Source of the DNA: Lactobacillus sp. CBA3606
GTDB taxonomy: Bacteria > Bacillota > Bacilli > Lactobacillales > Lactobacillaceae
NCBI RefSeq assembly: GCF_002970935.1
Contig: NZ_CP027194.1
Coordinates: 1 to 64,000 of the forward strand
DNA length: 64,000 nt
Direction of reading: 5' to 3'
Part shown: one piece after another, positions 1 through 64,000 of the stretch
Position numbering within the stretch: the first letter of the stretch is position 1
How the letters are laid out: each line of letters opens with the position of its first letter
Translations under genes and position numbers: made by a program
The notes under the pieces: model-generated
The model's input: the letters and a program-made list of their open reading frames with translations, nothing else
Databases searched by the model: none
Told to the model about the DNA's origin: nothing

Positions 1-20
1 TGAAAAAAGTGTGGAAACAC

Positions 21-49
21 TTGCTATTGCAGAGCTTTTCAGTTAATAT
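21..49 (+). promoter_or_regulatory. Predicted promoter of the S10 operon
   Basis: A -35 box TTGCTA (21-26) and a -10 box TAATAT (44-49) are separated by 17 bases. Transcription would start near position 56 and leave a leader of about 155 bases before rpsJ. The -10 is only a fair match, so the exact boxes are a judgement. No gene is visible upstream inside the window. Confidence 0.5.
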
Positions 50-56
50 AGAATGT

Positions 57-212
57 GCTTGGTATTTAGATGGGGTTTACCCCGACATCAAGTAACCGTA
101 GTTAGCTTTGATGTGAAAGGTTGCGACACGCCCGGCTACATTGTCATGGGGTGCGGCGGTAATTTTCACGGAGCTAGTCTTATTTTCAAAATAGACGAAG
201 GAGGTCACAACA
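57..212 (+). ncRNA. 5' leader of the S10 operon, possible r-protein autoregulatory leader
   Basis: About 155 bases lie between the predicted promoter and rpsJ and carry no convincing gene. Small hairpins are visible: GGGGTTTACCCC near 73-84, and GTCTTATTTT paired with AAAATAGAC just before the ribosome binding site. Long leaders before S10 operons are controlled by L4 in several bacteria. Whether this one binds L4 is inference. An ATG at 53 opens a 71-codon frame that overlaps rpsJ, but it has no good ribosome binding site. Confidence 0.4.
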
Positions 213-521
213 ATGGCAAAACAAAAAATTCGTATTCGCTTAAAGGCGTACGAACACCGTATTCTTGATCAGTCAGCTGACAAGATTGTCGAAACGGCAA
301 AGAGAACTGGTGCTACTATTTCAGGCCCAATTCCCTTACCAACTGAACGGACTATTTATACCGTTCTACGTTCACCACATAAGTTTAAGGACTCACGTGA
401 ACAATTCGAAATGCGGACTCACAAGCGATTAATCGATATCGTTAACCCAACGCCTAAGACAGTCGATTCATTAATGAAATTAGACTTGCCTAGCGGTGTA
501 GATATTGAAATCAAGCTTTAA
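213..521 (+). CDS. rpsJ: 30S ribosomal protein S10
   Basis: S10 sits in the head of the 30S subunit and also works as NusE with NusB in transcription antitermination. The 102-residue product has the family's usual length and the typical start with [11 protein letters not shown]. An AAGGAGG site lies upstream of the ATG. It is the first gene of the S10 operon and is followed 34 bases later by rplC. Identification is secure from sequence and order. Confidence 0.98.
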
Positions 522-555
522 TTCAAACTAAAATCAATTAATTGGAGGTGTACTC

Positions 556-1185
556 ATGACCACTAAAGGAATCTTAGGGAAAAAGGTAGGAATGACGCAA
601 GTCTTCACTGAAGCCGGGGAATTAATCCCAGTTACAGTTATCGAAACTCAACCCAACGTTGTCTTGCAAGTTAAAACTGTTGAAAACGACGGTTACGAAG
701 CAATTCAATTAGGCGTTGACGATAAGCGTGAAGTCTTAAGCAACAAACCTGCTCAAGGTCATGCAGCAAAAGCAAAAACGGCTCCTAAGCGCTTCATTCG
801 TGAAATTCGTAATGTTGAGCTTGGAGATTACACAGTAGGTGACGAAGTCAAGGCTGATATCTTTGCAGTCGGTGACGCCGTTGACGTTACGGGTATCACT
901 AAAGGTCATGGTTACCAAGGTAATATCCATAAAGACGGTCAAAGTCGTGGTCCTATGTCTCATGGGTCTCGTTACCATCGTCGTCCTGGTTCATTAGGTG
1001 CTATTATTAACCGGGTCTTCAAAGGTAAGAAATTACCAGGCCGGATGGGTAATCACCAACGGACAATGCAAAACTTGCAAATCGTTCGTGCTGATGTTGA
1101 AAACAATGTCTTATTAATTAAAGGGAATGTCCCTGGCGTTAACAAGTCATTTGTTATCATTAAAACATCTGTAAAAAGTAAATAA
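556..1185 (+). CDS. rplC: 50S ribosomal protein L3
   Basis: L3 (209 aa) is an early assembly protein of the 50S subunit. Its central extension reaches toward the peptidyl transferase centre. The product begins [13 protein letters not shown], the family hallmark, and contains the conserved extension [17 protein letters not shown] around residues 134-150. A TTGGAGGTG site precedes the ATG. It lies between rpsJ and rplD as in nearly all bacteria. Confidence 0.98.
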
Positions 1186-1203
1186 GAAAGGAGGACATAA
1201 TAC

Positions 1204-1827
1204 ATGACTAGCGTAGCATTATACAAACAAGACGGTACGCAAAATGGTGACGTTACTTTAAACGATGCAGTGTTTGGTGTTGAACCAAACGAAAACGTTG
1301 TTTTTGACGCCATCTTGATGCAACGAGCATCATTGCGTCAAGGAACTCACGCCGTTAAAAACCGGAGTGCTCGTCGCGGTGGTGGTCGTAAACCATGGCG
1401 TCAAAAGGGTACTGGTCGGGCGCGTCAAGGTTCTATCCGTTCGCCACAATGGCGTAAAGGTGGGATTGTCTTCGGACCAACTCCACGTTCATATAGCTAC
1501 AAATTACCAAAGAAGGTTATGCGCTTAGCTTTGAAGTCTGTCCTTTCTCAAAAGGTCTTAGACAATAGCTTAGTTGCTGTTGAAGGCTTAGCTTTCGACG
1601 CACCTAAGACTAAAGAATTTGCTAACGTATTAAATAACCTCAATGTCGACACCAAGACACTTGTTTTGGTTGAAGAGGACAATGAAAAGGCTGCTTTGGC
1701 AGGTCGTAACTTACCAAATGTTAAGATCCTAAAAGCCAAAGGTGTTAACGTACTAGATGTTGCTAATAGTGACAAATTAGTCGTTACCCAAAAAGCCCTC
1801 GATCAATTAGGGGAGGCGCTCGCATAA
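1204..1827 (+). CDS. rplD: 50S ribosomal protein L4
   Basis: L4 (207 aa) has a globular domain and a long loop lining the nascent peptide exit tunnel. The loop is visible around residues 50-85 with the conserved stretch [19 protein letters not shown], the region where macrolide resistance changes map in other species. L4 is the S10-operon autoregulator in some bacteria, which makes the leader upstream of rpsJ relevant. Its stop codon shares one base with the start of rplW, implying translational coupling. Confidence 0.98.
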
Positions 1828-2120
1828 TGGAAGCACGCGATGTAATTTTACGCCCTGTAGTTACTGAAGCATCAATGGCTAACTTGGATGACAAGCGTTA
1901 TACCTTTGATGTCAACGTACAGGCAACAAAAACACAAGTTAAAAAGGCTATCGAAGAAATCTTCGACGTCAAAGTCGTTAAAGTTAACGTGATGAACGTT
2001 AAAGGTAAGTTAAAGCGTCAAGGTCGTTACGCCGGCTACACTAAGAAGCGTCGTAAGGCAATTGTTACCTTAACTCCTGACTCAAACGAAATTAAGTTGT
2101 TCAACGACGATCAACAATAA
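1827..2120 (+). CDS. rplW: 50S ribosomal protein L23
   Basis: L23 (97 aa) forms the docking site for trigger factor and SRP at the tunnel exit. The sequence starts [16 protein letters not shown], typical of the family, and ends in a basic loop region ([19 protein letters not shown]). The start overlaps the rplD stop (TAATG), and a GGGGAGG site lies inside the end of rplD. Confidence 0.98.
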
Positions 2121-2145
2121 ATCTAATTTTAGGAGGTAACTCATA

Positions 2146-2985
2146 GTGGGTATTAAGAAGTATAAACCAACCACTAACGGCCGTCGTAATATGACTGCTT
2201 CTGATTTCGCCGAAATTACTAAGACGAAACCTGAAAAGTCATTATTAGACTCACAAAGTCATACGGCTGGTCGTAACAGTTATGGTCACATTACTGTTCG
2301 TCATCGTGGTGGTGGTCATAAGCAACAATACCGTTTGGTTGACTTTAAGCGGATTAAAGATGAAGTTTCTGCAACGGTTAAAGCAATCGAATATGATCCA
2401 AACCGGACAGCTAACATTGCCTTATTGGTATATGCTGATGGTGTAAAATCATATATTTTAGCACCAAAGGGTTTGGAAGTTGGTATGCAAGTTCAATCAG
2501 GTGTTGAAGCTGACATCAAAGTTGGGAATGCTTTACCATTAACTAACATCCCAGTTGGTACTGTTATCCATAACATCGAACTGAAGCCCGGTAAGGGTGG
2601 CCAAATGGCCCGTTCAGCTGGTGCGTCTGCTCAATTACTTGGTAAGGAAGGCAAGTACGCTATCGTACGTTTGTCTTCTGGTGAAGTTCGTTTAGTTCTA
2701 TTAACCGGCCGTGCAACTATCGGTACTGTTGGTAATGAACAACATGAATTGATCAACTCAGGTAAGGCCGGTCGTACTCGTTGGCAAGGTAAACGTCCAA
2801 CAGTTCGTGGTTCTGTAATGAACCCTAACGATCACCCTCATGGTGGTGGTGAAGGTAAGGCTCCAATCGGTCATCCATCGCCAATGTCACCATGGGGTAA
2901 GAAAACCCTTGGTAAGAAGACTCGTAACAAGAAGGCTCGTTCAAACAAGCTTATCGTTCGTGGTCGTCGTCCAGGTAAACATTAA
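2146..2985 (+). CDS. rplB: 50S ribosomal protein L2
   Basis: L2 (279 aa) is one of the core proteins around the peptidyl transferase centre and the subunit interface. The start is GTG behind TAGGAGG. The C-terminal part carries the family's conserved [14 protein letters not shown] segment, which includes the histidine important for peptidyl transferase function in E. coli, followed by a basic tail. Length and position between rplW and rpsS are standard. Confidence 0.98.
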
Positions 2986-3022
2986 TTCGCAATTACTGTA
3001 GTTCTCGAGAGGAGGTCACACG

Positions 3023-3298
3023 ATGGGTCGTAGTTTAAAGAAGGGACCTTTCGCAGATGCGCATTTATTGAAAAAAATCGATGCACAGTCTGGTTCCGAC
3101 AAGAAATCCGTCATTAAGACGTGGTCACGTCGTTCAACAATTTTCCCAAGTTTCATTGGTTACACTATCGCTGTTTATGATGGGCGTAAGCATGTCCCAG
3201 TTTATGTCCAAGATGATATGGTTGGTCATAAGTTAGGTGAATTTGTACCTACACGGACATTCCATGGTCATGGTACAGACGATAAGACAACGAAGTAA
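3023..3298 (+). CDS. rpsS: 30S ribosomal protein S19
   Basis: S19 (91 aa) sits in the 30S head near S13 and contacts the A-site finger of the large subunit. The start [10 protein letters not shown] and the internal [21 protein letters not shown] are family signatures. A GAGAGGAGG site precedes the ATG. Order rplB-rpsS-rplV is the conserved one. Confidence 0.98.
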
Positions 3299-3318
3299 TA
3301 GTTAGGAGGATATAAAGA

Positions 3319-3666
3319 ATGGCTGAACAAGTAACATCTGCACGCGCAACTGCAAAAACTGTTCGTATCGCCGCTCGTAAGGTCCGCCTAGTTGTCGATC
3401 TTATCAGAGGTAAAAGCGTTGCCGAAGCATTAGCAATTTTAAAGTTCACTCCTCGGGGTGGCTCACCAGTAGTCGAAAAAGTACTACTATCAGCAGTCGC
3501 TAACGCTGAAAATAACTTTGACTTAGATCGTGAAGATTTAGTTGTCAGTGAAGCTTTCGTCAACGAAGGCGCAACCCTAAAACGGTTCCGTCCTCGTGCT
3601 AAAGGCTCAGCTTCACCAATCAACAAACGGACTAGCCACATTACGATCACAGTTACTGAAAAATAG
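3319..3666 (+). CDS. rplV: 50S ribosomal protein L22
   Basis: L22 (115 aa) lines the exit tunnel together with L4. Its hairpin tip is visible near residues 85-100 ([18 protein letters not shown]). The product has standard length. Its stop overlaps the ribosome binding site of rpsC (TAGGAGGG), only 12 bases from the next start. Confidence 0.98.
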
Positions 3667-3678
3667 GAGGGATAACGC

Positions 3679-4335
3679 GTGGGTCAAAAAGTAAATCCAA
3701 CCGGATTACGTGTAGGAATCATTCGCGACTGGGAAGCAAAATGGTACGCTGAAAAAGATTTTGCAACCTATTTGAACGAAGATTTACGCATCCGTAAGTA
3801 TATCGAACAACGACTTGCCGACGCTTCCGTCTCCACCGTTGAAATCGAACGCGCTGCAAATCGCGTGAACATTTCAATCCATACCGCTAAACCAGGGATG
3901 GTTATTGGTAAGGGTGGTTCTGAAGTAGAAGCACTTCGTAAAGAATTAAACAATTTAACTGGTAAACGTGTACACATCAACATCATCGAAATCAAGAAAC
4001 CTGATTTAGATGCTAAATTAGTTGGTGAAAGCATTGCACGTCAATTGGAAGGCCGTGTCGCTTTCCGTCGTGCAATGCGCGGTGCTATGCAACGTACAAT
4101 GCGTTCCGGTGCTAAGGGTATTAAGACACAAGTCGCAGGCCGTTTGAACGGTGCTGATATGTCACGTGTTGAAACATACTCAGATGGTACGGTTCCATTG
4201 CATACCTTACGTGCGGATATTGATTACGCATGGGTTGAAGCTCGTACAACGTACGGTAAGCTTGGCGTTAAGACATGGATCTACCGTGGCGAAATCTTGC
4301 CAGAAAAGAAATCTGCAGATAAAGGAGGAAAATAA
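3679..4335 (+). CDS. rpsC: 30S ribosomal protein S3
   Basis: S3 (218 aa) helps form the mRNA entry channel of the 30S subunit. It carries an N-terminal KH domain with the GxxG loop in [10 protein letters not shown] (near residues 74-83) and a C-terminal domain ending in a Lys/Gly-rich tail. The start is GTG behind GGAGGG. rplP starts two bases after its stop. Confidence 0.98.
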
Positions 4336-4337
4336 AC

Positions 4338-4772
4338 ATGCTAGTACCTAAACGGGTAAAATTCCGTCGTGTTCATCGTGGTAAAATGCGCGGTGAAGCT
4401 AAAGGCGGTAAATCAGTTGCATTCGGTGATTATGGTTTACAAACACTAGAATCACACTGGATTAGTAACCGGCAGATTGAAGCTGCTCGTGTTGCTATGA
4501 ACCGTTACATGAAGCGTGGCGGTAAAGTATGGATTAAGATTTTCCCTCACAAGTCCTACACTGAAAAAGGTGTCGGCGTGCGGATGGGTAATGGGAAAGG
4601 TACTCCTGCAGGTTGGGTTGCCCCAGTAAAACGTAACAAGGTTATGTTTGAAGTCGGTGGCGTATCTGAAGAAGTTGCTCGCGAAGCTTTACGCCTAGCA
4701 AGTACTAAGTTACCTGTAAAAACTAAGATCATTAAGCGCGAGGAAGTAGGTGGCGAATCAGATGAAGGCTAA
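4338..4772 (+). CDS. rplP: 50S ribosomal protein L16
   Basis: L16 (144 aa) binds near the A-site tRNA and is needed late in 50S assembly. Family signatures are the start [11 protein letters not shown] and [14 protein letters not shown]. The end of the gene overlaps the chosen start of rpmC by 11 bases, a common arrangement that couples translation of the two. Confidence 0.98.
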
Positions 4773-4956
4773 GGAAATTAAAGCATTGTCCACTACTGAA
4801 ATGCTCGAAAAAGAAAAGTCTTATAAAGACGAACTTTTCAACTTGCGTTTTCAATTGGCCACCGGTCAGCTTGAAAACACCGCTCGTTTAAAACAAGTTC
4901 GTAAGAATATCGCACGTATCAAAACTGCGTTGCGTGAACAAGAATTAAACAAGTAG
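4762..4956 (+). CDS. rpmC: 50S ribosomal protein L29
   Basis: L29 (64 aa) sits beside L23 near the tunnel exit. The ATG at 4762 gives [14 protein letters not shown], the usual family start. A GTG four codons upstream (4750) is in frame but falls on the AGGTGG site that would serve the ATG, so the shorter form is preferred. The gene overlaps the end of rplP. Confidence 0.96.
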
Positions 4957-4978
4957 AGTATAAAGGAGGCAATCACGA

Positions 4979-5248
4979 ATGAGTGAAGATACTCGTAACA
5001 GCCGCAAGGTTATCCAAGGACGCGTTGTTTCAGATAAGATGGACAAAACCATCGTTGTTGTCCGTGAAACATACAAGAATCATCCTGTTTACGGCAAGCG
5101 TGTTCGTTATTCAAAGAAGTACAAAGCACATGATGAAAATAATGATGCTCATGTTGGCGATATCGTCCGGATCATGGAAACTCGTCCTCTATCAGCTACA
5201 AAGCGTTTCCGCTTACTTGACGTCGTTCAAAAAGCTGTTATTATCTAG
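4979..5248 (+). CDS. rpsQ: 30S ribosomal protein S17
   Basis: S17 (89 aa) is a primary 16S rRNA-binding protein with an OB fold. The sequence [14 protein letters not shown] followed by KYKAHDE and the [11 protein letters not shown] segment are diagnostic. An AAAGGAGG site precedes the ATG. A second frame with start at 4983 over the same stretch is a shadow. Confidence 0.98.
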
Positions 5249-5290
5249 TTTATTAGCTGAAGAATATTAAATGAAGGGAGGACACTTACT

Positions 5291-5659
5291 GTGATCCAAC
5301 AAGAAAGTCGTTTAAAAGTTGCTGACAATTCCGGTGCCCGTGAAATCCTAACTATTAAAGTTTTAGGTGGTTCAGGTCGTAAGACTGCTAATATCGGTGA
5401 TGTTATCGTTGCTACGGTCAAACAAGCAACACCCGGTGGTGTTGTCAAAGCTCATGATGTTGTTAAAGCAGTTATTGTCCGGACTAAGTCTGGTGTTCAC
5501 CGGACTGATGGTTCATACATCAAATTCGATGAAAATGCTGCAGTTATTATCCGTGATGACAAGACACCTCAAGGTACTCGTATCTTTGGCCCTGTCGCTC
5601 GTGAATTACGTGATAAAGACTTCATGCGTATCGTTTCATTAGCCCCAGAAGTTCTGTAA
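5291..5659 (+). CDS. rplN: 50S ribosomal protein L14
   Basis: L14 (122 aa) lies at the subunit interface and is contacted by the silencing factor RsfS in other bacteria. The start is GTG after GGGAGGAC, giving [19 protein letters not shown], the family hallmark. The C-terminal [28 protein letters not shown] is also canonical. Confidence 0.98.
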
Positions 5660-5694
5660 TCACACACCGTAAATATAAGGAGGTGCGCAACCTA

Positions 5695-6006
5695 ATGTTG
5701 ATTAAAACTGGTGATAAAGTTCGTGTAATCAGCGGTAAGGATCGTGGTCAAGAAGGTACTATTAAAAAAGTTATCTCTGCCAAGAACCGTGTCGTTGTTG
5801 AAGGTGTTAACAAGATTAAGAAACACCAAAAACCAACGAATGTTAACCCACAAGGCGGTATCGTTGATATCGAAGCACCAATTGATGCTTCTAACGTTAT
5901 GTTCCTTGACCCATCAAACAACGAACCTACCCGTTTAGGTGTCCGTCGCGAAGATGGTAAGCGTGTCCGTTTCTCAAAAAAGAGCGGCAACGCTTTAGAA
6001 AACTAA
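5695..6006 (+). CDS. rplX: 50S ribosomal protein L24
   Basis: L24 (103 aa) is an assembly-initiating protein with an N-terminal KOW motif, visible as [18 protein letters not shown]. The ATG at 5695 is chosen because an AAGGAGG site lies at proper distance. The in-frame GTG at 5683 overlaps that site and would leave no room for it. Confidence 0.96.
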
Positions 6007-6036
6007 GAGCCTAACTGAAAGGAGGAAGCAAGTTTC

Positions 6037-6579
6037 ATGGAAAACCGTTTAAAAGCTCAATATGAAAAAGAAATCGTCCCAGCATTAGTTGACAAGTTTA
6101 ATTACACTTCAGTAATGCAAGTACCTAAGCTGGCAAAGATTGTTTTGAACATGGGTGTTGGTGATGCAGTCACTAACGCTAAGAACTTAGACGAAGCCGT
6201 TGAAGAATTGACTTTGATCGCGGGCCAAAAACCTTTGGTTACTCGTGCAAAGAAATCTATCGCTGGTTTCCGTCTTCGTGAAGGTATGGCAATTGGTGCC
6301 AAAGTTGACTTACGTGGTGAACGTATGTATGACTTCTTGGATAAATTGATCAATGTATCATTACCACGTGTTCGTGACTTCCATGGTGTAAGCACTCGTT
6401 CATTTGATGGGCGCGGTAACTACACATTGGGTGTCCGTGAACAATTGATCTTCCCAGAAATCAACTATGATAATGTTAACCGTGTACGCGGTTTGGACAT
6501 TGTACTCGTAACGACAGCTGATAGTGATGAAGAATCACGTGAGTTGTTAACTCAATTTGGCATGCCATTTGCTAAATAA
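6037..6579 (+). CDS. rplE: 50S ribosomal protein L5
   Basis: L5 (180 aa) binds 5S rRNA in the central protuberance and touches the P-site tRNA. The sequence has the family motifs [11 protein letters not shown] and [12 protein letters not shown] and a C-terminal LLTQFGMPF. An AAAGGAGG site precedes the ATG. Position between rplX and rpsN is standard. Confidence 0.98.
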
Positions 6580-6599
6580 TCGAAGGGGGTTAATCGAAG

Positions 6600-6785
6600 T
6601 TGGCTAAAAAATCACAAATTGCTAAACAAAAGCGTGGCGCAAAGTTTAATGTTCAAAACTATACTCGTTGCGAACGTTGTGGTCGTCCACATTCAGTTTA
6701 CCGTAAATTCCACTTGTGCCGTATCTGCTTACGTGACCTGGCCCACAAAGGTCAAATCCCTGGCATGAAAAAGGCCAGCTGGTAA
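6600..6785 (+). CDS. rpsN: 30S ribosomal protein S14, zinc-binding short form
   Basis: S14 (61 aa) belongs to the short zinc-ribbon form: [20 protein letters not shown] shows the two CxxC pairs that bind zinc. The start is TTG behind GAAGGGGG, giving [12 protein letters not shown]. It sits between rplE and rpsH as usual in Firmicutes. A zinc-free paralog, if present, would be elsewhere in the genome. Confidence 0.97.
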
Positions 6786-6819
6786 AAAACGAACCCAAGT
6801 TAAAGGAGGTTAAACTTTC

Positions 6820-7215
6820 ATGATGACTGATCCAATCGCAGATTTCTTGACTCGTATTCGTAACGCTAACATGGTACGTCACGACTCATTAGAAGTTCCT
6901 GCATCAAAAATCAAACGCAACATTGCTGAAATTTTAAAGAATGAAGGCTTTGTTCGCGACGTTGAATATATGGATGATGACAAACAGGGCATTATCCGTG
7001 TCTTCTTGAAGTATGGTAAAGACAACGAACGTGTAATTAGTGGTTTGAAGCGTATTTCAAAACCAGGTTTACGTTCATATGTTAAAGCTGATGCCGTTCC
7101 TAAGGTTTTAAATGGTTTAGGTATTGCTATCATTTCAACTTCAGAAGGCGTAATTACTGATAAAGAAGCTCGCGCTAAGAAGCTTGGCGGCGAAGTTTTA
7201 GCTTACGTTTGGTAA
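6820..7215 (+). CDS. rpsH: 30S ribosomal protein S8
   Basis: S8 (131 aa) binds the central domain of 16S rRNA and represses the spc operon in E. coli. The start [17 protein letters not shown] and the end GGEVLAYVW are diagnostic. Two adjacent ATG codons exist; the first is kept because it is better spaced from AAAGGAGG. Confidence 0.97.
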
Positions 7216-7244
7216 TAAATAATTAAGACGGGAGGTGCAAGTAA

Positions 7245-7781
7245 GTGAGTCGTATTGGTTATAAAGTAATTGAACTACCCGCTGGGGTAGAGGTATCACA
7301 AGCTGGTGAAGTGGTCACAGTTAAGGGTCCTAAGGGAACGTTAACTCGGAACATTTCCAGTGATATCACAATGTCAGTTGAAGGCAATGAAGTTAAATTC
7401 ACTCGCCCAACTGATGACTATAAGATGAAGGCAGTGCACGGAACTACTCGTGCTAATGTCAACAACATGGTTGAAGGGGTTACTAAAGGCTTTGCTAAGA
7501 ATCTTCAATTGGTCGGTGTTGGTTACCGTGCCCAATTGCAAGGTAAGAAATTAGTATTAAGCGTTGGTTATTCACATCCTGTTGAATTCGAAACACCTGA
7601 AAACTTGACAATCGAAGTTCCTGACAACACGCATATCAATATCCTTGGTATTGGTAAGCAAGCTGTCGGCGATTTTGCTGCCGAAGTTCGGGCCGTTCGC
7701 TCACCTGAACCTTACAAGGGTAAAGGGATTCGTTACGTCGATGAATATGTTCGTCGTAAGGAAGGTAAGACTGGTAAATAA
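7245..7781 (+). CDS. rplF: 50S ribosomal protein L6
   Basis: L6 (178 aa) lies at the base of the L7/L12 stalk near the sarcin-ricin loop. It shows the two repeated domains of the family and the C-terminal signature [11 protein letters not shown]. The start is GTG behind GGGAGGTG, giving [15 protein letters not shown]. Confidence 0.98.
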
Positions 7782-7824
7782 TGCAGCCTAGTGCTGTCCA
7801 TACTATATATTAGAGGTGACTATT

Positions 7825-8181
7825 GTGATTACAAAACCAGATAAGAATAAGACCCGCCAACGTCGTCACGCACGTGTTCGCGGTAAGATTTCTGGTACTG
7901 CTGAGCGCCCACGCTTAAATGTTTATCGTTCAAACAAAAACATCTACGCTCAAGTTATTGATGATGTAGAGGGTGTAACGCTCGCAAGTGCCTCAACATT
8001 AGATAGCGAAGTAACAGGCAACACAAAGACCGAACAGGCTGCTTCTGTTGGTGAAGTCGTTGCAAAACGTGCTGCCGAAAAGAAGATTGCTGACGTTGTC
8101 TTCGATCGTGGCGGTTACTTATATCACGGCCGGGTTCAGGTTTTAGCTGAAGCTGCTCGTGAAAACGGACTTAAATTCTAA
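7825..8181 (+). CDS. rplR: 50S ribosomal protein L18
   Basis: L18 (118 aa) binds 5S rRNA with L5. The GTG at 7825 is chosen because TTAGAGG lies eight bases upstream; an in-frame GTG at 7816 overlaps that site. The sequence shows [19 protein letters not shown] and the C-terminal [13 protein letters not shown], both family signatures. Confidence 0.96.
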
Positions 8182-8201
8182 CAAAGGAGGAATAATACCA
8201 C

Positions 8202-8702
8202 ATGACTTTCATTGATCCATCAAAATTAGATCTTGACGATAATGTTGTTGCCATTAACCGGATTACTAAAGTTGTTAAAGGTGGTCGTCGTCTACGGTTT
8301 GCTGCATTGGTAATCGTTGGTGACCACAAAGGACACGTTGGTTTCGGTACTGGTAAAGCGCAAGAAGTTCCTGAAGCCATTCGGAAAGCTTCCGAAGCTG
8401 CTAAAAAGAACTTGATCACTGTACCAATGGTCGGTACAACCATTCCTCATGCAGCCCTTGGTGTTTACGGCGGTGGCCGCATTATGCTTAAGCCTGCTGT
8501 TGAAGGTTCCGGTGTTGCCGCTGGTGGCGCCGTTCGTGCCGTTATGGAATTAGCCGGTATTGATGATGTGACAAGTAAGCGTCTCGGCTCAAATACGCCT
8601 GTTAACGTTGTTCGTGCAACGTTTGAAGGCTTAAAGAGCTTGAAGAAAGCAGAACAAATTGCTGCTTTACGTGGCGTTTCAGTTGAACATTTAGCTGAAT
8701 AG
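8202..8702 (+). CDS. rpsE: 30S ribosomal protein S5
   Basis: S5 (166 aa) shapes the mRNA entry site and affects decoding accuracy. The N-terminal dsRBD-like part includes RVTKVVKGG-type residues (here [18 protein letters not shown]) and the loop where spectinomycin-resistance changes occur in other species. An AAAGGAGG site precedes the ATG. Its stop is part of the rpmD ribosome binding site (TAGGAGG). Confidence 0.98.
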
Positions 8703-8715
8703 GAGGACAAACAAC

Positions 8716-8898
8716 ATGGCTCAATTAAAGATCACTTTAGTGCGCAGTGCGGCTCATCGTCTTCCTAAGCAACGTAAAATTGTTCAGGAACTTGGTTTAA
8801 ACCGAGTTAACAGCTCAGTTCTAAAACCTGATGACGCGGCAACTCGCGGTGCAATCTTCCACATCGCTCATTTAATTGATGTTGAAGTAATCAAATAA
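8716..8898 (+). CDS. rpmD: 50S ribosomal protein L30
   Basis: L30 (60 aa) is a small 23S rRNA-binding protein. The sequence [20 protein letters not shown] is typical. The gene is directly downstream of rpsE with 13 bases between, and upstream of rplO, as in other Firmicutes. Confidence 0.97.
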
Positions 8899-8929
8899 TT
8901 AAAATTTTTAAAGAGGAGGTGCCTACTAG

Positions 8930-9361
8930 ATGAAGTTACATGAATTAACACCGAGTGAAGGTTCACGTTTTTCACGTCGTCGGATTGGTCGTGGCGATTC
9001 AAGTGGCCAAGGTAAAACTTCTGGTCGTGGTCAAAAAGGCCAAAAGGCGCGTAGTAAAGTACGTGTAGGGTTCGAAGGTGGCCAAATGCCATTGTACCGT
9101 CGGATTCCAAAACGTGGATTTACTAACATCAACCGTAAGGAATATGCGGTTGTTAATCTTGATGGCTTAAACCGTTTTGATGATGGTGCTGAAGTAACAC
9201 CAGAATCATTAAAGGAAGCTGGCTTGGTTAAAAAGAGTTCTGCTGTTAAAGTTCTTGGTAATGGTAAACTCAACAAAAAGTTAACAGTTAAGGCAAGCAA
9301 GTTCTCCGAAACTGCCGTTAAGGCAATCGAAGCTGCTGGCGGTAAAACTGAGGTGATTTAA
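8930..9361 (+). CDS. rplO: 50S ribosomal protein L15
   Basis: L15 (143 aa) is a late 50S assembly protein with a long Gly/Arg-rich N-terminal extension, visible as [20 protein letters not shown]. The start [12 protein letters not shown] is diagnostic. The end of the gene (GAGGTGATTTAA) supplies the ribosome binding site for secY, whose start is one base beyond the stop. Confidence 0.98.
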
Positions 9362-9362
9362 C

Positions 9363-10658
9363 TTGCTGACTACCATGAAGAACGCTCTGAAAGTTAAGGA
9401 TATTCGGAATAAAATTCTGTTCACGTTGGGCGTTTTGATTGTATTTCGTCTTGGCTCTTATATCACAGTTCCAGGGGTTAATGCAAAGGCGCTACAATCG
9501 GTTGCATCATCTGGACTGATAAGTATGTTGAATACATTCAGTGGTGGCGGCTTAACAAATTATTCTATCCTTGCTATGGGGGTATCCCCTTACATTACGG
9601 CACAAATCATTGTTCAATTGTTACAAATGGACATTGTTCCAAAGTTTGTTGAATGGGGCAAACAAGGTGAAGTTGGACGTCGGAAGCTTAATCAAGCGAC
9701 GCGATATTTAACAATCATCTTGGCGTTCGTTCAATCGATTGGTATTACGGCTGGTTTTAACTCCCTAAGCTCGCTTAAATTAGTTAGCAATCCAAGCGTG
9801 TCAACCTATCTAACGATTGGGCTCATCTTAACTGGTGGCGCCATGTTGACAACTTGGATGGGAGATATGATCACTGATCGTGGGATTGGTAATGGTGTTT
9901 CTATCATTATCTTTGCTGGGATTATTGCGCGTACACCAACTTCGATTTATCAAATTTATCAAGAACAATTTGTCAATGTAGCAAAAAGTCAGTGGTGGTT
10001 GAGTATTTTATTTGTGGTTGGATTGTTACTCTTGGTCATCATCATCGTTATGTTTGTAACGTGGGTTGAACAAGCTAATGATCGAATTCCAATTCAATAT
10101 ACACGACGTGCAGCTGGTGCACCTGATAGTAGTTATCTACCATTAAAGGTGAATGTTGCCGGGGTTATTCCTGTTATCTTCGCGAGTTCCTTCATCGCAA
10201 CGCCACAGACAATTTTACTTGGTTTCCAATCCAGCCATGGTGACGAAACTTGGTATACAGTTATGAGTAACATCTTTAATATGCAGTCAACGACTGGTGC
10301 GATATTATATACCGTATTAATTGTGCTTTTCACGTTTTTCTATGCGTTTGTTCAGGTTAATCCTGAAAAACTCTCTAAAAACTTACAAAAGCAAGGCAGC
10401 TATATTCCGGGCGTTTGGCCTGGTAAAGATACTCAGGGCTGGGTATCTAAATTGTTAATGCGGTTAAGTACGGTTGGTGCCCTTTACCTTGGATTAATTT
10501 CCTTGATTCCATTGCTTGCTTCAGATATCTGGGGTTTGGATGAATCAATCGGGTTAGGTGGGACTAGTTTACTAATCGTGGTTGGGGTTGCCCTTGAAAC
10601 TATTCGTCAAATTAAAGGGTTAATGATGAAGCGCGACTATGTCGGTTTCATTCGTTAA
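9363..10658 (+). CDS. secY: Preprotein translocase channel subunit SecY
   Basis: SecY forms the protein-conducting channel of the cytoplasmic membrane and works with SecE, SecG and SecA. The 431-residue product shows about ten hydrophobic segments and family signatures such as RLGSYITVPGV and GISPYITAQI-type residues (here GVSPYITAQIIVQL). The start is taken as TTG at 9363, seven bases after GAGGTG; an ATG four codons later is spaced too far. It is the last gene of the spc segment, translationally close to rplO. Confidence 0.97.
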   Translation: MLTTMKNALKVKDIRNKILFTLGVLIVFRLGSYITVPGVNAKALQSVASSGLISMLNTFSGGGLTNYSILAMGVSPYITAQIIVQLLQMDIVPKFVEWGKQGEVGRRKLNQATRYLTIILAFVQSIGITAGFNSLSSLKLVSNPSVSTYLTIGLILTGGAMLTTWMGDMITDRGIGNGVSIIIFAGIIARTPTSIYQIYQEQFVNVAKSQWWLSILFVVGLLLLVIIIVMFVTWVEQANDRIPIQYTRRAAGAPDSSYLPLKVNVAGVIPVIFASSFIATPQTILLGFQSSHGDETWYTVMSNIFNMQSTTGAILYTVLIVLFTFFYAFVQVNPEKLSKNLQKQGSYIPGVWPGKDTQGWVSKLLMRLSTVGALYLGLISLIPLLASDIWGLDESIGLGGTSLLIVVGVALETIRQIKGLMMKRDYVGFIR

Positions 10659-10663
10659 TTAGC

Positions 10664-10691
10664 GAATGTGTTGGGGAGACTCAACACATTC
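10664..10691 (+). terminator. Intercistronic hairpin between secY and adk
   Basis: GAATGTGTTG (10664-10673) pairs perfectly with CAACACATTC (10682-10691) around an eight-base loop. No T-run follows, so it is more likely an RNA processing, stability or pausing element than a full terminator. adk begins 22 bases later behind its own AGGAGG site. Confidence 0.45.
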
Positions 10692-10713
10692 TTGCATTAT
10701 AGGAGGAAAAAAC

Positions 10714-11373
10714 ATGGGAACAATGAACCTGATTTTAATGGGTCTACCAGGTGCTGGTAAGGGTACTCAAGCGCAGAAGATTCTTGAAGATTTTGATATT
10801 CCTCATATTTCAACGGGTGATATCTTCCGGGCAGCAATTAAAAATGAAACCAAGATGGGCTTGGAAGCTAAGAAGTATATCGACCAAGGTAATCTGGTTC
10901 CTGACGAAGTCACCAATGGCATCGTTAAGGATCGGTTAGCCGAAGCGGATACTGCTAATGGTTTTCTCCTGGATGGTTATCCACGCAATATTGATCAAGC
11001 ACACGCTTTGTCACAAATCGCTAAAGATTTGGACAAACCGTTGGACGGCGTCATTAACATTCATGTTGAACCATCAGTTTTAGTTGAACGACTTTCGGGT
11101 CGTTTCATCTGTCGGACCTGTGGCGCAACTTACCACAAGTTATACAAGATGCCTAAAGTTGAAGGAACTTGTGATGTTTGTGGCGGTCATGATTTTTATC
11201 AGCGAGATGACGATAAGCCGGCAACCGTAAAAAATCGTTTGGATGTCAATGTTAAATTGAACACACCATTAATTGATTATTACGGTCAAGAAAAATTACT
11301 AGTCAATGTTGACGGTGATCGCGACATTGATGATGTCTATCGAGATATCAAGGCAATTCTTGATAACCTTTAA
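10714..11373 (+). CDS. adk: Adenylate kinase
   Basis: Adk (219 aa) interconverts ATP + AMP and two ADP in the cytoplasm. It shows the P-loop [11 protein letters not shown], the AMP-binding STGDIFRAA and [10 protein letters not shown] motifs, and a lid domain with two Cys pairs (CRTC...CDVC), the structural zinc site seen in Gram-positive enzymes. The start is the ATG at 10714 behind TAGGAGG; the in-frame upstream extension contains the hairpin and is not coding. Position after secY is conserved. Confidence 0.97.
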
Positions 11374-11446
11374 CCGTAAGTCCCGTGAGTAGGAGCGTCA
11401 TTTGCTTTTCAAATGCCGTTGTGATAAACTTATTCAGGTTTAGCCG

Positions 11447-11475
11447 TTGAATGATTTAGTATTTTTTAATATTAT
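11447..11475 (+). promoter_or_regulatory. Predicted promoter before infA
   Basis: TTGAAT (11447-11452) and TATTAT (11470-11475) are 17 bases apart. They lie in the 178-base gap between adk and infA, which otherwise holds a hairpin-prone leader where CTGGTT near 11490 can pair with AACCAG near 11525. This would give infA-rpmJ-rpsM-rpsK-rpoA-rplQ a transcription start of their own. Confidence 0.45.
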
Positions 11476-11551
11476 TTAGACAATGACTGGTTCGAAAAGC
11501 GGACCAAAAACGTGGCAGCACGAAACCAGATAATAAGGGAGGGACAATTAC

Positions 11552-11770
11552 TTGGCAAAGGAAGACGTCATCGAAATTCAAGGCACCATTAAAGAAACGT
11601 TGCCCAACGCAATGTTTAAGGTTGAACTTGAAAACGGCGCTGAAATCTTGGCACACGTTTCAGGTAAGATTCGCATGCATTACATTCGGATTTTACCTGG
11701 CGACAAGGTAACAGTCGAAATGTCACCTTATGATTTAACTAAGGGTCGGATTACCTACCGTTTCAAGTAG
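11552..11770 (+). CDS. infA: Translation initiation factor IF-1
   Basis: IF-1 (72 aa) binds the A-site of the 30S subunit during initiation. The start is TTG behind GGGAGGG, giving [12 protein letters not shown]. The OB-fold features [11 protein letters not shown] and [18 protein letters not shown] match the family exactly in length and order. Confidence 0.97.
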
Positions 11771-11806
11771 GATCGACACTTTGTACCTTATAGGAGGTAA
11801 ATATTC

Positions 11807-11926
11807 ATGAAAGTAAGACCATCTGTAAAGCCTATGTGCGAACACTGTAAAGTTATTCGTCGTAAAGGCCGTGTGATGATTATCTGCTCTGCTAATCCAA
11901 AGCATAAGCAACGCCAAGGTAAATAA
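11807..11926 (+). CDS. rpmJ: 50S ribosomal protein L36, zinc-binding form
   Basis: This 39-residue protein starts [15 protein letters not shown] and ends KHKQRQGK. Cys11, Cys14, Cys27 and His33 form the zinc-ribbon site of the C+ form of L36. A TAGGAGG site precedes the ATG. It lies between infA and rpsM, its conserved position. Confidence 0.97.
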
Positions 11927-11956
11927 TTTAACTAATAAGTCGGAGGTGAAAAATTA

Positions 11957-12322
11957 ATGGCTCGTATTGAAGGAATTGACTTACCACGTGACAAGCGTAT
12001 TGTCATCGGTTTGACTTACATTTTCGGTATTGGTAATACGTCTGCTCAAAAGATCTTAGCTGAAGCTGGGGTTTCAGAAGACGTTCGTGTACGTGACTTA
12101 ACTCCTGAACAAGAAGATAAGATCCGTGCCGTCGTTGACGGTTACAAAACTGAAGGTGACTTACGTCGTGAAGTTAGCTTGAACATCAAGTTACTTCAAG
12201 AAATCGGCTCATATCGTGGGATGCGTCATCGTCGTGGTTTACCCGTTCGTGGTCAACATACGAAGAATAACGCACGTACTCGTAAGGGTAAAAAAGTTAG
12301 CATCGCTGGACGTAAAAAATAA
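11957..12322 (+). CDS. rpsM: 30S ribosomal protein S13
   Basis: S13 (121 aa) sits in the 30S head and contacts the P-site tRNA and L5. It shows [13 protein letters not shown] and the C-terminal [19 protein letters not shown], both family signatures. A CGGAGG site precedes the ATG. The following rpsK is 24 bases away. Confidence 0.98.
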
Positions 12323-12346
12323 TAATAAGGGAGGTTTTCGAATTTT

Positions 12347-12736
12347 ATGGCAACTAGAAAGACAACCCGTCGTCGTCGGGTAAAAAAGAACATTGAATCC
12401 GGTGTGGCTCACATCCATTCAACGTTCAACAACACACTTGTAATGATCACTGATATGCAAGGTAACGCAATTGCTTGGTCATCAGCTGGTTCATTAGGTT
12501 TCAAGGGTAGTCGTAAGTCAACACCTTTTGCTGCTCAAATGGCTGCCGAAGCTGCTGCTAAGGCATGTATGGAACATGGCATGAAGATTGTTGAAGTCGC
12601 TGTTAAAGGTCCTGGTTCAGGTCGTGAAGCTGCAATCCGTGCTTTACAAGCTACTGGTTTGGAAGTTAGTGCAATTCGCGATGTTACGCCAGTGCCTCAT
12701 AATGGTTCTCGTCCTCCAAAGCGCCGTCGTGTTTAA
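12347..12736 (+). CDS. rpsK: 30S ribosomal protein S11
   Basis: S11 (129 aa) forms part of the 30S platform near the mRNA exit. The sequence [18 protein letters not shown] and the C-terminal [13 protein letters not shown] are diagnostic. An AGGGAGG site precedes the ATG. Confidence 0.98.
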
Positions 12737-12745
12737 TCTGTGACG

Positions 12746-12772
12746 TTCATTTTGAGGGCAAACTTCATTTTG
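12746..12772 (+). repeat. Short direct repeat between rpsK and rpoA
   Basis: TTCATTTTG occurs at 12746-12754 and again at 12764-12772, an 18-base period with similar flanks (GAGGGC and GTGCGC). It lies in the 86-base gap between rpsK and rpoA, the largest gap between rpsM and rplQ. Function is unknown and the repeat may be accidental. Confidence 0.4.
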
Positions 12773-12822
12773 TGCGCACAACTACTAAACACCACGCGTT
12801 TTGAAAGGGGTAAAAGATAAGA

Positions 12823-13767
12823 ATGATTGAATTTGAAAAACCTAACATTCATAAAATTGATGAAAACGACAACTATGGTAAGTTTGTTGTAGAACCACTT
12901 GAACGTGGTTATGGTACAACTTTAGGGAATTCACTTCGTCGGATTCTTCTTTCTTCTTTACCTGGCGCTGCTGTTACCAGTATTCAAATTGACGGGGTTC
13001 TTCATGAATTTTCAACGGTAGAAGGCGTAACTGAAGATGTTACGGCAATTATCTTGAATGTAAAGAAGATCGCGCTTAAATTAGAATCAGACGAAACCAA
13101 GGCATTGGAAATCGATGTTAAGGGACCTGCTAACGTTACCGCTGGTGATATCATTGGCGATGCTGACGTAGAAGTCTTAAATCCTGATTTAGCAATTTGT
13201 ACTGTTGCAGATGGTGCACACTTCCATATGCGTATGACTGCTAATACTGGTCGTGGTTATGTTTCCGCTGAGGATAACAAACATCGTGAAGATGATATGC
13301 CAATTGGCGTTTTGCCTGTTGATTCATTATATTCTCCAATTGAACGTGTCAACTACCAAGTTGAAAACACGCGGGTTGGTCAACGTGATGATTTTGATAA
13401 GTTAACCTTAGACGTTTGGACAAATGGTTCAATCACTCCAAGTGAAGCCATTAGTCTATCAGCCAAAATCCTGACTGATCACCTTTCAATCTTCGTAAAT
13501 CTCACTGATGAAGCTAAAAACACTGATGTGATGGTTGAGAAAGAAGAAACGCATAAGGAAAAAATGTTAGAAATGACGATTGAAGAGTTAGATCTCTCAG
13601 TTCGTTCATATAATTGTTTGAAACGTGCGGGTATTAACACGGTTCAAGAATTAACTAACAAAACTGAAGCTGATATGATGAAGGTTCGCAACCTTGGGCG
13701 CAAGTCGCTTGAGGAAGTTAAAGCTAAGTTAGCTGACCTTGGGTTATCATTACGCAAAGAAGACTAA
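12823..13767 (+). CDS. rpoA: RNA polymerase alpha subunit
   Basis: RpoA (314 aa) dimerises to start RNA polymerase assembly. Its C-terminal domain touches UP elements and regulators. The N-terminal domain carries [21 protein letters not shown]; the C-terminal domain carries [20 protein letters not shown] and the helix-hairpin-helix [20 protein letters not shown] site precedes the ATG. Order rpsK-rpoA-rplQ is standard. Confidence 0.98.
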
Positions 13768-13788
13768 TACAAGGGAGGATATCCGTTC

Positions 13789-14172
13789 ATGAGTTACCGT
13801 AAATTACAACGTACAAGTTCACAACGTCGTGCCTTACTTCGTGATTTGACTAGTTCATTAATCGTTAACGGTCGCATCGAAACTACTGAAGCTCGCGCTA
13901 AGGAAGTTCGTTCGACTACTGATAAGATGATTTCATTAGCTAAGAAGGGCGATTTACACGCTCGTCGTCAAGCCGCTACCTTTATGCGGGACATCGTTGC
14001 TGATGTTAAGGAAGAAGACGACAACGTAACTGTACAAACTGCTTTGCAAAAGCTATTTAGTGACCTAGGTCCTCAATATGCTGACCGCAATGGTGGTTAT
14101 ACACGAATTTACAAGACTATGCCTCGTCGTGGCGATGGTGCCCACATGGTTGTCTTGGAACTCGTTGACTAA
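13789..14172 (+). CDS. rplQ: 50S ribosomal protein L17
   Basis: L17 (127 aa) lies near the tunnel exit. The start [20 protein letters not shown] and the end [13 protein letters not shown] are diagnostic. It is the last gene of the ribosomal superoperon on this side. In related lactobacilli the next genes are usually ecfA1-ecfA2-ecfT; here they come 6.7 kb later. Confidence 0.98.
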
Positions 14173-14187
14173 TTAAATTTTTTACGG

Positions 14188-14310
14188 ATCACTGAGATTG
14201 ATGGTTGACGGACGTTATGATGGTGGTTACCTAATTTGGTAACTAAGTCTAGTTCGGAAGTTATTTATGTTAAACATAGATGGCATATCGCAGTCTTAAG
14301 TGATTTTTTT
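14188..14310 (+). terminator. Possible branched terminator after rplQ
   Basis: ATCACT (14188-14193) can pair with AGTGAT (14299-14304), which runs directly into a T-rich tract (to 14310). Inside lies a perfect small hairpin, GTTACC (14226-14231) with GGTAAC (14238-14243). The long loop makes this less certain than an ordinary terminator. No gene is visible in these 120 bases. Confidence 0.35.
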
Positions 14311-14324
14311 GGTGCTAGTCAACT

Positions 14325-14376
14325 GAAAAAGCGTCTAGATTGAGTGGATTTAAACTCAATCTAGACGCTTTTTTTA
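14325..14376. terminator. Bidirectional terminator between rplQ and dmkB
   Basis: A perfect 15-base stem (14331-14345 with 14354-14368) has an eight-base loop, AAAAA before it and TTTTTTT after it. It can stop transcription from both rplQ (+) and dmkB (-). Confidence 0.9.
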
Positions 14377-14382
14377 GTTAAG

Positions 14383-15372
14383 TTAATTATGTCGATCCAA
14401 TAGTTGCTGCGTTAATTGGATTAAAGTGGTGCGAGTTGCATTGTTTGGCAGTTTATTTAATAAATGTAAAGCTTGATTGGTGTAACGGGTGGCTAATTGT
14501 TTAGCCTGCTCAATGCCACCGGCGGCGATAACAATGGTCTGAACACGGTGACGGTCAGTCGCGTTAATTTGTCCTTGCTGGCGTAATAAGGGCAGTAACT
14601 CAGTTCGGTAGTCAGTTTGTAGGGCAAAGATGAGTGGCGATGTGTAGACACCCTCGGCCACATCTTCTAAGATTGGCTTTCCAATTTCCGGACTAACGGC
14701 TTGATAGTCGAGAATATCGTCTAGAATTTGAAATGCCATCCCAATGGCTAGGCCGATTTTACGAGCTCGAGCAGCAAATGGGGCGCTTTGACCGGATTCG
14801 TATGCGCCAAGGAAACAGCTCAATGCGAAGAGCTCAGCTGTTTTACCTTGAATTTGTTCTTGATATTGCGCCATCGTAATATCAATGCGGTAATGGCGAT
14901 CTTTCTGTTGGACCTCACCAATTAGAATTTTTTCCATATTTTCGGAATTTAACTGGATGCTTTTAAAACTACTTGAGTATTGCGCTAGTATTTTAAATAC
15001 GACGACGAATAGATAATCACCGGCATAGACTGCGACATCTTTACCGAATTGCTCTTGGATGCTGGCCTGATGGCGTCTAAGCTTAGCATCGTCTAAGATA
15101 TCATCATGAATTAAAGTCGCTGTATGCAACGTTTCTAGCGCCGCTGCGAGGGCAATCATTCGCTGCCGGTCGGTTGTTTTAAATTGTGAAAATAACAGAC
15201 AGTAGGCTGGCCGCAAGAGTTTACCACCACTGTGAATCATTTCGAGAATGGCACTAGTAATGGCGGTATCGGAAATATTAATATTAGCATCCATTAGTTG
15301 CATAACTTGCTGTAACTCTGGTTGTAAAGTTGGATAATCATGCCAAAGTGGATGTAATTGCGTTGCTTGCAT
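14383..15372 (-). CDS. dmkB: Polyprenyl diphosphate synthase of the EET locus (DmkB)
   Basis: This all-alpha prenyltransferase (329 aa) extends allylic diphosphates with isopentenyl diphosphate to make the side chain of demethylmenaquinone. The two Asp-rich Mg-binding motifs are DDILD at residues 90-94 and DDILD at 218-222, with the substrate-binding GGKLLRPAYCLL near 49. It starts six bases after the eetB stop behind AAAGGAG, so it is the last gene of the eetA-eetB-dmkB unit. A paralog lies at 41029-42006. The chain length made cannot be read from sequence. The EET role follows from the neighbours and from the same linkage in Listeria. Confidence 0.88.
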   Translation of the reverse strand: MQATQLHPLWHDYPTLQPELQQVMQLMDANINISDTAITSAILEMIHSGGKLLRPAYCLLFSQFKTTDRQRMIALAAALETLHTATLIHDDILDDAKLRRHQASIQEQFGKDVAVYAGDYLFVVVFKILAQYSSSFKSIQLNSENMEKILIGEVQQKDRHYRIDITMAQYQEQIQGKTAELFALSCFLGAYESGQSAPFAARARKIGLAIGMAFQILDDILDYQAVSPEIGKPILEDVAEGVYTSPLIFALQTDYRTELLPLLRQQGQINATDRHRVQTIVIAAGGIEQAKQLATRYTNQALHLLNKLPNNATRTTLIQLTQQLLDRHN

Positions 15373-15378
15373 GAAAAG

Positions 15379-15948
15379 TTACTCCTTTTTTTGACTTGGT
15401 CGTTGTTCATGATTAAAACGTAAATAGCTCAGACTGGTCACATGGGTAAAGAGGTAATTGGCGGCAATCCCGAGTGCACTACCGGCCGCTAAGCCAATGA
15501 TTGATAGTACGGGTAGGTACAACATGACGGTCCAAGTCTGGGCGATAAAGCTGGCGACTAAAAGTTGACCGACATTGTGCATCACACCACCGGTGGCAGA
15601 AATGCCAATAATACTAACCCGTTTTGGTCCGAGTTGTTTAACAAGTAACATAGTAAATAAACTGAGAAAAGCCCCACCAAAACTATAGATAAAGGTTGAT
15701 AGCGTCCCCCCTAAGAGGGCGGTTAAGATTAAGCGTAACCAGGTTAAGGTAATGACATCACGAAAAGATAGCGTGAAGATAGCGACAATGGTAATGAGAT
15801 TCGCTAACCCCAGTTTCGCACCAGGAGCAAAGGCGAAAGGGAAGGGAATCATGCGCTCTAAAATGCCAATAATGACGCCCTGGGCCACTAAAAGGGCAAT
15901 ATAAATGTTTCGGTGTGTCTTATTTGATTGTTCATATGAATTATTCAA
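15379..15948 (-). CDS. eetB: Membrane protein EetB (Gx transporter / heptaprenyl synthase component I family)
   Basis: The 189-residue protein has about five hydrophobic segments and belongs to the family often called heptaprenyl diphosphate synthase component I. In the EET system it acts with EetA and Ndh2 in the cytoplasmic membrane; its mechanism is not known. The start is taken as TTG at 15948: a GGAG site lies seven bases upstream inside the end of eetA, with only four bases between the genes. An ATG farther upstream (16014) would overlap eetA by 62 bases and adds a polar tail unlike the family. Confidence 0.82.
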   Translation of the reverse strand: MNNSYEQSNKTHRNIYIALLVAQGVIIGILERMIPFPFAFAPGAKLGLANLITIVAIFTLSFRDVITLTWLRLILTALLGGTLSTFIYSFGGAFLSLFTMLLVKQLGPKRVSIIGISATGGVMHNVGQLLVASFIAQTWTVMLYLPVLSIIGLAAGSALGIAANYLFTHVTSLSYLRFNHEQRPSQKKE

Positions 15949-15952
15949 GATT

Positions 15953-16432
15953 TTACTCCGTAACCAGTCCGTTGCCGCCCGCTTTGACTTGACCGGTACT
16001 AGACTTGATTTCAATTAAGATCTTATGGGGCAAACAGACAATCGTCTGTCCCGGCTTATGAATCCAGCCCCGGCGGACACAAACTTGATCCGAACAGTTG
16101 GCCTTAGTAATCGCGACACGTTTGGCTTTAAATGTGATTTGATTATAGTGGCCAGCTTGATCACGATACGTATAGTGCTGGGTTTTAGCTAATGTCGTTA
16201 AATTAACCCGTTTTAAGACATGCCCATCATGTGAAACAACCGCAGTTAAGGTATGTGGCGTCTTTTTGGCACTTTGAGCGGCTTGGATAGCTTGTTGCCG
16301 TTGCTGGTAGGAGAAAACGGCCAAAGGTGCAAATGACAAAATGAGCAAGCATACAATAATAATGAAATCAAACGGACGTAACATTGCGCCATATCGTTTT
16401 AATAGTTGGTTGGTTGCACGTAAACGATGCAT
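15953..16432 (-). CDS. eetA: Extracytoplasmic NusG domain II protein EetA
   Basis: The 159-residue product has an N-terminal membrane anchor (about 21-41) and an exported NusG domain II. That domain holds the family's segment with Cys113, Cys118 and Cys133 (ANCSDQVCVRRGW, then KPGQTIVCLPHKI). EetA and EetB are required for flavin-based electron transfer in Listeria, although the function of this domain is unproven. The ATG at 16432 sits behind AAAGGAGG; an upstream ATG at 16471 has none. It starts a three-gene unit with eetB and dmkB and follows a terminator placed after ndh2. Confidence 0.85.
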   Translation of the reverse strand: MHRLRATNQLLKRYGAMLRPFDFIIIVCLLILSFAPLAVFSYQQRQQAIQAAQSAKKTPHTLTAVVSHDGHVLKRVNLTTLAKTQHYTYRDQAGHYNQITFKAKRVAITKANCSDQVCVRRGWIHKPGQTIVCLPHKILIEIKSSTGQVKAGGNGLVTE

Positions 16433-16455
16433 GCTTTGGCCTCCTTTTAGGTTGA

Positions 16456-16494
16456 ATAAAAAATGGTTCAAGGTAAAAGCTACCCTTGAACCAT
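16456..16494 (-). terminator. Terminator between ndh2 and eetA
   Basis: Read on the - strand, ATGGTTCAAGG (16494-16484) pairs perfectly with CCTTGAACCAT (16473-16463) across a ten-base loop and is followed by TTTTTTA. It stands between ndh2 and the start of eetA. It should lower expression of eetA-eetB-dmkB relative to ndh2 unless read through or bypassed by an internal promoter. Confidence 0.85.
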
Positions 16495-16524
16495 CGGGAA
16501 ACGATTTAATTAATTATACCGCAA

Positions 16525-18390
16525 TTAACGGGTTTTAACACCATCATAGTGGGAACGAACGTTGCCGTACCACCAATGACCGAGATGTTTTTGTAACCAC
16601 GGAACGACCCAATAATCCAACCCAAAGGTCCGACCAGAACCGTTCATTAATGCGATGGCAGCGAAAATCATCCACAAGTTGACCCAGTAGAACATCCCTG
16701 ATAAACAGAAAACGATGACTAAACCAATTGTGATTCCGTTTGCTAACCAAGTGAAGAGGCCGAAGAAGATACATAACGCAACGGCGATTTCAACGCAAGT
16801 CATTAACTTCTGGAAGAAGAAAGCCATCTGCATGTTAGGAATAAAGATCTTAGTGACCGATTCAAACCATGCTGGCATCTTATCAAAGACGAGCAAGGGA
16901 TCTTTTCCGTACATATAAGATAAACTAAAGATCCCTTTGGCGGCTTTAGAAGTTGATTCACTAGCACCACTAGTTGCAGAAACCTGTAACCAGGAGAAAG
17001 AGGTTAGTCGGAGTTTATCAACAAACCACGATTCTTTCCCTTGAACTTTAGTCCAACAATCCCAAAGCCACATTGCCCCGTAGAAGAACCGTAATGGCAC
17101 ACTCCATAAGACGTTGCCGGCTCGTGACGTCCAACCGCGGAAAACATTACGTTGGTTGCGTGTCCGGAAGAATTCGTGCATAAAGTACTGGAATAAATAA
17201 TAGCCTGAGAAAATTTGAACATAGTACATCCAGTTGATAGCATGCTTCAAGAGGACGGCAATGAAGCCAGAAACGTTCCATTTTTCAAGGACTTGAGCGA
17301 CGGCATACTTCGAACCAATCGAATCAACCGAAGCTTGGTAGGCCCCTTTAAATGGTTTAATGGTGACATCGGAATGATCAACATTTTTAATGATGCCTTG
17401 AACCGCAGTTGCCGCAGTTTCTTCAGCCCCTTGAACAATTTGTGGGACTGGACGTGGTTGATCGGGTTCTTGGTAGAACGTTGAATCACCAGCTAAGAAG
17501 ATGTTCTTGCAGCCTTTAGCTTGCATGAATTCATTGGCAGCGAGCCGACCGCCACGACCAGTTTCGATACCAAACTTATCAACGACACCATTGGCGCGCA
17601 CACCAGCAGTCCAAATCAAAGTATAAGTTGGTAAATCAGCTTGGTCTTTTAAGGTCACGTGATCTTCAAAGACGCCAGTAATCATTGAATTTGTCTTGAT
17701 GGTAACACCATGTTTAATCATGTACTTCTCAGCTTTGCCAGCCTGAGTTCGATTTAACATGTTGATAATTGTTGGCGCAGCTTCAACGAGTTGTAACGTA
17801 ATTTCGTTAGGGTCAAGCTTATTATCACGAGCTAAGACATCTCGATATTCGATTAATTCACCGACTAATTCAGAACCAGTAAACCCAGAACCACAGACGG
17901 TTAAAGTTAACATGGCTTTGCGTTTGGCTGGGTCTAACTCAACGGCCCCACGACGAATCACCGCTGCTAAGTGTGACCGGAGTGCCATCGCTTGTTCGAA
18001 GGACCACAATTCGAAACCGTGTTCCTTGACGCCAGGGGTCCCAAAGTCATTAGACTCGCCACCCAAACTAATGAGTAATTGGTCGTACTGGTAACTACCA
18101 TTTTCAGTAGTAACCGTTTGCTTTTCTTTATCAATTCCCGTAACCGTGTCGGTAACTAAGCGGACATTCTTCCGACGAGAAAATAACCGTTGCAAATCAT
18201 ATTGAATATGCTCTGGATCAACTCGTTCAGTAGCAACTTCATGTAGTTCAGTCATGTACGTGAAGTATGAATGCCGGTCAATTAACGTGATTTCAACGTC
18301 AGCATTCTTTTTAAAATGCTTCGCTAATTTCTTTGTCGCGTAAACTCCGGCAAATCCCGCGCCGACAACGACAATATTTTTCTTTGCCAT
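16525..18390 (-). CDS. ndh2: Type II NADH dehydrogenase with C-terminal membrane domain (Ndh2)
   Basis: Ndh2 passes electrons from NADH to quinone without pumping protons. The N-terminal FAD/NAD domain shows GAGFAG at residues 10-15, the ATG-like LIWTAGVRAN segment and the second FAD motif NIFLAGDST. Unlike ordinary NDH-2 enzymes of about 400 residues, this one has 621. The extra C-terminal part holds three or more hydrophobic stretches, a DoxX-like membrane domain typical of the EET enzymes. The ATG follows AAGGGAG. It is divergent from pplA, sharing a 285-base control region, and is followed by a terminator and eetA. Confidence 0.9.
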   Translation of the reverse strand: MAKKNIVVVGAGFAGVYATKKLAKHFKKNADVEITLIDRHSYFTYMTELHEVATERVDPEHIQYDLQRLFSRRKNVRLVTDTVTGIDKEKQTVTTENGSYQYDQLLISLGGESNDFGTPGVKEHGFELWSFEQAMALRSHLAAVIRRGAVELDPAKRKAMLTLTVCGSGFTGSELVGELIEYRDVLARDNKLDPNEITLQLVEAAPTIINMLNRTQAGKAEKYMIKHGVTIKTNSMITGVFEDHVTLKDQADLPTYTLIWTAGVRANGVVDKFGIETGRGGRLAANEFMQAKGCKNIFLAGDSTFYQEPDQPRPVPQIVQGAEETAATAVQGIIKNVDHSDVTIKPFKGAYQASVDSIGSKYAVAQVLEKWNVSGFIAVLLKHAINWMYYVQIFSGYYLFQYFMHEFFRTRNQRNVFRGWTSRAGNVLWSVPLRFFYGAMWLWDCWTKVQGKESWFVDKLRLTSFSWLQVSATSGASESTSKAAKGIFSLSYMYGKDPLLVFDKMPAWFESVTKIFIPNMQMAFFFQKLMTCVEIAVALCIFFGLFTWLANGITIGLVIVFCLSGMFYWVNLWMIFAAIALMNGSGRTFGLDYWVVPWLQKHLGHWWYGNVRSHYDGVKTR

Positions 18391-18441
18391 TGCGTAACAA
18401 CTCCCTTGAATAATAATATTAAAATAATGATTCCGTCTTTA

Positions 18442-18470
18442 ATTATATAAGTAATGTAAACGTTTGTCTA
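18442..18470 (-). promoter_or_regulatory. Predicted ndh2 promoter with an overlapping cre-like site
   Basis: On the - strand, TAGACA (18470-18465) and TATAAT (18447-18442) are 17 bases apart. Between them, and touching the -35, lies ATGTAAACGTTTGTC (18454-18468 read on +). It matches the CcpA operator pattern WTGNAANCGNWNNCW at all but one specified position. A cre inside the promoter would normally repress on rapidly used sugars. The call rests on consensus reading only. Confidence 0.45.
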
Positions 18471-18604
18471 TGAATTATTGGGAAGAATGAATAATAAATC
18501 ACATTGTATTAGGCAGGAGATTTGTTAATCTAATGAAGAAAATGAAAAACGTTACCATTAGCGCTATCAATAGCCTAGAATGTCATTAAATTATTAATAT
18601 TGTG

Positions 18605-18633
18605 TTGACTATTTGGGGAATACACGTTAAGAT
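18605..18633 (+). promoter_or_regulatory. Predicted pplA promoter
   Basis: TTGACT (18605-18610) and TAAGAT (18628-18633) are spaced by 17 bases. The start point would lie near 18640, about 35 bases before the pplA ATG, leaving a short leader with a GAGGAGTGGG ribosome binding site. Confidence 0.6.
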
Positions 18634-18675
18634 TAATGTGAATTTTCATACAAAAAGGTTGAGGAGTGGGATATT

Positions 18676-19602
18676 ATGAAGTTTAAGTCAATTGTTACGG
18701 GTGCATCAGTAGTTGTTATTTCCGCATTAGCATTAGCAGGTTGTGGGAGCAGCTCATCGAGTTCAAGTTCGTCATCTTCAAAGAAAAGCAGTTCATCTTC
18801 GTCATCAGCTAAAACGACTAAGGTCGCTAAGTTAACGGCTGGTAGCAAGATGAAGGCTGGGACTTACAAACTTGAAGAAACAAACTATTCACATGGTTAT
18901 CGGGCGAAGTTCAGTATTACCGTTAATAACAAAGGTAAAGTGACAAAGTCAGATTATGATCAAGTTAACAAGCAAGGCAAGTCTAAAGTAGATGATGCTT
19001 CTTACAATAAGCAAATGAAGAAGGTTTCTGGGACTAATCCTAAGACCTATGAACCAAAATTGAACAAGGCTTTAGAAGGCGCAGCAGCAACGGGGAATGT
19101 GGCATCAATTGATGTTGTTTCAGGCGCTACTGAATCATCAAAATCCTTCCAAAACTATGCGCAACAATTAGTTCAAGCTGCACAAGCTGGTAACACTGCG
19201 ACGATTAAAATCAATAACGGTGCTAAGATGAAAGATGGGACGTATAACCTATCTGAAAAGAACTATTCACACGGCTACCGGGCAACCTTTGCTATTACCG
19301 TTAAGGATAACAAGATTACGAAGTCTGAATACGACCAAGTTAATAAGAAGGGCAAGTCAAAAGTTGACGATGCCGCTTATAACAAGCAAATGAAGAAGAT
19401 TTCTAAGACGAATCCTAAGACTTATGAACCAGCTTTAAACAAAGCTTTAGTTAAGGATAGTGATCCAACTAAGGTTGACGTGGTTACTGGTGCAACTGAA
19501 TCATCAAATACCTTCGTTTTATATGCGGAACAATTACAAAATGCCGCACAAAATGGCGATACTAAGGCGATCACAGTTGATAACATGGTCTTCTCTGACT
19601 AA
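18676..19602 (+). CDS. pplA: Flavinylated surface lipoprotein PplA with two FMN-binding domains
   Basis: PplA is the extracellular electron carrier of the EET system. The 308-residue product has a signal peptide with a lipobox ending at Cys23, a serine-rich spacer (25-44), then two near-identical FMN-binding domains. Each carries the threonine-flavinylation motif Dxx(S/T)GAT: DVVSGAT at 146-152 and DVVTGAT at 268-274, so Thr152 and Thr274 should carry FMN, 122 residues apart. Repeated blocks such as NYSHGYRA and KSKVDDA point to internal duplication. It is divergent from ndh2 and followed by its own terminator and by fmnB, the enzyme expected to modify it. Confidence 0.93.
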   Translation: MKFKSIVTGASVVVISALALAGCGSSSSSSSSSSSKKSSSSSSSAKTTKVAKLTAGSKMKAGTYKLEETNYSHGYRAKFSITVNNKGKVTKSDYDQVNKQGKSKVDDASYNKQMKKVSGTNPKTYEPKLNKALEGAAATGNVASIDVVSGATESSKSFQNYAQQLVQAAQAGNTATIKINNGAKMKDGTYNLSEKNYSHGYRATFAITVKDNKITKSEYDQVNKKGKSKVDDAAYNKQMKKISKTNPKTYEPALNKALVKDSDPTKVDVVTGATESSNTFVLYAEQLQNAAQNGDTKAITVDNMVFSD

Positions 19603-19627
19603 TCAATAAGCCATAACAATTTTTTGA

Positions 19628-19660
19628 GGCCTGAGGCGCTTTGTCTCAGGTCTTTTGTTT
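19628..19660 (+). terminator. Terminator after pplA
   Basis: GGCCTGAG (19628-19635) pairs with CTCAGGTC (19645-19652, one G-T pair) and is followed by a T-rich tail. It separates pplA from fmnB, which has its own promoter. Confidence 0.75.
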
Positions 19661-19702
19661 TAAATTTAGCCCAGAAAAATGGCATACAGTGGCTAGAAAC
19701 TT

Positions 19703-19711
19703 TGGTATAAT
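19703..19711 (+). promoter_or_regulatory. Predicted extended -10 promoter of fmnB
   Basis: TGGTATAAT (19703-19711) combines a TGN extension with a perfect TATAAT; no clear -35 is seen. The fmnB ATG lies 34 bases downstream behind AAGGGGAAG. Confidence 0.6.
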
Positions 19712-19744
19712 AACGATTGAAATTAGTTAAGGGGAAGTTACACG

Positions 19745-20857
19745 ATGAAATTAAAAAAATGGCTCCAACTCGTTGTCGTCGTGGCCTTAATTGTGCCATT
19801 AACTGCTTGTGGAACTAAAACGGCACAGCAAAAAAAAGCGGCTCAACGACCTAAACCCACTAAAGTGGTGCAAACGCCAACCGAAGATACGCAATTTATG
19901 ATGGGAACCGTTGTGACCTTACGGGTTTATAATAAGGGTAAAAGTGACGTGGTCGCCGGCGCATTTAAGTTATTGAAAAAAGAAGCTAAGGAAGTTACGA
20001 CCAATGCGAAAGGCTCAGAAATCGATAAAGTTAATGCCGCTGCCGGTAAACATGCGGTGGTTGTCAGCCGGGATGTTTATCCAATTTTAAAGGCCGCCTA
20101 TTATTATAGTAAGAATTCGGATGAATCCTTCGATATGGCGATTGGGTCGATTACGCAATTATGGCGAATTGGTTTCTCGGATGCTCGCGTCCCAAGTCAA
20201 GCTGAGATTGCGACTAATGTTAAGTTAGTTGATTATACTAAGGTTAAGCTCAACGACCAAAAGCGTTCGGTTTATCTGACGGAAAAAGGCATGAAGTTGG
20301 ACTTAGGCGGGATTGCCAAAGGGTATATGACCGATCAAGTGCAAAAGTATTTCTTGAATCACGGCGTTTCAACGGCAATTATTGATTTAGGTGGCAATAT
20401 TTATGTGATGGGCAACAGTCCTAAGAAAACGAAGTCTGGGAACTGGACCGTCGGCATTCAAGACCCGAAACAATCTCGGGGGACGTCAATTGGCTCATTG
20501 CCTGCTAAAAATAAATCAATTGTGACTTCAGGAATTTATGAACGCTACCTTAAAAAAGATGGTAAAGTTTATAGCCATTTGATGGATCCTAAAACAGGGT
20601 CGCCGTTTCAAAATAATTTGATGGGTGTTTCCATTATTTCGAAAAAGTCGACCGATGGGGATGGTCTATCGACCGCGACTTTTGACAAAGGGTTAAAGGC
20701 CGGGATGACCTATATCAATGGTAAAGCAGATCAAGGTATTGGCGCTATCTTTATTACTAAAGATAAAAAAGTTTATGTTTCGAATAATCTGAAAAAGAAA
20801 TTTACGTTATTCAGTGATACTGGGTACCATTACGGACCAGCAAGTGATTTGAAATAG
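19745..20857 (+). CDS. fmnB: FAD:protein FMN transferase of the EET locus (FmnB, ApbE family)
   Basis: FmnB takes the FMN part of FAD and links it to threonine in Dxx(S/T)GAT motifs of exported proteins; the neighbour PplA is the obvious target. The 370-residue protein has a lipoprotein signal (lipobox LTAC, Cys22), so it acts on the outer face of the membrane. ApbE-family motifs visible are MMGTVVTLRVYN, DLGGIAKGY, DLGGNIYVMG and SHLMDPKTGSP. Known family members need Mg and FAD. It lies between pplA and ecfA1, whose ECF module can supply external flavin. Confidence 0.92.
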   Translation: MKLKKWLQLVVVVALIVPLTACGTKTAQQKKAAQRPKPTKVVQTPTEDTQFMMGTVVTLRVYNKGKSDVVAGAFKLLKKEAKEVTTNAKGSEIDKVNAAAGKHAVVVSRDVYPILKAAYYYSKNSDESFDMAIGSITQLWRIGFSDARVPSQAEIATNVKLVDYTKVKLNDQKRSVYLTEKGMKLDLGGIAKGYMTDQVQKYFLNHGVSTAIIDLGGNIYVMGNSPKKTKSGNWTVGIQDPKQSRGTSIGSLPAKNKSIVTSGIYERYLKKDGKVYSHLMDPKTGSPFQNNLMGVSIISKKSTDGDGLSTATFDKGLKAGMTYINGKADQGIGAIFITKDKKVYVSNNLKKKFTLFSDTGYHYGPASDLK

Positions 20858-20864
20858 CGCAGTA

Positions 20865-20873
20865 TGGTATGAT
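20865..20873 (+). promoter_or_regulatory. Possible extended -10 promoter before ecfA1
   Basis: TGGTATGAT (20865-20873) lies in the 50-base gap between fmnB and ecfA1. No strong -35 is visible. It could uncouple the housekeeping ECF genes from the EET genes upstream. Confidence 0.35.
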
Positions 20874-20907
20874 AATAGGCATAAAATTAAGGAAATGAGG
20901 GACGACG

Positions 20908-21750
20908 GTGAGTCAGATGATTGACGTTGCACATTTAGATTATCGTTACCCGCAACAGTCGGCGGATGACCTAACGTTAAAAGATATTTCGTTTTCAGTC
21001 GCAGCTGGTGAATGGCTGGCAATTGTCGGACATAACGGGTCCGGTAAGTCGACATTGGCTAAAAACTTAAATGGCCTATTAGCGCCAGCAGCCGGCAAAA
21101 TTACGATTGACGGGCAAGTGTTGTCTGAAACAACCGTCTGGGATATTCGAAAAAAGATCGGCATGGTTTTCCAGAATCCCGATAATCAATTTGTGGGTGC
21201 CACGGTTGCCGATGATGTGGCGTTTAGCCTCGAAAATCAAGGTGTCCCGCGACCTGAAATGTTGGAACGTGTGGCAACCGCGTTAGCCCAGGTTGGCATG
21301 AGCGACTTTGCGACCCGTGAACCGGCGCGCTTGTCCGGTGGGCAAAAGCAGCGGGTGGCGTTAGCTGGGATGATTGCGGCACGGCCACAAATCTTGATCT
21401 TGGATGAGGCCACGTCGATGCTAGACCCTCGCGGCCGGTATGATGTGTTACAGACCATTCGTCAGATGAAGGCCCAATCGAATTTAACGGTACTATCAAT
21501 TACACATGATATTGATGAAGCGGCGAATGCCAATCGGGTGTTGGTCGTTAACGATGGTCAGCTGGTTGAAGAGGGCACGCCGGCCGAAATTTTCCAGCAT
21601 GGTCCGGCTTTAATAAAAATGGGCTTAGACATGCCCTATGCTGAACGACTAAAGGCCGCGTTAAAACGACAAGGCGTGCAAGTGCCCACGGCATACTTAA
21701 CGGAGAAAGGGATGGCGGACTGGTTATGGCAATTGATTTCAAACAAGTAG
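20908..21750 (+). CDS. ecfA1: ECF transporter ATPase EcfA1
   Basis: EcfA1 (280 aa) is one of the two ATPases of the shared energy-coupling module for vitamin transporters. Walker A is [12 protein letters not shown], the signature is [13 protein letters not shown] and Walker B is ILILDEATS. The start is GTG behind GAGGGACG. It overlaps ecfA2 by 25 bases. In EET bacteria the same module is proposed to move flavin outward with a RibU-type S component. Confidence 0.96.
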
Positions 21751-22613
21751 ATTTTACCTACCAACCGGGCACCCCCTTCGAAACGCAAGCCTTGATGGAC
21801 ATTAATGTGTCGATTCCGACCGGTTCATATACGGCATTGATTGGGCATACCGGGAGTGGTAAATCAACATTATTGCAACATCTCAATGCCTTGTTGAAGC
21901 CGACTCACGGGACTGTAACGATTGGCGACCGGGTAATTACAGCTGCCACGAGTAATAAAGACTTAAAGTCGTTACGGCAACACGTGGGGATTGTTTTTCA
22001 GTTTCCTGAAAGCCAATTATTTGAAGAAACCGTTGCTAAAGACATTGCGTTTGGACCGCAGAACTTTGGTGCCAGTGAAACGGATGCGTTAGCGACGGCT
22101 GCTAAAATGTTAACTTTAGTGGGCTTAGACCAATCCCTGCTGGAACGGTCACCGTTTGACTTGTCCGGTGGTCAGATGCGCCGAGTCGCAATTGCCGGTG
22201 TGCTGGCTATGGCACCCAAAGTATTAGTCCTCGATGAACCGACAGCCGGGTTAGACCCGCAAGGACGCTTTGATATGATGGAGATGTTTGCCCGGTTACG
22301 CCATGAGCAACAGCTGACCATTGTGCTCGTCACACACCAAATGGATGATGTGGCTAATTATGCGGATCATGTGATTGTGATGGATCAAGGTCGCATTGCC
22401 AAAACGGGGACACCACGAGAAATTTTTAAAGATCCCGCATGGTTAGCGGCTCATCAATTGGGACTGCCCAAGACGACTGCTTTTGCCCAACAATTGGCGG
22501 CTAAAGGCTTGTTATTAGACCCACAGCCCTTAACGGAAGATCAGTTAGCGGCAGCCTTAGTTAAACAATTACCGGCCACGGCCTTTAGGACTGGTGACGC
22601 ACATGATGAATAA
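21726..22613 (+). CDS. ecfA2: ECF transporter ATPase EcfA2
   Basis: EcfA2 (295 aa) pairs with EcfA1. Walker A is [12 protein letters not shown], the signature is [13 protein letters not shown] and Walker B is [12 protein letters not shown]. The start lies inside the end of ecfA1, and the 3' end overlaps the start of ecfT, so the three are translationally linked. Confidence 0.96.
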
Positions 22614-23403
22614 ATTGATTTTTGGGCGTTATATTCCTGGTGATTCTGTTATTCATCATATGGATCCGCGTGCCAAATTGTTATTGAGTTTTTATTTTAT
22701 CGGTATTATTTTTATTGCGAATAATTGGCCAACTTATGTGGCGTTATTTGTTTTTACGTTAATTGCTATTAAATTATCGGGTGTTAAATGGTCCTTCTTT
22801 ATTAATGGTGTCAAACCGTTGATTTGGTTAATCTTGTTTACAGTCGTGCTACAAGTCTTGTTTAGTGCGAGTGGCGGTCAGGTGTACTTTAAATGGGGGA
22901 TTATCACAATCAGTCAATTAGGACTCGTTAATGGGATCTATATTTTCTGTCGGTTTGTGTTGATTATCTTTATGTCAACATTGCTAACCTTAACAACACC
23001 GCCGTTGGAATTGTCAGATGCGATTGAATATATTTTGATGCCTTTAAAAGTGGTCCATTTTCCGGTCTATGAAGTGGCGTTAATGTTATCAATTGCGTTG
23101 CGCTTTGTGCCAACATTAATGGATGAAACTGAAAAGATCATGAATGCGCAACGCGCGCGCGGTGTTGATTTTGGTGAAGGAAATATTTTTCAACAAATGC
23201 GTGCCATTGTCCCGTTACTGATTCCTTTGTTTGTGAGTTCCTTTAATCGCGCTGAAGATCTAGCGACGGCTATGGAAGCTCGAGGTTATCAAGGTGGCGA
23301 AGGCCGCAGCAAGTTTCGAATTTTGAAGTGGCAGCGGCGCGATACGTGGGCGACTGTGAGCTTTATCGTTTTAACGGGTGTGCTGATTTATTTAAGAGCC
23401 TAA
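22603..23403 (+). CDS. ecfT: ECF transporter transmembrane subunit EcfT
   Basis: EcfT (about 266 aa) is the membrane scaffold that couples the two ATPases to interchangeable S components. It has several hydrophobic segments and the two coupling-helix A-R-G motifs, in [12 protein letters not shown] and [10 protein letters not shown]. The start could be any of GTG 22594, ATG 22603 or ATG 22606; 22603 is a compromise. It overlaps ecfA2 and is followed by truA. Confidence 0.93.
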
Positions 23404-23455
23404 CCACTAGTTAGCCAGCCAATTGGGCATTTTTTGAGTTAAATGGAGGGAATTT

Positions 23456-24244
23456 TTGACAACGCGATATAAAGTAATTCTGGCTTACGATGGCACTAAA
23501 TTCGCTGGTTTTCAGCGGCAACCGCATGAGCGGACGGTCGAGTTAGTGTTTAGTAAGGCGGTTAATAAAATGGCTAAAAATCCAGTGCCAGTGATTCCAA
23601 TTTATGGTGCGGGACGCACGGATGCCGGAGTACATGCGTTGGGACAAGTGATTCATTTTGATCTGCCCAATGAAATTAATCCGGAGGGAGTTCGAAGAGG
23701 GTTAAATAGTCTCCTACCTATGGATTTACTGATTAAGCAAGTTGAAATCGTTCCCGCTGACTTCCATGCACGCTACGATACGGTCGGCAAATGTTATTGG
23801 TATCGTGCTTATCAAAATGAATTCGTTGATCCTTTTCGGCGCCAATACACTGGGCATTTTAAATTCACGGCGGATATTACTCGCATTCAACAAGCGTTAC
23901 CGGATTTATTAGGGCGCCATGATTTTACTAGTTTTGTGGCATCTGGCTCGCAAGCGCACGACCATGTCCGCGAAATCTACGCGGCACGCGCGTGGGCGCT
24001 ACCAACAACGCAAGAGATTCAATTTGAATTTTATGGGAGTGGCTTTCTCTATAATCAGGTACGTATCATGGTGGCAGTTTTGATGGAAATTGGTCAGGGG
24101 CGGCGCGCGGTTGACTGTATTCCACAGTTATTAGCGGCCAAAGATCGGGCGCAAGCACGCGGAACTGCGCCGGCAGCGGGGCTCTATATGAAAAAAGTGT
24201 ATTATGATCAAGATGAGTTACAAAACGACCTAATTAAGCATTGA
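23456..24244 (+). CDS. truA: tRNA pseudouridine(38-40) synthase TruA
   Basis: TruA (262 aa) converts uridines 38-40 of the tRNA anticodon arm to pseudouridine. The catalytic Asp is in the GAGRTDAGVHA motif near residue 55, and the family's FYGSGFLYNQVRIMV segment is present. The start is TTG behind GGAGGG. The gene order ecfT-truA-rplM-rpsI is widespread in Firmicutes. Confidence 0.96.
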   Translation: MTTRYKVILAYDGTKFAGFQRQPHERTVELVFSKAVNKMAKNPVPVIPIYGAGRTDAGVHALGQVIHFDLPNEINPEGVRRGLNSLLPMDLLIKQVEIVPADFHARYDTVGKCYWYRAYQNEFVDPFRRQYTGHFKFTADITRIQQALPDLLGRHDFTSFVASGSQAHDHVREIYAARAWALPTTQEIQFEFYGSGFLYNQVRIMVAVLMEIGQGRRAVDCIPQLLAAKDRAQARGTAPAAGLYMKKVYYDQDELQNDLIKH

Positions 24245-24269
24245 CTTCTACCCCTAAATTAGGTAAACT
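24241..24269 (+). promoter_or_regulatory. Predicted rplM promoter overlapping the truA stop
   Basis: TTGACT (24241-24246) overlaps the truA stop codon and is followed, 17 bases later, by TAAACT (24264-24269). It would start a leader of about 70 bases before rplM. Confidence 0.55.
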
Positions 24270-24275
24270 AATCGT

Positions 24276-24340
24276 TGGTATTGTTTGCCCCACGATAAGC
24301 CCCGGAATCTTATTGAGTGTCAAACACAGAAAATGGAGGA
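24276..24340 (+). ncRNA. Candidate L13 leader (r-protein autoregulatory element)
   Basis: The leader between the predicted promoter and rplM holds GATAAG (24294-24299) paired with CTTATT (24309-24314) around a CCCCGGAAT loop, then GTGT pairing with ACAC. L13 leaders in front of rplM-rpsI are known in Firmicutes, and position and structure fit. The match to the Rfam family was not computed. Confidence 0.55.
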
Positions 24341-24347
24341 ACACAAC

Positions 24348-24791
24348 GTGCGTACAACATATATGGCTAAACCAGGTGAAATCGATCGTAAATGGTATGT
24401 GGTTGATGCAACTGATATACCTTTAGGTCGTCTCTCAACCGTCGTAGCATCAATTTTACGTGGTAAGAACAAACCTACCTTTACCCCTAACGTGGATACT
24501 GGTGACAACGTAATTGTTATTAATGCAAGTAAGATTGCTTTAACAGGAAAGAAAGCAGAACGTAAGATTTATTATCATCATACTGCTTATGCTGGTGGTT
24601 TAAAGGAACGAACTGCTGGTGATTTCTTAGCTAAAGAACCTGAAATGTTAATTGAAACTTCAGTTAAAGGTATGCTTCCTCACAACTCTTTAGGTCACAA
24701 AATGGGCTTGAAGTTGCATGTTTATGCTGGTGCAGAACATACGCAACAAGCACAAAAACCTGAAGTTTTGGATATCACTAACTTAATCTAA
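24348..24791 (+). CDS. rplM: 50S ribosomal protein L13
   Basis: L13 (147 aa) is an early 50S assembly protein. The start is GTG at 24348 behind TGGAGG; the longer reading frame upstream runs through the leader and is not coding. Family signatures are [16 protein letters not shown] and [11 protein letters not shown]. It is translated just before rpsI. Confidence 0.97.
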
Positions 24792-24804
24792 GGAGGAAAC
24801 TACA

Positions 24805-25197
24805 TTGGCTCAAGTACAATATCGCGGCACAGGCCGTCGTAAAGATTCAGTAGCCCGCGTACGTTTAGTACCAGGTTCTGGTAAAATTGTCATGAATGAC
24901 AAATCAGTTGAGGACTACATTCCATTTGCAGATGTTCGTAAAGAACTATTGCAACCATTTACGGTAACTGAAACAACTGATCAATATGATGTTTTAGTTA
25001 ACGTTAACGGTGGCGGTTTCCACGGCCAAGCCGGCGCAACTCGTCATGGTATCGCTCGGGCATTGCTCGAAGTAGATCCAGATTTCCGCGGTCCTTTGAA
25101 GCGCGCAGGTCTTTTGACTCGTGACGCTAGAATGAAAGAACGGAAGAAGCCTGGTTTGAAGAAAGCCCGTAAAGCTTCACAATTCTCAAAGCGTTAA
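24805..25197 (+). CDS. rpsI: 30S ribosomal protein S9
   Basis: S9 (130 aa) has a C-terminal tail that reaches the P-site tRNA. It ends with the conserved [12 protein letters not shown]. The start is TTG behind AAGGAGG, giving [19 protein letters not shown]. It is the last gene of this ribosomal cluster. Confidence 0.98.
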
Positions 25198-25243
25198 TAT
25201 TTTTAGAAAAAACGTTGTTCTATCAACATTTTCTGAACTATTA

Positions 25244-25279
25244 GAAGCTCTTATCCGCAAGGATGAGAGCTTCTTTTTT
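25244..25279 (+). terminator. Terminator after rpsI
   Basis: GAAGCTCTTATCC (25244-25256) pairs with GGATGAGAGCTTC (25261-25273, one G-T pair) around GCAA and is followed by TTTTTT. The rest of the 300-base gap to mtsC holds the mtsC promoter and no visible gene. Confidence 0.92.
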
Positions 25280-25398
25280 GGTCTGTTTTGAGTGAGTTTC
25301 AGGAAAAATAAAACATGTTTCTAGTTTCCTCATTGTAATTTGCCTATCGCTGTGTTGTTGCGCCAAGCTGCCAGTCACAATTGTCGTTTACGAAAAAA

Positions 25399-25449
25399 GT
25401 TAACCGCACCTAACAATTATTTGAACTCGTGTTAACAATCGGTTATACT
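25399..25449 (+). promoter_or_regulatory. Predicted mtsCBA promoter with two GTTAAC palindromes
   Basis: TTGAAC (25421-25426) and TATACT (25444-25449) are 17 bases apart. GTTAAC occurs at 25399-25404 and again at 25431-25436, 32 bases apart, the second one inside the promoter spacer. They could be regulator sites, for example for a DtxR/MntR-type metal sensor, but no known operator is matched. Confidence 0.5.
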
Positions 25450-25498
25450 GACTATTAGAAACGATGCAAGGTAACCGGCAATGAAACGGAGGAACTTA

Positions 25499-26245
25499 AT
25501 GTTAGTTGTTAAGAATCTCACCGTTGCTTACGATGACACACCAGTTTTTACTGATGTTGCCGTGAATTTTAACACAGGCAAGATTACTGGAATCATTGGA
25601 CCAAACGGTGCGGGAAAGTCAACTTTAATTAAAGCAATGTTAGGGTTGATCAAAGTCAAACAGGGGACGGCGACAGTCGATGGTCAGCCGTTAAAGCAGT
25701 TACGTCAAAAAGTCGCCTATGTGGAGCAACGTAAGGAACTCGACTTAACCTTTCCAATCAATGTATTTGAAGTGGTGCTAACGGGAACTTACGGCCGTTT
25801 AGGCTTATTCAAAAGTCCTGGTAAGGCTGAGCGTCAAGCGAGCCAAGCGGCATTAGCACAAGTGGACTTAACGGCTTTTGCTAAACGCCAAATTGGAAAT
25901 CTATCTGGTGGGCAATTACAACGGGTCTTTGTGGCCCGGGCAATTGTACAACAGGCAGAGCTGATCATTCTTGATGAACCTTTTGTCGGGATTGATTTAC
26001 AAAGTGAAACAGCGATTATGGCGATTTTGAAGCAGTGGCGTGACCAAGGTAAGACGATTATTGTGGTGCACCATGATTTGAATAAGGTTTCACGTTATTT
26101 TGATGATTTAGTTATTTTGAATCATGGCATTGTTGATTTTGGCCCCGTTGAAACGGTCTATCAAGCGGCTAACATTGAAAAGGCGTTTAGTGCTGATCTT
26201 TCGGCGGTTTTATTTGCACCGACAGGAGGGCTTCATGATGACTAG
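25499..26245 (+). CDS. mtsC: Manganese ABC transporter ATPase
   Basis: This 248-residue ABC ATPase drives a cluster 9 (A-1 type) metal importer. Walker A is GPNGAGKSTLIK, the signature is LSGGQLQRVFVA and Walker B is LIILDEPFVG. The ATG at 25499 is chosen because ACGGAGG lies directly upstream; an ATG six codons earlier lacks a site. It overlaps the permease gene. The mtsCBA name follows L. plantarum usage, and the substrate call rests on the binding protein two genes on. Confidence 0.92.
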   Translation: MLVVKNLTVAYDDTPVFTDVAVNFNTGKITGIIGPNGAGKSTLIKAMLGLIKVKQGTATVDGQPLKQLRQKVAYVEQRKELDLTFPINVFEVVLTGTYGRLGLFKSPGKAERQASQAALAQVDLTAFAKRQIGNLSGGQLQRVFVARAIVQQAELIILDEPFVGIDLQSETAIMAILKQWRDQGKTIIVVHHDLNKVSRYFDDLVILNHGIVDFGPVETVYQAANIEKAFSADLSAVLFAPTGGLHDD

Positions 26246-27107
26246 TATTTCAATGTTTATTGCCGCATTAGGCAAGTATGATTTTTTACAAAGTGCTTTA
26301 ATCACTGCCATCATGGTCGGGGTGATGTCCGGATTGATTGGGTGTTTTATCATTTTACGCGGGATGTCGATGATGGGAGATGCCATTTCGCATGCGGTTT
26401 TACCCGGGGTGGCTGTCGCTTATATGTTTGGGTTGAATGTCTTGATTGGGGCTTCGGTGTTTGGCGTTTTGGCAGCGGGCCTGATTGGGCTAGTTGCGAC
26501 GCACAGTAAAATTAAAACAGATACGTCAATTGGGATTGTCTTTAGTGCCTTTTATGCGCTGGGATTTATTCTGATTTCGATGGCGGAGAGCGCAACGAAT
26601 TTACATCATATCTTATTCGGTAATATTTTAGCGGTTAGTGACGCTGATATGATGACAACGGTCGTGGTTTTGGGACTGGTAATCGTCTTCATTGTCTTCT
26701 TTTACAAGGAGCTCCTCATTACGTCATTTGATGCGACTTTTGCCCGTACGTACGGCTTAAAAGTTCGGTATTTGCATTATGCCTTGATGTTAATCCTAAC
26801 GCTGGTCACGGTTTCTGCCCTACAAACGGTCGGGATTATCTTAGTCGTGGCCATGTTAATCACCCCCGCAGCCACTGCTTTTCTGTGGACCGATAAATTA
26901 GTCACGATGCTGATTTTGGCTGCCACGGTGGGGGCGGGAGCTTCAGTCGTAGGGCTCTATCTGAGTTATACGCTCAACTGGGCTTCGGGGCCGGCCATTG
27001 TATTGGTGGCGGCTGGTTGTTTTGGCATTTCATTTATTTTTTCGCCCAAACAAGCGCTATTACCACGGTTATGGCGGCAACCAAAACCACGGCGGTCAGT
27101 GGCATGA
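26238..27107 (+). CDS. mtsB: Manganese ABC transporter permease
   Basis: The 289-residue permease has about eight hydrophobic segments and the ABC-3 family pattern (LRGMSMMGDAISHAVLPGVA near residue 50, and ALQTVGIILVVAMLITPAATA). Two ATG codons stand side by side; the second (26238) is better spaced from AGGAGGG. It overlaps the end of mtsC, and its stop overlaps the start of mtsA (ATGA). Confidence 0.93.
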   Translation: MTSISMFIAALGKYDFLQSALITAIMVGVMSGLIGCFIILRGMSMMGDAISHAVLPGVAVAYMFGLNVLIGASVFGVLAAGLIGLVATHSKIKTDTSIGIVFSAFYALGFILISMAESATNLHHILFGNILAVSDADMMTTVVVLGLVIVFIVFFYKELLITSFDATFARTYGLKVRYLHYALMLILTLVTVSALQTVGIILVVAMLITPAATAFLWTDKLVTMLILAATVGAGASVVGLYLSYTLNWASGPAIVLVAAGCFGISFIFSPKQALLPRLWRQPKPRRSVA

Positions 27108-28051
27108 AACTAAAAATAATCACGTTGCTAGCCGTGGTTGGGTTAATCGGTGGGATGGCCGCTTTTTTACACCAACGTCAAACGGCAACTGTCACTAAAA
27201 ATTCAGCGACGAGTAAACTCCGGGTCGTTAGCACTAATTCGATTTTAGCTGACATGGTTGAAAATGTTGGTGGTGATAAAATCGAAAGTTACAGTATCGT
27301 TAAACGGGGGACTGATCCGCATGAATATGAGCCCCGTCCTACTGATATTGCAGCGACGGCCGAAGCTGATGTCATCTTCTATAATGGGCTTAATTTAGAA
27401 ACGGGGGGTAACGGTTGGTTCAAGAAGCTGATTAAGGCGTCTAAAAAGAATTTTAAAACGGATGTTTTTGCGGCGAGCCAAGGGGTTAAAGTCAAACGGC
27501 TCACTACGAATCAACAAGAACCTGATCCACATGCTTGGCTTGATTTAGCCAACGGCAGTCAATATGTTCAGAACATGAACAAGGTGTTACAACAAAAAGA
27601 CCCCGAAAATGCCCGTTACTATCAACGGCGTACCGATCGTTATGTGGCAAAACTCACTAAGTTGCATCAAGCGGGGCAAACTAAATTCAAACAAATCCCG
27701 GCATCACAACGCTTGTTAGTGACTTCAGAAGGGGCTTTTAAATACTTTTCTGCGGCGTATCAAGTGCCCACGGCATATATCTGGGAAGTGAATACGGAGT
27801 CGCAAGGGACGCCTAACCAAATGCGGACCGTCTTAAAACAGATTCAAGCCTCCCAGATTAAAGGACTCTTTGTGGAAACGTCGGTGTCGCCTAAGTCCAT
27901 GCAGAAGTTGGCGCAAGAAACTGGTTTGCCGATTCGGGCAACCATCTTCACGGATTCGCTAGCGCCCGCGGGGACGACGGGGGATACTTACTTTACGATG
28001 ATGCAATGGAACCTTAATCAGATTTATACCGGGCTATCCAAATCAGAGTGA
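27104..28051 (+). CDS. mtsA: Manganese-binding protein of the ABC transporter
   Basis: The 315-residue protein is a cluster 9 metal receptor. The expected four ligands are visible: His73 (DPHEYEP), His143 (DPHAWLD), Glu209 (TSEGAFKYFS) and Asp284 (FTDSLAP). His-His-Glu-Asp, with the AYIWEVNTESQGTP block, is the pattern of Mn receptors such as PsaA and MntC. The N-terminus (residues 3-22) is hydrophobic but has no Cys, so it is not a lipoprotein. It may be anchored by an uncleaved signal. The ATG overlaps the mtsB stop. Confidence 0.93.
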   Translation: MKLKIITLLAVVGLIGGMAAFLHQRQTATVTKNSATSKLRVVSTNSILADMVENVGGDKIESYSIVKRGTDPHEYEPRPTDIAATAEADVIFYNGLNLETGGNGWFKKLIKASKKNFKTDVFAASQGVKVKRLTTNQQEPDPHAWLDLANGSQYVQNMNKVLQQKDPENARYYQRRTDRYVAKLTKLHQAGQTKFKQIPASQRLLVTSEGAFKYFSAAYQVPTAYIWEVNTESQGTPNQMRTVLKQIQASQIKGLFVETSVSPKSMQKLAQETGLPIRATIFTDSLAPAGTTGDTYFTMMQWNLNQIYTGLSKSE

Positions 28052-28055
28052 CGGC

Positions 28056-28102
28056 AAAAAAACAGCCACTGTCAGAAGTAATAACTTCTGGTAGCGGCTG
28101 TT
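28056..28102. terminator. Terminator between mtsA and the convergent small gene
   Basis: A long stem (28061-28079 with 28083-28102, some mismatches) is flanked by AAAAAAA on the left. It is therefore a good terminator for the - strand gene and a weaker one for mtsA. Confidence 0.7.
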
Positions 28103-28108
28103 TGGCGT

Positions 28109-28420
28109 TTAGTCTTCTTGTTCAAAAGACAATTCACTCATGGATAATTCTAAGTCATCTAGGACGTCATTTTCACTTAAAAATTGCGTCCAAGCTGCGA
28201 CGGTTTGTTCACGGGTGTGTGGCGCGATTTTGTCGTGGATGTTTTCGAGGACGCTAACTAACATTTTTTCAGCTTGGCGATTAATCTCGGCATCGTTAAA
28301 ACGACGTGCGGGTAACCGGGCCTGATTTTGCTGATTTAAAAAGTCGGTACACTTGCTCATGAAAATGGCGACGACTTGAGAGTTGTCTTCGAGGTATTTT
28401 TGTAAGGTTTCTGTATCCAA
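28109..28420 (-). CDS. Small protein of unknown function
   Basis: A 103-residue acidic, mostly helical-looking cytosolic protein without signal peptide, membrane segment or recognisable domain. The start is TTG at 28420, eight bases after TAGGAGG, and the gene has its own terminator, so it is likely real. A -10-like TATAGT lies upstream on the - strand. It sits alone between the manganese and malolactic genes. I do not recognise the family. Confidence 0.72.
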   Translation of the reverse strand: MDTETLQKYLEDNSQVVAIFMSKCTDFLNQQNQARLPARRFNDAEINRQAEKMLVSVLENIHDKIAPHTREQTVAAWTQFLSENDVLDDLELSMSELSFEQED

Positions 28421-28485
28421 ATTATGCGCCTCCTAAATAGGCATCAGCTTTATCACTACTATAACACAGCTAGTCGGGGTTAAGT

Positions 28486-29367
28486 TTATTCTAAGGCTGA
28501 ATGTAGGATTTCTAACAGCTTTAATTGCACTGGTGTCAGGATATGAGTGGTTCGATAAACAATACTTGTAATGAATTCGGGTTGTTCATCATCTAGTAAA
28601 TCAAGGCGGACAACATCATCACGATAATGATCGACGACGTTGGTTAAAAAACCGATGCCGACATTTTCAGCAATCAATTTCATTAAGACGTGGGTATCAT
28701 TAGAACGAAAGACGATGTTAGGTCGGAAATGATTACGCCGAGTCAATTTATTAAAAGCCGTGTTATGGACAAAGTTACTATTGAAGAAGACAAATTTTTC
28801 ATCACGGAGTTCGCTAAAATAAATACGTTTGCGATGCGCTAACGGGTGGTGTTTTGAAACAAAAATGCTGAATGGTTGGCGATCAAACTCTTCAGCGAGT
28901 AGGTTGCGGTAAGAGAGGGGCTCCACCGAGCCAAGGAGGGTCATATCGACGCGGCCATTCTGGACGGCATCCCGTAACGAAATCGACCCACCCTCAACGG
29001 TTTCGATGTTAGCCAACATGCCAGCTTGGGCGAGTTTAGCGGCAACTTTGGGAAAATAATGATTTTCAATAATTGGGGGCAGCCCTAAAACAATCTGTTG
29101 TTGGGTTAAATTATTGATTTCTTCATGTGCCACTTGGAGTTCCCGTAAGATGATCGCCGCATGTTCAGCCAATTGCTCGCCACTGGCGGTGATACTAACT
29201 TGGTTGTGGACGCGATCACGAACGACCAGTTTTGCATTGAATTCAGTTTCTAAACGTTTGATTGCGGTCGTGATGGTGGGCTGGGTCACGCCAAAAAAAA
29301 CAGCAACTTTTGAAAAATTTTTTTGAATAATTAATTGGTCAAAATAAGCCAAATCTTTTGTGTTCAT
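28486..29367 (-). CDS. mleR: LysR-type regulator of malolactic fermentation
   Basis: MleR (293 aa) is a LysR-type activator. The N-terminal winged helix (MNTKDLAYFDQLIIQKNF, then FFGVTQPTITTAIKRLE) binds DNA, and the C-terminal domain senses a co-inducer, probably L-malate. The ATG at 29367 is preferred, behind AGAGG; an ATG twelve codons earlier lacks a site. It is divergent from mleS and so likely controls mleS-mleP from the shared gap, as in other lactic acid bacteria. Confidence 0.88.
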   Translation of the reverse strand: MNTKDLAYFDQLIIQKNFSKVAVFFGVTQPTITTAIKRLETEFNAKLVVRDRVHNQVSITASGEQLAEHAAIILRELQVAHEEINNLTQQQIVLGLPPIIENHYFPKVAAKLAQAGMLANIETVEGGSISLRDAVQNGRVDMTLLGSVEPLSYRNLLAEEFDRQPFSIFVSKHHPLAHRKRIYFSELRDEKFVFFNSNFVHNTAFNKLTRRNHFRPNIVFRSNDTHVLMKLIAENVGIGFLTNVVDHYRDDVVRLDLLDDEQPEFITSIVYRTTHILTPVQLKLLEILHSALE

Positions 29368-29406
29368 AAAGAAAGCCTCTATATCAATGATTTGTGGAAC
29401 CATATA

Positions 29407-29434
29407 AAATATATTTATATAATAGCATATATTT
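29407..29434. promoter_or_regulatory. Inverted repeat in the mleR-mleS control region
   Basis: AAATATAT (29407-29414) and ATATATTT (29427-29434) form a perfect inverted repeat with a 12-base spacer that contains TATAAT (29418-29423). The sequence is very AT-rich, so chance is possible. Location between a LysR-type gene and its likely target makes it a candidate operator. Confidence 0.45.
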
Positions 29435-29502
29435 GACTATAAGTGGTTCAGCACGTTAAAGTGTTATTTGTAAATTGAAATAACGAATTGGAGGAATTAA
29501 AT

Positions 29503-31128
29503 ATGACTCAAGCAGATACAATTTTAAACAATCCATTTTTAAATAAAGGGACTGCCTTTACGAAGGCAGAACGGCAATCGTTAGGCTTAACTGGGACGCT
29601 CCCAAGCCAAGTTCAAACCATTGATGAACAAACGACACAAGCTTATGCGCAATTCCAAAGCAAAGCAACTCGGTTAGAAAAACGAATTTTCTTAATGAAT
29701 TTATTTAACGAAAACCGGACGTTGTTCTTCCATTTAATGGATGAACATGTGGTTGAATTTATGCCAATCGTTTATGATCCAGTGGTTGCCGATTCAATCG
29801 AACAATACAATGAATTATTCTTGGACCCACAAAATGCGGCCTTCGTTTCAGTTGATGCGCCTGAAGATGTGGAAGCCACCTTGAAGAATGCGGCTAGTGG
29901 CCGTGATATTCGCTTGGTTGTTGTGACCGATGCTGAAGGAATTCTTGGCATGGGTGATTGGGGTGTCAACGGGGTTGATATTGCTGTTGGTAAGTTGATG
30001 GTTTATACGGCTGCTGCCGGTATTGACCCATCACAAGTGTTGCCGGTTAGCATTGACGCTGGGACGAACAATCAAAAATTACTCGATGATCCATTGTACT
30101 TAGGCAATCGTCACAAACGGGTTTATGGCGATCAATATTACGATGTCATTGATAAGTTTGTTGAAGCTGAACAAAAATTATTCCCAGAATCATTATTACA
30201 TTGGGAAGACTTTGGTCGTTCAAATGCCCAAGTGATCTTGGACAAGTACAAGGACCAAATTGCCACGTTCAATGATGATATTCAAGGGACTGGGATGGTT
30301 GTTTTAGCTGGGATTTTAGGGGCTTTGAACATTTCTAAGGAAAGTATCAAAGATCAAAAGATCTTATCATTTGGTTCAGGAACGGCCGGCATGGGCATTG
30401 CCAACCAAATCATGGACGAATTGATGCAAGCTGGGTTAACTGAAGCTGAAGCCAAACAACATTTCTATGCCGTTGACAAGCAAGGCTTGTTATTTGACGA
30501 TACGGATGACTTAACGCCGGCCCAAAAAGATTTCACGCGTCAACGTAGTGAATTTAGTAATGCGGATGAATTAACGAACTTAGAAGCAGTTGTTAAGGCC
30601 GTTCATCCAACAGTGATGATTGGGACGTCAACGCAACCAGGTGCCTTTACTGAAAGTATTATTAAGGAAATGGCTGCACATACGGAACGCCCAATCATCT
30701 TCCCATTGTCTAACCCAACTAAGTTAGCTGAAGCTAAGGCTGAAGATTTAATCAAATGGACTGATGGCCGTGCTTTAATTGCCACTGGGATTCCAGCTGA
30801 CGATGTTGAATACAAGGGTGTAACTTACCAAATTGGTCAAGGCAATAACGCCTTAATGTACCCTGGTTTAGGCTTTGGGTTGATTGCTTCAACCGCTAAA
30901 GTCTTGAACAGTGCCACGTTATCAGCAGCTTGCCATGCCTTAGGTGGTATTGTTGATACTGACAAGCCTGGTGCTGCTGTCTTACCACCAGTTTCAAAAA
31001 TCACGTCATTTTCACAAAAATTGGCTGAAGTCGTGGCGCAAAGTGTCATTGATCAAAAGCTTAATAAAGAACCAATTGCGAGTGCCAAGCAAGCTGTTGC
31101 TGACATGAAGTGGGTTCCAGAATATTAA
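29503..31128 (+). CDS. mleS: Malolactic enzyme
   Basis: MleS (541 aa) decarboxylates L-malate to L-lactate and CO2 with NAD and Mn as cofactors, in the cytoplasm. The product has the malic-enzyme fold: [15 protein letters not shown], the metal-site DDIQGTGMV, and the nucleotide motif [13 protein letters not shown]. The ATG at 29503 follows TTGGAGG. Next to mleR and mleP, and just after a manganese importer, its context fits the Mn need. Together with MleP it gives malate/lactate exchange and acid relief. Confidence 0.95.
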
Positions 31129-31191
31129 TTAACGTGGTTTGCATAAGAGAGCGTATTAATTAAAAAAAGTAGGAAGTGGGAATAAAAACTC

Positions 31192-32163
31192 ATGGTTGTT
31201 TTATGGAATTCAATTCAAAGTGTGCTAGTCGTTGTTCTGATTATGATTTTAGGTTATGTTTTACGGCGGACCGGTTGGTTCTCAGATAGTTTTGCCGGCA
31301 ATATCTCTAAATTTATTAAGAATATCGCGCTACCAGCATCAATTTTCGTCTCTGTTCTTAGTCGGTTAACGCGCGGTCAGTTAGGGTCGTTTTCGGGGTA
31401 TTTAGCCTATGCCTTCTTAGCGGTGATCATTGGCTATCTAATTGCCTTTGCCTTAGTTAAAATCATGCGGGTTCGACCCGGACGCAAAGGGATTTTCATT
31501 AATGCGATTGTCAACGCCAATACAATCTTCATTGGGTTACCATTGAATATTGCCTTGTTCGGTGAGAATAGTATGACTTACTTCTTAGTTTATTATATTG
31601 TGAACACTGTTTCGACTTGGGCTTTCGGGGTCTTCTTGATTTCGAATGATGATCCAACTAAGTCTAAGGAAAAGACGCACAATAAGATTGACTGGAAGAA
31701 AGTTATTCCAATGCCACTAGTTGGTTTCTTGGTTGCCTTGGTCTTCTTGTTACTAAACATCCCAGTATTAAAGGTTTCATTTATTAGTTCAACCTTAACT
31801 TACGTGGGTAACTTAGTGACGCCATTATCCTTAATCTATATTGGGATTGTGTTAGCCGACGCTGGCTTGAAGAGCATTCACTTTGACCGGGATACGGTTG
31901 TGGCCTTGATTGGTCGCTTCATCTTATCACCAATCGTGATGATTTTGGTAATCATGGTCGCTGGTAACTTTGGGGCTAGCTTCCCAACGATGGCCTCACA
32001 AACTTTGATTGTTCAGTCCGCAACACCAATGCTCGCGGTCTTACCAATCTTAGCTAATGAAGCCCATGGGGATGTCGAATATGCCACTAACATTGTGACA
32101 ACGAGTACCGTGTTGTTCATTATCGTGGTACCAATCTTGATGTCTTTGATCCAATTTATCTAG
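31192..32163 (+). CDS. mleP: Malate transporter (auxin efflux carrier family)
   Basis: MleP (323 aa) has about ten hydrophobic segments and belongs to the AEC family used for malate uptake or malate/lactate exchange. It lies 63 bases after mleS behind AAGTGGG and shares its transcript. A TTAATTAA pair flanks the gap but forms no clear terminator. The transport substrate is inferred from position. Confidence 0.9.
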   Translation: MVVLWNSIQSVLVVVLIMILGYVLRRTGWFSDSFAGNISKFIKNIALPASIFVSVLSRLTRGQLGSFSGYLAYAFLAVIIGYLIAFALVKIMRVRPGRKGIFINAIVNANTIFIGLPLNIALFGENSMTYFLVYYIVNTVSTWAFGVFLISNDDPTKSKEKTHNKIDWKKVIPMPLVGFLVALVFLLLNIPVLKVSFISSTLTYVGNLVTPLSLIYIGIVLADAGLKSIHFDRDTVVALIGRFILSPIVMILVIMVAGNFGASFPTMASQTLIVQSATPMLAVLPILANEAHGDVEYATNIVTTSTVLFIIVVPILMSLIQFI

Positions 32164-32180
32164 CATTAAAAAATAATGAA

Positions 32181-32217
32181 AGAGCAGTCGCTATGAATTG
32201 GCGATTGCTCTTTTTTT
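32181..32217 (+). terminator. Terminator after mleP
   Basis: AGAGCAGTCGC (32181-32191) pairs with GCGATTGCTCT (32201-32211, one G-T pair) and is followed by TTTTTTT. Confidence 0.92.
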
Positions 32218-32288
32218 GATGGCCATTTGTGAAATGTCAAAATTTAGTGATAATGACTAAAAACTTTAAAACCGTGACTTATCCCACT

Positions 32289-32354
32289 TTTGACTGCTGA
32301 TTAGGTGAAATAATACTGAATTTGCTTGACTATTCATGTGAAAATCAATAAAAT
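32289..32354 (+). promoter_or_regulatory. Two possible tandem promoters of the amino-acid permease
   Basis: TTGACT (32289-32294) with TAATAC (32311-32316), 16 bases apart, and TTGACT (32326-32331) with TAAAAT (32349-32354), 17 bases apart. The second is nearer the gene and better formed. Confidence 0.5.
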
Positions 32355-32399
32355 GAACAACGTTACATTAATAAGAATTTAATTAGGAGGCAACACTAA

Positions 32400-33818
32400 A
32401 TGCGAGCGTCACAACGATTATTGGTTAAAAAAGCAGTTAATCCGGCCAACTTTAATAAGGGCGGCCTAGCTAAAACGTTAAATGCTTTTAGTTTAACGAT
32501 GATGGGGGTCGGCGCAATTGTTGGATCAGGGATTTTTATTACGCCAGGGATTATTGCGGCGAAGTATGCTGGTCCCGCCGCAATGCTATCATTTGTGATT
32601 GCCGCCGTAGTCTGTTCCTTAGCGGCGCTATGTTATGCTGAGTTTTCGTCGACGATTCCATTAGCCGGTAGTGCCTATACGTATGTTTATACGGTCTTCG
32701 GTGAATTTTTAGCGTGGATTTTAGGCTGGTCACTGATTTCAGAATATTTATTTGCCGTATCTTCGGTGGCGGTTAGTTGGTCGGCCTATTTTCAAAATTT
32801 ATTACGGGGATTTGGTCTAGCTTTGCCGACCTATTTATCGGCTGCCGTTGGGACCGCTGGCGTCCAGCATGCTGGTTTTAACCTCATCGCTTTTGTGGTC
32901 GTTTTAGCGATTTCACTATTATTAGTGGGCGGGTTACAATCTTCCACGCGAGTTAATTCGATCATGGTCATTGTTAAGATTTTAGTGATCGTGCTTTTTA
33001 TTGGCGTGGCAATTTTCTTTGTCCGGCCAGCTAATTATCAGCCGTTTATGCCGCATGGCGCGCATGGCCTAGTCAAAGGTGCATCGTTAGCCTTTTATGC
33101 GTATATCGGTTTTGACGCTGTTTCAACGGCTTCTGAAGAAGTTAAAAATCCTAAACATGATATGCCAATTGGCATCATTGGCTCGCTTGTCGTAGCGTCG
33201 ATTCTCTACGTGGCGATGGCGACAGTCTTGGTCGGCGTGGTTCATTATACCCAATTAAATGTTGGCGACCCAGTGGCCTACGCTTTAAGTGTGATTCATC
33301 AAAATTGGGCCGCCGGCATCGTGTCATTAGGTGCGGTGGTTGGGATGACGACTGTGCTCATCGTGATGCTTTATGGTGGGACCCGGTTATTGTTTGCGAT
33401 TAGTCGCGATGGGTTATTACCACGAACTTTTAGAACCTTGAGTCCCAAGACCAAGGTTCCCGTTAAGAGCACGTGGATTTTTGGGGTAATCGCCAGTATC
33501 TTTGCGGCGGTGATTCCGCTTGATAAGATTGCTGAATTAGTCAATATCGGGACCTTGTTTGCTTTTGCAATGGTTTCAATCGGGGTTATTTTCTTACGAC
33601 GACATGAAACGTTGCAACAAATTGAGAGTTCCTTTAAAGTGCCCTTTTATCCCGTGTTACCGATTGTCTCTTTCTTAGCGTGTCTCTATTTAATGCTCAA
33701 TTTACAAGCTTTTACGTGGAAAATGTTTGGTATTTGGTTAGCTATTGGCCTCGTGATTTACTTTACGTATAGTTTTCGGCATTCAAAGATTCGCGCCGCT
33801 TTACGCGCCAAAGAGTAA
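32400..33818 (+). CDS. APC-family amino-acid permease
   Basis: The 472-residue protein has about twelve hydrophobic segments and the family's first-helix pattern MMGVGAIVGSGIFITPGIIAA, which binds the substrate backbone. Sequence features (GASLAFYAYIGFDAVSTASEEVKNP) resemble the cationic amino-acid transporter branch (YfnA-like), so a basic or small amino acid is likely. The exact substrate cannot be told. It follows TAGGAGG and stands alone between two terminator or promoter regions. Confidence 0.88.
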   Translation: MRASQRLLVKKAVNPANFNKGGLAKTLNAFSLTMMGVGAIVGSGIFITPGIIAAKYAGPAAMLSFVIAAVVCSLAALCYAEFSSTIPLAGSAYTYVYTVFGEFLAWILGWSLISEYLFAVSSVAVSWSAYFQNLLRGFGLALPTYLSAAVGTAGVQHAGFNLIAFVVVLAISLLLVGGLQSSTRVNSIMVIVKILVIVLFIGVAIFFVRPANYQPFMPHGAHGLVKGASLAFYAYIGFDAVSTASEEVKNPKHDMPIGIIGSLVVASILYVAMATVLVGVVHYTQLNVGDPVAYALSVIHQNWAAGIVSLGAVVGMTTVLIVMLYGGTRLLFAISRDGLLPRTFRTLSPKTKVPVKSTWIFGVIASIFAAVIPLDKIAELVNIGTLFAFAMVSIGVIFLRRHETLQQIESSFKVPFYPVLPIVSFLACLYLMLNLQAFTWKMFGIWLAIGLVIYFTYSFRHSKIRAALRAKE

Positions 33819-33858
33819 GTTATCCTTGGCAGCTTAACTGCTTTTTGCTGGTCACCCA

Positions 33859-33867
33859 TGCTATAAT
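33859..33867 (+). promoter_or_regulatory. Extended -10 promoter of the ECF S-component gene
   Basis: TGCTATAAT (33859-33867) has a TGN extension and a perfect TATAAT. No clear -35 is seen. The gene starts 43 bases later behind GGTGGAGG. Confidence 0.55.
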
Positions 33868-33909
33868 TAGAAGGATTAAAAATTGTGAAGTAGGGTGGAG
33901 GTGGCGTAG

Positions 33910-34497
33910 ATGAAGCAACGATCAAACGCCTATCATATTAGTGTATTAGCCGTGTTAATTGCGATTGTTATCATTCAAAATATTGTGCCATTTTTCGGGT
34001 ATATTCCGATTATGGGGTTAAGTTTAACGACGATTCATATTACAGTAATTATCGCCGCAGTCATTTTGGGCCCACGCGATGGCGCAATTATTGGCGGTGC
34101 TTGGGGCTTGCTTGATTGGATTCGTGCCTTTGTAGCGCCAACCAGCCCGTTAGCGCCATTGGTTTTTACAAATCCTTTGGTGTCAGTGTTGCCGCGGATT
34201 TTGATTGGGGTGGTCGCTGGCTGGGTCTTTATCTGGTTTCGGCGGCACAAAAAAACAACTTTGGGGCTAACGCTAGCTGGTATTGCCGGGTCGTTAACGA
34301 ACACGTTATTAGTTTTAGGCTTAATTGGCCTGTTGTATCGGCAACAGGCAGCGGGCTTCTACCAGGTTGATCTTGCCAAGCTAATGCCATATTTATTAAC
34401 GATTGTTGGGACAAACGGGGTCCCGGAAGCAATTTTGGCCGGTCTTTTGACCCCCTTAATTGGATTACCGCTACTACGATTTCGCCATGCGGCTTAA
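33910..34497 (+). CDS. ECF transporter S component, possibly PanT-type
   Basis: The 195-residue membrane protein has about six hydrophobic segments and the ECF S-component pattern, including HITVIIAAVILGPRDGAIIGG and TNPLVSVLPRILIGVVAGW. It would bind a vitamin and use EcfA1A2T (20.9-23.4 kb). The sequence looks like the PanT (pantothenate) group rather than RibU, whose conserved riboflavin-site region I cannot find. Substrate remains uncertain. It is monocistronic with a strong terminator. Confidence 0.8.
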   Translation: MKQRSNAYHISVLAVLIAIVIIQNIVPFFGYIPIMGLSLTTIHITVIIAAVILGPRDGAIIGGAWGLLDWIRAFVAPTSPLAPLVFTNPLVSVLPRILIGVVAGWVFIWFRRHKKTTLGLTLAGIAGSLTNTLLVLGLIGLLYRQQAAGFYQVDLAKLMPYLLTIVGTNGVPEAILAGLLTPLIGLPLLRFRHAA

Positions 34498-34525
34498 GTA
34501 AGTGAATCAAGTTCATTAGTTATGT

Positions 34526-34570
34526 AAAAAAACCAGTTAGCATGTTGCGCAACATGCTAACTGGTTTTTT
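34526..34570. terminator. Bidirectional terminator
   Basis: An almost perfect palindrome: CCAGTTAGCATGTTG pairs with CAACATGCTAACTGG around a two-base centre, with AAAAAAA before and TTTTTT after. It serves the ECF S-component gene on + and the small gene on -. Confidence 0.93.
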
Positions 34571-34581
34571 GGTGCCTAGGC

Positions 34582-34755
34582 CTAGACTGGTCGTACTTTT
34601 TTCTGACTAATAATAATTTTATCATGATATTTATCCGTGATGTCTGGATCAGTACTGGTGAAGGTAATTAAATAGGCGTTCGTGTAGGCCTTCGCAATTT
34701 CACCAGTGTAGGGGTTACCCGCTAAGTTAAAGGTGACTTTGGTCCCAATTTCCAT
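34582..34755 (-). CDS. Small DUF2187-like (YkvS-like) protein
   Basis: A 57-residue product: starts MEIGTKVTFNLAGNPYTGEI, ends DKIIISQKKVRPV. It looks like a small beta-barrel similar to the DUF2187/YkvS family, whose function is unknown. An AGAGG site lies upstream of the ATG and a strong terminator directly after the stop, which supports a real gene. It is divergent from cydA. Confidence 0.6.
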   Translation of the reverse strand: MEIGTKVTFNLAGNPYTGEIAKAYTNAYLITFTSTDPDITDKYHDKIIISQKKVRPV

Positions 34756-34861
34756 CAAGCCGCACCTCTTTTCTGAGTCTGTCGTTAATATAGCATGGTG
34801 GTTAATAATGTCAACCGGCGCAGCCCAAAAAGCTAATTTTAAAAATAAAAGTTAAGATTGT

Positions 34862-34890
34862 TTGAATTTTCACTTATCGCTTGATATGAT
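34862..34890 (+). promoter_or_regulatory. Predicted cydABCD promoter
   Basis: TTGAAT (34862-34867) and TATGAT (34885-34890) are 17 bases apart, with a TGN extension before the -10. I see no clear Rex or CcpA operator. The leader before cydA is about 60 bases and ends in AAAGGGGGG. Confidence 0.65.
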
Positions 34891-34958
34891 AAAGGCAAAG
34901 TTATTGATTCCGCTTACTTTTTGGGGAATCTAACAGTCGCATTAAAGGGGGGACCACC

Positions 34959-36398
34959 ATGAATTTAGGATTGAGTATTTTATCCTTAGCTCGTTTTCAG
35001 TTTGCGATGACGACGGTATTTCATTTTTTCTTTGTGCCATTATCAATTGGGTTAGCTTTAATCGTCGCTATTATGGAAACAATTTACGTTGTTAAGAAGG
35101 ATGAGTTATATAAACATATGGCGCAATTCTGGGGACGAATCTTTTTACTTAGCTTTGCCGTTGGTGTTGTTACTGGGATTATTCAAGAATTTCAATTTGG
35201 GATGAATTGGTCAGATTATTCACGGTTTATGGGTGATATTTTTGGTGCGCCATTGGCAATCGAAGCGTTGGTGGCGTTCTTTATGGAGTCAACGTTTATT
35301 GGCCTGTGGATGTTTGGTTGGGATCGATTTAACGCAGGAATTCATTGTGCGTTCATTTGGCTAACTGCCATTGGGACGATGATTTCCGCAATGTGGATTT
35401 TAGCGGCGAATAGTTTCATGCAAAATCCCGTTGGGTTTATGATTAATGCCAAAACTGGCCGGGCTCAAATGACCAGTTTTTCAGCGGTCATTAAAAATCC
35501 ACAGTTATGGTATGAATTACCCCATGTGTTGTTTGGCGCTTTCGTAACCGGTGCCTTTGTTGTGGCGGGGATGGCAGCGTTTGGTTTACTCAAAAAACGA
35601 AACGTTCAGTTCTTCCGCAAATCTATCACGATCAGTTTACTCGTTGGTCTGATTGCGACCATTGGGGTGGTTGGCATGGGCGATTTGCAAACCCGTTATA
35701 TTATTAAAGAACAGCCGATGAAGTTTGCAGCGACTGAAGGGTTGTATAAGGATTCAGGCTCACCGGCACCTTGGGCGATTATTGAGGGCTTAGATACCAA
35801 AAATCACCAAGCCAAATGGTCAATTGAAGTGCCGTATGTCTTAGATATCTTGAGCTATCATAAGTTAAGTGGGAATGTAAAGGGCCAAAACCGGCTGAAC
35901 AAAGAATTACATGCGAAGTATGATCATAAATTTGGTAAAAGCATGAATTACTATGTCCCAGCTAAAACATTATTCTGGAGTTTCCGGGTCATGGCAGTGT
36001 CTGGCGGCCTATTCGCGTTAATTGCGATTGTCGGCTTATTCTTTAACCGTGCCAGTTCAACGTTGATTGAACGGCAGCGTTGGTTCTTATGGGTTTTAGG
36101 AATCTGTACGTTCTTACCATTTGCTGCGAATACGGCGGGCTGGTTCATTACTGAATTAGGTCGTTATCCATGGGTCGTTTATGGGTTGTTAACAATCGCG
36201 GATGCCGTCTCACCAAATGTGAGCGTGGCGTCACTATTGATTTCAAATATCATTTACTTCTGTTTATTCAGTGGCTTAGGCGTTGTTATGATTGTCTTAT
36301 CACGGCGGACGTTACGTCAGGGTCCGGATGATTTGTTACAAGCGGCCGATGATGCACCATATGATCCATACGGCAAGGGGGCCTTCAGTCATGAGTAA
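34959..36398 (+). CDS. cydA: Cytochrome bd quinol oxidase subunit I
   Basis: CydA (479 aa) binds the hemes b558, b595 and d and oxidises quinol, reducing O2 to water in the cytoplasmic membrane. Visible features are the heme-ligand His22 (TTVFHFFFVPL), the glutamates of the EALVAFFMEST segment near 99-107 and GRYPW late in the protein. It is shorter than the E. coli subunit, matching the short Q-loop type of Firmicutes. It overlaps cydB by eight bases. Lactiplantibacillus needs added heme to use this enzyme. Confidence 0.96.
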   Translation: MNLGLSILSLARFQFAMTTVFHFFFVPLSIGLALIVAIMETIYVVKKDELYKHMAQFWGRIFLLSFAVGVVTGIIQEFQFGMNWSDYSRFMGDIFGAPLAIEALVAFFMESTFIGLWMFGWDRFNAGIHCAFIWLTAIGTMISAMWILAANSFMQNPVGFMINAKTGRAQMTSFSAVIKNPQLWYELPHVLFGAFVTGAFVVAGMAAFGLLKKRNVQFFRKSITISLLVGLIATIGVVGMGDLQTRYIIKEQPMKFAATEGLYKDSGSPAPWAIIEGLDTKNHQAKWSIEVPYVLDILSYHKLSGNVKGQNRLNKELHAKYDHKFGKSMNYYVPAKTLFWSFRVMAVSGGLFALIAIVGLFFNRASSTLIERQRWFLWVLGICTFLPFAANTAGWFITELGRYPWVVYGLLTIADAVSPNVSVASLLISNIIYFCLFSGLGVVMIVLSRRTLRQGPDDLLQAADDAPYDPYGKGAFSHE

Positions 36399-37386
36399 CT
36401 TACAATTCTTATGGTTTGTGTTAGTTGGCGTTTTGTTTAGTGGCTTCTTCTTCTTAGAAGGATTTGACTTTGGGGTTGGGATGACGATTAAGAGCTTAGC
36501 CCAAACAAGGCAAGAACGGGATGTTGTGATTCATACGATTGGTCCGCACTGGGACGCTAACGAAGTTTGGTTGATCACTGCCGGTGGTGCCATGTTTGCA
36601 TCGTTTCCAATGTGGTATGCGTCATTATTTTCTGGCTTTTATCTAATTCTGTTATTTATTCTGGTGGCTTTAATTATGCGTGGCGTCTCCTTTGAATTTC
36701 GGAGTCGGATGGCAACTGCTGCTGGCCGCAACTTTTGGGAATGGGCCGCTGCAATTGGTAGCTTTTGTGCCGCATTCTTGTTTGGCATGATGTTCACTGC
36801 GCTCGTTAAAGGGATGCCGATTGATGCAAATGGTAATCTCACCGCCCACTTTACGGATTACGTCAATCCGTTCACGTTAGTTGGTGGGGTGGCGGTTACC
36901 TTACTATGTTACTTACATGGCTTGAATTTTATTCGGTTAAAGACGACGGGAACTTTACGGCAGCGCGCACTTCAGTGGGCTAAACCCCTTTATTGGGTCT
37001 TGTTCGCTGGTGAGGTCTTGTTCGCAGTCTTACTCTATTTCAATACCGACTTTTTCACGAAACGGCCAGTGTCAACGTTGATTTTAGTGGTTGCCCTAGT
37101 GGCGTTGACGGTCTTAGCGACGTGGGGTGTATATGGCAATCATGAATGGTTATCCTTTATCGGCAGTGGCTTATCATTGATTGATGTCGTGGTCTTATTG
37201 TTTAATGGCCTGTTCCCACGGGTGATGGTTGCCAACAATGCCGCTCACAGTATTCTAATTAAGAATGCGTCGAATTCACCATATACGCTACATGTGATGA
37301 CTATCATTACTCTGACGGTGTTACCGATTATGTTGGCTTACTTTATCTGGAGTTATTGGGTATTTTATAAGCGCCTAGCATCGTAA
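36391..37386 (+). CDS. cydB: Cytochrome bd quinol oxidase subunit II
   Basis: CydB (331 aa) is the partner subunit of CydA, with eight to nine hydrophobic segments and the family start FLWFVLVGVLFSGFFFLEGFD. The ATG at 36391 lies inside the end of cydA, with AAGGGGGCC as ribosome binding site; the longer upstream frame is not coding. A terminator-like hairpin follows. Confidence 0.95.
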   Translation: MSNLQFLWFVLVGVLFSGFFFLEGFDFGVGMTIKSLAQTRQERDVVIHTIGPHWDANEVWLITAGGAMFASFPMWYASLFSGFYLILLFILVALIMRGVSFEFRSRMATAAGRNFWEWAAAIGSFCAAFLFGMMFTALVKGMPIDANGNLTAHFTDYVNPFTLVGGVAVTLLCYLHGLNFIRLKTTGTLRQRALQWAKPLYWVLFAGEVLFAVLLYFNTDFFTKRPVSTLILVVALVALTVLATWGVYGNHEWLSFIGSGLSLIDVVVLLFNGLFPRVMVANNAAHSILIKNASNSPYTLHVMTIITLTVLPIMLAYFIWSYWVFYKRLAS

Positions 37387-37400
37387 AAGTTGTTTGAATC

Positions 37401-37440
37401 AGATCGTGACTTAGCAATGAATAAGTCACGATCTTTTGTG
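37401..37440 (+). terminator. Terminator or attenuator between cydB and cydC
   Basis: AGATCGTGACTTA (37401-37413) pairs perfectly with TAAGTCACGATCT (37422-37434) over an eight-base loop, followed by a T-rich tract interrupted by GTGA. It stands 26 bases before cydC and may keep CydCD below CydAB. Confidence 0.75.
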
Positions 37441-37465
37441 ATTTTTGAGTGAGGAGGGATGGTCA

Positions 37466-39202
37466 ATGTTTGATCCAGCACTATTTAAGCTTCCAGGCAT
37501 GCGCCGACTCGCCGTGTTATTGACGGTGTTGGCGTTATTTGAGGGAATCTGTATTATCATGCAAGCCCAGTTTTTGGCGGTGGCAATTGTGGGCCTATGG
37601 CGGCGCCAAGCGTTGACAACTGTCTTACGACCAATGTTGTTTTTTGCCATTGCGTGGGTGGGCCGACAATTGTTAGTGGTCATTAAGAATCATTTGATGT
37701 ATCCACTGGTTGCCAAGACGACTGGGGCATTACGGCGCCAAGTCATGCAAAAGCTTTATCGCTTAGGACCGAGCTATGTCGCCAAAATGGGCACGGGTAA
37801 CGTGGTGACGACTGCCTTAGAGGGGCTTGATAAAGTTCAGACGTATTTGATGTTGGTCGTCATTAAAGTGATTGATATGATGGTGATTCCCTGGGTGATT
37901 TTAATTTATATTGCCTTTTTACGCTGGCGGGAAGCCTTGTTTCTATTGGCCATTTTTCCATTAATTATTTTATTTATGATTATTCTTGGGTATGCGGCCC
38001 AGGCCAAGGCAGATCGGCAATATGCAGGTTATCAGCGATTATCCAATCATTTTGTTGATACGTTGCGTGGGTTACCGACGTTAAAACAGCTGGGCTTGAG
38101 TAAGCGCTATGCCAAGAATGTGTATCAAGTAAGCGAAAGTTATCGTCAGCAAACACTGGCAGTCATTAAAGTAGCCATGTTATCGACGTTTGCCTTGGAT
38201 TTTTTCACGACGTTATCCATTGCAGTGGTTGCCGTCTTTTTAGGCTTTGGCTTAATTAATGGCACGATTACCTTATTGCCGGCGCTAGTGATTCTAGTCT
38301 TAGCACCAGATTACTTTTTGCCCCTGCGAACGTTCGCTAATGACTACCATGCAACCTTAAATGGTAAAAATGCGTTTACCGCCGTTAAGACGATGCTGGC
38401 ATTACCGTTACCGACGCAACAAGCCCAACTAGGCACGACGCCGTTAACTTGGCAAGCAGATAGTACGTTAAGTTTGAAAGCTGTCGATTTTGGGTACACG
38501 ACTGATCAGTTAGCCTTAACGAACCTCGATTTTACGGCTAAAGGTTACCAGCGAATTGGGATTATTGGGGCCTCAGGTTCTGGCAAGTCAACCTTGATTA
38601 AGTTATTAGGTGGCTTTTTGACGCCCACCCCGAACCAGGGGACGCTGGCAGTTAATGGGCAACCGATTCCACATCTTGATCAGACTGCTTGGCAACAAAG
38701 CTTTTTCTATATTCCACAAAATCCGTACTTGTTCCATGCGACTGTCGCTGAAAACATCGCTTTTTATCAGCCACAGGCGACACCGACTGCAATTGCCCAA
38801 GCTGCTGAGCGAGCCGGCTTAACGGCTTGGTTACAGACTTTGCCAGCAGGGCTAGCCACGCCAATTGGGGAAGGCGCGCGAGGGGTCAGTGGCGGTCAAG
38901 CACAACGGATTGCGTTGGCCCGCGCGTTCTTAGATAATTCACGGCAGATTTTATTATTTGATGAACCGACAGCGCATTTAGATATTGAGACTGAAGCGGC
39001 CTTAAAACAAACGATTTTGCCAGTATTTGATCAACATTTGGTCTTTTTTGCAACACATCGATTACATTGGTTGAATCAAATGGATTATGTGCTGGTCTTG
39101 TCACATGGTCGTATCGTTGAACAAGGGGTGCCAGCGCAATTAGCAACACACGCCGGACCGTATCAACGGCTATGGACTGAAATGGGAGGTGCGACCGAAT
39201 GA
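37466..39202 (+). CDS. cydC: CydCD-type ABC exporter, first subunit
   Basis: This 578-residue half-transporter (six hydrophobic segments, then an ATPase) forms a heterodimer with the next gene product. The pair exports thiols such as cysteine or glutathione, which is needed to assemble cytochrome bd. Walker A is GASGSGKSTLIK and the signature GVSGGQAQRIALA. By E. coli naming it corresponds to CydD; cydC is used for gene order as in Bacillus. The ATG at 37466 follows GAGGAGGG. Confidence 0.92.
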   Translation: MFDPALFKLPGMRRLAVLLTVLALFEGICIIMQAQFLAVAIVGLWRRQALTTVLRPMLFFAIAWVGRQLLVVIKNHLMYPLVAKTTGALRRQVMQKLYRLGPSYVAKMGTGNVVTTALEGLDKVQTYLMLVVIKVIDMMVIPWVILIYIAFLRWREALFLLAIFPLIILFMIILGYAAQAKADRQYAGYQRLSNHFVDTLRGLPTLKQLGLSKRYAKNVYQVSESYRQQTLAVIKVAMLSTFALDFFTTLSIAVVAVFLGFGLINGTITLLPALVILVLAPDYFLPLRTFANDYHATLNGKNAFTAVKTMLALPLPTQQAQLGTTPLTWQADSTLSLKAVDFGYTTDQLALTNLDFTAKGYQRIGIIGASGSGKSTLIKLLGGFLTPTPNQGTLAVNGQPIPHLDQTAWQQSFFYIPQNPYLFHATVAENIAFYQPQATPTAIAQAAERAGLTAWLQTLPAGLATPIGEGARGVSGGQAQRIALARAFLDNSRQILLFDEPTAHLDIETEAALKQTILPVFDQHLVFFATHRLHWLNQMDYVLVLSHGRIVEQGVPAQLATHAGPYQRLWTEMGGATE

Positions 39203-40944
39203 AAAACTTTTTTGCCACGTTTCAACATGATACTTGGGTGATGCCGTACCTCCGCAAATATAAGAAATTACTAGCACTTACGCTCTTTTTAGGTCTGATG
39301 ACTTTTTTCTGTGGCTCGGCATTAATGTTCAATTCAGGCTATTTAATCAGTCGTGCGGCGCAACGACCAGAAAATATTTTATTGATTTACGTCCCGATTG
39401 TCTTGACTAGAGCTTTCGGTATCGGCCGGCCAGCATTTCGGTATGCGGAACGGATTACGAGCCATAACTGGGTTTTAAGAATCGTCTCAGATTTTCGGAA
39501 GAAGCTCTATCAAGCGGTGGCTAAACAAGCCGTCGCCATTCGGCAGAATTTTCAAACTGGAGATGTCTTAAGTTTGTTGGCCGATGATATTGATCACATT
39601 GAAAACCTCTATTTGCGGACAGTTTTTCCAACAGTTATTGCGTGGACCATGTACGTGATAATTGTACTTGCACTCGGCTATTTCAGCTGGTGGTTCGGGT
39701 TATTGATGGTAGTCTTATTAGGGCTAATCGTGGTCGTGATGCCATTGTGGTCCGTCTTAATCAATGGTGCTAGGGAAGCCAAAAGTCGTAAAATTCAACA
39801 ACAATTTTATACGCAATTGACCGATTCAGTGATGGGACTCAGTGACTGGGTGATTGCTGGGCGTCAAGCGGATTTTAATGCGCAGCAAACAGCACCCATC
39901 GAGCAAATAGAAGCACTCCGGCAAGCGGACCATCAATTTCAATGGTGGCGTGATTTTACCATTCAATTATTGTTCGGTGTGATTTGCTTGGCCTTATTAG
40001 GGTGGAGTAGCTTGTATTGGACCACTAATCCGGCTAGCGTTAACTGGATTGCTGCCTTTGTGTTATCGGTCTTTCCGTTAGTTGATGCGTTTCAGTCAGT
40101 TAGTCAAGGTGTCAGCGAGTGGCCCAGCTACCAACGGTCGATTAAGCGGGTTAATCAGCTGGATACGACGCCACCAGATGAGTCGCAACAGACACAACTC
40201 ACTGAACCATTCCAAACACTGCGGGTGACTCAGCTTGGCTTTCAATATGACGCCACCCAACCAGCTATTTTTGACCATTTGGATTTAACGCTGCAAGCTG
40301 GTGAAAAAGTGGCCTTACTCGGGCCTTCTGGCACTGGCAAGAGCACGTTACTTAAATTGATTTTAGGTGATTTGACACCCAATGCTGGGACTATCCAGTT
40401 AAACGATGTGCCGATTAGTCGCTTGCAAACGGCGCGAGCTGCTTTGTTTGGCGTCTTAGACCAGCAACCTTATTTGTTCAATACGAGTATTCTAAATAAT
40501 GTGCGCATGGGGAATTTGCAGGCCACGGATGCGGCCGTTAAAGCCGCGTTAGTTGCAGTGGAATTAGGACCGTTAATCGATGCGTTACCAGCGGGAATGG
40601 CGACGCTAGTCGAAGAAGGCGGGACCCGGTTTTCGGGCGGTGAACGCCAACGGATGGCCTTGGCGCGTATTTTATTACAAGATGCGCCGATTATCATTTT
40701 GGATGAACCTACAGTTAGCCTAGATCCGATTACAGAAGCACATTTGTTAGCTACTATTTTTCGGGTGTTACAAGATAAAACCATTCTCTGGGTGACTCAT
40801 CATTTAGCTGGGATTGATTATGTTGATCAAGTGCGCTTTTTAGAGGCGGGACGGTTCGATATGGCTGGGACGCCTGCCGAATTATATGCAACTGCGCCGC
40901 GATTTAAGCGGTTGTATGATTTAGACCGCGGTCGTGATGCTTGA
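39199..40944 (+). CDS. cydD: CydCD-type ABC exporter, second subunit
   Basis: The 581-residue partner overlaps the previous gene by four bases (ATGA). It has six hydrophobic segments and an ATPase with Walker A GPSGTGKSTLLK, signature RFSGGERQRMALA and Walker B IIILDEPTVSLD. By E. coli naming it corresponds to CydC. It ends the cyd operon before a strong terminator. Confidence 0.92.
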   Translation: MKNFFATFQHDTWVMPYLRKYKKLLALTLFLGLMTFFCGSALMFNSGYLISRAAQRPENILLIYVPIVLTRAFGIGRPAFRYAERITSHNWVLRIVSDFRKKLYQAVAKQAVAIRQNFQTGDVLSLLADDIDHIENLYLRTVFPTVIAWTMYVIIVLALGYFSWWFGLLMVVLLGLIVVVMPLWSVLINGAREAKSRKIQQQFYTQLTDSVMGLSDWVIAGRQADFNAQQTAPIEQIEALRQADHQFQWWRDFTIQLLFGVICLALLGWSSLYWTTNPASVNWIAAFVLSVFPLVDAFQSVSQGVSEWPSYQRSIKRVNQLDTTPPDESQQTQLTEPFQTLRVTQLGFQYDATQPAIFDHLDLTLQAGEKVALLGPSGTGKSTLLKLILGDLTPNAGTIQLNDVPISRLQTARAALFGVLDQQPYLFNTSILNNVRMGNLQATDAAVKAALVAVELGPLIDALPAGMATLVEEGGTRFSGGERQRMALARILLQDAPIIILDEPTVSLDPITEAHLLATIFRVLQDKTILWVTHHLAGIDYVDQVRFLEAGRFDMAGTPAELYATAPRFKRLYDLDRGRDA

Positions 40945-40958
40945 CATTAACTTAGGCC

Positions 40959-41001
40959 AAAAAATGCGGCAAGAATCTTATGAATTCTTGCCGCATTTTT
41001 T
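40959..41001. terminator. Bidirectional terminator after cydD
   Basis: AAAAAATGCGGCAAGAAT (40959-40976) pairs perfectly with ATTCTTGCCGCATTTTTT (40984-41001). It works for the cyd operon and for the convergent prenyl synthase gene. Confidence 0.94.
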
Positions 41002-41028
41002 GGGTTAAATCACCTTTTAGGCCTTGGA

Positions 41029-42006
41029 TTAATGGTTGCGAACTAACAATTGTGTCACGAGGTGTCTTAGGGCTTGTTGACTGCTGCCGGCGGGTAAGCG
41101 ATTAATCAGGCTTAAGGCTTGTTGTGTATACGTGGTAGCCAATTGTTGGGTCTGCGTGACCCCGCCTAAGGCAATCACTTGGTCGCGAATTGCGAGCAGG
41201 TCCTGATTAGTTGGGTGACTGCCTGGCATGGGAAGCTGTTGTGCCAAGCTCGGGTCACGTTGTAGCGCATAGATTAAAGGCAAGGAATAGACCCCCACCT
41301 TTAAATCAGCCAAGACCGGTTTATGGGTCAAGGCTTCATCACCGGTGTAGTCCAGAATATCATCTAACATTTGATAGGCAAGACCAAGTTGTTGACCGAT
41401 TTGTTGTGCCAAGGTTTCCACAGCAGCTGGTGCCACGGCTAAATGTGCACCTTGCTGGCAACTGAGGCTGAATAAGCGGGCTGTTTTACCTGCGACGACT
41501 TGTAAATAGTCATTAAGCGTAGTGGTCGGTTGAAAGTTATGGGCCATTTGATCTAGCTCACCTTGTAACACTGCCCGCATGGCAGCAGTGTTGCGCTTCA
41601 CATCAGCAGGGGTACGGGCAGATAAGACGACTTGGTCGAAGTAACACGTGAATAAGAGATCGCCCGCATAAATGGCATTGCGTTGTCCGTAATCTTGGTG
41701 AATAGTCGTAATTTGTCGGCGCTTAGGGGCTTCATCAATGACATCATCATGAATTAAGGTGGCAACATGTAAAAGCTCCATTGCCGCCGCACCAGCTTGT
41801 AACCGGACTGGATCTTGATCAGCGCCAAATTGGCTGAATAAATAAAAGAAGCCTGGGCGTAAAAATTTACCGCCAGCGGCTAATAGCGTGTGCACCCGGT
41901 CATTGATGGCCGCATTATCAATCTGCACATTTGCCAGTAAATAAGGTTTTAGCGCTGTTAATTGGTCGTGAATTTGAGTATTGGACCGCCAAATATTTTG
42001 AATCAT
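41029..42006 (-). CDS. Polyprenyl diphosphate synthase (second copy)
   Basis: A 325-residue prenyl synthase, paralog of DmkB at 14383-15372. The Asp-rich motifs are DDVID at 87-91 and DDILD at 215-219, with GGKFLRPGFFYLF near 45. It is divergent from menA, which uses its product to prenylate DHNA. Two copies in one 27-kb stretch suggest separate supply for respiration and EET, or different chain lengths. That split is inference. A GGAG site precedes the ATG. Confidence 0.88.
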   Translation of the reverse strand: MIQNIWRSNTQIHDQLTALKPYLLANVQIDNAAINDRVHTLLAAGGKFLRPGFFYLFSQFGADQDPVRLQAGAAAMELLHVATLIHDDVIDEAPKRRQITTIHQDYGQRNAIYAGDLLFTCYFDQVVLSARTPADVKRNTAAMRAVLQGELDQMAHNFQPTTTLNDYLQVVAGKTARLFSLSCQQGAHLAVAPAAVETLAQQIGQQLGLAYQMLDDILDYTGDEALTHKPVLADLKVGVYSLPLIYALQRDPSLAQQLPMPGSHPTNQDLLAIRDQVIALGGVTQTQQLATTYTQQALSLINRLPAGSSQQALRHLVTQLLVRNH

Positions 42007-42129
42007 GCACCGTCACTCCATACGGGTGGGCTGAATCAACCCTTGCAGCCCCACCTATTCTAAAATACAATCTATATTAAAGGTACAAATAACTGGAAAC
42101 GTTGTCAAATAAAAGGGGGAGGCATTTTC

Positions 42130-43041
42130 TTGAAACCGAAAGTTTTTCTGGAATTTGTGGAGATTAAGTCGTTGATTGCTAGCATTTTACCATTTGTTTT
42201 AGGCAGTTTGTACGCAAGCTATAACTATCATCAAATTCATTTGGGCTATCTGAGTTTGTTCTTTGTGGCATCTTCGTTATTCCATATGGCGACTAATGCC
42301 AATGATAACTATCAGGATTTTATCCATGCGCCACGTAATGTGGATAATCAGGACTTTTTGGAAGCGACTAATGTCGTCGGGGTGCAGCAGATTTCGATTC
42401 GCCAAGCACGCACTGTGACTTTTGGCTTGGCGGGGCTGTCATTACTTTTGGGCCTGTGGTTAGTGACTAAGACGGGGTGGCCGCTATTGTGGATGGGCGT
42501 TTACTCATATGCTGTCGGGTATTTTTATGCCGGTGGTCCCAAGCCAATTTCAACGGGACCGTTTGGTGAATTCTTTTCAGGATTTACCATGGGTTTCATG
42601 ATTTTTTGGATTGCCGTCTATATAAATACGTTTGATGTCGCCCCGTTGACCTGGGGTGCAAGTCTGAAAGTATTGGTGGCGTCTGGCTTAGCAATTTTTG
42701 CCATTGCCAATATTATGCTGGCCAATAATATTTGTGATCAGGCCGAAGACTTAGCCTTGGGCCGACACACGATTTTGTATTATCTAGGCAAGCCAGTGAT
42801 GCTGCAAGTCTTTGCCTGGAGTTATGTTGCCGGTTATGGTTGCTTAGTCGGCGCGGTTGGGCTGGGTGTTTTACCGCCGTTAAGCTTGCTGACCTTGTTA
42901 AGTGCTATCCCAGTTTTCAAAAATACGCGTGTCTTTATGCAAAAACAAGTCAAACGGGAGACCTTTAGCTTATCCATTAAGAATGCAACATTAATTTGTT
43001 TATCATTTATCGTTTTTATGGGAATCGGGCTCATCGTTTAA
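42130..43041 (+). CDS. menA: 1,4-dihydroxy-2-naphthoate polyprenyltransferase
   Basis: MenA (303 aa, also called DmkA in EET work) joins DHNA and polyprenyl diphosphate to give demethylmenaquinone. It is a UbiA-family membrane enzyme with about nine hydrophobic segments. The metal-binding motifs are NDNYQDFIHAPRNVD near residue 58 and DQAEDLALGRHTILYY near 200. The start is TTG behind GGGGGAGG. No genes for DHNA synthesis occur nearby, consistent with species that depend on supplied DHNA. Confidence 0.92.
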   Translation: MKPKVFLEFVEIKSLIASILPFVLGSLYASYNYHQIHLGYLSLFFVASSLFHMATNANDNYQDFIHAPRNVDNQDFLEATNVVGVQQISIRQARTVTFGLAGLSLLLGLWLVTKTGWPLLWMGVYSYAVGYFYAGGPKPISTGPFGEFFSGFTMGFMIFWIAVYINTFDVAPLTWGASLKVLVASGLAIFAIANIMLANNICDQAEDLALGRHTILYYLGKPVMLQVFAWSYVAGYGCLVGAVGLGVLPPLSLLTLLSAIPVFKNTRVFMQKQVKRETFSLSIKNATLICLSFIVFMGIGLIV

Positions 43042-43045
43042 CGGC

Positions 43046-43101
43046 AAAACGCCATAACTTAGGCCCACAAACTGTGTCGGGTACCTAAATTATGGCGTTT
43101 T
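43046..43101. terminator. Bidirectional terminator after menA
   Basis: AAAACGCCATAACTTAGG (43046-43063) pairs with CCTAAATTATGGCGTTTT (43084-43101) with one mismatch and a longer loop. It separates menA from the convergent oxidoreductase gene. Confidence 0.85.
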
Positions 43102-43106
43102 AAGCT

Positions 43107-44081
43107 TTATTTTTCAAAAGGATACCGATAATCCCATTGATTACGCGCGGCGGTCATGACGGCCATCACATCCGTTGTCTTGGCTAACGTTGTGTTGGCG
43201 AGTTGACCGGCGACCGTTTTTTGCATGTCAGCAATTTCATAAGCCATGGCTTGTGCAGTTGTACCGGCTTGGATGAGTTCAGTTGCGCCATTAGCGGCGG
43301 TGAAACGCGCTTGGTCGGCCCGGGGGTAAGAATCAATCGTGAAAAACCCATTTTCGTAGGCGACGATGCCTTGTTTGGGCATCTTAGCGCGAAACGTTAA
43401 AGCCACCGTTGCGAGTTCATCATGCGCCGTTCGGAGTGTAATCGTTTCGGCTTCATCCACGCCACTACTGAAACGATGCATCGTTGTCCCAGTAATCACG
43501 GGCGTTGCCGTTAAAAATTCACGGACAAAAGCGAGGGCGTAGACGCCAATATCAAGTAGGGCGCCGCCAGCAAGTTGGGGATTGAAGAACCGGTTAGTCG
43601 GATCGGGATCTTTGAAGCTACCGAAGCTAGCCTGAACCATTTTCAAAGCGCCTAATTCGCGTTCAGCCGCAAAATCATGCAGTCTTTGATACAATGGCAT
43701 GTGATAAAGGGTCATTGCTTCAGTTAATATCAAGTGATTTTTGGTGGCGAGGGCGGTGGCTTCAGCGAGTTCAGCGCTAGTTAAAGTAATGGCTTTTTCG
43801 CTAAGGACGTGTTTGCCGGCTCGAAGCGCTGGTAGAATCGTGTCGATATGATAGTTGTGTGGCGTGGCGACATACACAATGTCGACTTGGTCATCCGCTA
43901 ATAACGTTGTTAAATCGCTATAAGCTTTCGGGATACCATGGTCGTGCGCAAAGGTCGTGGCTTTGGCTTGCGAACGTGAACAAACGGCATACAGTTCACC
44001 ATCTGGTTGATCAAAGGCAGTGACAAATTGGGTTGCAATATTGCCAAGCCCAACAATAGCCCACCGATAAGTTTTTGACAT
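43107..44081 (-). CDS. Gfo/Idh/MocA-family oxidoreductase
   Basis: A 324-residue NAD(P)-dependent dehydrogenase of the sugar or inositol type. The Rossmann motif GLGNIATQFVTAF is at residues 11-23, and the catalytic EKAITLT (matching the family's EKP motif) is near residue 95. It stands alone and its substrate cannot be read. The ATG follows AAGGAGG. Confidence 0.85.
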   Translation of the reverse strand: MSKTYRWAIVGLGNIATQFVTAFDQPDGELYAVCSRSQAKATTFAHDHGIPKAYSDLTTLLADDQVDIVYVATPHNYHIDTILPALRAGKHVLSEKAITLTSAELAEATALATKNHLILTEAMTLYHMPLYQRLHDFAAERELGALKMVQASFGSFKDPDPTNRFFNPQLAGGALLDIGVYALAFVREFLTATPVITGTTMHRFSSGVDEAETITLRTAHDELATVALTFRAKMPKQGIVAYENGFFTIDSYPRADQARFTAANGATELIQAGTTAQAMAYEIADMQKTVAGQLANTTLAKTTDVMAVMTAARNQWDYRYPFEK

Positions 44082-44284
44082 GAAAAAAGTCCTCCTTAAA
44101 ATTCGAGTTTGGTCTGTCTCTAGTTTAGCAGGTGAAAAAGTTTTAGCAATCCGCTAACCGATATTTTATTCTGTGATGAAAGTCTGTAGAATAGAGGTAG
44201 CTGCTGATGCCAGTGAGGTGTCGGTTGCGTGAGTACATAGGTGAGTTAGTCGGCGACAAGTGGTACGACGAAGGGAGCGGATGA

Positions 44285-44926
44285 ATGGCATTCAAAATTA
44301 AACGGCGGGCCAAAGGTGATACGGGTGGCTTATTAGTCCACCATGGTCAACCGCAATGGTTGAATATTTTTATTCTATGTTGTCTGATTGGTGGGGTTGT
44401 CTGGCTAGTCAGAGGGCACCAGTCACAACCAACCACGACAGCTAAAGCACAGCCAGCGGTGACGACGCATGCTGGCTTTATCAAAAAGCTCGCACCATCT
44501 GCCCAGCGCATGCAGAAAAAATACCATGTGTTAGCGAGTATTAGTTTGAGTCAAGCCATTTTAGAATCGGATTGGGGTCAAAGTACTAATGCCACTAAGA
44601 ATTATAATTTATTCGGGGTTAAGGCAACAGCCGCTGAACCAGGCAAATTAATGATGACCAAGGAATATTATGATGGGGCTTATCATCAGGTTAAACAACG
44701 GTTTCGGGTCTATTCAAGTTGGGATGCGTCAATGGTTGGTCATGCCAAACGACTTGCCAATGGGCCGAGTTGGGATGCGACTCATTATCAGGCGGTCATT
44801 CAGGCCAAAGATTATCAGACGGCGGCACGGGCTTTGGTCACTGCGGGCTACGCAACTGATCCGAATTATGACCAAAAATTAATTAATATTATTCAAAAAT
44901 ATAACTTACAAAGGTATGATAAGTAG
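44285..44926 (+). CDS. Membrane-anchored glucosaminidase-domain cell-wall hydrolase
   Basis: The 213-residue protein has one N-terminal membrane segment (about 28-45) and an outside glucosaminidase domain from about residue 65. The domain shows SLSQAILESDWGQS with the catalytic Glu, and YNLFGVKA. It should cleave peptidoglycan glycan strands. The family includes both N-acetylglucosaminidases and muramidases, so the exact bond is open. GAAGGGAG precedes the ATG. Confidence 0.86.
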   Translation: MAFKIKRRAKGDTGGLLVHHGQPQWLNIFILCCLIGGVVWLVRGHQSQPTTTAKAQPAVTTHAGFIKKLAPSAQRMQKKYHVLASISLSQAILESDWGQSTNATKNYNLFGVKATAAEPGKLMMTKEYYDGAYHQVKQRFRVYSSWDASMVGHAKRLANGPSWDATHYQAVIQAKDYQTAARALVTAGYATDPNYDQKLINIIQKYNLQRYDK

Positions 44927-44943
44927 TAAGTGTTTTATAATAA

Positions 44944-45552
<609 letters not shown>

Positions 45553-45569
45553 GTAAACATGATTAAAAC

Positions 45570-45598
45570 TTGCAAGCAACGCGGGTGAAACGTATGAT
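45570..45598 (+). promoter_or_regulatory. Predicted promoter of the PurK-like gene
   Basis: TTGCAA (45570-45575) and TATGAT (45593-45598) are 17 bases apart, in the gap after xpt. Confidence 0.5.
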
Positions 45599-45658
45599 TA
45601 TAAACAGATAAGCTTTTTAATTAGATGACTATTTATTGACAAGAAAGTAGGGACGGAT

Positions 45659-46831
45659 GTGGACAACTCAGTTTTAAATCCAGGCGGTACTTTAGGTGTT
45701 ATTGGCAATAGTACCAACGGTGTTGGATTGGTAATTGCCGCGCGTAATGCTGGCATTAATGTCGGGGTTTACGGTGATAATGAAAATACTGAGACCATGG
45801 AACTGGCAGATTTTCGCGTTGTCGGGGCCCTAAAGGATCAGCAACAATTACAGAATTTTGCGGAACGTTGCGATATGGTAACGTATGAATCTGAAACGAT
45901 TGATGCATCAGTTGTTAGTTTCTTAGCGGCGCACACCCGCGTGCCTCAAGGAACCGATGCCTTAGAAATCATGCAAGATCGATCATTGGAACGGGCCTTT
46001 TTCAGTCAACTGAACTTAAATGTTGCGCCCTCAGCAACGATTGTTAGTCTGGATGATGTCTATCAATCAATTGGGTCGATTGGGTACCCCAGCATTTTAA
46101 AGCCGATTCAAAAAGGATTAGGGCAAAATCGGCAACTCGTCATTAAGACGCAGACCGATATTGTAAAAGCCGCTGATTTATTGGATTGGGGCACTTATTT
46201 ATTGGAATCACTAATTCCTTATCAAAAAGAGTTGTCCGTGATTGTGGCAAAAACGGCGACGGCGACAGAATTTTTCCCAATTGTTGAGAATCGATATCGT
46301 GACCATGATTTATTGGAAACGATTGTCCCGGCGCAGATTGATGCCGCCGTTAATGATGAAATCTTACGAATTACGACTGAAATTAGCGATAATTTAACTT
46401 ATACTGGGATTTTTGAAGTGGCCTTTTTCTTAACTGCCAGTGGTAATTTATACATTAAACGGATTGTTCCGGCCATGCATCAGGCTGGGTACGTCTTTGA
46501 CCGGGCGACGAATATTAGCATGGCGGAGCAGCATTTGCGGGCAATCGCTGGCTTGCCATTAATGCCAATTAAACAAGTCATGCCGATTGTGGCCGTCTAC
46601 TTCACGTCAGCCCAACTTAATGGGATTCGGACGCAATGGCAGATTAAACCAAATTGGTTCTTTAATTTTTACCATCGAACAAAATTACAAGCTGAAAAAG
46701 CGGTATTAGCCGGGCACGTCTTAATTGAAGCCGATAGCGTGAAAGATGCCTTGGATCAAGTTGATGATACTGGCATTTGGCGCTTAGGCGCTGCTACGAA
46801 TGCAGCTGATAGTGACGCGCAACGTGATTAA
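45659..46831 (+). CDS. PurK-like ATP-grasp protein lacking metal-binding residues
   Basis: The 390-residue protein has the overall layout of PurK (N5-carboxyaminoimidazole ribonucleotide synthase): a nucleotide fold, an ATP-grasp domain and a small C-terminal barrel. Key positions differ. Where PurK has VE and NEIAPR-HNSG, this protein reads VA (254-255) and IKRIVPAMHQAG (266-277), so both Mg-binding acidic residues are gone. The N-terminal glycine motif is also altered. It lies outside any pur operon. It is therefore more likely a repurposed or regulatory protein than a working PurK. The start is GTG behind AGTAGGGA. Confidence 0.78.
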   Translation: MDNSVLNPGGTLGVIGNSTNGVGLVIAARNAGINVGVYGDNENTETMELADFRVVGALKDQQQLQNFAERCDMVTYESETIDASVVSFLAAHTRVPQGTDALEIMQDRSLERAFFSQLNLNVAPSATIVSLDDVYQSIGSIGYPSILKPIQKGLGQNRQLVIKTQTDIVKAADLLDWGTYLLESLIPYQKELSVIVAKTATATEFFPIVENRYRDHDLLETIVPAQIDAAVNDEILRITTEISDNLTYTGIFEVAFFLTASGNLYIKRIVPAMHQAGYVFDRATNISMAEQHLRAIAGLPLMPIKQVMPIVAVYFTSAQLNGIRTQWQIKPNWFFNFYHRTKLQAEKAVLAGHVLIEADSVKDALDQVDDTGIWRLGAATNAADSDAQRD

Positions 46832-46847
46832 ATTTGAATCAAATGAG

Positions 46848-46885
46848 ATAGTCGTCAGGCCAAGGAGCCGAGACGGCTATTTTTT
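46848..46885 (+). terminator. Terminator after the PurK-like gene
   Basis: ATAGTCGTC (46848-46856) pairs with GACGGCTAT (46872-46880, one G-T pair) and is followed by TTTTT. Confidence 0.75.
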
Positions 46886-46937
46886 GAGTTTCAGTGTGGT
46901 TTTTACACGCTAAAACTAAGCATTGACGGCCAAAATT

Positions 46938-46946
46938 TGCTATAAT
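46938..46946 (+). promoter_or_regulatory. Extended -10 promoter of pcrA
   Basis: TGCTATAAT (46938-46946) has a TGN extension and a perfect TATAAT. TTGACG upstream (46923) is too close to serve as -35. Confidence 0.6.
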
Positions 46947-46983
46947 ATTTGGTGACTGATTTTTAGAAAGGGTGGCGAACAGC

Positions 46984-49242
46984 GTGTCAAAAGAAAGCTT
47001 ATTGGCTGGAATGAATGACAAGCAACAAGAAGCCGTTTTAGACACTGAGGGGCCGCTATTAATTATGGCCGGCGCTGGCTCAGGCAAGACGCGAGTGTTA
47101 ACGCATCGCGTGGCTTATTTAATTGAAGAATGTGGGGTCAATCCCTGGAATGTTTTAGCAATTACATTTACTAATAAGGCCGCTCGTGAAATGCGTGACC
47201 GGGTTGGAACTTTATTAGGCGAAGCAGCCCGTGACGTCTGGGTCTCGACGTTCCATGCGTTATGTGTGCGAATTTTACGCCGCGATATTGATAAGATTGG
47301 CTATAACCGCGCATTTACCATTGCGGGGACTAGCGAACAACGGACCTTAGTGAAGCGGATTTTGAACGATCAAAATATTGATGCCAAAAAATTCGATCCC
47401 AGGTCAATTCTATCAGCAATTTCGAATGCGAAGAATGACTTACAGACGCCAGCAATGTATCAAGAAGCTGCGGCTAGTCCATTTGAGAGCATTGTAGCGG
47501 ACGTTTACACCCAGTATCAACGGGAATTAGCTGCGGATCAAGCGGTTGATTTTGATGACTTAATCATGTTGACCATTCAATTGTTCCGTAGTGATGCTGA
47601 GACGTTAAGCTGGTATCAAAATAAATTTCATTATATTCACGTTGATGAATATCAAGATACCAATAATGCACAATATACGTTAGTCAATTTATTAGCCGAT
47701 AAATACCATAACTTGTGTGTCGTGGGTGATGCTGACCAGTCAATCTATGGCTGGCGTGGTGCCAATATGGAGAACATCCTGAACTTTGAGCAGGATTATC
47801 CCCAAGCTGATAGCGTGATGTTGGAACAAAATTACCGGTCAACCAAAACAATTTTGGCAGCCGCTAATAAAGTAATTAATAACAATACGACGCGTAAGCC
47901 GAAAAAATTATGGACAGAAAATACCACTGGTGATCAGATCTCTTATTACCGGGGCCAAAGTGAAAATGACGAAACTCACTATGTCATTGCACAAATTCAA
48001 ACCGAAATGGCTGAAAATCATTATAATTATGGTGATTTTGCTATTTTGTATCGGACGAATGCGCAGTCACGAGTGATGGAAGAGTCCTTAGTTAAGGCGA
48101 ACATGCCATACATGATGGTCGGGGGCAATAAATTCTACGATCGTAAAGAAATTCGCGATGTGTTGGCGTATTTAACTTTGATTGTCAATGATCAGGATTC
48201 ACTTAACTTTGAACGGGTGGTCAATGAACCGAAACGCGGCATCGGTCAGACGAGTGTCGATAAGTTACGGGCTTTTGCTGATGAAGCGGGTTATTCGATG
48301 TTAGAGGCCGCTAGCAACGTGGATATGGCGAATGGCATTTCTACCCGTGCTAAGGGGGCGTTAACCCAATTTGCTACTACCTTGAATGAATTACGGGCAA
48401 TGCGGGCGTATCTCTCCGTTACAGATTTAACGCAAGAAATTTTAAATCGGACTGGCTATATGAAGGCGTTAAAGAACGCTAAAGCTACCAAGTCACTTGA
48501 AGCCCAGGCCCGGATTGAAAATATTGAAGAATTTTTATCCGTTACGAAGCAATTTGATGATAGCTACCAGCCAGAAGAAGAAGATAGTGATAAGTATGTC
48601 GACTTTTTAGCTGACTTAGCGTTAGTTTCAGATGTTGATAATGTCGAAGAAGAACCACAAGCGGTGACGTTAATGACGTTACATGCTGCTAAAGGTCTAG
48701 AATTTCCAGTGGTCTTCTTAATTGGGATGGAAGAAGGCATCTTCCCGTTGTCACGGGCGATGATGGATGAAGACGAGCTTGAAGAAGAACGGCGATTAGC
48801 CTATGTCGGGATTACGCGGGCTGAAAAGAAGTTGTATCTGACAAATGCGTATTCACGGATGTTATACGGGCGGCGTCAAAGTAATCAAGCCTCACGTTTT
48901 GTGGAAGAAATCGATCAAAGTTTGATTAAAAATGATAATACGTTAGATGGGTCACAAGGCAGTCAATTAGATGTCCCATTTGCAACCAAGAAGGCGTTGA
49001 CGCCAGCTTATAAGAAACACCCAGTTGGCACGCGGGCAACGGTTAAAAAGGCCAGCGGTACTGGTGCTGATAAGAATAGCTGGTCAATTGGCGACAAGGT
49101 AACCCATCGTAAGTGGGGGACTGGGACGGTGGTTAAGGTCACCGGTGCGGGCGAAGATGCTGAATTGGATATTGCGTTTAAATCTGAAGGAATCAAACGA
49201 TTGCTCGCAGCCTTTGCACCGATTAAAAAGGTCCAAGCCTAG
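46984..49242 (+). CDS. pcrA: ATP-dependent DNA helicase PcrA
   Basis: PcrA (752 aa) is a UvrD-type 3'-5' helicase for repair and replication. Visible motifs are Walker A AGAGSGKTRVLTHR near residue 30, motif II VDEYQDTNNAQY, QNYRS, and VTLMTLHAAKGLEFPVVF with AYVGITRAEKKLYL. The C-terminal Tudor-like domain (WSIGDKVTHRKWGTG) is present. The GTG at 46984 is preferred, as AAAGGGTGG is well spaced; a GTG at 46972 lies on that site. It heads a pcrA-ligA-camS unit. Confidence 0.96.
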   Translation: MSKESLLAGMNDKQQEAVLDTEGPLLIMAGAGSGKTRVLTHRVAYLIEECGVNPWNVLAITFTNKAAREMRDRVGTLLGEAARDVWVSTFHALCVRILRRDIDKIGYNRAFTIAGTSEQRTLVKRILNDQNIDAKKFDPRSILSAISNAKNDLQTPAMYQEAAASPFESIVADVYTQYQRELAADQAVDFDDLIMLTIQLFRSDAETLSWYQNKFHYIHVDEYQDTNNAQYTLVNLLADKYHNLCVVGDADQSIYGWRGANMENILNFEQDYPQADSVMLEQNYRSTKTILAAANKVINNNTTRKPKKLWTENTTGDQISYYRGQSENDETHYVIAQIQTEMAENHYNYGDFAILYRTNAQSRVMEESLVKANMPYMMVGGNKFYDRKEIRDVLAYLTLIVNDQDSLNFERVVNEPKRGIGQTSVDKLRAFADEAGYSMLEAASNVDMANGISTRAKGALTQFATTLNELRAMRAYLSVTDLTQEILNRTGYMKALKNAKATKSLEAQARIENIEEFLSVTKQFDDSYQPEEEDSDKYVDFLADLALVSDVDNVEEEPQAVTLMTLHAAKGLEFPVVFLIGMEEGIFPLSRAMMDEDELEEERRLAYVGITRAEKKLYLTNAYSRMLYGRRQSNQASRFVEEIDQSLIKNDNTLDGSQGSQLDVPFATKKALTPAYKKHPVGTRATVKKASGTGADKNSWSIGDKVTHRKWGTGTVVKVTGAGEDAELDIAFKSEGIKRLLAAFAPIKKVQA

Positions 49243-49254
49243 AATTTTTGTTAG

Positions 49255-52484
<3,230 letters not shown>

Positions 52485-52518
52485 GTTAAATGATAATTGG
52501 TAGAAAGAAGGAAAATTG

Positions 52519-52833
52519 ATGGCTGAAGAACGCATTGATGCTGAACAAGTTGCCCATGTGGCTAGCTTAGCGAAGCTTGAATTTACACCAGCACAACTTG
52601 AAACTTTTACGGGCCAACTTGAAAAAATCATTGGTATGTTTGAAGAATTAAGCACAGTTGATACGACGGGGGTTCCGGTGACTTCACAAGTGAGTGACCG
52701 ACGGAATGCCTTACGCGCGGATGTTGCTGTTAAAAGTGATGACCGGGCGGCCTTATTAGCGAATGCCCCTGAAACGCAAAATGGGCTAATTAAAGTGCCA
52801 GCAATTATTGATGAAAGTGGGGACGGTGAATAA
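52519..52833 (+). CDS. gatC: Glutamyl-tRNA(Gln)/Asp-tRNA(Asn) amidotransferase subunit C
   Basis: GatC (104 aa) is the small stabilising subunit of the GatCAB amidotransferase, which turns Glu-tRNA(Gln) into Gln-tRNA(Gln). The sequence [16 protein letters not shown] and the C-terminal end match the family. The ATG at 52519 is chosen with GAAAGAAGGA upstream; the TTG just before it is not needed. Its stop shares one base with the gatA start. Confidence 0.95.
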
Positions 52834-54296
52834 TGGATTTCTTTGACCAAGATTTAACAAGTCTCCATGCAGATTTAGTGGCTAAAAAGCTCAGCGCCAC
52901 CGAATTAACGCAAGCAACTTTTGCTAATTTGGCGAAAACTGATGCCCAAGTCGATGCTTTTCTAGGCTTGAATGAAGCGGCTGCGTTAACTAAGGCCCAA
53001 CAATTAGATGCTGATGGGATTAACGCTGACAATGTCTTAGCTGGGATTCCAGTTGCAGTTAAGGATAATATTGTTACCAAAGGGCTCACGACCACCGCAG
53101 CTTCTAAGATGCTGGCTAATTTTGTGCCCGTCTATAATGCCACAGTCGTGGATCAGATGTTAGCTCATGATATGATTATCGTTGGTAAGACTAACATGGA
53201 TGAATTCGCCATGGGTGGTTCGACTGAAACCTCAGCGTTTAAAGTAACGAAAAACCCTTGGGACTTGACGCGGGTCCCCGGTGGTTCTTCGGGTGGTTCA
53301 GCAGTCGCAGTCGCAGCTGGTCAAGTCCCGGTTGCCTATGGTTCTGATACGGGTGGTTCAATTCGGCAACCGGCTTCATTTAACGGCATTGTTGGGATGA
53401 AACCCACTTATGGTCGGGTATCACGTTGGGGCTTAATTGCCTTTGGGTCATCACTAGACCAAATTGGACCAATGACGCGAACGGTTAAGGATAATGCAAC
53501 TGCCTTGAACTTGATTGCTGGTAATGATGCGCACGATGGCACGAGTTCTAAACGAGCTGTGCCAGACTTTACCGCCGGATTAACCGGCGATATTAAAGGC
53601 ATGAAGATTGCGTTACCTAAGGAATACATGGGTGCCGGGATTGATCCTAAAGTCCGGGCAGTCATCCAAGCAGCTGTTAAACAGTTTGAAGCTTTAGGGG
53701 CAACAGTTGAAGAAGTCTCATTACCAAATAGTCGATATGGGGTCGCTGCTTACTACATTATTGCGTCCTCAGAAGCTTCTTCAAACTTACAACGGTTTGA
53801 TGGAATTCGGTATGGTTTCCGGGCCCAAGACGTTAAGAACCTAGAAGATGTCTATGTTCGGAGTCGTTCTGAAGGTTTTGGTGATGAAGTTAAACGGCGG
53901 ATTATGCTGGGCACTTTCTCATTGTCAGCTGGCTACTATGATGCCTATTTCCATAAAGCTGGACAAATTCGGACGATGATTATTAATGACTTTAATAAAG
54001 TCTTTGAAGACTATGATTTGATTATCGGACCAACTGCGCCAACACCAGCCTTTAAGTTGGGTGACGAAATTTCTGACCCGATTACGATGTACATGAATGA
54101 TGTCTTGACAATTCCAGTTAACTTAGCTGGATTACCAGGGATGTCTATTCCAGCTGGCTTTGCCGATGGCATGCCAGTAGGCTTACAATTGATTGGGAAG
54201 TCCTTTGATGAAAGCACGCTTTATAAAGCGGGCTATGCCTTTGAGCAAGCGACCGACTTTCATCAAGCAACACCCACGTTAGGAGGGACGCATTAA
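52833..54296 (+). CDS. gatA: Glutamyl-tRNA(Gln) amidotransferase subunit A
   Basis: GatA (487 aa) releases ammonia from glutamine. The amidase signature with the Ser-cisSer-Lys triad is visible: the Lys in [10 protein letters not shown] (near 77), and [15 protein letters not shown] and [10 protein letters not shown] (near 150-180). Start and stop overlap gatC and gatB by one base each (TAATG), so the three subunits are coupled. Confidence 0.97.
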
Positions 54297-55720
54297 TGAA
54301 TTTTGAAACGACTATTGGGCTAGAAGTCCACGTTGAATTAAAAACCAATTCAAAAATCTTTAGTCCGTCACCCGTTCAATTTGGGGCGGAACCTAATGCC
54401 AATACGAACGTGATTGACTGGGGCTATCCGGGGGTTTTACCCACGGCTAACCAAGGGGTTGTCGAAGCTGGGATTAAAACGGCCACGGCCTTACATGCCC
54501 AGATTGAATCTGAAACTTATTTTGATCGTAAAAACTATTTTTATCCAGATAATCCGAAAGCTTATCAAATTTCACAGCATGAAAAACCATTAGCTCATGA
54601 TGGCTGGCTTGAAATTGAAGTCGATGGTGAAAAGAAACGAATCGGTATCGAAGAAATGCATATTGAAGAAGATGCTGGTAAGAATACCCATGAAAATGAC
54701 TATTCTTACGTGGATTTGAACCGGCAAGGGACACCGTTAATTGAAATCGTGTCGAAGCCAGAATTAAGTTCACCAGCAGAAGCTTATGCTTACTGTGAAG
54801 CCTTACGGCAACGGGTGCAATTTACCGGAGTTTCCGATGTTAAGATGGAAGAAGGGTCAATGCGGGTTGATGTCAATATCTCGATTCGACCAGCAGGTTC
54901 AGATAAGTACGGTGTCAAAACCGAAATGAAGAACTTGAACTCTTTCAACTATGTCCGTAAGTCCCTCGAATTTGAGGAACAACGCCAACAACGGGTCTTA
55001 ATGTCTGGTGGCAAAGTTCAACAAGAGACCCGCCGTTTTGATGAAACCACAGGTCAAACTATTTTAATGCGGGTTAAGGAAGGTAGCGATGACTACCGTT
55101 ACTTCCCAGAACCAGATGTCCCCGTTGTTGAAATCAGTGATGACTGGATTGCTGCAATCAAGCGTGACTTACCCGAAATGCCAGGCTCACGGCGCGAACG
55201 TTACGTGCACGACTTTGGCTTAACGGCATATGATGCCGGTGTTTTGACCCAGACTAAAGAAATGTCAGACTTCTTTGATGCCACGGTGGCGGCTGGCGCA
55301 GATCCTAAGTTGACTTCGAACTACTTGCAAGGGGACGTTAATGCGTTCTTGAACGAAAATCGGGTCGATTTACAAGCGACGCAGCTTACGCCAAAGAACT
55401 TAGCTGGTATGATTAAGATGTTGACGGACGAAACAATTTCAAGTAAAATCGCGAAGAAAGTCTTCAAGGCAATCATGCAAGGTGAAGATCCGGTTAAGTG
55501 GGTCAACGACAAAGGTTTAGTTCAATTGTCAGATCCAGCTAAATTACAACCCATTATTGATGGTGTTTTGAGCAATAATCAACAATCAATTGATGACTTT
55601 AAGAATGGGAAAGACCGGGCAGTTGGTTTCTTGGTGGGTCAAATCATGAAGCAAACCCATGGTCAAGCTAATCCCAAAGTCGTTAACCAATTATTAATGA
55701 CGGCTTTAAAAGCACGGTAA
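54296..55720 (+). CDS. gatB: Glutamyl-tRNA(Gln) amidotransferase subunit B
   Basis: GatB (474 aa) activates the tRNA-bound glutamate and carries the YqeY-like tail domain. Family hallmarks are [29 protein letters not shown], and the Mg-site HIEEDAGK. The gene overlaps gatA and is followed 39 bases later by dgkB. Confidence 0.97.
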
Positions 55721-55759
55721 GTTCTAAAAATTTTGGTCAGACGCGGAGGAAGAATTAAC

Positions 55760-56770
55760 ATGCGTAAACGGGCACGAATCATTTATAACCCGACATCTGG
55801 TCGTGAAGCTTTGGCTCATGACCTCGTTGAAATTTTAGATATCTTTGAACAAGCCGGGTACGAAACCAGTGCCTATGCCACCACGCCAGCACCCAATTCA
55901 GCAGCTGATGAAGCTCGCCGGTGTGCGAAAGATGGCTTTGAATTACTCGTTGCCGCTGGCGGTGACGGGACCATCAATCAAGTGGTTAATGGGATTGCGG
56001 GGCTGAAACGGCGGCCTAAAATGGCAATTATCCCAGCTGGAACGACGAATGATTATGCTCGAGCGTTACGTATTCCCCGTAATGATCCCGTGGCAGCGGC
56101 TAAAGTTGTTTTAAAGAATCAGACAGTTAAGATGGATATTGGTCAAGCTGGTGAGCAGTATTTTATTAATATTGCTGCTGGGGGCCTATTGACGGAATTG
56201 ACCTATGATGTCCCGTCACAATTAAAATCAATCTTTGGTTATGCGGCTTACTTAGCTAAGGGCGCCGAGTTATTGCCACGGGTGAAGCCCGTTGAGATGG
56301 ACTTGAAATATGATGATGGTCATTTCACTGGCAAGGCATCGATGTTTTTCTTAGCTTTGACTAATTCAGTCGGCGGTTTTGAACAAATTGTTCCAGATGC
56401 ATCGTTGGATGATGGCAAATTTACGATGATTATCGTGAAGACGAGTAATCTCGCCAAAATTTTACATTTGATGACGTTGGTCTTAAACGGTGGTCGGCAC
56501 ATCAATGATCCTAGTATTATTTATGTGAAGACTAACAAGGTGGTAGCCAAGCCAGTTGCTGACCGCTTAATGATTAACTTGGATGGGGGATACGGCGGCG
56601 ATGCGCCGATGATTTTCCGTGACTTGAAGCAACATATCGAGATGTTTGCGGATACGGATCGGATTCCTGATGAAGCCATCACGGACCCTGAGATTCAAGA
56701 TGCTGAACGTAATTTCGTTTCTGCGGTAGACCAATTACCAAAGGCCGTGGCTGATTCAGAAACTGAATAG
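55760..56770 (+). CDS. dgkB: Diacylglycerol kinase (lipid kinase, DgkB)
   Basis: This 336-residue lipid kinase returns diacylglycerol, released when lipoteichoic acid is made, to phosphatidic acid. The catalytic-domain motif GGDGTINQVVNGI is near residue 70. The ATG at 55760 has CGGAGG upstream; an earlier in-frame start has none. Position between gatB and rlmD matches Bacillus yerQ. Confidence 0.93.
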   Translation: MRKRARIIYNPTSGREALAHDLVEILDIFEQAGYETSAYATTPAPNSAADEARRCAKDGFELLVAAGGDGTINQVVNGIAGLKRRPKMAIIPAGTTNDYARALRIPRNDPVAAAKVVLKNQTVKMDIGQAGEQYFINIAAGGLLTELTYDVPSQLKSIFGYAAYLAKGAELLPRVKPVEMDLKYDDGHFTGKASMFFLALTNSVGGFEQIVPDASLDDGKFTMIIVKTSNLAKILHLMTLVLNGGRHINDPSIIYVKTNKVVAKPVADRLMINLDGGYGGDAPMIFRDLKQHIEMFADTDRIPDEAITDPEIQDAERNFVSAVDQLPKAVADSETE

Positions 56771-56777
56771 CTTGCTT

Positions 56778-56819
56778 AAATTACCGTTTACCGATACAAT
56801 GGTGGACGGTAATTTTTTT
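56778..56819 (+). terminator. Terminator after dgkB
   Basis: AAATTACCGTTTACC (56778-56792) pairs with GGTGGACGGTAATTT (56801-56815, two G-T pairs), followed by a T-run. Confidence 0.88.
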
Positions 56820-56903
56820 AACACGGTTAGTGGAAAATGGCTAACCGAGACCGTTTCAAAAAAATAAAAACTCATCTAATCAGAAAGAAAAAAGAGGAAA
56901 TTA

Positions 56904-58274
56904 ATGAAAACCACTTTACCAGTTTATAAGGACCAAGTCTTAGATGTCGAGATTATGGATCTGACTTATCAAGGCATGGGGGTTGCTAAAGTCGACAACT
57001 ATCCTATTTTTATTGAAAATGCCTTACCAGAAGAAAAGATGTCTATTAAGGTCACTAAAACGACGAAAAACTTTGCGTTTGGTGAAATTGACCAAATTAA
57101 ACAAGTTAGTCCACATCGGGTGAACCCTAAAGGCCGGGTTTATCGTCAGACCGGGATCGCACCGTTACAACATTTGGAATACAGCGAACAATTAAAGTTC
57201 AAGCAACATCAGATTGCCGAATTATTCACTAAGATTCATATGGACGATGTGGAAGTCTTACCAACCATTGGGATGGAAAATCCAACGCAATATCGGAATA
57301 AGGCACAAGTTCCCGTCCGCCAAGTACAAGGTAAGTTAACGACTGGCTTTTACAAAAAAGGTAGCCATCAATTAATGCCAATCGAAGATTATTATATTCA
57401 AGACCCTGAGATTGATAAGGCGATTGTTATCGTGCGCGATATTTTACGGAAGTACCACGAAACGCCATTTGATGAATTTCATCATAGTGGGACGATTCGG
57501 ACGATTATGGTGCGCCGGGGGTACTACAGTCATGAAATGATGATTGTGATTGTCACCCGGACGAAGCATTTGCCAATGGCTGATGTGGTTGTAGAAGAGA
57601 TTCAAGCAGCTTTACCAGAAGTCGTTAGCATTATTCAGAATGTCAACCAAAAGCGGACTAACGTCATTTTAGGACCAGTTAACAACGTGCTAGCTGGTAA
57701 GTCCACTATTAATGACCAATTGTTAGGCTTGACGTTTGCGATTTCAGCGCAATCATTTTACCAAGTGAACCCACAACAAACTGAAAAGCTTTATCAGTTA
57801 GCTATCGACCAAGCTAAGTTGACCGGAAATGAAACTGTGATTGATGCCTATTCTGGGATTGGGACTATTTCATTAACCATGGCGCAACATGCTAAGCAAG
57901 TTTATGGGGTCGAAATTGTGCCTGCTGCGATTGATAATGCCCGCCAAAATGCAGATAAAAACGGCATTAGTAATGCTAAGTTTGTCTTGGGCAGTGCTGA
58001 AAAGGTGATGGCTAAGTGGCAAGAAGACGGCGTTAAACCGGATGTTGTTGTCGTTGATCCACCACGTAAAGGGCTTGATGAAGCCTTTATTGAAAGTGCT
58101 GCTGCCATGGCACCTAAGCGGGTGGTTTACATTAGTTGTAACCCATCGACTTTGGTTCGTGACGTACAACGCTTTGGCGAACATGGGTACCATGTGAGTG
58201 CGCCAATTCAACCAGTGGACCAATTCCCACAAACGCCACATATTGAAAGTGTTACGGTCTTAGAACGAAACTAA
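56904..58274 (+). CDS. rlmD: 23S rRNA (uracil-C5)-methyltransferase, RlmCD type
   Basis: The 456-residue enzyme has an N-terminal TRAM domain (about 1-60) and a SAM-dependent methyltransferase domain. SAM-binding motif YSGIGTISL, DPPRKGLDE and the catalytic Cys in VYISCNPSTLVRD are visible. It methylates 23S uracils; Gram-positive members often do both 747 and 1939. There is no Fe-S Cys cluster. A RGGAA-type site (AAGAGGAAA) precedes the ATG. Confidence 0.93.
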   Translation: MKTTLPVYKDQVLDVEIMDLTYQGMGVAKVDNYPIFIENALPEEKMSIKVTKTTKNFAFGEIDQIKQVSPHRVNPKGRVYRQTGIAPLQHLEYSEQLKFKQHQIAELFTKIHMDDVEVLPTIGMENPTQYRNKAQVPVRQVQGKLTTGFYKKGSHQLMPIEDYYIQDPEIDKAIVIVRDILRKYHETPFDEFHHSGTIRTIMVRRGYYSHEMMIVIVTRTKHLPMADVVVEEIQAALPEVVSIIQNVNQKRTNVILGPVNNVLAGKSTINDQLLGLTFAISAQSFYQVNPQQTEKLYQLAIDQAKLTGNETVIDAYSGIGTISLTMAQHAKQVYGVEIVPAAIDNARQNADKNGISNAKFVLGSAEKVMAKWQEDGVKPDVVVVDPPRKGLDEAFIESAAAMAPKRVVYISCNPSTLVRDVQRFGEHGYHVSAPIQPVDQFPQTPHIESVTVLERN

Positions 58275-58283
58275 TCAAATTAA

Positions 58284-58311
58284 AGTCTGACTTAAGGGTC
58301 AGGCTTTTTTT
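58284..58311 (+). terminator. Terminator after rlmD
   Basis: AGTCTGAC (58284-58291) pairs with GTCAGGCT (58298-58305, one G-T pair) and runs into TTTTTTT. Confidence 0.85.
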
Positions 58312-58330
58312 GTTTCGGCGTGATCAAGCT

Positions 58331-58366
58331 AAAAAAGCTGCCGCGACTGTATCGCAGCAGCTTTTT
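58331..58366. terminator. Bidirectional terminator after the DUF4811 gene
   Basis: AAAAAAGCTGCCGCGA (58331-58346) pairs with TCGCAGCAGCTTTTT (58352-58366, one mismatch). It best serves the - strand DUF4811 gene. Confidence 0.85.
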
Positions 58367-58375
58367 CGTAATTAA

Positions 58376-59125
58376 TTAATGAATAGACCGGGCTTGCGCT
58401 TGTTTAACTAATTTGGTAATCATCGCTGGGGCTTGTTGTTCGGCCTGAGCGGTGGCTTTTTGGGTGACAGTTTTAGTTAAGGCGGCAATCTGAGCCTTAG
58501 TCATGTTGGGTTGTGCGGCAACAGCTTGCTTAACTTGGGCCTGAACAGCTGCCGTAACTTGCGTTTTGGCCTGAGCGTCAATTGTTTTAGCCTGACTAGC
58601 CAACCATTTAGCTTGACTCACACTTAAGGTGGCCCAGGTGCTCGGGACTTTAAAAGTATTGTGATGACTGATTAAGGTCTGGTGCGTCCCAGTCCAGCGA
58701 TAGAGTTCACGCCAAACGTTGTTATTATAAGTCCAGCGTTTCGTCGTCGTGACGAGTTGTGCCGTCGTGCCTGTCGTCGTAGCAATGTGGTTAGTGGTCG
58801 TCAAACTAACGGCGGTGTGCTGTTGTTTAGTCGATGACGGGGTTCGGTAAACATAAACTTTTTCAGTGTTGGATTTTTTAATGGGTTCATAAAGTAATAG
58901 TGAAACATAATTGTTTTTAACTGCAGAGCTTAAGGTCGTGGTGGTCGTGGCCGTCGTCGTGTGCATGCCCCAATGCCAATTATCATTACCAATCATCATG
59001 ATGGCAGCGATAGTTAAGACCAGCAGACCACCACCGCCAATCAGCACCTGCCGAACAGGGTGATTCAAGGCTAAGAAGCCTACAATAAAGCCGAGCAAAC
59101 CGATTATTAGGATAATTAAAATCAT
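58376..59125 (-). CDS. DUF4811-type membrane protein linked to an MFS exporter
   Basis: The 249-residue protein has two N-terminal membrane segments (about 1-20 and 27-46), a Thr-rich outside region and a helical Ala/Gln/Lys-rich tail (residues 170-249). It resembles DUF4811 proteins, which lie next to DHA2-type exporters in lactobacilli. Function is unknown. Its start overlaps the MFS stop by four bases (ATGA), so the two are translated together and probably act together. Confidence 0.75.
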   Translation of the reverse strand: MILIILIIGLLGFIVGFLALNHPVRQVLIGGGGLLVLTIAAIMMIGNDNWHWGMHTTTATTTTTLSSAVKNNYVSLLLYEPIKKSNTEKVYVYRTPSSTKQQHTAVSLTTTNHIATTTGTTAQLVTTTKRWTYNNNVWRELYRWTGTHQTLISHHNTFKVPSTWATLSVSQAKWLASQAKTIDAQAKTQVTAAVQAQVKQAVAAQPNMTKAQIAALTKTVTQKATAQAEQQAPAMITKLVKQAQARSIH

Positions 59126-60564
59126 ACGGTTTTACCTCCTTTAGGCGTGTCCTTAACCATGAAGGCAAAGATTAGCCCCACTAAGCCAATGGCCGTTGCA
59201 ACGAGAAAGGCCGCGTGAAAGCCTTGCATGGCAGCGCTGTAAGCTTGTTTTTGATAGGCTAACGGTGCCGTGTGTAGCAAGTGTTTGACGGGATTCGCAT
59301 TACTCGTCACGTTCGCTAAGACACTCCCTAAAATGGCGGTCCCCATGGAAGTGGTCACTTGGCGCATCGTACTATTAATGGCGGTCCCATGACTGAGTTG
59401 AATCCCTTTGAGATCAATCGAACTGGCAGCAGTTAATGGCATTGTCACTAAGCCCACGCCACTCATTAAGATAATGTATTCAAAAATAATGTAGGTGTAC
59501 GGCGTGTGCTGTGTGAGCATTGAAAACGGTAGCGTGCCTAACGTTAACAAGAACATGCCCATTAAGGCCAACCGCCGACCACCAATTTTGTCATAGGCCC
59601 GGCCACTAAGCAAACTGATTAGGCCGTAAAGTAAGGCCCCTGGCAGAATCGTTAAGCCAGAATCTAACGGACTGAGTCCACGGACATTTTGCAGATACAT
59701 TGGCAAAACAACTTGTACCCCAATCATCGCAGTATTGGCTAATGCGGTGATAATGGAGGCAATTGTAAATGAGGGGATTTTTAAGAGCCGGATGTTTAAT
59801 AATGGGGCTTTCCGTGGCCATTCACGCCAAACAAATAAACCAATAAAAATCAGGCCGATAATAATACTGATAATGACAATACCGGATGTCCAGCTGTGAT
59901 TACCAACGGATGAAAAGCCATATAACAAGCTCCCAAAGCCAATGGTCGATAAGGCGATTGCCCAGGCATCAATGGGGGATTTTTTAATCGGGATGACCGG
60001 TCTAACTGTAAAGCAAGCGAGCACTAAAATAATGGCAACCGGTGGAATCATCATGCCAAAAAGATCTCGCCAGCTGGCATTGTCAAGAATCCAACCAGAA
60101 ACAGTGGGTCCTAACGCTGGCGCTAGCCCGATGACAATCCCGCCTAGCCCCATCATTGTGCCACGTTTTTCCGGTGGAAAGATGACTAAGAGGACGGTTT
60201 GAATCGTGGGAAAAGTGATTCCAATCCCGATGGCTTGTACCAGCCGACCGAGTAAGATTAGTTGGAAATTATGCGCGGTGTAACTAATAATTAGGCCAAT
60301 TAAAAAACAACCTAAAGCGGCGGTATAAATGAGCCGTAAACTAAAATTATTGAGCAACCAGGCGCTGACCGGAATCATAATGCCCATAACGAGCAAGAAG
60401 CCGGTGGTTAACCATTGTACGGTCGCGCTAGAAATTGAAAAGCGCGCCATTAAGGTGGGATAAGCGGTCACGAGCATGTTAGTCGTGAGCGCTGTACAAA
60501 ACGTTCCCAGTAATAAGGTGATTGTTAGCCAGACTTGGCTGTAACGTTTACCATTGGTATCCAT
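59122..60564 (-). CDS. DHA2-family multidrug efflux MFS transporter
   Basis: The 480-residue protein has about fourteen hydrophobic segments and the EmrB/QacA pattern, including GRLVQAIGIGITFPTIQTVL and the motif C-like GLAPALGPTVSGWIL. It should export toxic compounds using the proton gradient; the substrate is unknown. It is divergent from a TetR gene, with a palindrome just upstream of its start, and forms an operon with the DUF4811 gene. Confidence 0.88.
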   Translation of the reverse strand: MDTNGKRYSQVWLTITLLLGTFCTALTTNMLVTAYPTLMARFSISSATVQWLTTGFLLVMGIMIPVSAWLLNNFSLRLIYTAALGCFLIGLIISYTAHNFQLILLGRLVQAIGIGITFPTIQTVLLVIFPPEKRGTMMGLGGIVIGLAPALGPTVSGWILDNASWRDLFGMMIPPVAIILVLACFTVRPVIPIKKSPIDAWAIALSTIGFGSLLYGFSSVGNHSWTSGIVIISIIIGLIFIGLFVWREWPRKAPLLNIRLLKIPSFTIASIITALANTAMIGVQVVLPMYLQNVRGLSPLDSGLTILPGALLYGLISLLSGRAYDKIGGRRLALMGMFLLTLGTLPFSMLTQHTPYTYIIFEYIILMSGVGLVTMPLTAASSIDLKGIQLSHGTAINSTMRQVTTSMGTAILGSVLANVTSNANPVKHLLHTAPLAYQKQAYSAAMQGFHAAFLVATAIGLVGLIFAFMVKDTPKGGKTV

Positions 60565-60592
60565 CGATGCAACCTCCGTTGCTTTTATTTAT

Positions 60593-60611
60593 AAACTGTC
60601 CAAATCAGTTT
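60593..60611. promoter_or_regulatory. Candidate TetR operator upstream of the MFS gene
   Basis: AAACTG (60593-60598) and CAGTTT (60606-60611) form a 19-base palindrome 29 bases before the MFS start. A third AAACTGT lies near 60644. TetR proteins bind such palindromes and repress adjacent exporters. Confidence 0.45.
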
Positions 60612-60725
60612 GAGGCTAGTATAATCCTTTTGGTCAAAAAATTAAACTGTGCAACGATGTTTATGTAAATTAACTAATAATAGAATTGAAATTTAATAAA
60701 GCTTAAAGTTCGCAATTGTAACCGA

Positions 60726-60778
60726 TTTAAATGTGGTTTAATTCCGGTTTTAGCGGTATGCTGAAAGTCACATTTAAA
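60726..60778. repeat. Perfect 10-base inverted repeat upstream of the TetR gene
   Basis: TTTAAATGTG (60726-60735) and CACATTTAAA (60769-60778) are exact inverted copies 33 bases apart. They lie just before a TATAAT (60792-60797) that could be the TetR gene's -10. They may be two half sites or a distant pair for loop formation. Confidence 0.5.
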
Positions 60779-60830
60779 GCAGTTAATGCGTTATAATAAT
60801 AAACGAATTAATTTTGAGAGTGGGGATCAC

Positions 60831-61388
60831 ATGATAAAGAGAAGAACATTAACGCAAGCCAAGGTATTGGCAACCGCCAATCAATTAATTGAAACTAATG
60901 GATTGGGTGGATTGACCATCCGTGATTTGGCGATGGCCTTAGATGTCCGGCCACAATCAATTTATAATTATGTGGATAGTTTGAGTGATTTACTCGATCA
61001 GGTTGGGCTACAGTTCGTTCAGAGTGTTTCTGATCGTTTGGTCGATAAGCTAGCTGAAACCGGTGAAGAAGAAAAATTAATGGTTTTCGCACAAGAGTTT
61101 CGAGCAGCTTGTAAGCAACACGTGGGGTTAGCTCCATTATTGTTGAATTTAAAAGATGATTTGAAAAGTCCGCGTACCCAAAAAGCGTTGATTAAATTGT
61201 ATCAAGATATGTTTCGGCCTTTGCAGCTCGATGATAGTGCTCGGGTTGAAAATACCTTATATCGGTCGACTTTATTTGGGTTTATTCTCCAAGAAATCGG
61301 CGGCTTCTTTACGATGCCAGCGGATGCATTAGACGTGCGTTTTACGCAAACGATGCAATTGGCTATCGATCAAGAAAAATTAACTTAA
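60831..61388 (+). CDS. TetR-family regulator of the divergent exporter
   Basis: The 185-residue protein has an N-terminal TetR helix-turn-helix (GGLTIRDLAMALDVRPQSIYNYVDSLSDLLDQV, near residues 23-55) and a ligand-binding C-terminal domain. The ATG at 60831 has GAGTGGGGA upstream. Because it is divergent from the MFS/DUF4811 pair it most likely represses it. The inducer is unknown. A terminator follows. Confidence 0.85.
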   Translation: MIKRRTLTQAKVLATANQLIETNGLGGLTIRDLAMALDVRPQSIYNYVDSLSDLLDQVGLQFVQSVSDRLVDKLAETGEEEKLMVFAQEFRAACKQHVGLAPLLLNLKDDLKSPRTQKALIKLYQDMFRPLQLDDSARVENTLYRSTLFGFILQEIGGFFTMPADALDVRFTQTMQLAIDQEKLT

Positions 61389-61397
61389 GTTGGTGCG

Positions 61398-61430
61398 GAT
61401 GTTTGGGTGCAATCCCAAGCATCTTTTTTT
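61398..61430 (+). terminator. Terminator after the TetR gene
   Basis: GATGTTTGGG (61398-61407) pairs with CCCAAGCATC (61414-61423, one G-T pair) and is followed by a T-run. Confidence 0.85.
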
Positions 61431-61442
61431 ATACCAATTACT

Positions 61443-61493
61443 TTGACACACACAGTAATTGGTGTTACATTATTAACATTGAATTACTGTGTG
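61443..61493 (+). promoter_or_regulatory. PadR gene promoter inside a 12-base inverted repeat
   Basis: TTGACA (61443-61448) and TACATT (61466-61471) are 17 bases apart. CACACAGTAATT (61449-61460), in the spacer, is an exact inverted copy of AATTACTGTGTG (61482-61493), beyond the -10. A small inner pair TGTTA/TAACA (61463-61467, 61474-61478) is also seen. The layout suggests autorepression by PadR. Confidence 0.6.
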
Positions 61494-61526
61494 ACACATA
61501 ATAGTTGTTTTGAAAGGAAGTTAAGC

Positions 61527-61877
61527 ATGAAGCCGGCGATTTCAAAAGAGATCATTCGTGGGCATACGACCACGATTGTCCTCAATATTTTAAATCAGGG
61601 TGATAGTTACGGTTATGCGATTGCGAAGACGATTAAGACGTTGAGCAATGCCGCTTACGATATCAATGAAGCCACGTTATATACCGTTTTTCGACGGTTA
61701 GAAAAAAATGGTGACATTACGAGTTATTGGGGAAATGAGACCCAAGGCGGTCGCCGTAAATATTATCAGATTTCAACTCAAGGCCAACAAACTTTGGCCC
61801 ATAATACTGAAGAATGGCAATTTGCCAAACGTGTGATTGATGATTTGATTTTAGGAAGGATTGATAAGCATGAGTGA
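61527..61877 (+). CDS. PadR-family transcriptional regulator
   Basis: The 116-residue protein has the PadR winged helix (GDSYGYAIAKTIKTLS, DINEATLYTVFRRLEKNGDI, GGRRKYYQIS). The ATG at 61527 follows AAAGGAAG. Its end overlaps the start of the DUF4097 gene by eight bases, the common pairing of PadR with a membrane or envelope stress partner. It probably controls its own operon through the inverted repeat upstream. Confidence 0.9.
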   Translation: MKPAISKEIIRGHTTTIVLNILNQGDSYGYAIAKTIKTLSNAAYDINEATLYTVFRRLEKNGDITSYWGNETQGGRRKYYQISTQGQQTLAHNTEEWQFAKRVIDDLILGRIDKHE

Positions 61878-63192
61878 GAAGATTGAACAATTGGTGGCGA
61901 TGCGCTTAGCCACGTATTTTAAGCAGCAGACGATGACCCCCGCTTTAGCGGAGTTAAAGACTGAATTAGCAACAGATTTAAATGAGGCGGCTAATGATAA
62001 GCTGGCAACGAGTGGTAGTGCTGAAGCGGCTGTAGCCGAAGCTTTTAGTGATTTTGGTGATATCCATGACTTGATTGCTCAAGTTAATGCTGAAAATGGA
62101 ACGAATGCTGATTTACATGCCCATCGGGTGGTGATTGATGACGACAGTCTAATGATTGATGATGGTGAAACGCTAAAGATGGATGCGACGGGTGTTTCGA
62201 TTAATCATGGCGCAATTAAGGCGGATGCGTCCGGTTTAAAGCTTGGTAAGGTCGTCTTTAATGAAGATGGGATTAATATTGAAGGGCGACCGGGCGTTAA
62301 GCCTAATTTTGGTGATCCCGTGCAACCGTTGAATTTGGCGGGGGAATATCAAGACAACCTGCGTTTGGTTAATGAACAGCGGTTTGAAGTGGCGGCGCTG
62401 ACAACACTGTCGATTGCTTATCGTTCAGCACGGGTAAAAATTTTACCGACCGTGGGCGCAGATGATGAAATTATTGTGCGCGAATACATGAATCATAATA
62501 ATGCCGCCTATTATGCGCAAACGACTCAAGTCGGAAGTGCTTTAAGTGTGGCCCAAGGTAAAGTGCCCTTCCTGATTCCATTACGGGTGCACGTTCAGAT
62601 TCATGTGCCAGCTAAATTTATGGGGGACCTCAGTGTGGCTAGTCGCTCAGGTGCTTTGTTAATGGCCGGATTGGAAAATTTAGGCGTGGTGAGTTTACGG
62701 GTCGTTAGTGGCAGTTGTCGGATTGGAACGGTCAGCGCTCGTGCCTTAAGCGCCGACATCGTCTCGGGCAGCTTACAATTAGATCAATTGCGTGTGACTG
62801 AACAGTTAGGCATGCTAGTTAAGAGTGGCCGGTTACGGTTGGCCGATGTTCAAGCCGGCCAATTTACCGCAACCGCAACGAGTGGCAGTATTCAAGGTAC
62901 GCAATTAGTTGGCGGTGGGAGTTGGAATGCCAAATCTGGTGCGATTAAACTTAGCTTTGATCGTTTAACGGGCGATATTAATTTGGATGCCAAAAGTGGC
63001 GCGATTAAGTTAGCCTTACCGGCCGATACCAGCTATTGGTTTGAGTTGGAGGCTCATAGTGGTCGCGTAGTTGCCCCCGCTAATGCAGTTAAGGATCATA
63101 TTGCCGATGGCTATCAAGCGGGGCAAGTCGGTACGACGCCGCACTACCAAGTCAAAGGTCGGACGACATCGGGATCAATTCGATTATATTAA
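61870..63192 (+). CDS. DUF4097-domain protein with helical N-terminal signalling-type domain
   Basis: The 440-residue protein starts with a helical region (about 1-75) that looks like the HAAS/DUF1700-type domain found in partners of PadR. It continues with a long repetitive beta-helix of the DUF4097 type (repeats of the kind SGSIQ, KSGAIKL). No membrane segment or signal peptide is visible. Function is unknown, although such proteins are often linked to envelope stress. The ATG at 61870 has AGGAAGG upstream and overlaps padR. Confidence 0.78.
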   Translation: MSEKIEQLVAMRLATYFKQQTMTPALAELKTELATDLNEAANDKLATSGSAEAAVAEAFSDFGDIHDLIAQVNAENGTNADLHAHRVVIDDDSLMIDDGETLKMDATGVSINHGAIKADASGLKLGKVVFNEDGINIEGRPGVKPNFGDPVQPLNLAGEYQDNLRLVNEQRFEVAALTTLSIAYRSARVKILPTVGADDEIIVREYMNHNNAAYYAQTTQVGSALSVAQGKVPFLIPLRVHVQIHVPAKFMGDLSVASRSGALLMAGLENLGVVSLRVVSGSCRIGTVSARALSADIVSGSLQLDQLRVTEQLGMLVKSGRLRLADVQAGQFTATATSGSIQGTQLVGGGSWNAKSGAIKLSFDRLTGDINLDAKSGAIKLALPADTSYWFELEAHSGRVVAPANAVKDHIADGYQAGQVGTTPHYQVKGRTTSGSIRLY

Positions 63193-63207
63193 CTTGTCAT
63201 CATCAGG

Positions 63208-63236
63208 AAACGTTTGGGTTGTCCAAACGTTTTTTT
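63208..63236 (+). terminator. Terminator after the DUF4097 gene
   Basis: AAACGTTTGG (63208-63217) pairs perfectly with CCAAACGTTT (63223-63232) and is followed by T residues. Confidence 0.9.
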
Positions 63237-63320
63237 ATATTCAGAATAAGTTTACTACCAGTTTAAGGGGGAAACGGCCTATAATCTAATTAGGCTATTT
63301 AGAGGGAGTGGGGGGACAAG

Positions 63321-64000
63321 ATGTTGGGGATTAGTGAACAGCAATTAATTAAGCGATTAGTACCAACCATTGTGCGTATGCGGCAAACGAACTTTTATCA
63401 AATTGTGCAACGGACTGTTATGCTGACATTTCCATTTGTATTGATTGGCTCGTTTAGTCAAATTATTCAAGTGACGGTATTAACCAAAACAGGGTTCATC
63501 GCCAGTATTTTTCATTTATCGAAATGGGTGCCATATTATCGCTATTGGCATTATCCGTTTGATAATTTAACGAATTTAACGTTGAATAGTGTCGCTGTTA
63601 TTGCGGCTTTTGGGGCGGCCAAGTATCACGCCAAATTGCACCACCGTGATGACCAGTTAGCTGGCTTGACTGGCGCAATTGCGCTATTGCTAGTGGCCTA
63701 TCGGTATACCGACCAATCACATGGTATCTTTACCACGGCGCTGTTAGGGGCTAACGGGATTACCGGTGCCATTTTAGTGGGCAGCGTGACCGGTGCTTGC
63801 TTTCAGTGGCTAGGACAACCAGCACCGCACACTAAAGTAACGGTAAATCCGCCAATTTTAAAGCGTACGTTAGGGGCGTTATTGCCGATGACATTGGTCT
63901 TGGGACTGGCTGTCGGGGTCAGTTTAATTTTAAATTGGGTCTTTATTGTCAATTATCCGGAGCAATTATTAGGTACGGTTCAAAAAGTTGCGACCACGAG
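63321..64000 (+). CDS. PTS EIIC-type sugar permease, truncated by the window end
   Basis: From ATG 63321 the frame stays open to the last base (226 codons), so the gene runs past the window. The start MLGISEQQLIKRLVPTIVRMRQTNF is followed by several hydrophobic segments like the EIIC domain of the cellobiose/lactose family. The sugar is unknown and the rest of the gene is not seen. GAGTGGGGGG precedes the ATG. Confidence 0.75.
   Translation, partial: MLGISEQQLIKRLVPTIVRMRQTNFYQIVQRTVMLTFPFVLIGSFSQIIQVTVLTKTGFIASIFHLSKWVPYYRYWHYPFDNLTNLTLNSVAVIAAFGAAKYHAKLHHRDDQLAGLTGAIALLLVAYRYTDQSHGIFTTALLGANGITGAILVGSVTGACFQWLGQPAPHTKVTVNPPILKRTLGALLPMTLVLGLAVGVSLILNWVFIVNYPEQLLGTVQKVATT

Follow-up and report, generated by a model that had tools for sequence, protein, structure and literature searches.

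The window analysed here is a stretch of 64,000 nucleotides from Lactobacillus sp. CBA3606 (NZ_CP027194.1, positions 1 to 64,000), a Lactiplantibacillus genome. ORF listing and profile matches revealed that its rplQ-ecfA1 interval is filled by dmkB-eetB-eetA-ndh2 on the - strand and pplA-fmnB on the + strand. The left flank consists of rpoA (12823-13767, +) and rplQ (13789-14172, +), both seen as ORFs; rplQ is the last gene of the alpha operon and served as the landmark query for the interval comparison. A perfect 20-bp inverted repeat with an 8-nt loop (14326-14373), likely a two-way terminator, separates rplQ from the convergent dmkB (14383-15372, -), which encodes a long-chain polyprenyl diphosphate synthase (PF00348 polyprenyl_synt, 204.8 bits). 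It is followed by eetB (15379-16014, -), an ECF substrate-binding-like subunit (PF07456 Hpre_diP_synt_I, 159.8 bits), and eetA (15953-16471, -), a NusG domain II protein (PF07009 NusG_II, 107.6 bits). The starts of both genes are uncertain; the listed eetB ORF begins with TTG and overlaps eetA by 62 bp, so its true start is probably further in. The EET-type NADH dehydrogenase gene ndh2 (16525-18390, -) matches PF07992 Pyr_redox_2 (143.4 bits) over residues 5-324 of 621, and the C-terminal membrane part of its product is hydrophobic. On the other strand, pplA (18676-19602, +) encodes a lipoprotein (NF041941 PplA, 444.7 bits, cut-off 325) with two FMN_bind domains, in which the flavinylation motifs DVVSGAT and DVVTGAT can be read, and fmnB (19745-20857, +) an ApbE-family flavin transferase (PF02424 ApbE, 270.1 bits).

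The right flank begins with the ECF ATPase gene ecfA1 (20908-21750, +; NF010156, 457 bits, cut-off 392) and continues with a further ECF ATPase gene, ecfA2 (21726-22613, +; named from sequence and position), the ECF transmembrane subunit gene ecfT (22594-23403, +; PF02361, 179.5 bits), truA, rplM and rpsI. Both the cassette and the resumption of the ecf-truA-rplM-rpsI order after it, as described in the first-pass annotation, are thus borne out by the ORFs and, for the cassette, by the family matches. The same annotation had placed the cassette inside a ribosomal gene cluster; ribosomal genes do flank it, but it lies at the boundary of the alpha and ecf operons and interrupts no operon. GC content is alike in the cassette (0.375-0.450) and its flanks (0.400-0.504), and a search of the cassette ends for direct repeats found none.

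Putative regulatory elements were located in three gaps. The divergent ndh2/pplA region (18391-18675, both directions) contains predicted promoters towards ndh2 (TAGACA-17-TATAAT) and towards pplA (TTGACT-17-TAAGAT), both kept in 17 aligned rows of the genus, together with a candidate cre-like and a candidate Crp/Fnr-like element. The pplA-fmnB gap contains a terminator-like hairpin (19626-19654, +) recognized by consensus match, and the 50-bp fmnB-ecfA1 gap (20858-20907, +) contains a promoter-like TATGNTATGATAAT kept in most of 14 aligned rows.

The proposed electron path draws partly on the Listeria and L. plantarum literature and is partly our own reading. Ndh2 would pass electrons from NADH to quinone, FmnB would attach FMN to PplA, and PplA would hand the electrons to acceptors outside the cell. 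Deletion of ndh2 and of pplA is described as impairing ferrihydrite reduction in L. plantarum (PMC8837199, seen in part). According to the portion of PMC9888254 available to us, dmkA and dmkB are not required in L. plantarum under the conditions of that study, which makes the quinone step condition-dependent, and DHNA itself is proposed there as a shuttle. No match to UbiA, the family expected for DmkA, was found among the six cassette proteins. UbiA matches above the cut-off occur in the genome at 42187, 295843 and 329419, with a weaker one at 1519623. The first lies in a menA-like prenyltransferase gene (42130-43041, +; NF004752, 302.1 bits, cut-off 289), a candidate DmkA that adjoins cyd-like genes and a second polyprenyl synthase gene outside the cassette. 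Since the published L. plantarum locus, as far as the same portion tells, counts DmkA wherever it is located, we regard its absence from the cassette as variation within the family.

The cassette likewise contains no dedicated FmnA (a second EcfT), the nearest PF02361 match being the housekeeping ecfT at 22642; three other matches on the contig (86.3, 60.2 and 50.8 bits) fall at 1735214-1845436. We propose that FAD export would involve EetB, the neighbouring EcfA1/EcfA2 and, because of this absence, EcfT. In Listeria, the exporter is described as EetB, FmnA and EcfA/EcfA', and EcfT is described as unable to replace FmnA (both from the part of PMC9973259 available to us); for that reason, the role of ecfT as the probable stand-in for Listeria FmnA is an inference here. 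Ten of the 16 g12 genomes with a cassette contain a single PF02361 match genome-wide, which makes it probable that g12, presumably Lacticaseibacillus, can do without a dedicated FmnA.

To place the locus in context, we surveyed the interval across the 40 sampled Lactobacillaceae genera, all of them read through representatives and many through just one genome. The gap between rplQ and ecfA1 is below 700 bp in 22/40 genera, so the earlier statement that ecfA1 directly follows rplQ holds for most genera, but not for all. The cassette is present in all 17 sampled Lactiplantibacillus genomes, that of the window included; both flanks are visible in 15 and the other two end at a contig edge. Among the genomes read, only Lactiplantibacillus carries the full cassette at this site. 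EET-type genes in the interval or at the ecfA1 flank occur in 10/40 genera (g1, tied to Lactiplantibacillus, and g7, g8, g17, g19, g20, g21, g25, g29 and g39). A dmkB-ndh2 remnant in the same interval, with the same orientation, was found in g17 (17/17), g7 (2/2), g8 (1/1) and g39 (2/2), ndh2 being in pieces in g17 G054 and apparently also in g8 G007, and ndh2 alone in 8 of the 11 g21 genomes whose interval was complete. In g20 (G114), dmkA-ndh2-eetB-dmkB adjoins a relocated ecf operon, and in g19 (G018) an ndh2-like gene adjoins a relocated ecfA1. Three g25 genomes and one g29 genome carry a PplA-like single-domain ORF in the interval; three of the four were compared (profile E 3e-13; best BLASTP 2e-12, 1e-6 and 8e-9), and [ST]GA[ST] is absent from all three. 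The cassette lies elsewhere in those genomes of g12, g34, g26, g28, g25 and g30 that were read at both places. The tally of eetA-ndh2-eetB blocks leaves out nine of 63 EetA-positive genomes (G042, G050, G074, G114, G174, G200, G225, G246 and G290), G050 on an EetA match with two stops alone.

This distribution could mean that the alpha/ecf boundary is a permissive landing site where EET or respiratory genes arrived several times independently. The interval indeed holds unrelated or unnamed genes or variable gaps in g2, g6, g9, g12, g15, g32 and g36; oxidoreductases that we did not score as EET-type occur there in g15 (G200) and, with 27% identity to Ndh2, in g2 (G100); and inserts of several kb separate rplQ from dmkB even within Lactiplantibacillus (G312, G038). 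However, the EET-type genes share a common orientation, their Ndh2 proteins form one clade (below), and ndh2 is still beside ecfA1 where the ecf operon has moved away from rplQ (g20, g19). We therefore consider repeated arrival unlikely.

Ndh2 itself has a feature that follows the presence of EET genes. Residues 450-519 (codons 16834-17043, -) form a 70-residue loop between predicted membrane helices; it is probably extracytoplasmic, as judged from hydrophobicity and charge, neither of which is clear-cut. An AlphaFold model of Ndh2 was set aside as evidence (17 sequences, mean pLDDT 42). The loop contains an ApbE-like motif, T473-S474-G475-A476-S477 (16960-16974, -), that does not vary across the 17 rows of alignment A1, and S477, which comes after the first C-terminal membrane helix, is a candidate flavin acceptor. 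In a loop table that excludes L086, the loop spans 70-109 residues in EET-type Ndh2, and 3-9 residues in 19 Ndh2 rows whose genera lack an EetA match (no PF07009 match; eetB sought at the loci only). [ST]GA[ST] occurs in 54 of the 59 long loops, against a mean of 1.8 after shuffling. The fuller form with Asp, D-x-x-[ST]-G-A-[ST], occurs in 16/59, all from other families, and the window reads SATSGAS. The five long loops without [ST]GA[ST] count against flavinylation, as does the long loop without the motif in Acetoanaerobium, a Clostridia relative. Because Lactiplantibacillus and g20 share the long loop with other families, the simplest reading is that the short loop is the derived state. It is possible, with the odds somewhat against it, that Ndh2 is itself an FmnB substrate, with FMN bound covalently at its outer face to the [ST]GAS serine (S477) as part of a wire from the membrane to PplA, and that lineages losing EET dropped the loop at least twice on the Ndh2 tree (g21; g17/g7/g39) while keeping ndh2 beside ecfA1. 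We found no earlier report of Ndh2 as an FmnB substrate in the EET literature searched.

In a careful Ndh2 tree, the 25 ecfA1-flanking rows group as a single clade (97/87) that recurs in 96% of 200 bootstrap trees; 18 Lactobacillaceae rows located elsewhere and 14 rows from other families stay outside it. This tree omits 16 of 30 outgroup rows as well as L290 (g19), L271 (g36), L097 (g28), L086, L269 and L141 as long, partial or near-copy sequences, g19 and g36 being long branches. In a quick tree of all 79 rows, the same ecfA1-flanking set plus g19 and g8 is set apart (SH-aLRT 92). The Ndh2 result was not confirmed for DmkB, the proteins of g17, g7, g8 and g39 forming a very long branch outside other DmkB proteins. 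On a proxy species tree, which draws on genes belonging to this very cluster and has open forks in its backbone, all carriers fall within one 37-row clade (SH-aLRT 99). By parsimony, this tree needs at least five changes in whether ndh2 lies next to ecfA1, which means that a single placement would have been followed by several complete losses.

These trees bear on two further scenarios. A complete cassette might have been inserted recently and horizontally into the Lactiplantibacillus ancestor, with selection for a site beside its own ECF ATPases; that the full cassette occupies this site in this genus only, among genomes read, and that EET genes can travel with ecf genes, as in g30 and g25, would fit. 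We rejected recent insertion as the least probable account, since the Ndh2 of the genus groups with same-site remnants and not with cassettes elsewhere, and the cassette shows neither a clear shift in base composition nor repeats at its ends. Only marginally more probable, and still very improbable, is that a respiratory ndh2-dmkB pair came first to ecfA1 and was joined by EET genes only in Lactiplantibacillus. Outside that genus, the site most often carries the pair without EET genes (22 genomes of g7, g8, g17 and g39), but g20 retains dmkA and eetB at the site, g25 and g29 retain a PplA-like piece, Ndh2 of Lactiplantibacillus and g20 has the long loop seen in other families, and rooting of the Ndh2 tree on other families speaks against a basal short-loop Ndh2.

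The reading that we prefer is a single old placement, from which genes were later lost step by step. The common ancestor of a larger Lactobacillaceae clade would have carried an EET cassette beside ecfA1, and the cassette of Lactiplantibacillus would have occupied the boundary between rplQ and ecfA1 from a time before the genus itself. This genus would have retained the whole cassette minus dmkA, which is absent from the interval; in other lineages, what is left would be dmkA-ndh2-eetB-dmkB, ndh2-dmkB, a lone ndh2 or a PplA-like domain, and in some the site would have been cleared. The first-pass annotation offered insertion next to the ECF module and loss in relatives as alternatives. The evidence is much stronger for loss from a shared, older placement than for insertion, because EET-type genes occupy the interval or the ecfA1 flank in 10/40 genera and the Ndh2 proteins flanking ecfA1 fall into one clade. 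The position is accordingly older than the genus, as the remnants in relatives indicate, yet an ancestral placement for the whole family is not demonstrated, given the cassettes elsewhere in genomes of g12, g34, g26, g28, g25 and g30. Taken together, we give a probability of roughly three in four to the overall explanation of a FLEET cassette with an old ecfA1-side placement, stepwise loss and the proposed mechanism of electron export. One address thus offers a graded natural series, from the full set through partial sets and single remnants to an empty site, that shows what lactobacilli keep and what they drop when dismantling extracellular electron transfer. It also points to a shared housekeeping ECF module for FAD export, whereas Listeria needs a separate FmnA. 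The Ndh2 loop, which is long where EET is present and short where it is absent, stands out as a specific candidate, easy to test, for the exit of electrons from the dehydrogenase.

As the annotation stated, the system is known from Listeria and L. plantarum, and both loci are published. It is the published FLEET locus, listed in the part of PMC9888254 available to us as Ndh2, FmnA/B, ATPase 1/2, DmkA, EetB/DmkB, PplA and EetA. We rejected novelty for the EET set and for its connection to the ECF ATPases, both of which have been published for the genus. Of the novelty claimed for position and linkage, what is new here is the history of the placement, to which we add one Ndh2 feature, the loop with its motif. 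The accessible portions of PMC8837199 and PMC9888254 contain, as far as we found, no mention of the ribosomal position or of remnants in relatives. The FLEET locus of L. plantarum NCIMB8826 described in them has the same gene set in another species of the same genus, and L. plantarum EGD-AQ4 (L162) shows the same order between rplQ and ecfA1. The EET locus of Listeria monocytogenes has the same divergent order, ndh2-eetA-eetB-dmkB // pplA-fmnB, and also abuts a ribosomal operon (rpsJ; in a record labelled plasmid); unlike the present cassette, it includes a dedicated fmnA, and its place is upstream of the S10 operon rather than between rplQ and ecfA1. The cassettes of g12 and Latilactobacillus (g26) have the core order seen here, but are located elsewhere in the genome, with Ndh2 outside the ecfA1-flank clade. 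Linkage of EET genes to ecf genes recurs in the EET-ECF units of g30 (ecfA1-ecfA2-ecfT) and g25 (ecfT). The EcfT proteins of these units form a clade of their own (100/98, with the bootstrap not fully settled) apart from housekeeping EcfT; they belong to extra ecf copies, whereas the neighbour of the cassette in the window is the housekeeping ecf operon itself.

The rplQ-ecfA1 interval of the window, read as open reading frames (ORFs), contains six genes, arranged as two arms that diverge: the minus strand has dmkB, eetB, eetA and ndh2, and the plus strand has pplA and fmnB. Downstream of fmnB follow, in this order, ecfA1, ecfA2, ecfT, truA, rplM and rpsI. Pfam and NCBIfam back each name in both arms, PplA scoring over the curated NCBIfam cut-off, and the gene names and coordinates proposed for the cassette in the first-pass annotation proved correct on this evidence. 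The divergent ndh2/pplA region (window 18391-18675) contains blocks kept in all 17 aligned rows of Lactiplantibacillus, among them AATGTGAATTTTCATAC, past the pplA -10 box, and a conserved element overlapping the ndh2 -35 box that we take to be cre-like. The 50-bp gap before ecfA1 carries a promoter-like sequence of ecfA1's own, so ecfA1 may be co-transcribed from the pplA promoter. Window positions 34959-43041 hold a presumably cydABCD-like cluster and, after it, the second polyprenyl diphosphate synthase-like gene of the window (41029-42006, minus strand) and a menA-like gene (42130-43041, plus strand); since this region lies 14 kb 3' of the EET cassette, one stretch bears two electron-transport loci.

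The window belongs to the genus Lactiplantibacillus, and the cassette was present in all 17 genomes of that genus drawn, the window's included. Both the rplQ and ecf flanks were visible in 15 of them, the other two reaching a contig edge, one before ecfA1 and one before rplQ. Large inserts separate rplQ from dmkB in two of these genomes, G038 (locus L153, 2415-8987, a single ORF of 2190 residues) and G312 (L092, 1803-7561). A scan with the window's PplA returned 17 loci, comprising 14 from Lactiplantibacillus, two from Latilactobacillus and one from an uncultured MAG. Across the draw of 330 Lactobacillaceae genomes in 40 genera (g-numbers below), the EetA family (PF07009) matched in 63, with eetA grouped with ndh2 and eetB in 54 and ungrouped in nine, including G050, judged from its EetA-family match; order-wide, 189/295 genomes had a match. 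Among genomes read at both places, those of g12, g34, g26 (Latilactobacillus), g28 and g25 carry the cassette away from rplQ-ecfA1. Where EET-type ndh2 and ecfT share a contig in other families, the distance between them is 24-95 kb in several genomes and hundreds of kb in others (the genomes compared include G345, G338, G365, G371, G412, G502 and G399). Locus L071 (G000:C1:2340000-2352000) has eetA-like pieces at 6219-6434 and 10302-10496, interrupted by ~4 kb of what we take to be MerR-like, MerA-like and transposase-like genes; a split EetA-like gene was also entered for L069 and L070, with a further match in G050. The 99% identity of L071 over ~11 kb with stretches in two genomes of other genera points to recent intergeneric transfer.

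The stretch 3' of rplQ was read in all 40 genera, from one or more genomes apiece. Representatives of 22 genera had a rplQ-ecfA1 gap below 700 bp, in agreement with the initial claim that ecfA1 usually follows rplQ directly; seven (g2, g6, g9, g12, g15, g32, g36) showed variable gaps or unrelated or unnamed genes between the two, and in three (g18, g19, g20) ecfA1 was not found adjoining rplQ. EET-type genes lay inside the interval in the remaining eight (g1, which is Lactiplantibacillus, g7, g8, g17, g21, g25, g29, g39). There, dmkB-ndh2 was oriented as in the window in g17 (17/17), g7 (2/2), g8 (1/1) and g39 (2/2), where matches to eetA, eetB, pplA and fmnB were absent from the interval; ndh2 was fragmented in one g17 genome and apparently also in the g8 genome. 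In g21, ndh2 stood alone in 8/11 genomes with a complete interval, a count that leaves out four whose sequence stops shortly past rplQ. An ORF of 168-174 residues stands directly 5' of ecfA1 in three genomes of g25 and one of g29 (for example L105 793-1317 and L146 709-1215). Two of these ORFs gave zero Pfam matches, and three, compared with PplA, gave best BLASTP values of 2e-12, 1e-6 and 8e-9, with the PplA profile covering one FMN_bind domain (E 3e-13, 97.9%) and the flavinylation motif [ST]GA[ST] absent from all three; they are PplA-like single-domain proteins. In the g20 genome G114 the ecf operon lies away from rplQ, with a UbiA gene, ndh2, eetB and dmkB divergent from ecfA1, and this genome also has a NusG_II match ~130 kb off; a close Ndh2 was absent from G019, the other g20 genome read. 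The relocated ecfA1 of g19 (G018) is preceded by an ndh2-like gene.

In a careful Ndh2 tree (57 rows), the 25 proteins flanking ecfA1, drawn from g1, g20, g21, g17, g7 and g39, were monophyletic (support 97/87, 96% of 200 bootstrap trees), leaving outside 18 Lactobacillaceae proteins of cassettes elsewhere and 14 of other families. A quick tree of 79 rows likewise set the ecfA1-flank rows apart, including g19 and g8 (SH-aLRT 92). The DmkB tree grouped g20 with g1 (98); g17/g7/g8/g39 sat on a very long branch, so there the DmkB tree speaks neither for nor against the Ndh2 result. A proxy species tree built on rplQ, ecf, truA, rplM and rpsI proteins (64 rows) gathered all carriers in one 37-row clade (99) with non-carriers mixed in, and parsimony required five changes for ndh2 next to ecfA1, or six counting PplA-like pieces. 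From the trees and parsimony, we read the EET genes beside ecfA1 as having been placed there once, long ago, and then lost step by step; for Ndh2 the genealogy backs this, and the rest we infer.

Among 78 aligned Ndh2 proteins, the loop between two predicted membrane helices measured 70-109 residues in 59 rows (EET-type loci and other families) and 3-9 in 19 (g17, g7, g8, g39, g21, g19, g36). The PF07009 search of the draw found no EetA-family match in the short-loop genera; the g20 loop has 80 residues, at a site with eetB and no eetA. Because the short loop occupies two separate, supported places on the Ndh2 tree (g21; g17/g7/g39), it would most simply have arisen twice. The long loops could be read as ApbE substrates. 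The motif [ST]GA[ST], that recognised by ApbE, occurred in 54/59 (shuffled mean 1.8, maximum 8 in 1000), in 15/20 after thinning (shuffled 0.6), and in the full form D-x-x-[ST]-G-A-[ST] in 16/59 (shuffled 0.08). Ndh2 of L. monocytogenes carries [ST]GA[ST] in the form AATSGAS, and that of Enterococcus gilvus in the form VTTGAS. Against this reading count the five long loops lacking [ST]GA[ST], the motif's absence from Acetoanaerobium Ndh2, the inferred membrane side of the loop and the lack of the motif Asp in every Lactobacillaceae row; Asp-to-Ala had minor effects only, in one system, in the part available of PMC12052999.

The membrane part of EET-type Ndh2 is already known, since PMC8238504, in the passages available, recognises EET gene clusters by an NADH dehydrogenase that has a transmembrane helix. 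Ndh2 is absent from the main text of PMC8238504, PMC12052999, PMC11334425 and PMC9973259. In the accessible parts of the following sources, PMC10572741 is the one paper searched that combines Ndh2, flavinylation and ApbE, and it names ndh2 solely in a gene list, and PMC9888254 and PMC9094743, both containing 'Ndh2', confine 'flavinylated' to their reference lists. The loop motif did not turn up in the literature search, which did not reach the Listeria reports of 2018 and 2019; the ribosomal position of the FLEET (published flavin-based EET) locus was not found in the passages searched, and of the nine papers that matched at least three of the five terms searched, none contained both FLEET and rplQ. 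The window's locus belongs to a published family and a genus-wide pattern, and the remnants at rplQ-ecfA1 and the Ndh2 loop are, as far as searched, new observations.

The Listeria sequence record gives the order rpsJ, fmnA, a gap where dmkA would lie, then fmnB and pplA, and divergent from these ndh2, eetA, eetB and a polyprenyl synthase gene. According to the passages available, Listeria exports FAD for FmnB through EetB, FmnA and EcfA/EcfA', FmnA not being replaceable by EcfT (PMC9973259), and extracellular electron transfer in L. plantarum needs ndh2, and pplA conditionally (PMC8837199), dmkA and dmkB not having been required under the conditions of PMC9888254. In the four g30 genomes with the cassette, ndh2-eetA-eetB-dmkB continues directly into a second ecfA1-ecfA2-ecfT. 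An additional, separate ecfA1-ecfA2-ecfT or ecfT accompanies the cassette at L056, L087, L100 and L086 (g30) and L036 and L040 (g25). EcfT proteins linked to EET genes in g25 and g30 group in a clade of their own, indicating a dedicated copy in these lineages; one clade spanning two genera suggests that an EET-ECF unit was transferred. A small hydrophobic protein at window 33910-34497 looks like an ECF substrate-binding subunit. The window's genome has three further PF02361 (EcfT/FmnA family) proteins besides EcfT, all much weaker matches, and 10/16 cassette-bearing g12 genomes have only one PF02361 match genome-wide. From these matches, and from the housekeeping ecf operon, which in contrast to the Listeria EET locus occupies the dmkA-fmnA position in the window, we infer that EcfT would take over FmnA's role in lactobacilli.
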